DNA from: Cymodocea nodosa
Lineage: Eukaryota; Streptophyta; Magnoliopsida; Alismatales; Cymodoceaceae
Assembly: GCA_036874045.1 (NCBI GenBank)
Contig: CM072343.1
Span: 6,902,001 to 6,966,000, forward strand
Direction: 5' to 3'
Length of the DNA stretch: 64,000 nucleotides
The translations under genes and the position numbers were made by a program. Position 1 is the first letter of the stretch. Every line of letters starts with the position of its first letter. The notes under the pieces were generated by a model that was not told where the DNA came from, ran no database searches, and was given only the letters and a program-made list of their open reading frames with translations. Shown one piece after another: positions 1 through 64,000 of the stretch.

Positions 1-41
1 AAATATTTTTCAATACAAATATAAGTAGACAAACAATACAT

Positions 42-2140
42 TTAGTCCTTCTTCCTAAGTTTATCTACTTCCTTCTAGAGTTTTTCTAGTTGTTATTCTA
101 ATTAATTTATCTGTTCAATAGCTCTTATAATGTCTCTAGAAGGTCCAGCAATCTCAACAGCTGCAGCATTGTAATTTCTGTATTCCTTCACTAAAATGGC
201 TCTAGATCTTATCCTTTTGGATGTCCATTTCGTGAAGTCAATACTGTGTTCCATTAATACTGGTATCAAATCTCCATAAAATAGTTTCTTCTTTGTAGAC
301 TTTATCTTTGACAAGAAGACTTGACACCAGTTAACTTGAATTCTATTTACAATTGCATATGTGGCCCATTTAACAAATTGACTAAGTTCAATGTCATGGC
401 CTTGTCTCTGATAGACAGTTTTAACTAAAATGTTTGCCACCATGTGTGTTTTCCCATTAAATACTTCAGTCTATTCAGTAATGGCACACTAGGGTCGATG
501 GCTAAACATTGCTTGATTGCTTGTTCTATCCATTTAGTTGTAGTTGTATTCTCCAAAATTTCAATACCATCATTTTTCAATCCAAAAATACTGTAGAGAA
601 GCTCTGGTGTTATCTATATATCAGCTTGCTCCACGTTAGAAATTAAATTTCCTTCTTCCTCTCTTAAGTTTGCATAAAAACAAGGCACTAAATTTTCGTA
701 TACAGCATGCCCTTTCTCTTTTGAAATAAAGTTCAGTAGGCCTTGAAATTTGAATAATTCTTTAATCCCCTCCATTCTAGTCCAATCTATTGGCCTACTA
801 TAAATAACATCATACCCCTTTATCTCTTGATATTTGTTGTATGCTTCCTAACTCCAAAAGTATACTTCATTTAGAACTGTTGCTTCAACCGGGTCAGGAA
901 TTTGACTTTGTTGCTCTAGAGGGGTTTGTTCTTGAATTTCCTCTTCAATTTGCTGAACTTGAGCTTGTTGGAAATGATCCAAAGATTCCTACATTTCAGC
1001 CTCTCTTTCTATCTATGGTGGAGAGCTAGTAGAACTCTCCACTCTATCTTGAATTTTTTCAATTAATTGCTGAAGAGTCTTTCCCTCTTTAGTGGAATCT
1101 GTCGAGATATTTCCTTCTTGTTCCTAGTGCTTTTGTTTAGCTTCTTGTTCAGTTTCTTCTCTTTCTCCTTCCTCTTGACTACCAATTTGCATTGTCACTA
1201 TTCTTTTTGATTCTGTGGCAGATTGGGATGGAGTCACGGGTAAATCAGCTTCTGCCCTAATTTCAATTTCTTTTGTTTGTACAGGCTGTAGACTAATTTT
1301 AACCTATTTTTCTTCTTCTCTTTGCTTTTGCTGCTACTACTCCTGCTCCTCCTCAGATTTAGATAGCAGGTTAACAAAAATGAGCTTTGCAGGCCCTCAA
1401 GCCACAAGTACTGGCTCTTCCTATTTTACTTCTTCTATAATTACTAGTCTTAAAGGACCAGCTTCAGTTTCTTTTGCAGCCATTGATCTAGCTGCTTCCT
1501 GATGCTACTCTACTTTAATTTTATATTGGGCCCTCAACTTTTCTTCAACCCGCCTTTTCTTTATGGCATCATATAGAATATGTGCCTTAGCCATAGCCAT
1601 TTCTTCATTATCTCCTTGATCTTTTGCTATTTTGACCAAGCTTGCAAACTCCTTGTCTTCTTCTTCAATTCTCGGCCAAGCAAAAGTTACTCGTTGTAAT
1701 GGTTCTATTGGTGGAACTGAAGGTCCTAGCTGCTATTCCTTAGTGACTAGTTTTTTAGCAATCGGCTCTGTAGCTACAGGTTCTTCAGTTGCTTTCCTTT
1801 GTTGCTCTTAGATTGCCCACTTGGCATGTCCACCAATATGTCGTACGAACTATAATCTGGACTTGCGTCAGATCAATTCTAGGGAAACTTCATTGTTTGG
1901 CTTGATTTTTCTTTCTCTATCCACAGCAACTTCTATTGCTACTTTAATCCTCGTTTCCACAATCTGAGGTATTTTAATATCTACATCTACTAAAACTTTT
2001 CTCCAATAGAAGATGTCAGATTCTACTTTTTGTAGCTCTTTCTCTTGAGTTGTGTTCCTGATCTTTTGTCTTGTATGCCATTCTTCTGATTCTCTGAGAA
2101 ATCTCGTGGTGTCAACTTCCTCCCAGAACTCTAGTATCAT
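42..2140 (-). pseudogene. env-like / plant-transposon-type 3' ORF of element A, broken
   Basis: A degenerate ORF located downstream of integrase, in the position of the env-like ORF of Athila elements. The N-terminal part (1868-2140) is rich in charged residues and begins near MILEFWEE. The middle is Gln/Glu/Lys-rich with many stops. The C-terminal part (42-640) holds a conserved block containing IANIL-like, QRQGHDIELSQ, NRIQVNW and KLFYGD motifs, and ends in a short coiled coil. The same block occurs in Athila copy 2 and in the SIRE elements. It resembles proteins listed as putative plant transposon protein; no signal peptide or clear transmembrane segment is visible, so a true envelope role is not supported. 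Function unknown. The start at 2140 is the first ATG that aligns with copy 2. Confidence 0.7.
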
Positions 2141-2945
2141 CTTGACCTCATGGTGTGATGGAACGGAATGGAATCACTCTGATCTTCATTGTTCTAAGTT
2201 CTAAATGATTCTACAGATAATGCTTCCAAACCCTAAGTTTTAGTAAAAAAAAACCCTAAGTTTTAGGTAGGTAATCGAGTCATTTTCCCATACAAACTCT
2301 CACTATCTCACTCACTTCTCCGTGGAATTACGGTTAACTCCACGAACTAAGTTTGTGGACTTAACTACAATACTCCGTTGAGTTATAGTTAACTCAACAG
2401 AGTAAGTTCGTTAACTTATTCTAGACTCAACGGAGTAAATTCGTTAAGTGTAACTCAACAGACCTCCTGTAAAGTTATAATTAATAAAAGTACTTAAAAT
2501 AATAATTTTTAATTCAATCTAAAGTTATAATTAATAAAAGTACTTAAAATAATAATTTTTAATTTGATCTAGATCGAAGAATTTTCAGTTTGACCGACTC
2601 TTAATTTTTCAACCTTTTAAAATTTTGGTCAAATCGTTATATTCCTTAGTTGAACCGAAATTAAATACTTATTCTGTTTTTTTTTTACTTTTTTTTTTAT
2701 TACCAATTGCACTGATACCATACTTCGGTAAAATCAACATTTTACTTAATATAATATATAGATTTTTTTATATTTTTATGTTTTAGTCAAACCGATGGAT
2801 CCTTTCGATGTGACCGTAATAATATTTTTCTTTTAATATTTGTTTTAGTAAAATCAATAATTTCTTTCGGTTGAACCGTAACTAACTTCAAAATAAGTTT
2901 TTTTTTTACTTTTCTTTTTTTAATACTCAATATATATATTTCTTA
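2141..2945. other. Spacer between integrase and env-like ORF, with palindromic motif clusters
   Basis: Non-coding and AT-rich. Three things stand out. At 2315-2470 is a cluster of inverted motifs of the type GTTAACTCAACGGA / CGTTGAGTTA. At 2471-2570 a 50-bp unit is tandemly duplicated. At 2575-2890 there are repeated GGTTGAACCG / TCAAACCGA motifs. The same three components, apart from the 50-bp duplication, recur in the matching spacer of Athila copy 2 (35790-36513). Confidence 0.75.
2471..2570. repeat. 50-bp tandem duplication
   Basis: Two adjacent near-identical copies beginning aaagttataattaataaaag at 2471 and 2521, differing at a few bases near the right end. Copy 2 of the family has a single unit here, so this duplication is specific to element A. 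Confidence 0.9.
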
Positions 2946-5900
2946 CTAAGTAAAGCTCAAGTAGTCCTCTACTCTCACTTCTTTTATAATTCCAAAGGAA
3001 CTTTTTGGAATTTTCAAAATAGGTCTAAGTCCTTGTCCATTTACTTTAAATATATTCTGATTTTTAGGATTTTCAATTTCAATTGCTCCAAAGGGAAAAA
3101 TATTTCAAATTATGTAAGGTCCTGCCCATCTAGATCTTAGCTTTCCTAGATGGTTATGAAGTCTAGTCATGTAAAGATATACTTCTTGTCCTATTTCAAA
3201 AGTTTTTTGAATAATTTTCTTGTCATGCTAGAACTTCATTTTCTCTTTTTCTTTTACAGTTTTCGAATAAGCTTCATTTCTAAATTCTTCTAATTTAATT
3301 AATTGCATTTTTCTATTTTTAGTAGCTTGATCAAAATTAGTGTTCAGAGTTTTTAATACCTAATAAGCTTTATGTTCAATTTTAGTTGGTAAATGGAAAC
3401 TTTTTCCATATACTAGTCTAAAAGGTGACATACTTAAGTTTGTCTTATAAGTAGTTCTATAAGCCCAAAGTGCATCTATTAATCTATTAGCCAAATCTAT
3501 CCTAGTAGGATTTACTACTTTTTCTAAGATTAACTTAATTTGTTTGTTTGCACTTTCTACTTGTCTACTTGTTTGTAGATGATATGATGTTACAATTTTG
3601 TGATTTACTCCATATTTCTTCATTAAAGCTTCAAAACTTCTATTACAGAAATGAGTTCCTTTATCACTAATAAAAGTTTTAGGTATTCCAACTCTAGCAA
3701 TTATATTAGTTCTTATAAAATGTATTACCACTTTGTTGTCATTAGTTTTTGTAGGAATAGCTTCTATCCATTTAGATACATAATCCACCCCCAACAATAT
3801 ATAATTAAATTGATTAGACATAGGAAATGGACCCATAAAATCTATTCCCCACACATCAAAGATTTCAACCTCAACAATAAGGTTCAGAGGCATCATATTC
3901 CTCTTTGATATTTTTCCTATTTGTTGACATCTTAAACAACTTAAGCAATATTTATGAGTATCTTTGAATAGTGTTGGCCAACAAAATCCACATTGTAGAA
4001 TTTTGGCAGTAGTTTTCCCTAAACCAAAATGCCCTCCACATGCTTGGTCATGGTAGAAAGACAATATGCTCTAATGTTCAGTTTCTGGAACACACCTCCT
4101 TAAAACTAGATCAGGACATTTCTTAAATAAGTATGGGTCTTCCCAGTAGTAATATTTTACTCTTGAAAAGAACAATTTCTTATCCTGTCTATTCCAATCT
4201 TTAGGTGTTAAACCAGTAACTAAGTAATTAACTATGTCTACATACCAAGGTATTGTGTTGATGGTCATTAATTGTTCATTAGGAAAATTATCCTTAATTT
4301 CAATGCTTGATTTTTCTATTTGTAATATTGATAAATGATCTGCTACTACATTCTCACAACATTTTTTATCTTAATTTCTAGATCAAATTCTTGTAATAAT
4401 AATATCCACTAGATCAATATAGGTTTAGTCTCTTTCTTTGCTATTAGGTGTTTTAAAGTTGAATGATCTGTGTATACTATTACTTTAGCTCCAATCAGAT
4501 ATGATCTAAATTTTTCTAAGGCAAACATAGCAGCTAACAGTTCTTTTTTAGTAGTAGTATAATTAATTTGAGCATCATTCAAAGTTTTGCTTGCATAATG
4601 AATCACTTTGAGAGATTTTTCTATCTTTTGTCCCAACATTGCTCCTCCAGCAAAATCAAATGCATCGCACATTAATTCAAATTGATGGCTCCAATCAGGT
4701 GCTTGTATTATAGGAGTAGAAATTAAGCTGGTTTTAAGCTTGAAAAATGCTTCTTTACAATTCTTATCAATGTTGAATGGGACATCTTTTAATAAATTAG
4801 TTAAAGGTTTAGCTATTTTGCTAAAATCTTTAATGAATCTTCTATAAAATCCAACATGTCCTAGAAATGATTTAATATCTTTTACTGATTTAGGTTCTGG
4901 TAGATTAGAAATTACTTCTATTTTAGCTTTATGTACTTCCATCCCTTTCTTTGAAACAACATGGCCCAAGACTATTCCTTGTTTAACCATGAAGTGACAC
5001 TTTTCCCAATTTAAAATCAGATTTTTTTCCACACAGCATTTTAATACTTGGTTTAAATTGTTTAAACACACTTCATATAAAGTTCCATATACAGTAAAAT
5101 CATCCATAAATATTTCTAAAAAATCTTCAGTCATTCCAATGAATATGCCTTGCATACACCTTTGAAAGGTAGCTGGTGCATTGCATAATCCGAATGGCAT
5201 CCTCTTAAAAGCATAAGTTCCATTAAGACATGCGAAAGTTGTCTTCTCTTGATCCTCTATTGCTACTGGAACTTGATTATATCCTAAATAATCATCTAGG
5301 AAACAAAATATTCTTGCCTTGCTAATTTCTCCAACATTTGGTCTATAAAAGATAAGGGAAAATGATGTTTCCTAGTAACAGCATTCATCTTTCTATAGTC
5401 TATACATAATCTCTAGCCTGATTGAATTCTAGTAGGTATCAAGTCCTAACTTTCATTCCTAATAACTATTAATCCTGATTTCTTTGGGACTACATGGATT
5501 GGACTAACCCATGATGTATCAGAAATCAGATAAATTATGTCATTATCTAACCATTTTACTATTTCCTTCCTGACTACTTCTTTAAGGTTAGGATTTAATC
5601 TCCTCTTAGGAATTCTAACAAGTTTAGCATTTTCTTCTAAATATATATAGTGACAGCATAAAGTTGCACTTAACCCTTTTATATTAGTCATAGTCCATCC
5701 TATTACTTCTTTATAAGTTTTTACTACATCTTTTAATTTAGAAATTTGATCCTCTTTTAAATCTAAAGTAATAATGATTGGACATGTTCATTTTTCTTCC
5801 AGAAATATATAGGTTAATTTAGGAGATAAAGGTTTCAATTATAAATGTTGACCATTAGAAGCTAGAGCTCTTAATTGAACATTCTCATCTTCAATATTAA

Positions 5901-6545
5901 ACTCTTCTTGATCTCTTTCTACATCTATGCTTTCACTTACTTTTGACGTTTCAAAATCTAGTTGCCTATTTAATTCTTCTTGAATCACATCATCTAGCAC
6001 ATCGCCCTCATCCTCTAAAAAGTTTATAGTATGTAAGAACATTTCTAACTCCTCAAACTTTTCTAGATTGAAAATGCTTAATTGAGTATCCTCATTACCA
6101 TATGCTAATCTCATCACTCTAGTTTTAACATTTATAACAACCCCTGATGTTGCTAAGAATGGTCTTCCCAAAATTAAAGATGTATCATGATTCTAATGCT
6201 TAATTTGTTGGGAATCCAAAATCACAATATCAATGGGATATATGAAATTTTTGATTTTAATTAGGACATCTTCTATTTTTCCTCTAGGGTATCTTATACT
6301 TCTATTAGCTAATTGAATGACAGTCCTAGTAGGGATTAAGCCTTCTAATCCTAAGGATGCAAATATATCACTAAGAATAACATTTATACTTGCACCTAGG
6401 TCTATTAAGGTTCTTTCTAGAATGGTATTTCTTATGGTGTATGATATAATAGGAATTCCAATATCAGATAACTTTTTAGGAATTTATGGTAGAAATAGGG
6501 AACTACTTTGCTCAGCTAAAAATACTTTCCTTAAAACTTTTTGCT
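2946..6545 (-). pseudogene. pol: Athila pol (protease, RT, RNase H, integrase), broken
   Basis: Decayed polyprotein with domains in the usual Ty3 order. Protease (about 6170-6440) has the Athila-style DLGA active site. RT (about 4950-5760) keeps RLNPNLKEVVRKEIVKWL and FMDDFTVYG. RNase H (4430-4720) has the MCDAF and [18 protein letters not shown] blocks. Integrase (3360-4064) shows the HHCC zinc domain (HDQACGGHF ... CLSCLRC), the first Asp in WGIDFMGPFP, the second in ISDKGTHF and the Glu in [10 protein letters not shown]. The C-terminal tail (2946-3360) ends VRVEDYLSFT. Stops and frameshifts split it into at least five pieces; the long readable fragments are 3360-4064, 4409-5200 and 5839-6171. 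It would copy and insert the element if intact, but is not functional as written. Confidence 0.9.
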
Positions 6546-7594
6546 CTCTTTTCTTAGTACACCAATCCTTAAGAAATTTAGCACAATGTGGCATTTTCTG
6601 CAATAAGTCTAACAAAGGATGTTAACTTGTACTTTTTCAAAAATTTCTCTAATTCTTTCTTGTTTTTCAGGAAATGTTTATTGTAATCTTTCAAGATAGG
6701 GTACTAATGATTGTGATTTACAAGATTATTTTTCTTTCATTTGATTCGGTTGATCATTTTTAATCTCATTTTCAAATTCAGATTTTTCTTCATTGATTTC
6801 TAAGTTTTCAGATATTACATTTTCATTATCATTTTGAATTTTGTTCTTATCCACCTTCATATTACTTTCTCTTTGAATTCTTGGTGGTATATCATTTCCA
6901 GATCTTAATGTTATACATACATCTTCTAGATTTTCATTACTTTCATGATGTTCTTGTATTTCATTTTCGTGATTATGATCTTCAATTGTTTTCAGTTTTA
7001 AATTACATTCTTTAAATTCTATTGCATTGGTATTTTCTTTTGTCTAAATATCTTGCAAATTATGCGCTTCTGTAACATTAAAGTTTTCATTTGTATTTTC
7101 CTATTGCATAACTTGTAATTTCATTGTAAATTCATCCAATGCTTTTAATTTTCTTTCCAAATCATCTAATCTCATTGCATTCAATTTTTGATCGATTTTC
7201 ATTATGGTTTTTTCAGTTTCGTATATGATATCAATTTTAGGTTATGAATATTCTTCCCTATAATTTAATTGGTTGACTTCTTATTGCTAATACATGTATT
7301 GTTCTGGTTTGTCTATGTTTTACTCTAAGCTACGCTCCAGTCTGTTATACCTATCCCAAACTTCCTTGTCTCTCAACATATTACACATTCTAAATAGACC
7401 ATTAGTCAGGTAAACTATAGGATTCTCATACTCAGCTCTATTAATTGAATATAATTCATTTGTTGTTCTTATGATCTAACCATCTGCAATTGTCTCAGTT
7501 TCAAACAATCAAAGATGTCATGACCTTCCAAATTGTAAAATTCACATATGATAACTATAGGTTTCAGAAATCTTTGAGCGTAAGCATATGTCAT
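6546..7594 (-). pseudogene. Short zinc-knuckle gag-like ORF upstream of protease, broken
   Basis: Between the PBS and the protease lies about 1 kb of decayed coding sequence aligned with 45079-46128 of element B. It starts near MTYAYAQRF and has a zinc-knuckle-like block, CEFYNLEGHDIFDC, in which the second ligand of a C-x2-C-x4-H-x4-C motif reads Tyr. The rest is Asn/Glu/Lys-rich. No capsid domain of the kind seen at 18384-19727 is present. The start was chosen by alignment with the ATG of element B. It may be the nucleocapsid remainder of gag. Confidence 0.6.
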
Positions 7595-7676
7595 ATTCTC
7601 AATTAGAAAATAAAACACACAACCCTCCTTCTGATATTAAAACAAAATAGCACTCATAGTTGCTTAGCTTCTCAAT

Positions 7677-7694
7677 TCCTCGACAACGGTGTTA
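7677..7694 (-). other. Primer binding site (tRNA-Asp type), mutated
   Basis: On the minus strand the sequence ACACCGTTGTCGAGGA lies about 7 bases inside the LTR end, where Athila elements have TGGCGCCGTTGCCGGGGA, complementary to the 3' end of tRNA-Asp. The first bases are changed relative to element B (44977). It fixes the LTR/internal boundary and the element's orientation. Confidence 0.75.
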
Positions 7695-7701
7695 GAAAAC
7701 T

Positions 7702-8375
7702 TGTATTGGTTGTAAAAGGTTAAATCAGAAACTTGCTTGATTTTTTTATGCCTATATTAATAAATTCTCTTAGAAGTAAACAAACAACTTTTCACACAAA
7801 TTAGATATGAAGTCTAATTTGTATTTTAAACTACAAATGCACAGTGTATATTGTATGTGTGTGCAAGTACAGGTCGATCCCATAAAGATTGAGTAAGAAT
7901 TGTGTACTGTTTCGATTTTTATATTGGAGTTTATATGTGTTCAGTAAAGCACTCCATTGAGTTACAGTTAACCCAACGAACTTAGTTCGTGGAGTTATAG
8001 TTAACTCAACAGACTAACCTCGTGCACTTAAGTTAACTCCATGAGCCTATTTTTACAATTAAATACTGTTATTTACAAAGGAATTCGGCCAACCATTGGG
8101 CGATTCCACAGAATGTAAATAACATCAATTAAGCTATTTAATGTTAGTTAATTTTAGATTTTTCATTAAGCAACACTAACATTCAAGTATTTCAAATAGT
8201 AACCCATAAAATCTTTAAGTATCTCGAACAATTCAATTTTCAGTAAACTATAAAACTATTTTCTTTTTTCTAAATCAAGCAAACATAAAACATTCAAAAT
8301 ACTGACAATGATAATATTAATCACGATACAAAGTAAACAATACAACACTTTAATACTAAATGTAAACACATATAA
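7702..8375 (-). repeat. 5' LTR of element A, U5-side part
   Basis: This is the end of the LTR next to the PBS, aligned with 13478-14150, 26140-26790 and the reverse of 44300-44969. It ends ...CAATACA at 7702 on the minus strand. It holds a CGTTGAGTTA-type motif cluster at about 7950-8045 and the conserved block around ggccaaccattgggcgattc. At 8375 it stops abruptly at SIRE-1; the missing remainder, expected to begin tataatttgttg, was not found to the right. Confidence 0.85.
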
Positions 8376-8650
8376 TGTAGGATCGTATGGCTACACAAAA
8401 GGGGGGTGAATTGTGTATTTTTAATATTTTCTGAAATATAATTGAAACTTTAAAACACAAAAATAAGTCGAGACATTGTTTTCATAAAATCATTTTTATT
8501 CAAGGTTTCAATTACAATATACAATTCAATTCTCCTCAGAAATTGTAGATGCAATTATATTTCGATACCATGTATCATTTAAACAATTTCATAACTACAA
8601 ATAGAGAAAACTAATTTGCAGAATTTAAAACTTTTCTCCCTGTTTGAGAT

Positions 8651-8686
8651 CTTTCTTCTTCTTCTTCTTCTTCTTCTTCTTCTTCA
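8651..8686. repeat. (CTT)n microsatellite
   Basis: Uninterrupted run of ctt/ttc triplets inside the SIRE-1 LTR. The matching LTR of SIRE-4 has a shorter, interrupted run at 51060-51088. Confidence 0.9.
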
Positions 8687-8943
8687 GTAATTCTTCAATG
8701 ACGAATATCTTGTCTTTTCATGCTTCACCGAATTTGCTTTCTTCTAATACTTCAAATCTTCAGTGACAAAAATCTTACCTTTTTATGCTTCACTGAACTT
8801 TCTTCCACTTGAGAGATTTTTCCCGAAGAGGTGTTTTTGATCCCTGAAAAAGATTTTTCTTTTGGTGTGCAGGGATGGTTTGATCCTTGAAAAGATTTTT
8901 CTTTTTGGTGTGCAAGGATAAATTGATCAACGAGAATTCTATG

Positions 8944-8952
8944 CCTTTTATA
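8944..8952 (-). promoter_or_regulatory. TATA box of SIRE-1 LTR
   Basis: TATAAAAGG on the minus strand, inside the LTR. The identical motif occurs at the same place in the SIRE-4 LTR (51364-51372). Its position would place the transcript start roughly 30 bases downstream, near 8915. Inferred from motif and conservation only. Confidence 0.6.
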
Positions 8953-9969
8953 CTGTATCTTCATTTCATGCAAATCCTTCACGTTTAACCACTACCAGTT
9001 TTCCACTTCTCCACGTCTTTTCTTTTTCCTTCATCGAAACACACACGTTCTAACCCACGTTTATATTTCGAATTTTCTTTAATCATCAATCCTAGATCTC
9101 TGAAAAATTTCCTGCAAAATAAACTTTCTCATCCAAAAGTTTTTCATCAGTGTAATAAGAAGTCGTTAATTTAATGTTAACTAAACGAGTAACACAAGTA
9201 TATATATATAACTTAACGTTTCTAACTTAACGAATTCACCATGTGCTATTTCACATGACAAGTACTGTAGCTAACTCAACGAACTAAGTCTGTGGTGTTA
9301 TGCTATCTCAACGAACCATCTCCGTTGTGTTATGATAACTCAACGAACCAGTAATAAACAAATGTTTTTATAATAAGAATTTTACCACGTGCAAAAAATA
9401 ACAACTTAAGTTTATAACGCTAACCTAACGCGTTGCCTTAGTGTTCAATATAGCAACTCAACGCGTTTAGTTATGTTAACCTAATGAGTTAAACATGTGC
9501 ACCTCACGTGATACAATACAACATTCGTAACTTATAATTTCACCACGTGTATAACACTAACTTAACGAGTTCATCTCTTCTTTTACTCACTAACTTAATG
9601 AGTTATCACGTGACCTATTTTAACCTTTAAGCCTCTAACTTAATGAGTTCTCACATGACCTCTATACAAACAAAAGTCTAACTTAACGAGTTGTCTAAAC
9701 GTGCACTGTTCATGGTACAGAAGATATAATATTAAAACATATCATGCTTTTCAATAAAAACACACGTTAACTTAACGTTTAGCCAAATGAGAAATTAATG
9801 CAACGAAATGACTAGTTATTAACTTCAGATCCAATACAGACAAGTATTTATATCAGTAAGCTTTTTCTGTATTAATTGATGATTTTAATTTCTTTTCACA
9901 ATCAATAGTAATTGAGCAAATATGATTATTTTCATTCAGCACACATCATCAAAACAAAAATACTCAACA

Positions 9970-9983
9970 ATCTCCCCCTTTTT
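9970..9983 (-). other. Polypurine tract of SIRE-1
   Basis: AAAAAGGGGGAGAT on the minus strand immediately before TGTTGAG. This is the classic SIRE-type plus-strand primer site and shows that the LTR to its left is the 3' LTR. Confidence 0.9.
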
Positions 9984-10467
9984 GATGATGACAAAACCAT
10001 ATTAAATCAATTAGGAAATATGTTTAACTCAACAAAGCACCTTCATTGGGTTAACTTTTAATTCAACAAACTTGTTTGTTGACTTAAGTTCACTTAAGCT
10101 TATTTCTATTATTTGTGTAAATTTTACCTCTCAGAACTAAAACTCTCAGATGTCAATAATTATATAAGTATCAGTTTTCTAATTATCATCTGTTAGATTA
10201 CAATAACCATTTAAATAGCATCTCCTTTTATAATATATATATGCAATTAAAATCATAATCATCTTTTTATAATATTTCTCCCCCTTTTTGTCATTAATCA
10301 AAAAGATAATTACAGAGAATATATATATATATATAAGAGATATAATTACAACTCTTTTTGTAAACAAGAATAATAATTGAAGACATTTACAGAAAAATGT
10401 ATTGTTCAATCAAATCAAACAAGTAATACAAGCATTACATTTTGTATTCAGAAACAAACAAAAACAG
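9984..10467. other. Non-coding spacer between env-like ORF and PPT of SIRE-1
   Basis: AT-rich, without a convincing ORF. It has a motif cluster at 10025-10095 (TTAACTCAACAAAG ... GTTGACTTAAGT), a second purine-rich run on the minus strand near 10278 (ctccccctttttgtc), and an (AT)n stretch near 10320. It aligns with 52443-52975 of SIRE-4. Confidence 0.7.
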
Positions 10468-12736
10468 TTATCGACCCCTCCTAAGTATATCACTTATAGC
10501 ATTACATATTTTATCTCCTAGATGCCTAATATCATTTCTGATGTCGTTAAGCACTACATCTAAGTCAGGAGGTAGCTGGGTTTGTGTTTTGCTTGAACTG
10601 AATAACTTTGTTGTTGTTGTTGTTGTATATGGTTTGTATCAGGTTGTTGTTGTTGTTGTCGTTGAGGTTTATGCATGGCCTGGAATTTTTGCAAATCTTT
10701 GACACTAAATGCTCTCATGCCTTTAGTTTCAGAGGGCCAGTCAGATAAAGTCAATTGGCTTGCAAGGATTCTACATACAGCATCACCATAAAATAACTTT
10801 GAACTCATATGATGTAGTTGAGAAATAAAAACATCAAACTAATTTATTTGAATTCTATTCAGCAGGCCATAAGTTGCATATAAACAGCTTCTGTTGACTT
10901 CCAAATTGTGTCCAACTCTCTGAAATAAATTTGCATGCAATATATTTGCAATAAATCTTGCCTCTGCATTCAGATTTTCCATTAATTTCATTTTAGAATA
11001 TACATCTGGAATTTTTGATAAAGACTGAATGTTCCATTCCAGTTGTCTTATTATGTCAAATCTGTTGGTAACAACAACACCTTCATTCTTTAATCCTAAA
11101 ACTTCAAAAATTAACTCAGGAGACAACATAAACTCCTGTTCATTTATTTGAGTTTTCAAAAAATTTCCACTCTAGACCAGATTGCTATAAAAAGCTGCAA
11201 TAAGCTCTATGTATTGCTTACATTTCGTTCCTATTGGCAAGAATTTAATGAGGCCTTGAAACTCAAACAGATCTCTTATTTCCATCAAATTTCTGAATTT
11301 TATTGGACGAGCATGCAGAATCTAACATGTAATCAGATTATTGTATATCTGCAATGATTCTTCAGATCTAAAATGAATTGCATTACCTTGAATTTTTAAT
11401 ATTGTACACAAAGAAGGTGATACCTGAAGCCGTGATTTAGAGTTTAATTCATCTTCAGGAACCTCTTCTTCAAAATGAATGTCATGTTGTTCCTCTTCCA
11501 AAATATTATCTTGAAGCTGCTCAGGTAAGCTTGATTTTTCAGCTTCAACAGTGTTAGGAACATTGTCAATATGCTCAACATTCATCTGTTCAGTCTCTAT
11601 AGAATGTTTAGAGTACAATTTTTCCACAAATTCTACAGCCGGTGTATCTGTCTGTAATTGTTCATTTTGTTCAATAGATAATTCCATTGATTGATGTTGT
11701 GAATTCTCAAACGTTGCTTCTATAGATTCCATAGAAGGCTGGTTAACTTTTAGCTCTTCTGGAGTCTTAACAATTTCAATATCTACTACTCCAAACAATT
11801 CAGCCTTTGAACTAGTTACTGCTTCAACATTGTCAATTATATTTGCAATAACTTGTTCAATGTCAGGTGCCTGATGCTCTAATTTGTCAATTTCTGCATC
11901 ATCAAGACTTGTACTAATAGAAAAACTTGAGCTCATATTTGACTTGGATTTCTTCTCGAGTTTTCTAGCAAGGGAAAATAAAGTCTCATTATCTTCATCA
12001 GTTTCAGTGTGTTCGGAACTGATGAGTTTATCAGATGCACAAAAAGATACAATGTCTAGACATACATTGTCCTTTGGTAATAAATTTTCATCTGATGTTC
12101 CTTTTTCAATAGACTTTGTTTACTTAGACATAATTTTTCTGACTTTATTTCTTCTATAACATATTTGTTTCTCCTTTTCAAGTATTGCTGTTTTCTTTTC
12201 AAATTGCTCCAAAAAAGTTTTCTACTTTAATTCTTCTAAGGCACTTTCTATTGCAACGGCCTTTCGAAGACTATCAACTTTTGTTTTGTCTATAGCAATA
12301 TCTGATTCTACTTGTTTTGAATATAAAGGAGTAGGGATAGCTGATTCATGCTCTTCCTCAAATGCATGTAGTCTTGTACCGTTTATAGGAGTTTAAGGAG
12401 TTCTATTTGATGAACCTACACCTTTTTCCAAATATTTTGCATACTGTTCCAAAATGCAATCTCAGCACATTTCATTCTATATTCTCTATCAAATTTACTA
12501 CGAATACCCATGTATGTAATATTTACATCAGTATGTTGAAGTTCTTGTCTAACTTCATCTAATATTCCCTGAGGAAAGAAGTAATCTCCATAAAGTTCTG
12601 CTAACCTTTTGTCCACTCGAAATATTTTCTTGAACCAAGTACGTGGAACTTCATCATTCTCTATTTCTTTTCCTTTTGCATCTCTTCTACTTTTACCTTT
12701 TCCTCTGCCACAACCTTTGTAGAACTTGGAGACCAT
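10468..12736 (-). pseudogene. env-like / plant-transposon-type ORF of SIRE-1, broken
   Basis: The N-terminus (from 12736) is basic, MVSKFYKGCGRGKGKSRR, then has WFKKIFRVDKRLAELYGDYFFPQG. Next come a Lys-rich coiled region and a long acidic, Ser/Glu-rich region (11322-11936). A conserved block (10740-11159) has ELIFEVLGLKNEG, NAEARFIANILHANLFQRVGH, YGLLNRIQIN and KLFYGD. The C-terminus has a poly-Gln tract coded by CAA repeats (about 10600-10665) and ends ISDILRR. Stops and frameshifts divide it into about five pieces. Its position between pol and the 3' LTR is that of the env-like ORF of SIRE elements. No signal peptide is visible and the function is unknown. The conserved block is homologous to the Athila-type ORF at 33573-35789. 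Confidence 0.72.
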
Positions 12737-13477
12737 CGTCGTAGGTTTTAACAGCAACAAGCGGGAAAGATTTTCTTGACAAGGTTTACAAATAACCTAA
12801 GTCCCCGTGTAATAAGTGTTTAAATAGGGTTTTTAGGCGTATAACTCAACGTGAAGAGAAGTCGGGTTTAGAAATTAAATAAATATTGAATAAAGTTTAT
12901 TCAATCAAGGTACCCAAAATATTCAAGTATAACTTGTTGAGTTAACCAACCTAACGAGTAAAACGCTGTCTAGAGGTAGTTTTACACGTTACCTTATCTA
13001 ACATAACGTCTAGTTAGTACACTTAAACAAGTTTCGGATGCTTCCAACTGAAACCTTCCGAAAACAACACACATGCTAAACTTAACATTATCTTGAGAAC
13101 ATTGTAAACTATTTGAACATTTTGCCTTTTGAATCTAGAATAGTTTATTTGTCTTTTTAAATTATTTTATCAAGATTTTAAGAGTACATTAATTCAGATT
13201 AACTAAGATTTGTATTCTAAATTATATTAATCTGTTTTTGACATTTTTAATCCTCCCCCTACAAATATACTTCAAATATATTCAATCAAAATACAAAATA
13301 TACTTGTAGTGACAATAGATGTTATGTATAACTATACTTTTACATTTTCTTTTCACAGACTTCTGTTATTCTGACATCATCAAAAATGATTTCCAAAATC
13401 AATTCCTACTGTATATGAATCAAAACACAACTTTGAACTCAATTCGATTAATTCAAGGAGAATAAAAGAATGTATCT
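12737..13477. other. Pol-env spacer of SIRE-1, with start of block X
   Basis: Non-coding. It contains CGTTGAGTTA-related motifs at 12840-13020 and a purine-rich run on the minus strand (GTAGGGGGAGGATTAA, about 13250). After this it aligns with the first 230 bp of block X (57420-57650 in SIRE-4). Copy 1 of Athila is inserted at 13477, splitting block X after gtatct. Confidence 0.75.
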
Positions 13478-14395
13478 TGTTCGTGTTTTCCCAACACTAC
13501 ACTAGAAAAACTTGGATTTGTTACTTCTATTTTTACTTAGTTAATTTATCTTTATGCCTATTCTTTATTTTAGAAGTAAACAAACAACCTTTAATACAAT
13601 TTAGATATTAATTCCAATTTGTACTTTAACTGCAAGAGCACAGTGTCTATTGTATCAGTGTGCAAGTACAAGTCGATCCCACAGGGAATTGCTAACGAAT
13701 TTAAGAAATGTTTGATTGTGAACAATTCAAATTTATATTCAATAAGCACTCTGTTGAGTTATAGTTAACTCAACGGACTAAGTTCGTTGAGTTATGAATA
13801 ACTCAACGGACTATCCTCGTGGACTTAAGTTAACTCCACAAGCCTGTCTCTTCTTTATAATACTGCTAATTACAGAGGAATTCGGCCAACCATTGGGCGA
13901 TTCCATAGATTGTAAATAACATCAATTAAGCTTTTTAATGCTAGTTAACATTGGATTTATCATTATGCAATACTAACATTCAGATGATTCAAACATTAAC
14001 CATTAAAATCTTTAAGTTGTTTTGTACAAACCAATTTCAGTAAACTGTAAAATTAAAACTAACATAAAACAATCATAAAACTGATACAGATAACATTAAT
14101 CATGATACAACACCAACAATACAACACTCAAATACAACATACAAACAAAGACAAATTGTTTTTGGTATTTTTGTTTTGATGTGAGGGCGAAAGGTGAAAT
14201 GTAAAGTAATTTCACTTGATAGTAAATACTCCCGACACTACTTGCAACCCGATTACACCACTGAAAATTGAACCACTTACAATTCTGTCTCCTCTCCCTA
14301 TAGAATCGCGAGTCCAGAATTGCAAGATGATCTCCTCTTCAGCATATAGGCATCAACCCGAAGCCAAGGTTAAAAGCTTTACGATCTCCTGAAAT

Positions 14396-14686
14396 ATGAG
14401 TCGGCGCTTGGTGAAAATGTATTTCCTTCCCGCGACGCGATCACTCCTCATAGTGGTTGTCAGGCACTATGTTTGGCTCGGAATCGACCCGACATCAGGC
14501 AAGTATCCTCACAGACCTCCGATGATTGGTGATTATGGTGGTGATACGATGGTTGGTGTGATACTTCGGAGAATCGCCGATATTGTCTGCAGAAAGCTCG
14601 ATGCTCCTCCTCTATATACACTGGCTGTCCATCGATCACACCTTTTCTTTTTTGTCTTCTTTTCTTTTTTATTTCTTCAGTGGTAA
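14396..14686 (+). CDS. Small ORF antisense to the LTR, recurrent in other copies
   Basis: An ORF of 96 codons on the strand opposite to the element. Its first 50 residues (MSRRLVKM ... LPATRSLL ... GIDPTSGKYPHRPP) reappear in the same antisense place in the LTRs at 27051 and 43699-44040, and with substitutions at 37666. The tails differ completely. It may only reflect conservation of the LTR leader on the sense strand; I do not recognise the protein. Confidence 0.3.
   Translation: MSRRLVKMYFLPATRSLLIVVVRHYVWLGIDPTSGKYPHRPPMIGDYGGDTMVGVILRRIADIVCRKLDAPPLYTLAVHRSHLFFFVFFSFLFLQW
14612..14618 (-). promoter_or_regulatory. TATA box of Athila copy 1 LTR
   Basis: TATATAG on the minus strand within the LTR. 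The same motif is at 43820-43826 in the LTR of element B, while copy 2's 3' LTR lacks it through a small deletion/replacement near 27235. Implies an R-U5 region of about 1.1 kb. Motif-based inference. Confidence 0.5.
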
Positions 14687-15330
14687 CTGCTTCTGCTTGA
14701 ATGGTCGGTTGGATTTCCTTCCTTCAGATCAACGACGATGATTTCTTTCTCCCTACGCGATTGAATTCCTACGTGATACGTACAAACGTGGTTTTTCCTT
14801 TCAACTGTTTGTTCCTGCAACCGCTATAGTGGCATATTAGAAAATATATAGTCTGTGGAGTTACAGATAACTCAACGGACTTCCTTCGTTGATTTAACTA
14901 TAAAACACGTGCAAAAATAACAACTTAAGTTTATAACGCTAACCTAACGCGTTGCCTTAGTGTATTTTCATGTAACTCAACGCGTGTAGTTATACTAACT
15001 TAACGAGTTATAATGTAAGTAAATCTACCAACTCTCAACACGTGTCAACAGCAGTTTAAACATAAAATAACATTCCAGAGAGTTACAGGTATAACTATCC
15101 GATGCTCAGATGCATTTTCGGATACTTAAGAATTTCACAACCTGCAATTTACCGACAGTTCATAAATGTACTAAATTAACATTAATTCCCCAAAATTAAG
15201 CAGATTCATCAATTAAAGCATATAACAGTGCAATTATAACATAATGGCTTAATTCTCATATGATAAGCTAAATATTATGCAATTAACCATCATTTAACCG
15301 TTAATAATATGCACTTTTTCATTCTAAACA

Positions 15331-15345
15331 TTTCCCCCATACCTA
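15331..15345 (-). other. 3' polypurine tract of Athila copy 1
   Basis: GGTATGGGGGAAA on the minus strand directly abutting the LTR start TGTTTAG. It is preceded by a block ending ctagcaaaatttaggta. Confidence 0.85.
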
Positions 15346-15399
15346 AATTTTGCTAGTCCCTTAGCAAACTAAGATTTAATTAATTGGTCTTTCAAAAAG

Positions 15400-16630
15400 T
15401 GCTAGAATTAATTCTCCCCTTTTTGTTTTTTTTTCTTCTATTTAGCATAAACATATATTCTGTATATTTCAGTAATCAACCTGCAAAGATATTTAGAATA
15501 TATGTAAATTACATACAAAGTATATCATCTTTATATAGGTGTTAATTATATTATCGTTTGTTCTTCTTTTCATCATCTGTAATCCTGAATTTTCCAATAA
15601 GTTTTTCCAGAAGAAATTTCAACAACATACAAATTAAAGTACAATCCAATTCAATTTGATTAAGACAAGTAGAATAAAGAATTGTATTTCCATTAAACAA
15701 CTTCAAAAGTCAATTCCAGATTCATATTTCAGCAATTCTAGATAACAGAAAATATACTCGATTCATAAGATATCTGTATTTCACAAAACACTTGTATCTT
15801 TTCAGAATAGTATATGTTTTTTTTTTTTTTGTGTACTTTAAAAGTTAATTTGACAAGCTTGAATCATGCAAGAGCTTTCTAATGTACCCATGTAACGAGC
15901 TTTCAGTCAACAATCCCAGATCTGATCAAGATCTTAGGTTGCCAGATTTTCAGAGTCCTTTTTCAGGTCAACAATCCTTACATACCTATCTGCTCAAGTA
16001 CAAAAGGCTCGTGATCAAACAAGTCAATAAACTCTCAAGGTTTTTTTTTTTTTTTTCTAAAAATAAATGCACACACAAAACAAAACATTAATCACATACT
16101 GTATATGCACGTATTTCATTAATACAGATGTAGTAAAACACCAATCTCATATAATCCTACTTCTATCATTTACTAAAGATATGAATCCAAAACAATAAGT
16201 TCATACTTTATCTGTAGTTTAATAAGATCTACACATAAATCATTCTACAAGTTCAATCACTCAAAGTAAATGTATCTTTCATCATATGTGTTTCATTTAA
16301 TCTAGAATTCACATCTCAGCTCCTTCAGGACTTCAGATAATTTTCTGATTAAGCATTAATTATTCTGATTTCATTTTAAAATCGTGAAACTGTTAAACTC
16401 ATGAAATTCAGAAAAATCATAAGATACTATATCTAGATTTATATAAATAATAAATTTTATAGCATCTTCTATAGCCTTCTAAATATAACATTCAAGCAGT
16501 TTATAAAAATTTTACAGTCTCAATTATCGGATAGTTACAGCAAGTTCATAAAAATTTCAATTTCCTCAAAACTTTGCAGTACCATTTTAATTCCTTTAAT
16601 TAACAAACTTACATGGCTGTTACTTTAATT
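15400..16630. repeat. Block X (shared non-coding block), Athila copy 1
   Basis: Non-coding block between two purine tracts. It aligns with 28200-29398 (Athila copy 2) and, collinearly over about 1 kb, with 57420-58490 of SIRE-4 and 42266-42784 (reversed) of SIRE-2. The most conserved part, 15860-16045, has the repeated phrase gtcaacaatcc twice. An antisense ORF of 69 codons (15882-16091) lies over this core. A (T)n run occurs at 15816 and 16040. Confidence 0.8.
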
Positions 16631-16631
16631 A

Positions 16632-16672
16632 CCTCCCCCCCATACCAACATTTTGCATTGTCCTCAATATAA
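16632..16672 (-). other. Second, internal polypurine-tract-like site
   Basis: On the minus strand: GAGGACAATGCAAAATG, then GGTATGGGGGGGAGG. The phrase gaggacaatgcaaaatgt followed by a G-rich run is the sequence normally found right before the 3' LTR in Athila elements. Here it lies about 1.3 kb upstream of the LTR. Copy 2 has it at 29399-29440, with the G run interrupted. Confidence 0.7.
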
Positions 16673-17043
16673 AAGATTTGACAATAAGTACAGTAATTGT
16701 AGCAGGCATGAATAAAGTTCTGTTTGATTTAAAATTCAGGATAAGTAATTGGTTACATACCTTGTTCCATTTGTATCTCTTTCTGCATATTCCGATTTTT
16801 TATTCTGAAAAACTTTTCATTCCTAGATAAACACAGAATATAAAACAAAATAACATTTAATAGGTATTAATAAATCAGTGTCTTGTGTGGAACCCAGGCT
16901 TCTATGCCTTTGGTGGCTCACAAGCAAGCCAGTTGGTTTCCTAGAACAGATACCAACAAACTGGATTGATATTTTGTTTTGTCTGTTTTTTTTTTTTTTT
17001 TTCTAAAAATAAATGCAGAATACACAACATTAAACACACAAAA
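16673..17043. other. Spacer downstream of the F-box gene
   Basis: Non-coding. Contains a short block conserved with copy 2 around 16885-16960 (ctatgcctttggtggctcac, then aagccagttggtttcc) and a T-rich run at 16987-17002. No ORF or motif cluster was seen here, whereas copy 2 has a motif cluster at 29488-29545. Confidence 0.6.
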
Positions 17044-18189
17044 TCACAGCTTAAGAACATGATTGAAAGTAGAAACAAATGGAATAAATGTATCAGTCCA
17101 AGCAAACTTTTTAGGCATAATTCTTCTTGCTATTAATTCTGTTTTAATGCAGTTCTTCGTCCTTTTTAATTTGTAAACATGCAATATATTATAAATTCCA
17201 AATACGAGTATATTACCATTAATGATATGTAATACAGAAAGGGATCCTTTTTGGTTCCAAGGTAATGTAGCAGTTTCTATTTCTACATCTATTTCAATAT
17301 ACTCCTCTTCCCACTTCCATTCATTCATGTCTTCCATAATCCATATTTGAAATTTCATTAGTTCATCCCACCATCTTATCAAACATAAAGTAGGATCATC
17401 TTTTTCATTATACCACATTCCTATGTGAATTTTATTAAATTATTCAGACGGTGGTTTAGCTATTTCACTCGGTATAGGTAAAATTTCTGTATAATCATCA
17501 TAACTGTCTATGCTCACTATGTATAAATTAGATCTATATGCTATTGATATCTCCGTGACTAAATAAATTTAACCATCAAGTATGACATGTGTTTGGTTAA
17601 TTAATGATTTCTGCCCTAGATATATTATAATGTTTTCATTCCAAGATCTGTTCAGAAAATTATACACACTTAAGCGTAAATCTTCACCCCAATTTCCTGT
17701 AGGTCTCCAATAATATAATTTTTCAGGAATTGCAGAATTTTTATCAGAAAATATTAAAGCTGACCAACAATTTTCAGTTGGTGCTTCAAATATATTAGGT
17801 CTTCCTATATTACATTCTTCTCCTATTATAGGATTTCTTATCAAAATCTCAGGTAATGATAAACTTGCATACATTGGTCTCGTCTTGTATATGATTAATC
17901 CTTCATCTATCCCCATAATATGACTCATTCCTTCTAATGCATTGGGTGGAATTCCAGTAGTTTCTTCCATAGCTAGATATTCATGGGTATTTGAACTACG
18001 ATTAAATAACCTCCATATGAATCCATCTCTAATCTTAGTCATTTTTGCAGCTTGTAGTCCTTGAAAATATTTTTCTTCAATACAGTCTTTAATTTCCTTT
18101 GATACACAACACATCCTGCACAGATCTTTAGCTGACAAGTTACTTAGTATTTCCCTTTGTGCATCCAACGGTAATTGCATTAATTCCAT
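17044..18189 (-). pseudogene. F-box protein gene carried by the retrotransposon (copy 1)
   Basis: A reading frame of 382 codons including the stop, in one frame throughout, with two in-frame stops near 17570 and 17437. Residues 5-45 form an F-box (LPLDAQREILSNLSAKDLCR followed by CCVSKEIKDCI). The remainder is Trp/Tyr-rich (KLYYWRPTGNW, SVYNFLNRSW, GMWYNEKDDPTLCLIRWWDE) and resembles an F-box-associated domain. F-box proteins are substrate receptors of SCF ubiquitin ligases. It starts 195 bp after the gag stop on the same strand, inside the element, with a palindromic motif cluster in the gap. It is intronless. A second diverged copy is at 29909-31048. Target unknown; that it is captured cargo is inferred from its position in both copies. 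Confidence 0.82.
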
Positions 18190-18383
18190 TTGTCGATACT
18201 ATAAAATAAAAACAAAAATTTAGCAGAGACAAAAATTAACATAACTACTGCACACCCTCGTGGAGTTAAGGCATAACTCAACGGACTAAGTTCTTTAGTT
18301 AAAAATTAACTCTATGATACTATTAACTTAAAATAAAAATAAAAACATATATACATACAGATAGTTGCTTCAGATATGCTGCT
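18190..18383. other. gag/F-box spacer with motif cluster
   Basis: A 194-bp gap. At 18250-18312 it holds ctcgtggagttaaggc, ATAACTCAACGGACTAAGTT and a partial return copy. The matching gap of copy 2 (31049-31259) has the same cluster at 31115-31182. A promoter role for the F-box gene is possible but unproven. Confidence 0.65.
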
Positions 18384-19727
18384 TCATTCAGCTGCCCTCC
18401 CAGAAGAGGTATCAATTTCATTAACCGTTCTATTGACAGGATTAGGTATAGCTTATATTGGCAATCCTCCAATAGGTCTAACTTCCATTGGTTCCTTCTG
18501 TCTAAGTGGTATATTTCTATTCTGATTTTGATTTACAGCATTTCCAAATATAAATTCTAGACGATTGTTTACTTGTTGGATTATCTTTTCTAATTTCTCT
18601 ATTCTAGCTCTTTGTTCAATTAATACTTCATAACTTATGTTCTTCTCATTTATATTTTCTCCTCCCTGGAAATTGTTGTTTCTCCAAGATAAATTCGGGT
18701 GATTTCTCCAATTAGGATTATAAGAATTTCCTAAGTTATCTCTCTGGTTTCTAGCATAAATAATATCTAAGTCATTTATGTTTGTATTCTTTTCTGCTAG
18801 CTTTTGATTTAATGATAACTCTTCTATTTTCTTTGTTAATTCATTTAATTTCACCTCAAGCATAGTATTGGAATCTATTTCATGCATTCCTCTTGGAAAT
18901 AATCTTTTATCTGCAATAGCTTCAGCCGAATTTTCCCACTGTGTAGTTCTTTTTGCAAAATTTTCTAAATATGTCTATGCTTCTTTACTACATAATTTTA
19001 AAAATCCATTTTGACAAGTAGATTCTAATAAAGATTTCGTTGAAACATCTATGCCTTCATAAATTATGCCTATTAATTGTGCTTTACTCATTGCATGATG
19101 TGGACATTGAGTCAGTAAATCTTTAAATCTTTCAAAATATTTCCAAAATGATTCACCCTGTTTTTGGCTACACATTAATATTTCTTTCTTCTTTTTAATC
19201 GTTTGATGTGTTGGATAGTATTTTTCCAGAAAAACAAAGCAAAATTCAGTCCATGTAGAAATTGAATCAGGCGACAGAGTATATAACCATCTCTTAGCTG
19301 TATCTTTTAAAGCAAAAGGGATATATCTAAGTTTAATAGCATCTATACTCATGTTCGGCATTCTCATCATTTGACAAACTTCGTTAAATTCTCTAGGGAA
19401 ATAATAGGCATCCTCTCTTTCTAATCCATGAAAATGTGGCAATTGACTAATATAATTAGATTTCAGTTCAAACCTATCTCCCTCAAAGTTTGGCAATCGA
19501 ATACATGAAGGTTCATTAATTAATTCAGGATACAGAATCTCTCCTAATGGTTTTTCTACTGGAGCAGCCATCTCTACGTTCTCTTTTAAAGAAAGGTTAG
19601 CTACACCCCAAAGAATTTCGTTAAAATTTAGTTCAGAAAATTTTTCAGTACCCCTCTACAATGAAAATTCCTGGATAGGTGTTCTTACTAATCGTTTAGT
19701 GCTTAGAGAACGAGTCCATGTGCTCAT
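18384..19727 (-). pseudogene. gag: Athila gag (capsid) gene, copy 1
   Basis: One frame of 448 codons with a few in-frame stops (around 19661, 18975 and 18453). The capsid domain (residues about 75-235) shows LPHFHGLEREDAYYF, ALKDTAKRWLYTLSPDSIS, EKYYPTHQT and GESFWKYFERFKDLLTQCPH, the usual Athila gag signature. Downstream come NPNWRNHPNLSWRNN, a typical Athila gag C-terminal phrase, and a coiled coil (LIEQRARIEKLEKIIQQVNN). The start at 19727 (MSTWTRSL) was chosen because the alignment with copy 2 extends to it. The next gene is the F-box gene, not protease as in standard Athila. Confidence 0.88.
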
Positions 19728-19959
19728 AAATAAATAACAGAAGATTAATTACATACCAGTCTGAAGCTTTCCATTCTATAAATATTTGTTGTCGGATGAA
19801 GGTTGAATCAACTGCTTCTCCTTCCAGTTCCTCCAACGCTTTCTCCTTTCTCTTAAAAGTGCTGGTAACTCGTAAATGACATTCTGTTTCATATATATAC
19901 TGTGCATTCATAAAGTGAATAAATCTCGTTGCAAGAACGTGTCTTTGGGGATGTGTTGT

Positions 19960-20452
19960 AGTCCTTAACAAGGATGGACACAACTGACGCCTTGTACCAT
20001 AGTTTCAACATTTTGTGAAGTGTTGAGGACATAATGAGGTACCTGTGCAGCTAGGGTCTTCCCAAAAGGAGGTTGAAGTTCACTTGAATGTTAAGGACGA
20101 CGAACATGACCTCAAACTCCAACTCCCCGATGGAAAATGGGAGTCGGAGGGAACCCATGGGAGAATGATGGGTGCCATCAAAGGATAACATCCCTCGCAT
20201 TGCTGGCTAGAAGTCTTTGGCTGTGAAGCCTAACTTCTGTGTTGTTCTAAGCGAATAGACATTAACATCGGTGCCATCTTCCACCATGGCAAGAGGCACC
20301 TTGAAATCACCATGTTGCATAGTAATATGCAAGGGCAAGGTATGACCAACACTTGCTGGAGAGATGTCCTCCTTTGAGAAGGAGATAGTGCCAAGTAAGC
20401 CTACTGTGGCCACTATGTTCTCCAATGTAGTCGGAGGGACATCATTGGACAC
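19960..20452 (-). pseudogene. Tat/Ogre-type retroviral-like aspartic protease, broken
   Basis: Readable part: LPLHITMQHGDFKVPLAMVE, then DGTDVNVYSLRTTQKLGF, matching the protease of Tat/Ogre elements. Downstream (20020-20120) is VLNIQVNFNLLLGRP, the conserved C-terminal loop, with a stop where the family has Trp. In alignment with the family's VDGGAALNV pattern the catalytic Asp position reads Glu, so it looks inactive. Alignment of this residue is by eye. Confidence 0.65.
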
Positions 20453-22110
20453 ATGGGTTGCCTAGAAGACCTGAACAAAGGCAACTTGGTGTTCCGACGA
20501 CGTCTGGATAAGATCCCATATTGAGATATCCACCTGCACCTTCTTGAGCTGCTCCGTTGCCTGCTCAAGAGTGGGACACAGAGGAACCTCTTGAGGGACC
20601 CAACGTCCAATCGAGGACATCATAACGATTGTGGTTAAGGAGGGGGGGAACAATGGTTGTTGTCACAACCCAACCTGAACGAGTGACGACACATGCACTC
20701 CCCAAGGGCATAGGACGTGGTGGTGTAGCACCACGCCTGCCTCCATGGTCGCACTCTTGGCCCTTAGCCATAGAAGGTACCTATGCAAGCAAGATAGATG
20801 CCTTGGAATCGGTGCTTGTTGTGGTGGCCTTCTTTTGTTGAGACCAATGACGAGGGCGACGTCTTCTAGAGTTGGAACTCGTGGAGATGTCTAGTGTCGA
20901 GGTTGATGTGTTGGGGGCCGATCGACGCCTTAGCAACATAATCGATGCAGACTCTTGGCTGGAGACAACACAGACACAATAGTCGAAAAGAGAGGAGGGA
21001 AGTGATAACACCATAGATTCAGAAATGTGAGTTATTAGGGTGGAGGGATCAAAGGGTAGGTCAAGCGGAAAAAATCCACTGTCACCATGTTGCATTGATC
21101 TGCACCATCCTCTAGCACTTGCACCACTATCTTCCCTGCATCTATTAGGTCCTAGATGGCTATCCGAAGGAGGAAGCACTTGTCTATGGCATGCCCCTTG
21201 ACCTAATGATAGGCACAATACTCATTCTCTCGATACCATTTGGGCAATGGATTTGGGAGAAGCCTCGTTGTAGGAGTAGGTAACAAAGTATTGAGCTTTG
21301 GCAGGATGACACTAAGTGGCTCTACTAGTGGAGTGAACTTCCTCTTCGGCTTCTACTACTGTGAGGAAGTGGAGGCCCCATCACCCTTTGATTTGGGTTG
21401 AGCCCGAGCCTTGATAGCTTTGGCCACCTATTGTTGCTTGGACTATCCTATAGGGGCCACAATCTAGTTAACGGGTGCAGTAGGTGCCATGTAACTAGCA
21501 TGGGACTTGCTTTTGGAGTGGGCATCCCAAGAAGATGAGGCTATTGAGTTTGACACTAAAGCCAACAATATTGGAAAGAAGCCACTAAGTAGGGATTCTT
21601 CTATTTGTGTCCCTACCTTTAGAACCTACTTGTAGGTCTCATAGGTCTGGATACTAAGCATTGCCCCTAGGGTCAATTGGGCATTATGGATCAACACCTT
21701 GACACCTTCAGCTTCAGATGGTTGATCCTTGATTTGGGTCACGAGTGATTTCCAACGACCCATGAATTGACTGAAAGACTTGTTGTTCCTTTGACAAGTC
21801 TGATACAAATCTTCCTTCCTAACTTGCAGATCCTGGTTCCAAGTGTACTGCTCTAGGAATGCCTTGGCCAACTAAGGGAATGAGTGGAACTACAACATAT
21901 CTAGGGTGACAAACCACTAGAGAGCGGGTCCTTCGAGGCTCTTTTGGAAAGTCCTCATCAAGAGCTTGTGCTTGGCTTGCAACGAAGCCATGTCTGTATA
22001 GTAGGCCTTCAAATGGGCAAGAGGACATCTGATGCCTGAATACTTCTAGAAGGTTGGCATCTGGAAGCCTGGTGGAACAATAACCTCTAGAAAGTGGTAA
22101 AAGTCAGAGA
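20453..22110 (-). pseudogene. gag: Tat/Ogre-type gag, broken
   Basis: The capsid core at 21626-21871 reads AKAFLEQYTWNQDLQVRKED ... NNKSFSQFMGRWKSLVTQIK, the standard Tat/Ogre gag pattern. At about 21150-21230 is a zinc-binding block of the YCAYH ... GHAIDKC type, followed by DLIDAGKIVVQVLE. In-frame TAG codons replace likely Gln or Trp codons. Several frameshifts follow. Boundaries are approximate. Confidence 0.65.
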
Positions 22111-22529
22111 ATTGCAAGTTAGGCTCTCTACTACTGCTAGTCGTCTCTAATCTACTTAGTCGATGGAGAACCTGTTCTGATATGGATTCCACCTACTACT
22201 GCCATGGAGGTGGAATCTACTGTTGTGCTGTCTATTGGATGGTGAATGGCTGACACGTTGACATCACCAGAGCCAGGAACATTCCATACGACTATTGTTG
22301 ACAGTACGGCCTGTTTTGCACACTAACAGCTAGTAGTTGCAATTGTTGGGATTGCACTACTAGCGGCAGCAACACTGGGAAGGAAGGCTGAGGGAGTGGG
22401 TACCTGGGAAATTGAGAGACCAAGGAGACTGAACTCAAACCCACTAAGAAAGGGGTGACTTGAGACGCTTGGCCCTACATGTGCCTAAGGGCATAAGGGA
22501 CAGATGTGGGGCACACTACTGAAAGGATG
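22111..22529 (-). other. Upstream part of Tat/Ogre-type gag region, degenerate
   Basis: GC-richer sequence, probably the decayed N-terminal part of gag, Gln/Pro-rich in some frames. No confident domain. It continues at 24077 after the inserted solo LTR. Confidence 0.4.
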
Positions 22530-22534
22530 AGCAT
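22530..22534 (+). repeat. Target site duplication agcat (left)
   Basis: agcat here and again at 24072-24076, flanking the solo LTR exactly. Confidence 0.9.
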
Positions 22535-24071
22535 TGTTCAAGCTTTAATTTTGCCCATTTTTAATGAATTTTATAAGTAATTTTGCATGATATTATATAT
22601 CTATGGTGGATAAATGATATTAATTATGGGTAATATAAGTCTTGAAATATTGTGCAATATAGAAATTTAATTAACAAGTGCATCCCCCATTGGATATAAT
22701 TTTACATGGAACACATTGATTTATTTTGCATGTCCTATGTTGGCTAACGTCTCTTGGAGTTCAACTTCCATTAATTGTAGGTAACATATATATGGGAGGA
22801 GCTTAATGCAAAAGACCAAAGAAGATGTAAAGAATCAAAAGTTGGTGGACTAAACTTTAAAGAAGAGGACATGCCAACACCTTATTGGCCCTCTTAGATC
22901 TATGGCATCTTATTGGCTTGGTGATAAAACCAAGGTGCCACATCAAAGAGAGAGAAGACAAAACAACATAAATACAAGGGGAGAGGAATTTCGTCCAAGA
23001 CCTTGGTGCTTCCAACAAGAGAAAGAAGGAGGAGAAGAAGCTTGGAGGTGAGGCTTGTGCTTCCAAAGAGAGACCATCCATTCATGCTATTCACCATTCT
23101 AAGGGCTAAGGAGAAGACGTCCAAGCTTGGAGATGGATTTGCTGCCAAGTTCCATTGAATTCAAAGCTCTAGAGAAGAAGATAAGAAGCTCCTAAGGTAG
23201 TGACAACTCTTAGAGTTTATTATTTTCTTGTATAGAATGAAGAATTGATGAGAAATGGTGGCGAACATCTCAATTATATGTCTTCTTAGCTAGATAGAGT
23301 TCAATGAATGTATATGAATGTTTAATTCTTCTTTTCAACTTCTAATTTGCATCCTCTATTCACGTGTATTGTTGGGGCTGTTGGTGAGGCTTTCACACGA
23401 GTGAATGACACTCATCAATGGTGGCTTGGCGCATTTGAGAAGAAGGTGTGAATTGAAAGAAGAAGAAAATAAGTGTTGATGTTCATTTGAATGAAGAACC
23501 TATCACTTATATCTAGTTGTTAATTTTAATTTCAGTAGTTAATTGAGTTTGTTATATCTTATATTGATCACATTTTGTCCTAATCAATCTCCAAAAAGAA
23601 TTTCTAATGCAAGTAATATAGTATAGTTTAGCTAGATTAGCAAATAGCATAGTTGCATGCATTTAGTATAAATTAGAATAGAGTAGTATAGTCTATTGAA
23701 CCTTCTTGTTTTATTTTTCTTTCCTTAATATTGATGCATTGATATCACTTCTGAAATCACGTGGAACTTGTGTGCATGTTATAATTGAATGAGTTGATAG
23801 ATTTACAAGTAAAGAAATTGATTCACATCACCATTTTCCACTACAAATTGCCTTGAAATTGCATGATTTGTGAGCTTGTGTTAACTTTGATTATTCTACA
23901 TTCACATGTCATTAATTTACTGAAGTATACCTAAGAGCTTGAAGAACAAGTTGAGTAATAGTTGATTAAGTCATAAACACAATCCTTGTGGAAGAATGAC
24001 CTGTATTTGCCATGTACACTAAAAGAACTGTGCACTTGCAGTAAAGCTTGAGCTAAAAATATAGCTCAACA
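22535..24071 (+). repeat. Complete solo LTR, Athila/Tat-like
   Basis: 1537 bp, starting TGTTCAAGC and ending AGCTCAACA, with a perfect 5-bp duplication agcat on both sides. No internal sequence. Orientation is plus, because near its right end it has the acctgtattt ... gtgcacttgcag arrangement found, in plus orientation, near the 3' end of the element B LTR. The rest is unlike the other LTRs in the window, so it is a different family. Small ORFs inside are not convincing. It arose by insertion followed by LTR-LTR recombination. Confidence 0.9.
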
Positions 24072-24076
24072 AGCAT
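24072..24076 (+). repeat. Target site duplication agcat (right)
   Basis: Matches 22530-22534. Confidence 0.9.
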
Positions 24077-25937
24077 CGCAAACGACACCCCAAACAGAAG
24101 GGTAGTAGAGTGGACAAGCACCCCATCACCGATGAAGTTGAGGGAACAGGAACTTGAACAGCTTTAGAGAGGAAAAGGGACACCACAAGAGCGAAAGAAG
24201 CAAATGGTTGTGGCGCCAAGGAGAAGGAGAAGCTAGGGCTTGAAGGGGCTGGGGACCTCGCATACTGTGCCAACATATTCTACGCATGCAAAAGCATGGT
24301 AATGTAGTGCAACACGGGATCCTCCCCTTCAAGGGTTGGGGTGAAAGCAGGAGTGGTCTGAACAGGGACCGTCTCAATGACAATCAAAGGAGGGAGGGAG
24401 ACTTGCGAAGCAAAGGACTCCTATGGGGGAATAGCCCCAACACTTGAGAGGGCGGATGTCATCATCTCCGATTGAAAAGGAGATGACATAGGAGGATGCA
24501 ACAGAGTCACTAAGACTGGGAGGAAGGACCTAGAGACACTCCCAAGACTCGACATCATAGAAGATAGAGACGGGGGAACTGAACTGGAAGAAACACTCGA
24601 GCCGATTGCTGCCATCTGTCTAGTTTTGCTTCTTGTCTCAATCAGACTCCTTGGCCTAAACTGCTTTCAATCACTAGCTGAGAACTTGTGGAAAAATGAG
24701 CTAGACCATTATTCCACAAAAGGGAAGTCCTCCAATCAAGCTACAGCTGCAAAAGGAACTCCATTAAAGAAAAGACCTTAAGCTAACTAGACTAGGAATT
24801 CACCCCTAAACAGATGATTTCCCACCTAAGAGGTAGTGATGGTAGTAGTCCACCATCAACATTTAGAGAAAGCTCTACTCTTTCCCTAAATGGGGAGGAC
24901 AGAATGGGTTGCATGAAGCAATCCCAAGATGGACATCAGATGCATATGCATTTGAGGCCTAGGTACCTAAGGATTACATACATCCTCAAAGGTTAAGGAT
25001 CTCCCCATCATCAAGTCACCACGGGTATGGATTAGCCCCTATGGCTTGACTGATGGAGAGGCAGATCCCATGATAGGTCCCGGTTGAGAGGTTTCATGCA
25101 AAAGGGACCTACATGCACGCTTTGAGGTGACAACGGTCCTAAGTTGTCTACTCCCGACACTCACCAAGGTGTAACAGGTCTCCATAGCAAGGGAAGAATG
25201 ACAAGCAAGTGCCACTCCCAAATCCACTGAGCTTGACTTTGGATCACACCCAAGTTGAACTAGAAATCCAAAGTTAGGTTCCGACGAATCTAGATCCCTT
25301 GTAGCTCAATGACAATGGAGTGGTGGTGGCCACAATCAGGGCGTCGACGAATCGAGCATCCTACCATGACTCACCAACACGAAAACCCAAGTGGGGGGAG
25401 CCGACAGAAGATAAGAACTTCGACGAATTGAGAGCTCAAATCTTTCATCTACTCCTCGAGACTGTATAGGATGGACTTAGAAAGAAGAATGCAACATGCT
25501 ATAATGCAAATGCAAGGGTGGATTTTATCTTTATATTTTTTAAGCTTTTTAAGGCTCAAACAAAACAACAATAAAATCTAGTGAGTCCATCTATCTTGTT
25601 TACCTAGTTGATTAATTATCTTAGTTGATTTTAATTAACCTGGCAAATAAGAGGCCTACTAGTGAATTAATCCTAAAATAGAAAAATAAAAGCAAAAAGC
25701 AAACAAAAGATCTCTCTATCAGTTGGAGAGACCTAACACCCTCATTGGATCATAAATCCAAGATGAAAGTGAAATTACCAAGCACTACTCTTGGTAGGGA
25801 GACACTTCTTCATTACAAGAATGAAGAAGGAAAAAGAAACCCCAAGTGGGTCCCAACACCCCTTGGAGCACCAAGGACAACATGACAACTCTTGCAATAG
25901 AGTGGAGAGAGAAACCACATAGGAAAATGTGGAACAC
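24077..25937 (-). other. Leader / 5' untranslated region of the Tat/Ogre-type fragment
   Basis: About 1.86 kb between PBS and gag. The part nearest gag (24077-24620) is Ser/Pro/Leu-rich in open frames (for example 24421-24615) and may be the N-terminus of gag or an ORF1 remnant, but I cannot assign a domain. The remainder (24620-25937) shows no convincing gene. Confidence 0.5.
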
Positions 25938-25956
25938 ATCCCCAATAGAGTCACCA
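25938..25956 (-). other. Primer binding site of Tat/Ogre type
   Basis: Minus strand TGGTGACTCTATTGGGGAT, matching the TGGCGACTC(C/T)(A/G)CTGGGGA pattern that Tat/Ogre elements use with tRNA-Arg. It sits three or four bases inside an LTR-like end. Confidence 0.7.
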
Positions 25957-25959
25957 CTA

Positions 25960-26139
25960 TGTGAACATTCGAAAAGAATTCGTTGGGGGGCAAACCTGAA
26001 TGCCCACGAATGACGCCAACACCCCACCAACGTGAACCCAAAAGGGGCCTACATTAGTGTAAAAAGAGTCGCCACCTAGTCCATTAAAGGGAGACTAGAA
26101 AAACCTGCACTATCGATCTCTCATGTATCAAGGGACCTA
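25960..26139 (-). repeat. U5 end of Tat/Ogre-type LTR, truncated
   Basis: About 180 bp ending ...TTCACA on the minus strand. It contains a second GGCGACTCTTTTT phrase at about 26055-26072, a feature of Tat/Ogre U5 ends. It breaks off at about 26139, where an Athila LTR begins. Confidence 0.6.
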
Positions 26140-28102
26140 TATTGATTTGTTAACTTCTGTTTAATTCGTCTTTATGCTTATATCAATAATTGCTTTTAGA
26201 AGTAAACAAACAACCTTTCACACAGATTAGATATTAATTCCAATTTGTGTTTTAACTGTAAGTACATAGTGTATATTGTATTTGTATGCAAGTATAGGTC
26301 GATCCTATAGAGAGATGGAGTAAGAATTATGTACTATTTCGATTTTTATATTGGAGTTTATGTGCTCAGTTAAGCACTCCATTGAGTTATAGTTAACATA
26401 ACGGACTTAATTCGTTGAGTTATGGCTAACTCAACAGACTAATCTTGTGGACTTAAGTTAACTCCACGAGTCTAATTTTTCCAGTTAAATATTGTTAATT
26501 ACAGAGGAATTTGGTCAACCATTGGGCGGTTCCATAGAGTGTAAATAACATCAATTAAGCTCTTTAATGTTAATTAACATTAGATTTATTATTAAGCAAC
26601 ACTAACATTCAGATATTTCAAACAGTAACCATTAAAATCTTTAAGTATCTGAATGAATCAATTTCAGTAAATTATAAAACTATTTTCTATTTCTGAATCA
26701 TACAAACATAAAACATTCACAATATCGACAAGGATAACATTAATCATGATACAAAACAAACAATACAATACTTTAATACTAAATGTAAACATAGATAATT
26801 TGTTGTTTTTGGTATTTTTGTTTTGATATGTTCTTGAAGATGAATGAAAGGTGAAATGTAAAAATCTCTATCAATAGTAAAAACTTCTATCACTACATAC
26901 GACATGATTACACCACTAAAAACTTAAACACTTACAATCCTGCCTCCTCTCTCTATAGAATTGCGAGTCCAAAATTGCAAGATGATCTCCTCTTCAACAT
27001 ACTAGCATCAACCCGAAACCAAGGCTAGAAGCTTTACGATCTCCTGAGATATGAGTCGGTGCTTGGTGAAAATGGCTTCTCTTCCCGCGACGCGATCACT
27101 CCTCACAATGGTTGTTAAGCATCGTGTTTGGCTCAGAATCGACCCAACATTAGGAAAGTATCCTCACAGACCTTCGATGGTTGGTGATTATGGTGGTGGT
27201 ATGGAGCTTCAGGGAACTTCCGACGCTTCCTATAGTTAGCGCGGTCCTCCACCCTTTGCACACACTATTTTTCTTTGTCTTTCATATTTCTTACAATAGT
27301 AACTGCTCCTGCTTAGATGATCGGTTGGATTTCCTTCATTCATATCAACAATGGTGATTTCTTCTTCATTCCATGAGTGAATTCCTACGTGATACGTGTA
27401 ATCATGGTTTTCCTTTGAATGTCCTGTTTCTGTAACTGCTATAGTGGCATATTAGTAAATATATGGTCCATGGAGTTACAGATAACTCAACGGACTTACT
27501 TTGTTGATTTAACTATAAAACACATGCAATAAAGAAATAAGCTGCTAACATAACATGTTACCTTAGTATGTATTCATGTACTCAATGCGTATAGTTATGC
27601 TAACTTAACGAGTTATACATGTGCATCTCACGTGACATAATAAAGCATTTAAATTCAACACGTGCATAAATCTAACTTAACGAGTTCAGATATTTCACAT
27701 ACTTACGACCTTAACTATTCGATGCCCAGATGCATTTCAGATAGTTATTAGATAACCTTCTGAACATTCACTTAAGTCATACATTAAGGTTTCTACATGT
27801 GTACTTTAGGAAATAATAAAATATTCTTTAAGCATTTAAAACTTAATTGTCTGGTACATTAAACATAACTCTCCGAAATAACAGAAAATTCAGATACTTA
27901 AGGATTTCACAACCTGTAATTCACCGACAGTCCAGAAATGTACTAAATTAACACTAATTCCTTGCAATTATGCAGATTCCTTCATTAAAGCATAAAACAA
28001 TGCAATTATAACATAATGGCTTAATTCTCATATGATAAGCTAAATATTATGCAATTAACCATCATTTAACCATTAATATTATGCACTTTTTCATTCTAAA
28101 CA
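26140..28102 (-). repeat. 3' LTR of Athila copy 2
   Basis: Minus strand start TGTTTAGAATG at 28102. The last roughly 30 bp at the U5 side are missing and the sequence joins the Tat/Ogre-type fragment. Motif clusters at 26375-26470 and 27465-27690. The TATA region of the other LTRs is altered. An antisense ORF (27051-27239) matches the first 50 residues of the one at 14396. Confidence 0.85.
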
Positions 28103-29398
28103 CTTCCTCATACTTAAATTTTGCTAGTCCCTTAGCAAACTAAGATCTAACTAGTTGGTCTTTCTAAAGTGCTAGAATTAATTCTTCCTTTTGTTCTTCT
28201 TTAGAATAATAAATTAGATTACTATATAGATATTCTTTATTTTTCAGTAATCTATTTTAACTTTGTTTTCTCCTCTACAACCTACAAATATATTTAAAAC
28301 ATATGTAAATTACATACAAAATATATCAGCATCATATAGGTGTTAATTATATTATCATTTTTCTTCTTTTCAAATATCTATTATCTTGAATTTCCCAATA
28401 TGATTTCCAGAATAAATTTCAACTACATATGAATCAAAACACATTCCAATTCAATATGATTAAAACAAGTAGAATAATGAATTGTATCTGAAATAAATAA
28501 CTTCAAAAGTCTGTTCTAGGTTCATACTTCAGCAATCTTAGATAACAGAAAATATACTTGATTCAAAAAATATCTGTATTTCACTAAATACTTTTATCTT
28601 TTCAGAATAGTATATGCAAAGTTGTACTTTAAAAGTTAATTTGAAAAGCTTGAATCATACAAGAGCTTTCTAGTGTACCCATATATCGAGCTTTTAGTCA
28701 ACAATCCCAGATTTGATCAGGATCTTAGGTTGCCAGATTTAAAGAGTCATTTTTCAGGTCAACAATCCTTACATACCTATCTGCTCAAGTACAAAAGGCT
28801 CATGATCAAACAAGTTAATAAACTCTCAAAGTTTTTCTCTTTTTTTGTTCTTTTCAACATAGTATATGTACGTATTTCTTTCATACAAATGCTATAAAAC
28901 ACAAATCTCATATAGTCCTACTTCTATTATTTACTGAAAATATGAATCCATATCAATAAGCTCATACTTTTTCTGTAGTTTAATAAGATCTACACATAAA
29001 TCATTCTACAAGTTTAATCACTCAAATTAAATGTATCTTTGATCATATGTATTTCATTTAATCCAAAAATCAACATTTCAACTCTTTTAGGATTTCAGAT
29101 AATTTACTGAGTTTCAGCTAAGTATTTTCTTTTTAAAATCATGAAACTATTAAACTCATAAAATTCAGCAAAAACATAAGATACTATATCTAGATTTGCA
29201 TTAATAGTAAAATTTTGTAGCATCTTATATAAGATTATAAATATAACATTCAAACAATTATAGTTATTAAAAATTTGACAGTCTCAATTATTGGATAGGT
29301 ACAGCAAATTCATAAAAATTTTCAATTTCCATAGAACTTTTGCAATACCATTTTAATTCCTTTAATTAACAAAATTACTTAGCTGTTAATCAAATTAC
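28103..29398. repeat. 3' PPT (degraded) and block X, Athila copy 2
   Basis: The PPT next to the LTR reads gtatgaggaag on the minus strand, weaker than in copy 1. Block X follows from about 28200, collinear with 15400-16630 and with the SIRE-4 block 57420-58490. The core is at 28650-28835, with the antisense ORF at 28673. Confidence 0.8.
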
Positions 29399-29908
29399 CT
29401 CTCCCCTATACCTACATTTTGCATTGTCCTCAATGTAAAAGATTTTACAGTAAATGTTAGTAGGCAAGAATATTGTTTCATTGACTTAGCACCTAACTCA
29501 ATGAACTTAACTCGTTGAGTTAATGAATAACTCCACAAACTGAGTTTAATCTACATTCAGGATAAGTAATCAATTACATACCTTGTTCTTTTGTGTCCCC
29601 TTCAATATCCTTCGATTTTTTTTTTAATTCTGAAAACTTTCCATTCACACGTATAGGAGCAGAATATATAACAAAATAACACTTAACAACAAAACATAAA
29701 TTGTTAAATTAGTGTCTTATGTGGAACCTAGGCTCCTATGCCTTTGGTGGCTCACAAGCAAGCCAGTTGGTTTCCCAGAACAGATACCAACAAACTAGAT
29801 TGATATTTTGTTTTTTCTTTTCTTATAGAATAAAACTAAAACTAAATTTTTTTTTTTTCTAAAAATAAATGTAGAATACACACAACATTAAAAACACAAA
29901 ATCACAGT
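29399..29908. other. Internal purine tract and spacer downstream of the F-box gene
   Basis: Minus-strand GAGGACAATGCAAAATG followed by an interrupted G run (29399-29440). A motif cluster (taactcaatgaacttaactc ... gttgagttaatg) at 29488-29545 is absent from the same place in copy 1. A conserved block lies at 29715-29800. Confidence 0.65.
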
Positions 29909-31048
29909 TTAAGAACATGATTGAAAAGTAGTAACAAACGGAATAAACGTGTTAGTCCAAGCAAACTTTTTAGGCATAATTCATCTTTCTATTAATTCTA
30001 TTTTAATGCAGTTCACTTTCCTTTTTAACTTGTAAACTTGCAGTATGTTATCAATACTAAATATGAGTGTATTTCCATTAATGAATTGAAATGTAGAAAG
30101 GGATCCTCTTCTATTCCAAGATAATGTAGTTGTTTCTATTTCTACATCTATTTCAATATATTCCTCTTCACAATTCCATTCACTTAGGTCTTTTATAATC
30201 CATATTTGAAATTTCCTCAATTCATCCCACCATTTGATCAGACATAAGGTAGGATCATCATATTCATTATACCACATTCCTAATTGAATTTTATCATATT
30301 CTAAAGATGGTGGTTTAGCTATATCACTAGGTATAGGCAATATTTCTAAAAAGTATTCATCATAACTATTTATGCTTACTATGTATAATTCATATCTAAA
30401 TGCAATTGATATATTTGTGACTAAATATGTACATCCATCAAGTATGACATCTATGTTGTTAATTAATGCTTTCTGACCTAGATATATCATAGTATTTTCA
30501 GTCTAAGATTTATTCAGAAAATTATACATACTTAAGCATAAATCCTCATCCCAATTTCCAATTGGTCTCCAATAATATAATTTTTCAGGGATGGTCAAAT
30601 TTTTATCGGAAAATGTTAAAGCTGACCCACAATTTTTAGTTGACACTTCAAATCTATTTGGCCTTCCTATATTCCATTCTTCTCTAGTGATAGGATTTCT
30701 AATCAAAATATTAGGTAACAGAATTGCATACCTTGGTTTGGTTTTGTAAATAATTAATCCTTCGTCTATTCCCATAATATGATCTATTCCTTCTAATGTA
30801 TTGGGTGGAATTCCAGCAGTTTCTTCCATATTTAGATATTCATAGTTGATTGAACTACGATTAAATGACTTCCATAAAAATCCATCTCTAATCTTAGTCA
30901 TTTTTGTAGCTTGTAGTCTATGAAAATACTTTTCTCTGACATAGTCTTTGATTTCCTTCGATATGCAACACAATCTACATAGATCTTTAGCTAACAGGTT
31001 ACTTAGTACTTCCCTTAGTGCATCCAATGGTAATTTCATCAATTCCAT
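29909..31048 (-). pseudogene. F-box protein gene carried by the retrotransposon (copy 2)
   Basis: Same length and frame as the copy at 17044-18189. Residues 1-45 contain the F-box (MELMKLPLDALREVLSNLLA followed by CCISKEIKDYV), then the Trp/Tyr-rich region (YYWRPIGNWDEDL, LGMWYNEYDDPTLCLIKWWD). There is one in-frame TAG at about 30513, where copy 1 has Trp, a TGA at 29981, and a one-base insertion near the end. The two copies differ at many residues spread over the protein but stay aligned without internal frameshift over some 350 codons. This suggests coding constraint before decay, which I have not measured. Confidence 0.8.
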
Positions 31049-31259
31049 CTGTTGTGATTCTGTATAACATAAACAAAAATTAACAAAGACAAAACCAGCA
31101 TAGCTACTTACTTACCCTCGTGTAGTTAGGTCATAACTCAATGGACTAAGTTCATTGAGTTAAGTAATAACTCTACGATACTACTAACTACAATTAAACT
31201 TACATTTTTTTTATTTTTCTACTTACTATATTATACATAGTTACTTAAGTTATACTACT
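31049..31259. other. gag/F-box spacer with motif cluster, copy 2
   Basis: 211 bp. Cluster at 31115-31182: ctcgtgtagttaggtc, ATAACTCAATGGACTAAGTT, cattgagttaag. Same position and form as in copy 1. Confidence 0.65.
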
Positions 31260-32588
31260 TCATTCAGCTTTCCTCCCATAGGAGGTATCAATTTCATTAA
31301 TAGTTCTGTTGATAGGGTTAGGTACTACTTGCATTGGCAATCCTCTAGTAGGTCTAACTTCTATTGATTCCTTCTATCTAGGGGGTATATTTCTATTCAT
31401 ATTTTGATTTTGAATTGCACCATTTCCAAATACAAGATCTAGACGATTGTTTAATTGTTGAATTATCTTTTCTAATTTCTCTATTCTAGATCCTTGTTCA
31501 ATTAATGCTTCATAACTTATATTTTTGTCATTTATATTTTCTCCTCCCTAGAAATTATTGTTTCTCTAAGATAAATTCGGGTGATTTCTCCAATTAGGGT
31601 TATAAGAATTTCCAAAGTTATCTTTCTAGTTTCTAGCATAAATAATATCTAAGTCATTAACGTTTGCATTCTTTTTTGCTAGCTTTTGATTTAATGATAA
31701 CTCTTCTATTTTCTTTGTTAATTTAGTTAATTTAACTTCAAGCATAGTGCTTGAATCTATTTCATGCATTCCCCTTGGTAATATTCTTTTATTTGTAATA
31801 GCTTCAATTGAGTTTTCCCACTATGCAGTTCTTTTTGTAAAGTTTTCTAAATATGCCTATGCTTCTTCACTATATAGTTTTAAAAATCCATTCTGACAAG
31901 TAGATTCTAATAAAGATTTTGTTGAAACATCTATACCTTCATAAATTATACCTATTAATTGTGCTTTATACATTGCATGATATGGACATTGAGTCAGTAA
32001 ATCTTTAAACCTTTTAAAATATTTCTAGAATGATTCTCCCTATTTTTGGGTACACATTAATATTTCCTTTTTCTTTTTAATCGTTTGATGTGTTAGATAA
32101 TATTTTTCTAGAAAAACAGAGCAAAATTTAGTCCATGTAGAAATTGAATCAAGCGACAAAGTATATAACCATCTCTTAGCTATGTCTTTTAAAGCAAAAG
32201 GGATATATCTAAGTTTAATAGCATCAATACTCATGTTCGGCATTTTCATCATTTGACAAACTTCGTTAAATTCTCCAATGAAATAATAGGCATCTTCTCT
32301 TTCTAATCCATGAAAATGTGGCAATTGACTAATATAATTAGATTTCAATTCAAACCTATCTCTCTCAAAGTTTTGCAATCGAATACATGAAGGTTCATCA
32401 ACTAATTTAAGATACAAAATTTCCTCTAATGGTTTTTCTACTAGAGCAGCCATATCTTCATTCTCTTTTAAAGAAAGGTTAGCTACACCCCTAAGGATTT
32501 CGTTAAAGTCCAATTCAGAAAATATTTCAATACGCCTTTGTGTTGAATAATCTTGTGTAGGTGTTCTTACTAATCATTTAGTGCTCAT
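31260..32588 (-). pseudogene. gag: Athila gag (capsid) gene, copy 2
   Basis: Frame of 443 codons with several stops. The capsid part (32040-32513) has FELKSNYISQLPHFHGLERE, YFIGEFNEVCQMMKMPNMS and ALKDIAKRWLYTLSLDSIS. The NPNWRNHPNLSW phrase is partly preserved near 31580. The start at 32588 (MSTK) aligns with copy 1. Gag stands between the env-like ORF and the F-box gene. Confidence 0.85.
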
Positions 32589-33572
32589 AAAATCTTTACA
32601 TAAAGTAAAATAGTAGAACTTTAATTACATACCAGTCTAAAGCTTTGTTTTCAGTAAATAGTTGTTAACAGATGAAGTTGAATCAGCTACTTCTCCTTCT
32701 AGTTCCCCAACAAATTTTCTTTCTTACCTTAAGTGCTGGTAACTCGTAAATAACATTCTATTCTATATTTATAATGCATGTCCATAAGGAAAATGAATTT
32801 CGTTGCAAGAACGTGTCTTGTAACGTACAGTATGGTTCCTATTTTTATGGATATGTGTTCCACTTCTAATTTCAAATTTCAGTAACTCCTAAACCCATGA
32901 AGTTTCGTTCATGGTTGAAAGAATAACTGTTCAGCTTAATCCATGAACTAACCTCGTTGAGTTACAGTTAACTCAACGGACTAGCTTCGGTTATTGTTTG
33001 CTAACTCTACGGACTAACTTCGTTGAGTTACAATTCACTCAATGGAGTGACCTTATATTTTATTTATTGTCCTTGTGGAGTTAAGGTTAACTCAATGGAC
33101 TAACTTCGTTGAGTTAACACTTGGCAAATTTTCTAAAACTTACTCCTTGTATTAACTTCTATATTTTTTTCTCCTGCATTTTGTCAACTTAAATAGAGTT
33201 AAATACATGTCATTAATGCAGTGTTCTAATTAAAACTCATTTAATCTGAACATTATATGCATATTTAACTTATAGTTCATTTCCTATTATGCAGAATTTA
33301 CATTTTACTTTTCAACATGCAGATATGTTCAAGCATTAACCAAACATCGTGCATTTAATCATGTCATTCAGAAAATTTGTAAATCTTTTAAATAGTCTTG
33401 CACATTGTTTAAATAGTTATGTAATATTCAAGATAGTTCATCCATTACATCATTCTTTCTCAAACACAAATTCAAAAACATTTGAAAAGCATTCATTCAT
33501 TTATATGAATAGTTTACATTTACATTCAATCAGATATTTTCAATACAAATATAAGTAGACGAACAATACAAT
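32589..33572. other. Spacer between env-like ORF and gag
   Basis: About 1 kb, AT-rich. A dense cluster of CGTTGAGTTA / TAACTCAACGGACTA motifs lies at 32940-33115. No PBS, PPT or LTR end was found. The first 235 bp upstream of gag align with copy 1. The rest (33120-33572) shows nothing recognisable. Confidence 0.65.
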
Positions 33573-35789
33573 TTAATCTTTCTTCCTAAGTTCATCTACT
33601 TCCTTCTGGAGTTTTTCTAATTGTTGCTCTAATTGATTTATCCTCTCTACAACTCCAATAATGCCTCTAGAAGGTCTAGATACTTCAGTAGCTGCAGCAT
33701 AATTTCTGTATTCTTTCACTGACATGGCTCTAGAATTTATCCTTTTGGATGTCTATTTTGTGAAATCAATATTATCCACCATCATTAGTGGAATCAAATC
33801 TCCATAAAATAATTTCTTCTTTACTACTCTTAGTTTGGAGATAAAAACTACAAACCAATTAACTTGAATCTTATTCACAACTGCATATGTGACCCATTTG
33901 ACAAACTGACTTAATTCAATATCATGGCCTTGTCGTTGGTAGACATTTTTAATCAAAATGTTAGCTATCATGTGTGCTTTACCATTTAAGTGCTTCAATC
34001 TATTTAATAATGGCACACTAGGATTGATAGCTAAACTGTCCATAATTTCTTTCCATTCATTTCTCAATCCTAAAATGTTGTGGAGAAGCTCTAGTGTTAT
34101 CTGTACATCAGCTTGCTCCACCTTGGAAATTAATCCACTTTCTTCTTCTCTCAAATTTGCATAGAAGTAGGGCACTAGATTCTCATATACTACATACCCT
34201 CTCTATTGAGAAATAAATTGCAATAGACCCTAGAACTCAAATAAATCCTTAATTTCCTACATACCATCCTAGTTTACTGGTCTACTGTAAATAATATCAT
34301 AACCCCTAATCTCTTGATATTTATTATATGCTTCCTGACTCCAAAAGTGTACTTCATTCAAAACTATTGCTTCAGTCAAGTCAGGAATTTGAATTTGTTA
34401 TTCCTAAGGGGTTTGTTCTTGAATTTCCTCTTTCATGTGTTGAACTTGAATTGGCTGGGAATGCTCTAGAGATTCCTGCATTTTTGCTTCTACTTCTGTC
34501 TATAGTGGTGAGCCAGCAGAACTCTCCACTCTATCTTGAATTCTTTCAATTAATTGCTGAAGAATCTTTCCCTCTTCAGTGGAATCTGTCAAGTCATTTC
34601 CTTCTTATTCAATATGTTCTTATTCAGCTTCTTATTTAGTTTCTTCTCTTTCTTCTTTCTCCTGACTACCAATCTGCATTGTCACTATTCTTTTTTATTC
34701 TGTGGCAGATTGGGATGGAGTCATGGGTAAATCAGCTTCTACCCTAATTTCTGTTTCTTCTAGTTGTACAGGCTGTAGATTAGTTTCAGCCTATTTTCCT
34801 TCTTCTCTTTGCTCTTGCTGCTGCTACTCCTACTCCTCCTCAGAATCAAATAGCAGGTTTTCAAAAATTGGCTCTACAGGCCTTACTAATATTGTAGGCT
34901 TGGGTTTAATCTCTTCTTGATGCTCAAGCACTATCTCTTTTCCTTTTTTTCTTCTAATTAATTGTTCCTAATCTTCCTCTTCCTCATCTGAGATTAAATC
35001 TACAAAAATAGGCTCTATAGGCCCTTGAGCCACAAGTACTAGCTCTTCTTGTTTAACTTTTTCTATAATTGCTGGTCTCGAAAGACCAACTTTAGCTTCT
35101 CTTGCAGCACTTGATCTAGCTGCTTCCTGATGTTGCTCTATTTTAATTTTGCATTGGCCTTTCAACTTTTCTTCTACTTGCCTTCTCTTTATGGCATCAT
35201 ATACAATATGTGTCTTGGCTATAGCCATTTCTTCATTATCTCCTTGGTCTTTTACTGTTTTGACCAAGATAGCAAACTCTTTATCTTCTACTTTAGTTCT
35301 TGGCCAAACAAATGCTATTCGTGATAATGGCTCTATTGGTGGAACTAAAGGTTCTGGCTGTTGTTTCTCAGGGATAGGTCTTTCAGCAGTCGGTTCTTGT
35401 TGTTCTTTAGTTGCTTGTTCTTCATTTCCTTTCCTTTGTTGCTCCCAGATTGCCCACTAAGCCCGTCTACCTATGCATCTTTTGAACCATAATCTAGCCT
35501 TGAATTGGATTAGCTCTAGGGCAACTTCATTATTTAGCTTGATTTGTCTTTCTCTATTTACAGCAACTTCTGTTGCTACTTTGATTCTCGTTTCCATAAT
35601 CTGAGGTATTTTTATGCCTAAATCCACTAACACTTTCCTCTAGTAGAAAATGTCAGATTCTACCTTTTGTAGCTCTTTTTCCCTCGTTGTATTTCTGATC
35701 TTCTGCCTCGCGTGCCACTCCTTCGATTCTTTAAGAAATTATGACGTGTTAACTGCATCCTCCCAAAATTTTGGTGTCATCTTTGTCAT
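33573..35789 (-). pseudogene. env-like / plant-transposon-type ORF of Athila copy 2
   Basis: Starts near 35789 (MTKMTPKFWED). An N-terminal region rich in Lys and Glu (IRNTTREKELQKVESDIFY), a middle region with KLKGQCKIKIEQHQEAARSS and an acidic end (DLISDEEEED, near 34968). Then a broken Gln/Glu-rich linker, and the conserved block at 33753-34175: ELLHNILGLRNE, MIANILIKNVYQRQGHDIEL, NKIQVNWF, KKLFYGD. It ends in a coiled coil (INQLEQQLEKLQKEVDELRK). Several stops. Homologous to the ORF at 42-2140 and, in the conserved block, to the SIRE ORF. Function unknown. Confidence 0.72.
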
Positions 35790-36513
35790 TGTGGAGTTAC
35801 GAAACAGAATGGAATCGCTTTACTCTCTACTATTCTAAGTTCTAAATGATTCTACAGATAATGCCCCCAAATTCTAAGTTTTAGTATAAATAAGCCCTAA
35901 GTTTAGGTGGGTAATTGGGTCAATTTCTCGCGCAAACTCTTGCTCTCTCATCTACCTCTTCGTGGAGTTACGGTTAACTCTACGGACTAAGTCCATGGAC
36001 TTAACTATAGTACTCCGTTGAGTTATAGTTTACTCAACGAGGTAAACTCGCTAACTTATCCTAGATTCAACGGAGTAAGTTCGTTGAGTTAAGTGTAACT
36101 CAACGGACTTCCCGTAAAGTTATATCTAATAAAAATACTTATAATAATGATATTTACTTCGGTCAATACCGAAGAATTTCTAGTTTAACAGACTCTTAAT
36201 TTTTTAGCATTTTAGAATTTTTGGTCAAACCGTTATATTCCTTGGTTGAACCGAAATTAATTACTCTCCTTTTTTTCTTACTGATTGAACCGATACTATG
36301 CTTCAGTAAAACTGACATTTTTACTTAATATAATATATAGATTTTTTTATGTTTTTATGTTTTGATCAGACCAATGAATCCTGTCGGTTGAACTATAATG
36401 ATTTTTTTTTCTTTTAAAATATGTTTTAGTAAAACCAATAATTTCTTTTGGTTGAACCGTGATTATGTTTAAATAAGGTTTTCTTTTTTTTTTAAGAAAC
36501 ACTTAGGTAATTT
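35790..36513. other. Spacer between integrase and env-like ORF, copy 2
   Basis: Motif cluster of the GTTAACTC / CAACGGA type at 35960-36110 and GGTTGAACCG / AAACCGA motifs at 36180-36470, in the same order as in element A (2141-2945). Confidence 0.75.
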
Positions 36514-36860
36514 CTAAGTAAAGCACGAGTAGTCCTCTACTCTTACTTCTTCTATAATTCCACAAGAACTTTTTGGTATTTTCAAAATAGGACTAAGTCT
36601 TTGTCCATTTACTTTAAATATGTTCTGATTTTTAGGATTTTCAATTTCAATAGCTCCATAGGGATAAATATTTCGAATTATGTAAGGTCCTGCCCATCTA
36701 GATCTTAATTTTCCTAAATGGTTATGGAGTCTAGTCATGTAAAGATATACTTCTTGTCATATTTCAAAGGTTTTTGGAATAATTTTCTTGTTATGCCAAA
36801 ACTTCACTTTCTCTTTTTCTCTTACAGTTTTCAAATAAGCTTCATTCCTAAATTCTTCTA
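36514..36860 (-). pseudogene. pol: Integrase C-terminal remnant of Athila copy 2
   Basis: Encodes MTRLHNHLGKLRSRWAGPYI, then KVNGQRLSPILKIPKSSCG and the end VRVEDYSCFT. This is the tail of Athila integrase. Everything before it has been lost and position 36860 joins LTR sequence. Confidence 0.85.
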
Positions 36861-37127
36861 ATTCAACAAATTGATCTCATGGACTTAGTTTGTTGAGTTA
36901 TGGCTAACTCAATAGACTGATCTCGTGGACTTAAGTTAACTCCACGAGTCTAATTTTTCCAATTGAATATTGTTAATTACAAAGGAATTTTTCTAATTCA
37001 ACAGATTGATCTCATGTACTTAGTTTGTTGAGTTATGGCTAACTTAACAGACTGATCTCGTGGACTTAAGTTAACTCCACGAGTCTAATTTTTCAAGTTG
37101 AATATTGTTAATTACAGAGGAATTCGA
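36858..37127. repeat. 135-bp tandem duplication at the deletion junction
   Basis: Two copies, starting ctaattcaac at 36858 and 36993, each spanning the end of integrase sequence and the LTR motif cluster. Because the unit contains the junction, the duplication came after the deletion. Confidence 0.85.
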
Positions 37128-38716
37128 CCAACCATTGGGCGATTCCGCAAAGTGTAAATAACATCAATTAAGCTCTTTAATGTTAGTTAACATTAGATTT
37201 ATCATTAAGCAACACTAACATTCAGATATTTCAAACAGTAACTATTAAAATCTTTAAGTATCTAGAACGAATCAATTTCAGTAAACTGTAAAACTACTTT
37301 CTATTTTCTAAATCAAACAAACATAAAACATTCACAATACTGACAATGATAACATTAATCATGATACAAAACAAACAATACAACACTTTAATACTAAATA
37401 TAAACACAGATAATTTGTTGTTTTTGGTATTTTTGTTTTGATATGTTCCTAAAGATGAATGAAAGGTGAAATGTAAAAATCTCTATCGACAGTAAAAACT
37501 TCTATCACGACATGCAATGCGATTACACCACTGAAAGCTTAATCACTTACAATCTTGCCTCCTCTCCCTATAGAATCGCGAGTCCAAAATTGCAAGATGA
37601 TCTCCTCTTCAATATACTGGCATCAACTCGAAACCAAGGCTAGAAGCTTTACGATCTCCTAAGATATGAGTCGGTGCTTGGTGAAAATGGTTTTCCTTCC
37701 TACGACACGATCACTCCTCACAATAGTTGTCAGGCACCATGTTTGGCACGAAATCGACTCAACATCAGGAAAGTATCCACACAAACCTCCAATGGTTGGT
37801 AATTATGGTGGTGGTGTAGAGCTTTAGGGAACATCCGACACTTCCTGTAATTAGCACGGTCCTCCACCCCTTGCACACACTATTTCTCTTCGTCTTTTAT
37901 ATTTCTTACAATAGTAACTACTCCTACTTAGATGATCGGTTAGATTTCCTTCATTCATATCAACGATAGTGATTTCTTCTTCATTCCATGAGTGAATTCA
38001 TGCGTGATGCGTGCAATCGTGGTTTTCCTTCGAATGTCTTATTTTTGTAACTGCTATAGTGGCATATTAGTAAATATATGGTCCGTGGAGTTACAGATAA
38101 CTCAACGGACTTACTTCGTTGATTTAACTATAAAACACATGCAATAAAGAAATAAGTTGCTAACATAATGCGTTACCTTAGTGTGTATTCATGTACTCAA
38201 CGTGTATAGTTTTGCTAACTTAACGAGTTATACATGTGCATCTCACATGACATAATAAAGCATTTAAATTCAACACGTGCATAAATCTAACTTAACGAGT
38301 TCAGATATTTCACATACTTACGACCTTAACTATCCGATGCCCAAATGCATTTTGGATAGTTACTAGATAACCTTCTGAACATTCACTTAAGTCATGCATT
38401 AAGGTTTCTACACGTGTACTTCAAGAAATAATAAAATATTCTTTAAGTATTTAAAACATAACTGTCCGGTATATTAAACATAACTCTCTGAAATAACAAA
38501 AAATTCAGATACTTAAGGATTTCATAGCCTGTAATTCACTAACAGTTCAGAAATGTACTAAATTAACACTAATTCCTTGCAATTATGCAGATTCTTCATT
38601 AAAGCATAAAACAATGCAATTATAACATAATGGCTTAATTCTCATATGATAAGCTAAATATTATGCAATTAACCATCATTTAATCGTTAATATTATGCAC
38701 TTTTTCATTCTAAACA
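36861..38716 (-). repeat. 5' LTR of Athila copy 2, U5 end deleted
   Basis: Starts TGTTTAG at 38716 on the minus strand. The U5 end and everything up to the integrase tail are deleted. The right flank is tggcc (38717-38721). It is more similar to the 3' LTR of this copy than to the other LTRs by eye (for example 38060-38400 against 27440-27790), so the two may be a true pair. Confidence 0.82.
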
Positions 38717-39855
38717 TGGCCGACAAGAAAAGCCCCCCAAGACTCTAGCCAAGTCTCTTAGGTATGAGTAGGGAAGGTGTAAGACACCCTACTTGCCTAA
38801 TCTAAGCTGACCTCTCTAGAGGGTCATGCAAATGTCCTATCGGGCTCTAAAGCATGAAACAAGAGATTATGGGACAACAGAAAGGTTCTCCTCAAAAACC
38901 ATAGGCCCATAAGGCCTATGTAAAGACCATAGATCTTTAGTCAAAGTGCGGAAAAGGGTCAAAGGTCAAATCAAAATGGTGACTTTGAGTTTGACCAATA
39001 GTTGACTTTGACCAAGGTCAACATTGTTGACCGGATCCACTAAAGGGTGACCTATGTGTGGGATCACTCAAAAGATCTACCTAAACACAAGTCTGGGAAG
39101 GCAAGAAACCTTAGGCCTTTTAGGCCCAAGTAAAGGCAAAAGCCTTTGGGGTTGACTTTTATAAAAAGTCAACAAGGGGTAGAAGGGTCATGTAGAAAAT
39201 ATGCATGGCGGGCCCAAGATATCAAAGTCATGAACTTGGCATCCCCCTTTGGGGTATCACAAGTCAATATTGTGGTTGGGCCACCCCAAGGGGTAGAAAG
39301 GTCCAGGATAAAATTAACCTTAGAGGCTTTTATACAAATTGTACAAAAGGGACCTCCCTTAAGGTAAAAATAGCTTGGAATACACCCAAACAGGTAATAT
39401 TCCCCCTCTAAGGTATCACATGGAAAGTTGATAGGGCCTCCTTAGAGAGTAGAAAGGTCCAAGATAAAATTGACCATAGGGGCTTTTATACAAAATGTAC
39501 AAAAGGGACCTCCCCTAAGGTAAAAAATGGCCCGAAATACACCTAAACAGGTAATATTCCCCCTCTAAGGTATCACATGGAAAGATGATAGGGCCTCCTT
39601 AGAGGGTTTATGCTTAAATTAAACCAATTTAAGCAGTGCTGATGTCAGCAGATGGAATGCTAACATCAGCAAATGAAACAGTGATGTCATCAAATGGTAT
39701 GATGATGTCAACAGACAGGCGTGACATCATCATGATGTCAACTTATCAACCGACTACATTAACAGCCTAGCGAATCACCTGACTTGGATTAACCAGCTAT
39801 AATCGGTTAGTCCGAGGGTGGAGCCTCGGATTAATTCTAGGTTAAATTATTTCGA
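38717..39855. repeat. GC-richer LTR-like fragment with tandem repeat
   Basis: Sequence of different composition, with the phrase gggaaggtgtaagacaccct, reminiscent of Tat/Ogre LTR or leader sequence. It also has gttgactttgaccaaggtca repeats around 38985-39030. Small ORFs are products of the repeat. No LTR ends identified. Classification is tentative. Confidence 0.45.
39293..39607. repeat. 156-bp tandem repeat, two units plus a degenerate third
   Basis: Units begin gtagaaaggtcc at 39293 and 39449. Each has the palindrome-like ttatacaaa(a/t)tgtacaaaa. A diverged, shorter unit precedes at about 39175-39292. Confidence 0.88.
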
Positions 39856-40087
39856 TTAAGAATGAAATTATTTACAATAAAATGTATTGTTCAAATAATC
39901 AACCAAGAAATACAAACATTACATTTTGTATTCAGACACAAACAAATAGACAAATGAAAATACATTTATCTATTCCTCCTAATGATATCAGTAATAGCAA
40001 AACAAATTTTATCGCCTAAATGCCTAAAATCATTTTTAATATCATTCAGCACTACATCTAAGGTAGGAGGTAGATCTAGTTGCTGTT
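39856..40087 (-). pseudogene. 3' fragment of a SIRE env-like ORF
   Basis: Aligns with 10395-10580 of SIRE-1 and 52890-53100 of SIRE-4, covering the last codons and the region just after. Cut on the left by the GC-richer block and on the right by SIRE-2. It shows a further SIRE copy that served as target. Confidence 0.75.
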
Positions 40088-40621
40088 TGTTGAGTATTTT
40101 GTTTTGATGATGTGTGCTGAATGAAAGTAATCATATTTGCTCAATTACTATTGCTTGTGAAAGGAAATTAAGAACATCAATTAATACATAAAAAGTTTAC
40201 TAATATAAATACTTGTCTGTATTGGATCTGAAATTATACTAAGTTAAATAACTAGTCGTTTCGTTGCAGTAATTTCTCATTTAACTAAACGTTAAGTTAA
40301 CGTGTGTTTTTATTGAAATGCATGATATGTTTTAAAGTTATATTTTCTGTATCATGAGCAGTGCACGTTTAGACAACTCGTTGAGTTAGAGTGTTATTTG
40401 TATAGAGGTCACATGAGAACTCGTTAAGTTAGAGGCTTAAAGGTTAAAATAGGTCACGTGAGAACTCGTTAAGTTAGTAAGTAAAGGAAGAGACGAACTC
40501 GTTAAGTTAGTGTTGTACACGTGGTGAAATTAAAGGTTACGAATGTTATATTGTATCATGTGACTTGCACATGTTTAACTCGTTAAGTTAACATAACTAA
40601 ACACGTTGAGTTGCTAAATTG
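40088..40621 (+). repeat. 5' LTR fragment of SIRE-2
   Basis: First about 530 bp of the LTR, aligned to the reverse complement of 9440-9969. Contains AACTCGTTAAGTTAG-type motifs at 40370-40600. It ends inside the LTR at the junction ttgctaaattgaaccctcc. Confidence 0.85.
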
Positions 40622-42265
40622 AACCCTCCATGTAAGCTTCAATGAAAATTCTTTTAGAGAATCTAAATCTAAAGATGATAATGATGATATGATCAATTTC
40701 CTAAAAGAATTAAAGATCAATAGAGAGATTGAAGATTTATCTAAGAAAATAAAAAATATGAACTTAAATGATCAAACTAATGATCAAAGTGATGTGCCTT
40801 TAGATGTTGATGAGAATATTGAGGAAAATCATAGAAATTGGCATTATTCTTCATCACATCCCATTACTCAAGTCATTGGTAATATTAATGAGGGAGTTAA
40901 AACTAGAGCTTCAGTAAATTTAAATAGTATGTGTATGTTTGTTTCTATGGTGGAACCAAAGAATATAGAAAAAACATTATCTGATGAAAATTGGATAGTG
41001 GCAATGCAAGAAGAACTAAATCAATTCATCAAAAATGATGTTTGGGAATTAGTCTCTCCACCAGAACATCAATCCATAATAGGTACAAAGTGGATCTTTA
41101 GAAACAAAACTAATGAGGTTGGTCAAGTTATAAGAAACAAAGCTAGATTAGTTGCACAAGGGTATACACAGGAAGAAGGATTAGATTATGATGAAACATT
41201 TACGTCTGTGGCTAGGTTAGAAAGTATTAGAATATTATTGGCCTATGCTTGTTATATGGATTTTAAACTATATTAAATGGATGTTAAGAGTGCATTTCTA
41301 AATGGTTTAATTAATGAAGAAGTTTATGTAAAACAACCACTTGGATTTGAAGATATTAAAAATCCTGACTGTGTATAAATTGAAAAAAGCCTTATATGGT
41401 TTGAAGCAAGTGCCTAAATCGTGGTATGAAAGGTTATCTACTTTTCTAATAGAACAAGGATATATCATGGGAAAAGTAGACCATACTCTATTTATCAAGA
41501 AAGATGATAAAGATCAAATTGTTGTTCAAATATATGTGGATGATATAATCTTTGGAGCAACTTCTAATAAACTGATAAAAATATTTTTTGAAGAGATGAC
41601 TAGTTAGTTTGAAATGAGAATGATGGGAGAACTTTCATATTTTCTAGGACTTCAAATTAAGCAAATGGATAAAGGTATATTTTTAAATCAAGAAAAATAC
41701 GCAGATGAAATGCTTAAGAAATTTAATTTTAAATATATACAAGGAACTAAAAATTTCAGACTATATTATTCCAAGGATAGTTCAATAGATCTTATAGGAT
41801 ATACTGATGCTAATTACGCAAGATCTAAGTCTGATAGAAAAAGTACGAGTGGCACATGTCAATTATTGGGAAATAATTTGGTGACATGGTTTAGTAAAAA
41901 ACAAAATTGTGTAGCACTTTCAACCACTAAAGCTGAATATGTTGCTGCTGCATTGTGTTGCACTCAAATTCTATGGATAAGGCAAACTTTAGAAGATTTT
42001 GCTTTTTACTTATGATATTATTGAGATTTATTGTGACAATAGTTCTGCAATAAATCTTTCTAAAAATCATGTATTACATTCTAGAGCAAAGCATATAGAG
42101 GTTAGACATCATTTTCTAAGAGACAACGTAATTAAAGGAAAAATTAAATTAGGATTTGTGTCTAGTAAAAATCAATTAGTTGATATATTAACAAAACCTC
42201 TAGATGAAAATACATTCTACAACATGAGATTAAATTTAGGTATTTGTAGGCTATGTGATGTGTAA
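40622..42265 (+). pseudogene. pol: SIRE pol fragment: RT and RNase H, broken
   Basis: RT fragments include NDVWELVSPPEHQSIIGTKW, ARLVAQGYTQEEGLDYDETF and YVDDIIFGA (catalytic YVDD intact). RNase H has YTDANYARSKSDRKSTSGTC and SKNQLVDILTKPLDE. It begins after integrase and ends at the native pol stop (CRLCDV). A frame-preserving deletion near 41731 joins KKFNF directly to YIQGTKNF, removing about 70 residues present in SIRE-4, including the SRPDI block. Stops also at 41276 and 41607. Confidence 0.88.
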
Positions 42266-42784
42266 AATGCTTAAACTCCACAAAAGATAAATAATATTGA
42301 TGTTGTTTACCTCATAGATATTATATACTTATTATAAATATCTAAGTAATATCTAAATTGTTGCATAGGATACTATGTATTTATTGTAAAATTATAATAG
42401 TATCTTATTGATTTTATGTATTTTGTCAATTTTAATGGTTTTCAAAATTTTAAGTGGAAGTGTCAATGAAAAACATTAAATTCCTCTAAAATCCTGAAAT
42501 TTTCATTGGATCAATGAAAGTGCATATGATCAAGAATGAGTTTGACTTGATTGATTAAACTTGTAGAATAATTTATATGTAAATCATCTTAAACTACTAA
42601 TCAAAAGTATGAGCTTATTGAAACTGATTCATATTTTCAATAAAATCATAGACGTAAAAATTGTATGAGATTTGTGTTTTATTGCATCTATATTAATGGA
42701 ATACATATATACTATGCTTAAAATGAAAAGTGCTTACAAAGTTAAAATCTTTGAGAGTTTATTGATCAGTTTGATCAAGGGCCT
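42266..42784. repeat. Block X, part, in SIRE-2
   Basis: Non-coding, reverse complement of 57960-58497 in SIRE-4. Cut at 42784 by element B. Confidence 0.8.
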
Positions 42785-44969
42785 TGTTTAGAATGAAAAA
42801 GTGCATATTATTAATGGTTAAATGATGGTTAATTGCATAATATTTAGCTTATCATATGAGAATTATGCCATTATGTTATAATTACACTGTTATATGCTTT
42901 AATTAAAGAATCTGCTTAATTTTGGGGAATTAATGTTAATTTAGTACATTTCTGAACTGTCAGTAAGTTGCAGGCTGTGAAATTCTTAAGTATTCGAATT
43001 TTCTGATATTTTGGACATTTATGTTTAACATACCGAACATATTTCAGATAGTTATGTTTAACAGACTGAACATGTATCAGATAGTTATGTTTAAATTGCC
43101 AAACGGTTATGTTTTGAAAGAATATTTTATTATTTCCTAAAGTACACGTGTCAAAACCATAATGCATGACTTAAGTGAACTTTCGGTGAGTTATCTATAA
43201 CTATCCGAAATTGCAATTGGGCATCAGACAGTTATATGTGTAACTCTCCGAAATCTCTTTTTATTTATAAAATAGCTGTGGACACGTGTCATGTTCTGGT
43301 AAAGTGACTTAAGTGGATTTTTGGTGAGTTATCTGTAACTATCTGAAATGCATCTGAGCATCGAATAGTTAGACCGTAACTCTCTAAAATGTTTATTTTA
43401 TTATTAAACTACTGCTAACATGTGTCAAGATTTGGTAGATTTACTTAAGTTATATATCGATGAGTTATCTGTAACTATCCGAAATGCATCTAAGCATCGG
43501 ATAGTTAAGTTTGTAAGTATTCGAAATGCACCTGAGTATCAGATAGTTAAATTTATGCACGTGTTTATAGTTAAATCAACAAAGAAAGTTCGTTGAGTTA
43601 TCTGTAACTCCATGGACTATGCCACTATAACGGTTGCAGAAATAGGATAGTTGGAAGAAAAACCATGACTACACATATTGCTTAGGGAGAAGAAAACATC
43701 ACCGTTGATATGAATGAAGGAAATTCAACCAACCATTTAAGCAGAAGCAGTTACTACTGAAGAAATATAAAAGAAAAGAAGAAAAAGAAGAAAAGTGTGT
43801 GATCGATGGACGGCCAGTGTATATAGAGGAGCACCGAGCATTTTGCAAGTAGTATTGGCAATTCTCTAAAGTACCACACCAACCATCATTACCACCACCA
43901 CAATCACCAACCATCGGAGGTCTGTGAGAATACTTTCTTGATGTTGGGTCGATTCCGAGCCAAACATAGTGCTTGACAACCATTGTGAGGAGTGATCGCG
44001 TCGCGGGAAGGGAAGCCATTTTCACCAAGCGTAGACTCATATTTCAGGAGATCGTAAAGCTTTTAGCCTTGGCTTCGGGTTGATGCCTGTATACTGAAGA
44101 GGAGATCATCTTGCAATTCTGGACTCGTGATTCTATAGGGAGAGGAGACAGAATTGTAAGTGGCTTAAATTTCAATGGTGTAATCACATTGCAAATAGTG
44201 ACAGAAGTATTTACTCTCGATTGAGATTACTTTACATTTCACCTTTCGCCCATTTCCATGTTCATATTAAAACTAAAATACCAAAAACAATTTATCTTTG
44301 TTTGTATTTTGTATTTGAGTGTTGTATTGTTTGTGTTGTATCATGATTAATGTTATCTTTGTCAGTGTTGTGATTGTTTTATGTTTATTTTAGTTTTACA
44401 GTTTACTAAAATTGGTTCGTTCAAAAGACTTAAAGATTTTAATGGTTACTATTTGAATTATCTGAATGTTAGTATGCTTAATGATAAATCCAGTGTTTAC
44501 TAAAATTAAAGAGCTTAATTGATCTTATTTACAATCTATGGAATCGCCCAATGGTTGGCCGAATTCCTCTGTAAATAGCAATATTTAAAAAAAAAAGACA
44601 AGCTCGTGGAGTTAACTTAAGTCCACGAGGTTAGTTCATTGAGTTAGCCATAACTCAACGAACAAAGTTCGTTGAGTTAACTGTAATTCAACGGAGGGCT
44701 TATTGAATATATAAATTTGATTGTTAACAAACGAACAGTTCTCAGTTCTTAAGCAATTCCTTATAGGATCGACCTGTACTTGCACACTAATACAATAGAC
44801 ATTGTGCACTTGTAGTTAAAGTACAAATTGGAATTAATATCTAAATTGTATTAAAGGTTGTTTGTTTACTTCTACAAGAAATAGAATAAGCGTAAAGCTA
44901 AATTAACTAAGTAAAAACAGAAGTAACAAATCAAAGTTTTTCTAGTGTCGTGCTAGGAAAATCCAAACA
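42785..44969 (+). repeat. 5' LTR of Athila element B
   Basis: 2185 bp, TGTTTAGAATG ... ATCCAAACA, complete. Longer than copy 1's LTR because of extra TTCGGATAGTTA / TAACTATCCGAAA motif arrays at 43010-43560. CGTTGAGTTA-type clusters at 43570-43620 and 44605-44700. An antisense ORF (43699-44040) matches the one at 14396. Confidence 0.92.
43820..43826 (+). promoter_or_regulatory. TATA box of element B LTR
   Basis: tatatag in gccagtgtatatagagga, conserved in copy 1. Implies transcript start near 43850-43860 and a 1.1-kb R-U5. Motif-based. Confidence 0.5.
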
Positions 44970-44976
44970 AGTTTTA

Positions 44977-44994
44977 TGGTGCCGTTGTCGGAGA
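44977..44994 (+). other. Primer binding site (tRNA-Asp type)
   Basis: TGGTGCCGTTGTCGGAGA, 7 bases after the LTR end. Three transitions from the Athila consensus TGGCGCCGTTGCCGGGGA. Confidence 0.9.
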
Positions 44995-45078
44995 ATTGAA
45001 TTGAATTAATATAAACAACTGTTAGAGCTGTTTCGTTTTGAAAGCCAGAGTTGTGTGTTTTCTTCTGTAATTAAGAAT

Positions 45079-46128
45079 ATGGCATATGCTTATGCTCAAA
45101 GATTTCTAAAACCTGTAATTAGCATATGTGAATTCTGCAATTCTGAAGGACACAACATTTCTGACTATTTGAAACTGAGATGTTTACAGATGGTTAGATC
45201 CCATGAACAACAAATGAATTATCCTCAGTATAATAAAGCCGAGTATGAGAATCCTATAGTTTACCCAACTAATGGTCAATATAGAATGTGTAAAATGTTG
45301 AGAGACACAGAAGTTTGGAATAGCTATGATACACTAGAGCGTAGTATAGAGCAAAACCTAGACAAATTAGAACACTTTATGTGTCAGCAATAAGAATTCA
45401 ACCAATTAAACTATAAGGAAACATATTCAGAACCTAAAAAGGATATAATTTACGAAACTGAAAAAACCATAATGAAAATTGATCAAAAATTGAATGTAAT
45501 GAGATTAGAAGATCTAGAAAGAAAACTAAAAGCATTAGACGAATATACAATGAAAATACAAGTTATGCAACGGGACGATGAAAATTAAAATGTTATAAAC
45601 CTGCATAATTTGCAAAATATATAGCAAATAGAAAATATTAATGCAAGAGAATTTAAAGAATGCACTTTAAAACTAAAAACAATTGAAGATCATAATCACG
45701 AAAATGATATACAAAAACATCATGAGAGTAACGAAAATCTGGAAGATGTATGTGTAACATTAAAATCTAGAACTGATATACCACCAAGAACTCAAAATGA
45801 AAATAATATAAAGGTGGATAAGAGTAAAAATCAAAATGATAATGAAAATGTAATAGTTGAAAATCTAGAAATTACTGTAGAACAATCTGAATCTGTTAAT
45901 GAAGCTAAAAATGATCAAACAAACCAAATGAAAGAAAAAGAATCTTTTAAATCAAAATCTTTAGCACCCTATCCTGAAAGATTACAACAAACAATACCTG
46001 AAAAACAAGAAAAAATTAGAGAAATTTTTGAAAAAGTACAAGTTAACATTCCTTTGTTAGATCTATTGCAGAAAATGTCACCTTGTGCTAAATTTCTAAA
46101 AGATTGGTATACTAAGAAAAGAGACTGA
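45079..46128 (+). pseudogene. Short zinc-knuckle gag-like ORF of element B, without capsid
   Basis: Starts 85 bp after the PBS (MAYAYAQRF). Immediately follows a zinc knuckle, CEFCNSEGHNISDY, of the pattern C-x2-C-x4-H-x4-C with the last Cys read as Tyr. Then come a Tyr/Asn-rich part, a Leu-rich coiled segment (LERKLKALDEY), and an Asn/Glu/Lys-rich acidic linker up to protease. No capsid domain is present in the full 350 codons; a standard Athila gag is much longer and begins with capsid. Stops (for example at 45391 and 46126) are consistent with C-to-T changes. Confidence 0.65.
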
Positions 46129-49100
46129 AAAGTTCTTAGAAAGGTCTTTTTAGCTGAGCAAAGTAGTTCCCTATTTCTACCACAAATTCCTAAAAAGTTA
46201 TCTGATCCTGGAATCCCTGTTATATCATGCACCATAGGAAATACCATTCTAGAAAGAACCTTAATAGACTTAGGTGCAGGTATAAATGTTATGCCAAGTG
46301 ATATATTTGCATCCTTAGGATTAGAAGGCTTAACTCCTACTAGTATGGTTATTCAATTAGCTGATAGAAGTATAAGATACCCTAGAGGAAAAATAGAGGA
46401 TGTCTTAATTAAAATCAAAAACTTTATATATCCTATTGATATTGTAATCTTGGATTCCCAACAAATTAAGCATAAAAATAGTGATACATCTTTAATTTTG
46501 GGAAAGCCATTTTTAGGAACATTTGGGGCTGTTATAAATTGTAAAACTGGAGTAATGAAGTTAGCATATGGTAATGAGGATACTCAATTAAATATTTTCA
46601 AACTAGAAAGATTTGAGGAGTTAGAAATGTCCTTACATATCATAAACTTTTTAGAGGATGAAGGAGATATGTTAGATGATGTGATTCAAGACGAATTAAA
46701 TAAACAAATCAATTCTGAAATTTTAGAAGAAAGTGAAAGCATAAATATAGAAGGAGATCAGGAAGAAATTAATTTAGAAAATGATGATGTTCAATTAGGA
46801 GCTCTAGCTTTTGATGGGCAACATTTAGAATTGAAACATTTACCTCCTAAATTAACCTATATATTTCTAGAAGAGAAACGAACATGTCCTATCATTATTG
46901 CTTCAGATTTAAAAGAGGATCAAATAGCTAAATTAAAAGATGTAGTAAAAAGTTATAAAGAAGCAATAGGATGGACTATGACTGATATAAAAGGGTTAAG
47001 TTCAACTTTATGCTGTCACCACATATATTTAGAAGAGAATGCTAAACCTGTTAGAATTCCTGAGAGGAGATTAAATCCAAACCTTAAAGAAGTAGTTAGG
47101 AAGGAAATAGTTAAATGGTTAGATAATGACATAATTTATCCGATTTCTGATAGCTTGTGGGTTAGTCCAATCCATGTAGTTCCCAAGAAATCAGGATTAA
47201 CAGTTATTAGAAATGAAAGTCAATACTTGATACCTACTAGAATTCAATCAAAATGGAGAGTATGTATAGACTATAGAAAGCTGAATGTTGTGACTAGAAA
47301 AGATCATTTTCCCTTACCATTTATAAATCAAATGCTGGAAAGATTAGCAGGGCAAGAATATTTTTGTTTCCTAGACGGGTATTCAGGGTATAATCAAATT
47401 CTAGTAGCATTAGAGGATCAAGAGAAAACAACTTTCACCTGTCCTAATAGAACTTATGCTTTTAAGAGAATGCCATTCGAATTATGCAATGCACCAGCTA
47501 CCTTTCAAAGGTGTATGCAGGGCATATTTATTAGAATGACTGAAGATTTTTTAGAAATATTTATGGATGATTTTACTATATATGGCAACTCATATGAAGT
47601 CTGTTTAAAAAATTTAGACCTAATATTAAAACGCTGTGTGGAAAAAAATCTTGTTTTAAATTGGGAAAAATGTCACTTCATGGTTAAACAAGGAATAGTC
47701 TTAGGGCATGTTGTTTCTAAGAAAGGGTTGGAAGTAGATAAAGCTAAAATAGAAGTAATTTCTAATCTACTAGAACCTAAATCAGTAAAAGATATTAGAT
47801 CATTTCTAGGACATGCTAGTTTTTATAGAAGATTTATTAAAGACTTTAGCAAGATACCTAGACCTTTAACTAATCTATTAAAAGATGTTCCATTTAATTT
47901 TGATAAAAATTGCAAGGAAGCATTTTTCAGACTTAAGACTAACTTAATTTCAACTCCTATAATTTAAGCACCTGATTGGAACCATCCATTTGAATTAATG
48001 TGCGATGCTTCTAATTTTGCTATAGGAGCAGTGTTAGGACAGAAGATAGAAAAATCTCCTAGAGTGATTCATTATGAAAGGAAAACCTTAAATGATGCTC
48101 AAGTTAATTACACAACTACTGAAAAAGAACTATTAGTTGTTGTGTTTGCCTTAGAAAAGTTTAGATCATATCTGATTGGAGCTAAAGTAATAGTATACAT
48201 GGATCATTCAGCTCTAAATCATCTAATAAAGAAAAAAGAGACTAAGCCTAGATTGATCCGATGGATATTATTATTATAAGAATTTAATCTAGAAATTAAA
48301 GATAAAAAAGGTTGTGAGAATGTAGTAGTAGATCATTTATCAAGATTACAAATAGAAAAATCAAATATTGAAATTAAAGATAATTTTCCTGATGAACAAT
48401 TAATGACCATCAACACAATACCTTGGTATGCAGACATAGTTAATTACTTAGTTATTAGTCTAACACCTAAGGATTGGAATAGATAGGATAAGAAATTATT
48501 TTTCTCAATAGTAAAATATTACTATTGGGAAGACCCATACTTATTTAAGAAATATCCTGATCTAGTTTTAAGGAGGTGTGTTCCAGAAACTGAATATCTG
48601 AGCATATTGTCTTTCTATCATGACCAAGCTTGTGGAGGGCATTTTGGTTTAGGGAAAACTATTGCAAAAATTCTGCAATGTGGGTTTTATTGGCCAACAC
48701 TATTCAAAGATGCTCATAAATATTGCTTAAGTTGTTTAAGATGTCAACAAATAGGAAGAATATCAAAGAGGAATATGACGCCTCTTAATCTTATTGTTGA
48801 GGTTGAAATCTTTGATGTGTGGGGAATAGATTTTATGGGTCCATTTCCTATGTCTAATTAATTTAATTATATATTGTTGGGGGTGGATTATGTATCTAAA
48901 TGGATAGAAGTTATTCCTAGAAAAACTAATGACAACAAAGTGGTAATACAATTTATAAGAACAAATATATTTGACAGATTTGGAATACCTAAAGCTATTA
49001 TCAGTGATAGAGGAACTCATTTCTGTAATAGAAGTTTTGAAGCCTTAATGAAGAAATATGGAGTAAACCACAAAATTACAACATCATATCATCTGCAAAC

Positions 49101-49438
49101 AAGTGGACAAGTAGAAAGTGCAAACAAACAAATTAAGTTAATCTTAGAAAAAGTAGTAAATCCTACTAGAACAGATTGGGCTAATAGATTGATAGATGCA
49201 CTTTGGGCTTATAGAACTGCTTATAAAACGAGCTTAGGTATGTCACCTTTTAGGCTAGGATATGGAAAAAGTTGTCATTTACCTACTGAAATAGAACATA
49301 AAGCTTATTGGGCATTAGAAACTCTGAACACTAATTTAAATCAAGCTACTGAAAATAGAAAAATGCAATTAATTGAATTAGAAGAATTTAGAAATGAAGC
49401 TTATTTGAAGACTGTAAGAGAAAAAGAGAAAATGAAAC
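46129..49438 (+). pseudogene. pol: Athila pol (PR-RT-RNase H-IN), 3' truncated
   Basis: Protease about 46129-46650 with active site LIDLGAGINVMPSD. RT 46900-47960: [64 protein letters not shown] and catalytic FMDDFTIYG. RNase H 47990-48270: [26 protein letters not shown] and MDHSALNHL. Integrase 48600-49438: HDQACGGHFG and CLSCLRC (zinc domain), [18 protein letters not shown] and [12 protein letters not shown] (the D, D, E residues all present). Stops at 47966, 48279, 48486 and 48859 are the only breaks in most of the RT-IN span. The frame is otherwise continuous for 558 codons from 46291. Confidence 0.93.
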
Positions 49439-50072
49439 TAATTTTTTCTTTAATCCAAATTACTATCTTTTTGAGTTTCCACTTTCTCCACTATCATTTT
49501 GAATTTCCATGATCTCCACTCATAGATTTCACTAAAACTTTATCTTCCTGGAGTCTTGTAGAATATATTCTAACTCTTTGATTTAGTCAAACACTTACCC
49601 TTTAAGTCCTGTAAAAACTCGAATACTTATCTGTAACTCTTTGAGTTTTTGCACCTACAAAATATGTGACTAAACATAGCACACTTATCTATTCATTAGT
49701 CATTTTATAAAACTCGAAGACTTATCTATCCATGCGTATAAAAACTCGAACAGTTATCTAACTATTCGATTTTCATTACCGAACGCACATGAAAAACACG
49801 TGACAACTTAAAACATTAAAAACACACGTGTAGATAACTTAACTATACGAGTTTTTAACATGAACTATTCGACAAAAACGAAACGTTAACTTTTAGAAAG
49901 TTTAACTATCGAAAATCTAACTCTTCAAAAACTTTAACTATCTGAAATAAAAATGAAACTTTCCGATAAACTATTAACATTTAATTACGTGACAATTATA
50001 CTTAGAGAATATTATTTAGACTTATTTAAAAACTTTAATAAAGCATATATCATCAAAACAAAATTCCTAACA
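49439..50072 (-). repeat. 3' LTR fragment of SIRE-3
   Basis: Holds an array of actattcgat, AACTATCCGAAA-related and aaactcgaa motifs at 49600-49960. No LTR 3' end is present. Confidence 0.6.
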
Positions 50073-50399
50073 ATCTCTCCATTTTTGATGATGTTAAAAC
50101 CTAATAAGTCAAATAATCTATCTTCTCCCCCTTTTTGGTATTATAAAAAAGTAAATAATCTATCTTCGTCCACTTTAGTAATTAAGCCATTCAAATGTAA
50201 AGAAGAAAAACCTTGCTAAGTATACATGAATCAAAAAGATATTTTTAAACATGCATAACTTTCTTGGATTAAGCATAAACTGTTTAAACATAATCTGTGA
50301 AAAACAATCACATGAGCATTAAGTGCATTAAATAGTTTACATAATATTTTTGATAACAAATTACAATAAATAAATCATGTAATACATAATTTGTATAAT

Positions 50400-50786
50400 C
50401 ACAAGCCTCTTTGTCTTCGAAAAATACTGATCAGAGTATCTGAAATTTGCCTTGCAATTTCTGTACTTACTCTATTTATCTGATCAATTACTGCTTGATC
50501 TAAATTATTTTGTGAAACTTGTGATGGTTGCTGTAAAAATTCAATATGTATGTCTGTATTTATACCTGTATGCGTATCTATATGTATACTTGTATTTATA
50601 TTTGTATGTTGTTGTTGTTCTAAAAATTGTGTTGATTGTTGTTGTTGCTGTTGTGATTGAGTTTGTCGATCTTGTTGTTATTGTTGTTGTCGAATTACAA
50701 GTGTATCTACTTCCTGGTATTTTTGTAGTTCCTTTGCAGAGAAAGATCTTGACTTTAATCTTTTCTATGGCCAAGGTGTAATATCT
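50400..50786 (-). pseudogene. C-terminal fragment of SIRE-3 env-like ORF
   Basis: Same layout as the ends of the ORFs at 10468 and 52976: a KFQ-like segment, a poly-Gln tract (about 50625-50700), then a hydrophobic end. A run of tatatgtat/ttatacctgta repeats lies at 50550-50610. Broken frames. Confidence 0.6.
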
Positions 50787-52429
50787 TGTAGGATCGTATG
50801 GCTACACAAGAGGGGGGTGAATTGTGTTTTTCAGCATTTTTGAATATAATTGAAACTTTAGAATTCAAAAACAAGTTGAGACACTATTTTCATAAAATCA
50901 TTTTTATTCAAGGTTTCAATTACAATATACAATTCAATTTTCCTCAGAAATTGTAGATGCAATTATTTATCAATACCATATTTCATCTATACAATTTCAT
51001 AACTGCAAACAAAGAAAACAAATTTACAGAATTTAAAACATTTCTCCTTGTTTGAGATCTTTCTTCTTCTTCTTCTTTTTCTTCTTCAGCAATTCTTCAG
51101 TGACGAATATCTTGTCTTTCTCTACTTCACCGAATTTGCTTTCTTCTAAAACTTTAAATCTTTAGTGACGTATGTCTTACCTTTTTCTGCTTCACTGAAT
51201 TTTCTTCATCTAATACTTCAAATCTTCAGTGACATAAATTTGACCTTTTTCTACTTCACTGAATTTTCTTCCACCTGAGAGCTTTTCCCTGAAAGGTGTT
51301 TTTGATCCTTGAAAAGATTTTACATTTGGTGTGCAAGGATAACTAATCAACAAGAATTCTATGCCTTTTATACTATATCTTCATTTCATGCATATCCTCC
51401 ACGTTTAATCACTATCAGCCTTCCACTTTGTCACGTCTTTTCTTTTTCCTTCATTGAAATACACACGTTTTGACCCACATTTAAATTTTGAATTTTCTTT
51501 AATCATCAATCCTAGATCTCTGAAAATTTTCCTACAAAATAAACTTTCTCATCCAAAATTTTTCATTAAGTGTAATAAGAAGTCGTTACTTTAATGTTAA
51601 CTAAATGAGTAAAACAAACATATATATAACTTAACGTTTCTAACTTAACGAGTTCCTCATATGCCAACTCACGTGACAAGTTCTGTAGCTAACTTAACGA
51701 ACTATCTCCGTGGTGTTACACTAACTCAACGAACCATCTCCGTTGTGTTACGATAACTCAACGAACCGTCTTCGTTGTGTTACAGATAACTCAACGAACT
51801 AGTAATAAACAAATATTTTTATAATAAGAATTTTACCACGTGCAAAAATAACAACTTAAGTTTTATAACACTAACCTAACGCGTTGCCTTAGTGTTCAAT
51901 ATAGCAACTCAACGTGTTTAGTTATGTTAACTTAACGAGTTAAACATGTGCACCTCACGTAATACAATATAACATTTGTAACTTATAATTTCACCAGGTG
52001 TATAATACTAACTTAACAAGTTCGTCTCTTCTTTTAGTCACTAACTTAACAAGTTCTTACGTGACCTATTTTAACCTTTAAGCCTCTAACTTAACGAGTT
52101 CTCACGTGATCTATATACAAACAAAACTCTAACTTAACGAGTTGTCTAAGCGTGCACTGTTCATGATACAAAAAATATAACTTTAAAACATATCATGCTT
52201 TTCATTAAAAATACATGTTAACTTAACATTTAGTTAAATGAGAAATTAATGCAATGAAACGACTAGTTATTAACTTAGTATAATTTCATATCTAATATAG
52301 ACAAGTATTTATATCAATAAGCTTTTTCTGTATTAATTGATGATTTTAATTTCTTTTCACAAGCAATAGTAATTAAGCAAATATGATTACTTTCGTTCAG
52401 CACACATCATCAAAACAAAATACTCAACA
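50787..52429 (-). repeat. 3' LTR of SIRE-4
   Basis: 1643 bp, minus strand TGTTGAGTATTTTG (52429) to CCATACGATCCTACA (50787). Motif clusters at 51600-52260, with four CTCAACGAACC / CGTTGTGTTA units in a row at 51700-51800. Confidence 0.92.
51364..51372 (-). promoter_or_regulatory. TATA box of SIRE-4 LTR
   Basis: TATAAAAGG on the minus strand, identical to the site in SIRE-1. Confidence 0.6.
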
Positions 52430-52443
52430 ATCTCTCCCTTTTT
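52430..52443 (-). other. Polypurine tract of SIRE-4
   Basis: AAAAAGGGAGAGAT on the minus strand abutting TGTTGAG; one change from SIRE-1. Confidence 0.88.
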
Positions 52444-52975
52444 GATGATGACAAAACCATATTAAATCAATTATGAAATATATTTAACTCAACAAAGCAC
52501 CTTCGTTGGGTTAACTTTTCATTCAACAAACAAGTTTGTTGACTTAAGTTCACTTAAGCTTATTTCTATTGTTTGTGTAAAATTCACCTCTCAGAAATAA
52601 AACTTCCAAATGTTAATAATTACATAAGTATCATTTCTCTTTCTTTCATTATATAATTTAATAACCACATAATTTTCTTTCAGATTACATTATCATCTGT
52701 GAGATTATAATAACCACTTAAATATCATCTCCCTTTATAACATATGCAATTAAAATCATAATCATCTTCTTTATAACATTTCTCCCCCTTTTTATCATTA
52801 ATCAAAAAGATAATTACACAGAATATATAAATGAGAGATATATTTACAACAACACTTCTATAAACAAAAATAAGAGTTGTAAACATTTATAGGAAAAAAA
52901 TAAATGTAGTGTTCAATGAATCAAACAATGAATACAAACATTACATTTTGTATTCAAATACAAGCAAGCAAATAG
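52444..52975. other. Spacer between env-like ORF and PPT of SIRE-4
   Basis: Non-coding, AT-rich, with a TTAACTCAACAAAG / GTTGACTTAAGT cluster at 52480-52560 and a second G-rich run on the minus strand near 52780. Otherwise nothing seen. Confidence 0.6.
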
Positions 52976-54432
52976 TTATCTATTCCTCCTAAGTATATCA
53001 CTTATAGCATTACATATTTCATCTCCTAGATGCCTAATATCATTTCTGATGTCGTTAAGTACATCATCTAGGTCAGGAGGTAGCTGTTCTACTTGAACTG
53101 AATAACTTTGTTGTTGTTGCTGTATATGGTCTGTACAATCAGGTTGTTGTTGTTGTTGTTGAGGTTGATGCAAGGCTTGGAATTTTTGCAAATCTTTTAT
53201 ACTAAAAGCTCTCATGCCTTTAGTTTTAAAGGGCTAGTCGGATAAATTCAATTGGCTTACAAGGATTCTACATACAACATCACCATAAAATAACTTTGAA
53301 CTCATATGCTGTAGTTGAGAAATGAAAACATCAAACCAATTAATTTGAATTCTATTCAGCAAACCATAAGTTGCATATAAACAACTTCTGCTCACTTCCA
53401 TATTGTGTCCAACTCTATGAAATAAATTTGCATGCAATATATTTGCAATAAATCTTGCCTCTGCATTTAGATTTTTCATGAGTCTCATTTCAGTATATAC
53501 ATTTGGAATCTGTTATAAACACTGAAAGTCCCATTCCAGTTGTCTAATCATGTCAAATCTGTTTGTAACAACAACACCTTCATTTTTTAATCCCAAAATT
53601 TCAAAAATTAATTCAAGAGACAATATTAACTCCTGTTTATTTATTTGAGTTTTCAGTATGTTTTTATTCTTGACTAGATTGCTATAAAAAGTTGCAATAA
53701 GCTCTTTGTATTGCTTCCATTTTGTTCCAACTGGCAAGAATTGAATGAGGCCTTGTTACTCAAATAAATCTCTCATATCAATCAAATTTTTGAATTATAT
53801 TGGTCTAGCATGTAGAATCTGACATGTAATTAGAGTATTGTATTTCTACACTACTTCCTTAGATCTAAAATAAATTGAATTTCCTTGAATTTGTAATATT
53901 GTACACAAAGAAGGTGATACCTGAAGTTGTGATTCAGAGTTTAATTCATCTTCAGGAACTTCTTCTTCAAAATGAATGTCATATTGTTCCTCAATGAACA
54001 TATTTTCTTGAAGCTACCTATGTACACTTGATTCTTCAGCTTCAATAATGTAAGGAACATTTTCATTATGCTCACCATTCATTTGTTCAATCTCTATAGA
54101 ATGATCAAAGTTCAATGTTTCCACAAATTCTATAGTCGATGTATCTGTTTGTAATTGTTCATTGTGTTCAATAAATATTTCCATTAATACATGTTGTGAA
54201 TTCTCAGACTCTGCTTCTATAGATTCTAAAAAAGGCTGGTTGATGTTTAGCTCTTCTAGAGTCTTAACTTTTTCAATATCTGCTACTCCAGACAATTCAG
54301 CCTGTGAACTAGTTACTGCCTCAACATTTTCATTTATATCTGTAATAACTTGTTCAATGTCAATTGCCTAATGCTCTAATTTTTCAATTTCTACATCATC
54401 AAGACTTGTACTAATAGAAAAACTCGAACTCA

Positions 54433-54437
54433 CATTT
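54433..54437 (+). repeat. Target site duplication cattt (left)
   Basis: cattt here and at 56100-56104, flanking the solo LTR exactly. The unbroken homologous site in SIRE-1 is at 11934-11938 (catatttgac region). Confidence 0.92.
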
Positions 54438-56099
54438 TGTTAGGATCGATAGGCTCACTAGAGGGGGGTGAATGGTGAAAGTGTGTATTTTTATAATTCT
54501 TTAAATGTTGAATCGAATGATTCAACAAAAAATGAAATGAGATGAAACTGATAAAATGCAAATTAACAGAGATAAGAAACACACAGCAAATTTTTAGGTG
54601 GTTCACCAAATTGGCTAGTCCACCCCCAAGGTTCACTTGGGCTTCACTAAGTGTTTCAACACTTACACACTTGCTTTCAGGTCAAAGCAAGAACCAACTA
54701 CATAGAACTTTTTAGCTAAAAACTTCAGTAAACCAACCTCTAGAGTTTTCAGGTCGAAACTCAAATCAACACTGTATGTAGCTTTCAAGTTGAAGCCACG
54801 AACCAACAGCTTTAAACCTTCAATCAGAGTTTTGGCACAAGAGCTTTTTCTGCAATGGATCTTCTAAATGTTCTTCACTGTTTGTAGACTTGAGTATCAA
54901 TGGAATTCGAGTGTAGCTCACTGTATATCTCTACCGTATATCCATTGTCTGTATTTTGAATATATACTTGATATGTACAACGATCATATTTTCCTCCAAC
55001 GGATGTATTCTACTGTACTTGATTAGGATCAAGTCCCAATACGGCAAGTGACCGTTCAGAAAAACGTTTCAAGTCAACTTACCGATTTTCCTATTCTTTC
55101 GGATAGTTAGCTATGCAACTCTCCGAAGAGTAATTGTAACTCACTGAAAGATCACTTATCCTTTACTACCAAGTAGGATTCTAGAATATTTAAATGTGAG
55201 CTGTCATCCAATCGAATACTTATAACTATAACTCACCGAACAGTTATATACTTGACTTTGTCAACTTTCCGATTTAATTTAGCACGTGCATAAAAGACTG
55301 ACTTAAGTTTCGGAAGGTTATCCTATAACTCACCGAAATTCTTTAGGATTTCAGATAGTTATTTTTCTATCTCTCCGAAAACTTATTTGAGCATCTATCT
55401 AGATTTCTGCACGTGGGAAATTCACTGACTTAAGTTTCAGATAGTTAAACTGTAACTTACCGAAACTCTCTTTTAAATTTCAGATAGTTATCCTAACTCT
55501 CCAATTTTCCCATTTAAACATTCAACTGCCGACTTCCTCCATTTTGCATGTGCGTAATAAAATGACTTAAGTTCCGGAAAGTTATGCCTGTAACTTACTG
55601 AAAAACTCAAATAGTTATCTAACTCTCCGAAAAGAAAACTCGGATAGTTATCTAACTCTCCGACAAGTCTTTTAAGCTTCCGTTCTATATTTCTGCATGT
55701 GGTTTATTGAATGACTTAACTTTCGGATAGTTATACCTGTAACTCTTCGAAAAGTCCTTTAAGCTTCCGGATAGTTATCTCCTTAACTATCCGATCATTC
55801 AATCCCTTTAACTGTCTGATTAAATAACTCTCTAAAGGCTTTGTAAAATCGGATAGTTATTGTTTTAACTGTCCGATAGCATTGCTGCTGCTTTAAACTT
55901 GCTCTTCGGATACTTAGACCTGTAACTGTCCGATTTTACTGAATCTTCTTGATTTGTTCATCTGGAACCTTCTTGATCTTTTCATCTACCTGGAAATAGT
56001 TCTAACAGCCTTCTGATCTAATGCAGTAAGACTTAACTGTGAAATATAATATGTTTCCTTACATAGGTTTTGCATTATCAAAATACTCGGGTACTAACA
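54438..56099 (-). repeat. Complete solo LTR of another SIRE-like family
   Basis: 1662 bp. On the minus strand it starts TGTTAGTACCCGAGTATT at 56099 and ends CCTATCGATCCTAACA at 54438, with the SIRE-type attcacccccctctagtg block near its end. Perfect 5-bp target duplication. The part at 55080-55920 is a dense array of TTCGGATAGTTA / TAACTMTCCGAA inverted motifs, at least a dozen units. Confidence 0.95.
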
Positions 56100-56104
56100 C
56101 ATTT
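56100..56104 (+). repeat. Target site duplication cattt (right)
   Basis: Matches 54433-54437. Confidence 0.92.
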
Positions 56105-56900
56105 GACATGTATTTCTTCTCAAGTTTTCTATTAAGGGAAAATAAAGTCTCATTATCATCATCAGCTTCAGTATGCTCAGAATTCATGAGTTTATCAAAT
56201 GCACTATAAGGTACAATGTCTAGACATACATTATTCTTAGGAAATAAATGCTCATCCAATTTTCCTTTTTCAATAGACTTTGTTTCCTTAGACATAATTT
56301 TTTTGATTTTCCTTCTTCTATAAAATTTCTGTTTCTCTTCTTCAAGTATTATTGTTTTCTTTTCAAATTGCTACATAAAAGTTTTCTACTTTAATTCTTC
56401 GAAAGCACTTTCTATTGCTATAGCCTTTTGAAGATTGTCAACTTTTGTTTTGTCTACAACAATATTTGATTCTACTTGTTTTGTATACGAAGAAGTAGGG
56501 ATAGCTGAGTCATGTTCTTCCTCAAATGCATGTAGTCTAGTACCGTTTATAAGTACTTGATGAATTCTAGTTGATGTACCTACACCTTTTCCAAATATTT
56601 TGCATACTATTCGAGAAATGCAATCTCAGCATATTTCATTCTGTATTCTCTGTCATATTTACTTCGAATACCCATATATGTAATATTTTCATCAGTATTT
56701 TGAAGTTCTTGTCTAACTTCATCTAATATACCTTGAGGAAAGAAGTAATCTCTATAAATTTCTGCTAACCTTCTATTTACTTGAAGTATTTTCTTAAACT
56801 AAGTGCGTGGAACTTCATCAGTATCGATTTCTTTTCCTTTTGCATTTCCTCTGCTTTTGCCTTTTCCTCTAGCACGACCTTTGTAGAACTTGGAGACCAT

Positions 56901-57419
56901 CGTCACAAGTTGTAACAACAACAAGCGGGAAAGATTTTCTTGACAAAGTTTACAAATAACCTAAGTGCCCGTGTAATAAGTGTTTAAATAGGGTTTTAGG
57001 CGAATAACTCAACGTGTATAAGTCGGGTTTGGATTTCAAATGAGTATTGAATATAGTTTATTTAATCAAGGTACCTGAAAAAAAAAAATTCCAGTGTAAC
57101 TCGTTGAGTTAACTAACCTAACAAGTAAAATGCTGTCTAGAGGCAGTTTTACACGTTACCTTATATAACATAACGTTCAGTTAGTACACTTAAAAAATAA
57201 ACAAATTTTGGATGCTTTTAACTGAAACCTTCTAAAGACAACACACATGCTACACTTAACATTTTCTTGAGAACATTGTAAACTATTCTAACATTTCTAT
57301 CCTTTGAATTTAAAATATTTTGTTTATCTTTTTAAATTATTTCATCAAGATTTTAAGAGGACTTTAATTTAGATTAACCAAGATTTATTTTCTGAATTAT
57401 ATTAATCTGTTTTGGACAT
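56901..57419. other. 5' side of the env-like ORF in SIRE-4
   Basis: Non-coding. Motifs aactcgttgagttaacta near 57100. Aligns with 12737-13250 of SIRE-1. A purine-rich run on the minus strand (GTAGGGGGAGGATTAA) at about 57425-57440 marks the edge of block X. Confidence 0.6.
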
Positions 57420-58497
57420 TGTTAATCCTCCCCCTACAAATATACTTCAAATATATTCAATAACCTACTAAATATACTTGTATTAACAATAGATGTTAAG
57501 TATAACTATAGTTTTAAATTTTCTTTTTAGAAACTTCTAGTATCCTGAATTGATCAAAAATGATTTCCAGAATCAATTCCTACTGTATATGAATCAAAAC
57601 ACAACTTTAAACTTAATATGATTAAGTCCAAGAGAATAAAAGAATGTATCTCAAATAAACGTTTGCAAAAGTACTAATATTGATTCAATAAATCAGTAGT
57701 CATATTGGTAGAAACTATATTCAATTCAAATATATCTGTAGTTCATGAAATAATTTTTTTTCTTTTCAAAACAGTAAATATTGATAATTTTCTTTAAAAG
57801 TTAGTTTCAAAAGCTTGAATCATATAAGAGCTTTCTAATGTACCTGTGTAATGAGCTTTTAGTCAACAATCCCAGATCTAATCAAGGACCTTAGGTTGCC
57901 AGATTTAAAGAATCTTTTTTTAGGACAACAATCCTTACATACCTATCTGCTCAAGTACAAAAGGTTCGTGATCAAATTGATCAATAAACTCTCAAAGATT
58001 TTCACTTTGTAAGCACTTTTCATTTTAAGCATAGTATATATGTATTCCATTAATATAGATGCAATAAAACACAAATCTCATACAATTTCTACTTTTGTGA
58101 TTTTACTGAAAATATGAATTAGTTTCAATAAGCTTATACTTTCGATTAATAGTTTAAGATGATTTACATATAAATTATTCTACAAGTTTAATCAATCAAG
58201 TCAAATTTATGCATGACCATATGCACTTTCATTGATTCAAAGAAAACACTTAATCAAAATTTCAGAATTTCAAAAGTATTTAATGTTTTTCATTTACACT
58301 TCCACTTAAACTCATGAAAACCATTAAAATTGATAAACTACTTAAAATCAATAAGATACTACTATGATTTTACAATAAATGCATAGTATCTTAAGCAGCA
58401 GTTTAGATATTACTTAGATATTTATGATAAGTACATAATATCTATTAGGTGAACAACATCATCAAGAATATTTATCTTCTTATGGAGTTTAAGCATT
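57420..58497. repeat. Block X in SIRE-4
   Basis: About 1.08 kb, directly after the pol stop codon. It aligns collinearly with block X of the Athila copies (15400-16630, 28200-29398), best at 57790-58060, including aatcatataagagctttct, agtcaacaatcccagatct, ccttacatacctatctgctc and ataaactctcaaagatt. No long ORF. Confidence 0.82.
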
Positions 58498-61400
58498 TTA
58501 CACATCACATAGCCTACAAATACTTAAATTTAATCTCATGTTGCAGAATGTATTTTCATCTAGAGGTTTTGTAAATATATTAGCTAATTGATTTTTACTA
58601 GACACAAATTCTAATTTAATTTTTCCTTTAATTACGTTATCTCTTAGAAAATGATGTCTAACCTCTATATGCTTTGCTCTAGAATGTAATACAGGATTTT
58701 TGGAAAGATTTATTGCAGAACTACTATCACAATAAATCTCAGTTGTATCATAAGATAATCCAAAGTTTTCTAAAGTTTGCCTTATCCACAGAATCTGAGT
58801 GCAACATTGTGCAGTAGTAATATATTCAACTTCTGTAGTAGAACGTGCTACACAGTTTTGCTTTTTACTAAACCATGACACCAAATTATTACCCAATAAT
58901 TGACAAGTGCCACTAGTACTCTTCCTATCATATTTAAATCCTACATAATTAGCATCAGTATATCCTATAAGATCTATTGAACTATCCTTAGAATAATACA
59001 GTTCAAAATTTTTAGTTCCTTGTATATATCTAAATATTCTTTTAACTGCAATTGAGTGTGATTCTTTAGGATTAGATTGAAATCTAGCACAAGCATACAT
59101 AGCAAACATAATATCAGGTCTACTAGCAATCAAATAAAGTAAAGAACCAATCATACTTCTGTATTTTCTTTGATCTATTGATTATCCTATGTCATCAATA
59201 TCTAACTTTAAAGAAGTACTCATAGGAGTTCCTCGAATCCTTGTATCATTAAAATTAAATTTCTTAAGCATTTCATCTACATATTTTTCCTGATTTAAAA
59301 ATATACCTTTATCCATTTGCTTAATTTTAAGTCCTAGAAAATATGAAAGTTCTCCTATCATACTCATTTCAAATTGACTAGTCATTTCTTCAGAAAATAT
59401 TTTTATCAGTTTATCAGAAGTTGCTCCAAAGATTATATCATCCACATATATTTGAACAATAATCTGATCTTTACCATCTCTTTTGATAAATAGAATATGA
59501 TCTACTTTTCCCATGATATAACCTTGTTCTATTAAAAAAGTAGATAATCTTTCATATCATTCTCTTTTAAACATTATAAGGCTTTCTTCAATTTATACAC
59601 AAAATCAGGATTTTTAATATCTTCAAATCTAGGTGGTTGTTTTACATAGACTTCTTCATTAATTAAACCATTTAGAAATACACTCTTTACATCCATTTGA
59701 TATAATTTAAAATCCATATAACAAGCATAGGCCAATAATATTCTAATACTTTCTAACCTAGCCACAGGAGCAAATGTTTCATCATAATCTAGTCTTTCTT
59801 CCTGTGTATACCCTTGTGCAACTAATCTAGCTTTGTTCCTTATAACTTGACTAGTTTCATTAGTTTTGTTTCTAAAGATCCACTTTGTACCTATTATGGA
59901 CTTGTTTTCTGGTGGAGAGACTAATTCCCAAACATCATTTCTGATGAATTGATTTAGTTCTTCTTGTATTGCTACAATCCAATTTTCATCAGATAATGCT
60001 TCTTCTATATTCCTTGGTTCCATCATAGAAACAAACATACACATACTATTTAAATTTACTGAAGCTCTAGTTTTAACTCCCTCATAAATATTACCAATGA
60101 CTTGAGTAATGGGATGTGATGAAGAATAACGCCAATTTCTCTGATTTTCCTCATTATTCTCACCAACATCTGAAGGTCCATCACTTTCATGATTAGTTTG
60201 ATCATTTAAGTTCATATTTTTGATTTTCTCAGATAAATCTTCAATCTCTTTATTGATCTCTGACTCTTTTGGGAAATTGATCATATCATCATTATCAACT
60301 TTAGATTGAGATTCTCTAAAAGAATTTTCATTGAAGCTTACATGGAGGGTTTCTTCAATAGTTCTAGAAGTCTTGTTATATACTCTATAGGCTTTACTTC
60401 TAGTAGAGTAACCTACAAAAATTCCTTCATCCGCTTTGGCATGAAATTTATCCCTTTTATCCTTAGTATTAAGAATAAAACACTTGCAGCCAAATGGTTT
60501 CATATAGGAAATTTTTGGAACCCTATTAAACATAATTTCAAAAGGAGTTTTATTAACATGAGGTTTTAAGTGACTTCTGTTAATAACATAACAAGCTGTA
60601 TTCACTGCTTCAGCCTAAAGATTTTGAGGTAACTTATGTTCATTCAACATTGTTCTGGCCATTTCCTGAAGTGATCTATTCTTTCTCTCAACAACACCAT
60701 TTTGAGAAGGTGCTCTTGGAAATGAAAATCTGTAATCAATGCTATGCTCATTACAATAATTATCCATTTGATCATTATCAAATTCTGTACCATGATCACT
60801 CCTAAGTTTTTGAACAGAGACACTTTGTTCATTTTGAACAAGATTGCAAAACATTTTAAACTTTTCAAAATCTTCTATTTTAGATGCTAGAAAGTATACC
60901 CAAGTGTATCTAGAGAAGTCATCTACTAAAACAAATACATACTGTTTACCACCAAGATTCATGATTCTTGTTGGTCCAAATAGATCCATATGTATAAGTT
61001 CTAAGACTCTCTTGCTTGAAATATCAATTTTGGATTTAAAAGAGTTTTTGTGAAGTTTACCTAACTCACATGCATCACACATAAAGTCCTTTGAGTATTT
61101 AATCTTTGGTAAACCTCTCACTAAATGTTTTCTAAATAGTTTATGTAACAGTTTCATATTTATATGCCCAATCCTTCTATGCCACAGATATGCATCACTA
61201 GTTTCAGCTAGCAAACATGAATTTAAATCAACTACACTAGAAGGTAAAGATAAAATACATACAGAACCTTTTCTTTTAGTAATAAACTTAATTTCATCTG
61301 TATTTTTATCAATAATTTTGCATACATTACTTTCAAACACTACATAGTATCCATTCTCAATTAGTTTTATAACACTCAGCAAATTAAATCCTAGGTTTTC

Positions 61401-61640
61401 TACATATAGTACATTCGAAATAACACAAGTAAGAGTTATTTGAACATTACCCATACCTATGATTTTATCCTTGCTTTTGTTTTCGAATGTTACACTTCCT
61501 TTCATGGTATTTGTAAAATTTTGTAGTAGACTTTTCTGTCCAGTCATGTGACTTGACGTTCCACTATACAAGATCCATTTTGATGTTGTTTCCTCCTGCA
61601 AAATAAATTAAGAAAAACTTTTTCTTGGTACCCAATGTTG
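58498..61640 (-). pseudogene. pol: SIRE pol: protease, integrase, RT, RNase H
   Basis: Protease start near 61600: WILYSGTSSHMTG, where copia proteases have DSG; the catalytic Asp reads Tyr. Pre-integrase zinc domain: WHRRIGHINMKLLHK ... CDACELGK. Integrase core: HMDLFGPTRIMN, LRSDHGTEFDND and VVERKNRSLQE (D, D, E present). RT (59182-60605): NDVWELVSPPENKSIIGTKW, ARLVAQGYTQEE and YVDDIIFGA. RNase H (58498-59154): GYTDANYVGFKYDRKSTSGT, YCDSSSAINLSKNPV and HIEVRHHFLRD. Breaks: a TAG at about 60613, a short frameshifted or stopped gap at 59515-59573, and a stop at about 59180. The native end is CRLCDV, as in SIRE-2. Confidence 0.93.
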
Positions 61641-63350
61641 TTGAGGACCAAGTTCATTAAACGCATATTTCTTCTTTTTGTTTAAAAATAGTTTAACATT
61701 ATCATTTACATTCTTATTAGTTGTAAGTACTATTGACTTATCATTAGTATCATACTTACTTATAGCATTATTGCTCTTATAATCATTCTTTTTGTTTTTA
61801 GATGTAGTATAACCAAGACCAAACCGATTTTATCAAATGTTAATTTATTTTGGTCATGCTCATACATTTCAGTAAGTTCATATCAAGATTTTGTACTTGT
61901 ATTTGAATTTTAAGTACATATAAAATCTTTTTCTACACAAGAATTTTCAGATTTATCACATGCAGAATGAGTAATTGGTTTAACACCAGTGTTTTGAATT
62001 ACATGCTTGGGTTTCTGAATTTTTAGTTTACTACAATTGTTTGAAATTTTAGAAACATTAGAAACTGAATTTCTAGAACAAGAAACAAGATTTTTGGAAA
62101 CATTAATAGTCATGTTAGAAGTACATTTAGACAAATCACATTGATTTATATTATTACTGCTTGATTCATCTCTTGAATTACCTACTTCTATGTATTTATT
62201 ACCTTGTTTCATGATAAAAGGAATTTTAGTCTTAGATTTACTTGAACTGCAACTAATAAATCCTTTATTGGCTTGAGATTGAGGATATTCAGGTTAATCA
62301 AATCCTAAGCCAAATTTATATGACACCGCAGGGGTACTAGTTAGTTTGTCTAACTTAGTTTGACTTAAATTCCATTTCTCAATAGTAGAATTTAAATCTA
62401 GCTCTCTCATTTTTAATTTATCAATCTCTAACTCAAGATCATTTATATTTTTTCTCAACATTTCATTTTCAGATTCTATCTTTAATTTTTCAACATTTAT
62501 ATTCTGTATTTGTTCATGCAAGACACATTCATTAAATCTAAATTTATGCAAATCTCTAGCATGATTTTCATTATCACATTTAAACTTTTCTAAAGTAGTA
62601 GACAGGAAACAATTTTCTTCTTCCACAATGGATAAAGAGTTTCTAATATTCTTATTTTCTAGTTTACAACCTTTAAGTTTTTGTAATAATGCATGATAAG
62701 CACATAATAATTCATCAAAGTTAATCTGAATAATTTTTGAGATCAGATATTACCTCAAACTCATCTACCATGAAGCACACGTGAGCAACGTCTTCTAACT
62801 CTAGTTCTCCTTCTGAATGTGAAGATTTTGATGATGATTCCTCAAATTCAGACTCTTCAAACGTGTCATCCCAAATGACCTTCAAAGCCTTTTTCTTATA
62901 AAACTTTCTCTGAGTTTTCTGAGCTGTCTTCTTCTGATTTGTCCTACTATGCTTTTCATTTTTCCTTATAGGACAATTTAGAGAAAGATGTCCAGGTTTC
63001 TTGCAGTTGTAACATACATACTTTTTGGATAAAGAATTCTTGTCATTCAGTGATCTTGACGTTGAGGGTTTATCATTTTTGTTCCTTTGCTGTTTCCTAA
63101 TTTTCCATGCTTTCTTGAATTTCCTAATCAGCAAAATCAACTCCTCGTTAGAATCAGTAGATATATCAGAATCTGAATTAATTTCAAAAGCTATTTCTTT
63201 CTTCATTTTTAGTTTGTTGTGACTCAATGATTCATTTAATTGAACTTCATAAGCAGTTAAGTTTCCTATAAGTTCATTCATTGTATAAACATTTAAATCT
63301 TGTGATTCTTCAATTGATGTTAATTTTTGAGACTATTTAGAACTATAAAG
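61641..63350 (-). pseudogene. gag: SIRE gag, C-terminal two thirds, broken
   Basis: Contains NELIGNLTAYEVQLNE (63230-63281), a CCHC zinc knuckle CYNCKKPGHLSLNC (about 62980-63022), an acidic stretch (WDDTFEESEFEESSS), and a long coiled coil (62294-62626) ending KFGLGFD. A Ser/Asn-rich linker to protease follows. The capsid N-terminus is absent because sequence beyond about 63350 is Athila-like LTR. Confidence 0.85.
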
Positions 63351-63750
63351 CAATGAAAGTCAACACGTGCATAATTCTAACTTAAGGAGTTCAGATATTT
63401 TTGGATACTTATAAACCTAACTATCCGATGCTCAGATGCATTTCGGAGAGTTACTAGATAACTTTTTGAACATTTACTTAAGATATGCATTTAGGCTTCA
63501 ACACGTGTACTTCAGGAAATAATAAAATATTCTTTTGATCGTTTAAAACACAACTATCCAGTATATACAATATAGCCTTCCGAAATCATAGAAAATTTCG
63601 GATAGTTAAAAACTAACAAGCTTGTATTTCATCGACAGTTCAGAAATGTACTTAATTAATGTTAATTTCCTGAAATTTTGCAGATTCTTTCATTAAAGCA
63701 TATAATAGTTCATAATAGTTGAATTATTATATGAGAAATTGCTCCCCCTA
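63351..63750 (-). repeat. Athila-like LTR U3 fragment
   Basis: Aligns with 27640-28035 of the copy 2 LTR (aacacgtgcataa..., ctatccgatgctcagatgca, aggaaataataaaatattct, cattaaagcata). It lacks the last about 65 bp, including the TGTTTAG terminus. Confidence 0.7.
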
Positions 63751-64000
63751 CATAAATATAGTCTAAAGAATCTATGGTGTACTTAAATTAGGTTGCCAAG
63801 CCCTAATAGATTTGGCATTAAAAGGTCAAATAGCTTACTTAAGTTGGTTACTAAGCCTTACATAGATTTAAGTCTCTCTCCTTTTCTTTTTTTTTAAAGA
63901 TGAATTAAATACAGAAATAAGTAGTAGATTTAACAATTTAGACTTTCTGTCTTTTATCTTATTTAATTTACAAAAGATAATTCATAGAGATATACCTTTA
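63751..64000. other. Unassigned AT-rich end of window
   Basis: Begins with a purine-rich run on the minus strand (TAGGGGGAGCAATT). It contains two diverged copies of agcttacttaagttggttactaag / taggttgccaagccc-like text. No gene seen. Confidence 0.4.

What the first reader, a model, noticed from the sequence alone, without database searches (positions are those of the whole stretch)
17044..18189. An F-box protein gene is carried inside an Athila-type retrotransposon, in two independent copies
The sequence shows a 380-residue F-box plus Trp-rich associated region between gag and the 3' LTR, on the element's own strand, at the same place in copy 1 and copy 2 (29909-31048). F-box proteins are SCF ubiquitin-ligase receptors. 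Polerovirus P0 is a known case in which a mobile genetic agent uses an F-box protein against Argonaute. Inference: the gene is captured cargo that has travelled with the element, and it might act on host silencing or on element proteins. I know of no described plant LTR element with gag followed by an F-box gene.
Basis: partly seen in the sequence, partly recalled or inferred. Interest (0 to 1): 0.9.

Follow-up and report, generated by a model that had tools for sequence, protein, structure and literature searches.

The report
Retrotransposon carrying its own F-box gene
A very common plant jumping gene in this genome carries its own gene for a protein-destruction adaptor (an F-box protein), apparently kept by selection, in an element whose capsid gene sits at the back instead of the front.

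Summary
The F-box gene is real, lies on the element's strand directly behind a gag gene, and occurs in two independent insertions in the window. Both window copies are broken (two in-frame stops each). Two copies is a large undercount: the window's own genome (374.6 Mb) gave 5,574 first-look candidates, and the 150 scored are all 92-100% identical over residues 1-205 or 1-206. Gag lies just upstream in 27 of the 30 best loci; 14 of 30 keep the 379-codon frame open. Between diverged copies dN/dS is 0.19-0.45 for the N-terminal 206 codons and 0.19-0.96 for the C-terminal part. So it looks like a resident, selected gene, not passing cargo.

The larger surprise is the element. Behind the 5' LTR comes a zinc-knuckle ORF and polymerase without capsid; capsid gag stands behind integrase and the env-like ORF, then the F-box.

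Most likely the protein joins the host SCF ubiquitin ligase and lowers something that limits the element; action on silencing is untested. Ten searches of an open-licence library listed no such element.

The parts
17044..18189 (-). F-box gene, copy 1, broken by two in-frame stops
29909..31048 (-). F-box gene, copy 2, broken by two in-frame stops
18453..19655 (-). capsid-type gag (PF03732), copy 1, no zinc knuckle, broken
31332..32540 (-). capsid-type gag, copy 2, broken by several stops
15331..15344 (-). polypurine tract next to the 3' LTR, copy 1
13478..15330 (-). 3' LTR of copy 1
26127..28102 (-). 3' LTR of copy 2 (its 3' end is approximate)
36883..38716 (-). 5' LTR of copy 2, truncated and fused to the end of integrase
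36514..36873 (-). C-terminal end of integrase in copy 2 (by alignment to the window's other elements)
33574..36510 (-). env-like region of copy 2 (weak PF20167 at 33753-34202)
42785..44969 (+). 5' LTR of a polymerase-bearing relative
44977..44991 (+). primer-binding site of that relative
45010..46128 (+). zinc-knuckle (NC-like) ORF and linker without capsid domain
46129..47967 (+). protease (weak) and reverse transcriptase
48862..49436 (+). integrase core
7..8376 (-). second polymerase-bearing relative: partial LTR, NC-like ORF, polymerase, integrase, env-like ORF, cut by the window edge

Best explanation
The F-box gene is a resident gene of a high-copy Athila-like LTR retroelement family with the order LTR - PBS - NC/protease/RT/integrase - env-like - capsid gag - F-box - PPT - LTR. 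SHOWN: the order, the abundance, open frames in many copies, and selection at the protein level. INFERRED: the protein is a substrate adaptor. Its N-terminal F-box binds host Skp1 within an SCF ubiquitin ligase and its C-terminal part picks a target, so that the element uses the host's own degradation machinery to lower a protein that limits its copying. The most likely target is a host defence or silencing protein; second is a protein of the element itself, such as the capsid now made from the gene next door.
For: F-box above Pfam cut-off in both window copies and in 4 of 4 intact genomic copies scanned. A profile of 10 copies gives only two PDB hits, both weak (E 0.63-0.64) and both F-box only protein 4, aligned on the F-box. 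Window pair: dN/dS 0.39, bootstrap 0.28-0.56; 96 amino-acid differences against 117.9 (sd 5.1) in neutral simulation, 0 of 2000 as low; transversions only, 50 non-synonymous of 70 against 60.8 (sd 2.7), 0 of 3000. Eight retro-borne copies, 28 pairs, N-terminal 206 codons: dN/dS 0.19-0.45, dS up to 1.1. Frame of 379 codons open in 14 of 30 best loci, one of these without its ATG. Gag upstream in 27 of 30 F-box loci, F-box downstream in 7 of 8 gag loci.
Against: No binding, expression or small-RNA data. FBA_1 stays below cut-off where it appears. C-terminal part: 15 pairs with dN/dS 0.19-0.96, the higher values in pairs with L003. In the window pair the first 100 residues, which hold the F-box, show no signal on transversions (8 of 9 non-synonymous, expected 7.9), and transitions alone are weaker (47 of 3000). 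The genome lists hold the copies most like the query, which biases bulk ratios. The structure model was unusable.
Confidence: 0.6

Rival explanations
1. The F-box protein acts on the element itself: as an SCF adaptor it sets the level of capsid, integrase or env-like protein, replacing the dosage control that a gag-pol fusion normally gives.
For: Capsid gag is a separate gene right in front of the F-box, and the two are usually found together. In the copies seen, capsid and polymerase no longer share one ORF, so other dosage control may be needed (inference).
Against: No direct evidence for any target.
Confidence: 0.25
2. Passive captured host gene: a host mRNA was copied into one element and has hitch-hiked since without a role.
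For: LTR elements do pick up host genes (PMC7264820, first part and passages read; PMC13317346, passages read). The frame shows no obvious intron. Some C-terminal pairs have high dN/dS.
Against: dN/dS 0.19-0.45 in 28 N-terminal pairs; neutral simulations; frame open in 14 of 30; present behind gag in 7 of 8 gag loci.
Confidence: 0.07
3. Non-autonomous gag-plus-F-box element without polymerase, mobilised in trans.
For: In copy 1 only gag, F-box and 3' LTR are left in the window.
Against: 20 upstream pieces: integrase or its C-terminal end in 19, env-like ORF in 18; no LTR end or PBS leader between these genes and gag in the 18 pieces that lead to a gag.
Confidence: 0.03
4. The 3' position of gag and F-box is an accident of nesting or recombination in this window.
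For: The window is heavily nested, copy 2 has no recognised target-site duplication and its 5' LTR is fused to integrase.
Against: Same order at places on many contigs. The 5' ends examined lack capsid: 6 of 6 NC loci, one of them in the window, L050 and the second window copy.
Confidence: 0.03

Closest known systems
Athila / Calypso / Diaspora lineage of plant Ty3-gypsy elements (PMC1142308, passages read)
   Same: LTRs with PBS and PPT, protease-RT-integrase order, in most members an env-like ORF behind pol; the passages describe Diaspora as one gag-pol ORF with a CX2CX4HX4C zinc finger in gag
   Different: Here capsid gag stands behind the env-like ORF, the zinc knuckle stays at the 5' end with pol, and an F-box gene follows gag
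Orchid Ty3/Gypsy elements with an AlkB-type m6A demethylase (PMC9289625, passages and section 12 read)
   Same: A host-type regulatory domain fixed as an additional gene in a plant Ty3/gypsy family
   Different: Tat/Ogre relative with a single gag-pol ORF; demethylase, not F-box. Their screen of 121 angiosperm genomes reports 15 extra domains at its n5 filter; 'F-box' does not occur in the main text. Its supplement was not seen
Bs1 of maize and other LTR-captured genes (PMC13317346, PMC3726574, PMC7264820, passages read)
   Same: Host gene sequence inside an LTR element
   Different: The passages say that Bs1's segments lack full-length ORFs (PMC13317346) and that transduced genes occur in one or a few copies (abstract of PMC7264820); here the gene is a regular part of a large family
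Polerovirus P0 F-box silencing suppressor (recalled; no paper read)
   Same: F-box protein made by a mobile genetic agent
   Different: RNA virus with a known target; no sequence link was tested

Membership tests
Ty3/gypsy LTR retroelement, Athila-like | LTRs TG...CA with PBS and polypurine tract | tested here: met
   of the six NC loci the strict PBS pattern matched in 3
Ty3/gypsy LTR retroelement, Athila-like | reverse transcriptase upstream of integrase | tested here: met
   PF00078 and PF00665 in that order
Ty3/gypsy LTR retroelement, Athila-like | env-like ORF between pol and 3' LTR | tested here: inconclusive
   a conserved ORF is there; PF20167 in 3 of 4 pieces scanned, E 1.4e-4 to 5.7e-4, all below Pfam's cut-off
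Ty3/gypsy LTR retroelement, Athila-like | gag with capsid at the 5' end, in front of protease | tested here: not met
   only the zinc knuckle is at the 5' end; capsid gag is behind env
Ty3/gypsy LTR retroelement, Athila-like | RT falls in the Athila clade of a tree | not tested
   no reference RT set on hand; the label rests on layout and PBS as recalled
F-box protein | F-box domain above curated score | tested here: met
F-box protein | known C-terminal substrate domain (FBA_1) above curated score | tested here: not met
   13.5-16.1 bits against 21.1 where it appears; absent at E <= 1 in 3 of 4 intact copies
F-box protein | binds Skp1 and enters an SCF ligase | not testable with these tools
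   needs a binding assay
Captured host gene | a chromosomal donor gene outside the element | tested here: inconclusive
   7 of the 8 best PF00646 loci belong to the family, 6 of them with gag seen upstream and L007 with the element's 3' region; L005 has no match to it; only best candidates are scored
Non-autonomous gag-only element | no polymerase genes | tested here: not met
   integrase in 19 of 20 upstream pieces
Polerovirus P0-like silencing suppressor | acts on Argonaute | not testable with these tools
   needs an assay

The most novel reading that the evidence does not exclude
A large, recently active family of plant LTR retroelements has broken the gag-first rule: nucleocapsid stays fused to polymerase at the 5' end, capsid has become a separate gene behind the env-like gene, and a ubiquitin-ligase adaptor follows it as a regular gene. 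Env, capsid and F-box may each be expressed from a downstream signal of their own, perhaps the LTR-like palindromic units in front of them.
Probability: 0.5. Interest if true: 0.92.

Novelty: new variant of a known kind. Interest (0 to 1): 0.85.

Why it matters
A retroelement that keeps its own F-box gene under selection would be a direct case of a genomic parasite steering the host ubiquitin system, and its target could be sought with ordinary binding assays. Its copies make up 7 of the 8 best F-box domain hits of this genome, so they could inflate F-box gene counts. A split gag with capsid at the 3' end questions the assumption, built into element annotation and models of particle assembly, that capsid is made first and in one polyprotein with nucleocapsid and polymerase.

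Tried and rejected
A protein database search with the F-box gave nothing (1402 candidates, none at E <= 0.01); that database may lack plants. Scans of viral contigs with F-box, gag and RT pieces found no relatives. Rfam (gathering threshold) and tRNA scans of the window were empty. The AlphaFold model of copy 2 was too poor to use (mean pLDDT 33.9), so no fold search was made. PDB search with the copy 1 piece gave three unrelated hits at E 0.88-1.6, and with the two-copy alignment none.

Dropped: the stop shared by both window gag copies as a real end of capsid. In 22 of 24 anchored loci that codon is not a stop, so it is best read as parallel decay. I first took gag behind that stop as neutral (amino-acid differences 38 against 38.05), but its transversions are fewer than in the flanking non-coding stretches (14 in 172 codons, against 104 in 1653 positions of the 3' stretch), so I make no claim. 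Dropped: a non-autonomous gag/F-box element. Not decided: whether the stretches 15480-16297 and 28210-29186 came from a copia element or are older.

The overlap of the two 150-hit lists (40 shared places, all on one strand; Chapman 555) is only a rough lower guide to copy number, since both lists favour copies like copy 1.

Full report
What the finding says, and what is there. The frame at 18189->17044 on the minus strand begins with an F-box that passes Pfam's cut-off, and the frame at 31048->29909 does too. The two are about 75% identical over the first 206 residues. Each frame has two in-frame stops, so neither window copy is a working gene. The only named domain behind the F-box is FBA_1, below its cut-off and only in copy 2. 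A capsid-type gag (PF03732) lies directly upstream on the same strand in both copies; a polypurine tract and an LTR beginning TGTTTAG lie downstream.

Independence of the two window copies. Copy 1's LTR ends in ACA and is followed by a sequence that is uninterrupted near 57650, so it is an insertion into that sequence. Copy 2 is bounded by two LTRs of 92.3% identity whose differences are 119 transitions and 11 transversions; the five other LTR pairs compared have ratios of 1.5-1.7. That is the pattern of two LTRs identical at insertion and decayed since. Copy 2's flanks look like the two parts of another LTR, followed at about 25955 by a stretch that I recall as a Tat/Ogre-type primer-binding site; no target-site duplication was recognised. 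The 3' LTRs of copies 1 and 2 are 80% identical.

Order inside the window elements. In copy 2 the minus strand reads: truncated LTR, C-terminal end of integrase, env-like ORF (weak PF20167), gag, F-box, polypurine tract, LTR. The two polymerase-bearing relatives in the window (42785-49436 plus strand, 8376-7 minus strand) show LTR, leader, a zinc-knuckle ORF, protease and RT, without a capsid domain in front. This suggested that capsid gag and F-box sit at the 3' end of one element.

The genome answers. The window lies at C15:6902001-6966000 of a 374.6-Mb assembly. The first 206 residues of copy 1 gave 5,574 first-look candidates; the 150 scored match at 92-100% identity (two stop at residue 205) on 23 contigs. 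The gag query gave 6,438 candidates and 150 scored at 92-100%. A DNA query gave 2,571 candidates and 40 scored, all at 98% or more. Forty places are in both protein lists, all 40 with both genes on one strand and with start coordinates 1335-1468 bases apart, gag first. In the 30 best F-box loci (one is window copy 1) gag lies upstream in 27; the exceptions are L014, L016 and L018. In 8 gag loci (one is window copy 1) the F-box lies downstream in 7; the exception is L041. Among the 8 best hits of the Pfam F-box model in the genome, 7 belong to this family; L005 does not. The most diverged that could be followed, L001 (57% identity), also has gag (70% identity) upstream, with an LTR lodged between. 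L007 is rearranged and no gag was seen in its 1.5-kb flank.

What stands in front of gag. Twenty pieces of about 5.3 kb were read (L047-L066; two, L051 and L054, belong to F-box loci without gag). Integrase or its C-terminal end is present in 19 of 20 (not L056) and the env-like ORF in 18 of 20 (not L050, L063). No LTR end or primer-binding leader lies between these genes and gag in the 18 pieces that lead to a gag; LTR ends were found only in L050, L053 and L056, further upstream. L063 reads protease, RT, integrase, gag.

What stands behind the 5' LTR. In 6 of 6 loci fetched with the NC-like ORF (L067 is the window copy) the LTR is followed by the leader, the NC-like ORF and protease, with no gag match at E 1e-3; the strict PBS pattern matched in 3 of the 6. 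L050 shows the same start. A zinc knuckle was found in these 7 loci, with the last cysteine replaced by tyrosine in 2. In the 3' gag no zinc knuckle was found in 24 of 24 loci that could be anchored, of 29 tried. An unbroken 400-codon gag stretch exists in L021. So the parts of an ordinary Gag are divided between the two ends of the element.

Selection on the F-box. Window pair: dN/dS 0.39, bootstrap 0.28-0.56. Neutral simulation: 96 amino-acid differences against 117.9 (sd 5.1), 0 of 2000 as low. Transversions only, which decay after insertion hardly touches: 50 non-synonymous against 60.8 (sd 2.7), 0 of 3000; transitions: 60 against 70.7, 47 of 3000; the first 100 residues alone: transversions 8 against 7.9, transitions 18 against 22.8. 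The gaps in the aligned frame are two of 3 bases, one of 1 base near the end and a 7-base terminal offset. Eight copies, 28 pairs (two of them close pairs), N-terminal 206 codons: 0.19-0.45, dS up to 1.1; C-terminal part, 15 pairs: 0.19-0.96, with the three highest values in pairs with L003. Among 29 of the best loci the ratio of mean dN to mean dS is 0.49 for both parts at mean dS 0.04-0.06, and 0.72 for gag in 26 loci; these bulk figures mix unselected decay and list bias. For comparison, protease-RT of the two window polymerase copies gives 0.33 and the gag N-terminal part of copies 1 and 2 gives 0.30. Fourteen of 30 best loci keep 379 codons open; one of these has lost its ATG.

Age. The 29 best copies average 97.6% identity in the F-box stretch, which points to recent activity; I give no date because the rate would be from memory and the list favours similar copies.

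How it may work. Shown: layout, abundance, selection. Inferred: SCF adaptor, because the F-box domain is conserved. Least certain: the target. With capsid outside the polyprotein a need for dosage control is conceivable, the basis of the self-regulation rival. A recurring feature is a palindromic unit (GTTGAGTTA - 4 nt - TAACTCAAC, with variants): 128 half-sites with up to one mismatch in the window against 22.3 expected from a first-order model. They lie in the LTRs and in the spacers before env, gag and F-box; one lies between gag and F-box in 18 of 30 genomic loci. It may be a promoter or processing signal, or simply a repeat tolerated in spacers.

Literature. Ten searches of an open-licence library listed no LTR element family with an F-box gene and no element with gag behind pol; the library omits most subscription journals, and I saw listings and passages, not whole texts. 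Read: PMC7264820 (first of three parts, plus passages), PMC9289625 (passages and section 12), and passages of PMC1142308, PMC13317346, PMC3726574, PMC11963269, PMC12786077 and PMC8764390. PMC8764390 mentions an LTR-gene in the F-box family of Thlaspi arvense that was tandemly duplicated; it is given as part of a host gene family.

Limits. Counts are of best-scored copies. The Athila label is by layout and recall, not by tree. The RNase H step of the order was not tested.

Noticed in passing
13753-13839, 14855-14896, 18260-18282, 31134-31176, 32956-33116, 35962-36104, 2335-2398, 9178-9344, 51627-51795: Palindromic units (GTTGAGTTA - 4 nt - TAACTCAAC and variants, often about 33 bp apart) in the LTRs and in spacers before env, gag and F-box; between gag and F-box in 18 of 30 genomic loci. 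Function unknown.
   Followed up: partly
36851-37124: A tandem duplication of about 135 bp at the place where copy 2's 5' LTR is fused to the end of integrase.
   Followed up: partly
8370-13477 and 50781-57651: Two copies (about 85-87%) of another region with a weak env-like match (PF20167, E 0.012) and several ORFs.
   Followed up: no
57365-58361, 42397-42785, 28210-29186, 15480-16297: A stretch of up to 1 kb behind two copia elements is 72-77% like the region between F-box and 3' LTR of both F-box copies. Which way it moved is open.
   Followed up: partly
25700-26141 and 38717-39869: Copy 2's flanks look like two parts of a Tat/Ogre-type LTR followed by a PBS-like stretch (label recalled); what follows, to 19946, includes a weak gag match at 21626-21871.
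   Followed up: partly
31332-32540: The many in-frame stops of copy 2's gag have the look of decay of methylated cytosines.
   Followed up: partly
L001-L008: Seven of the eight best F-box domain hits of the genome are copies of this element's gene, so F-box gene counts from this genome may be inflated by it.
   Followed up: partly
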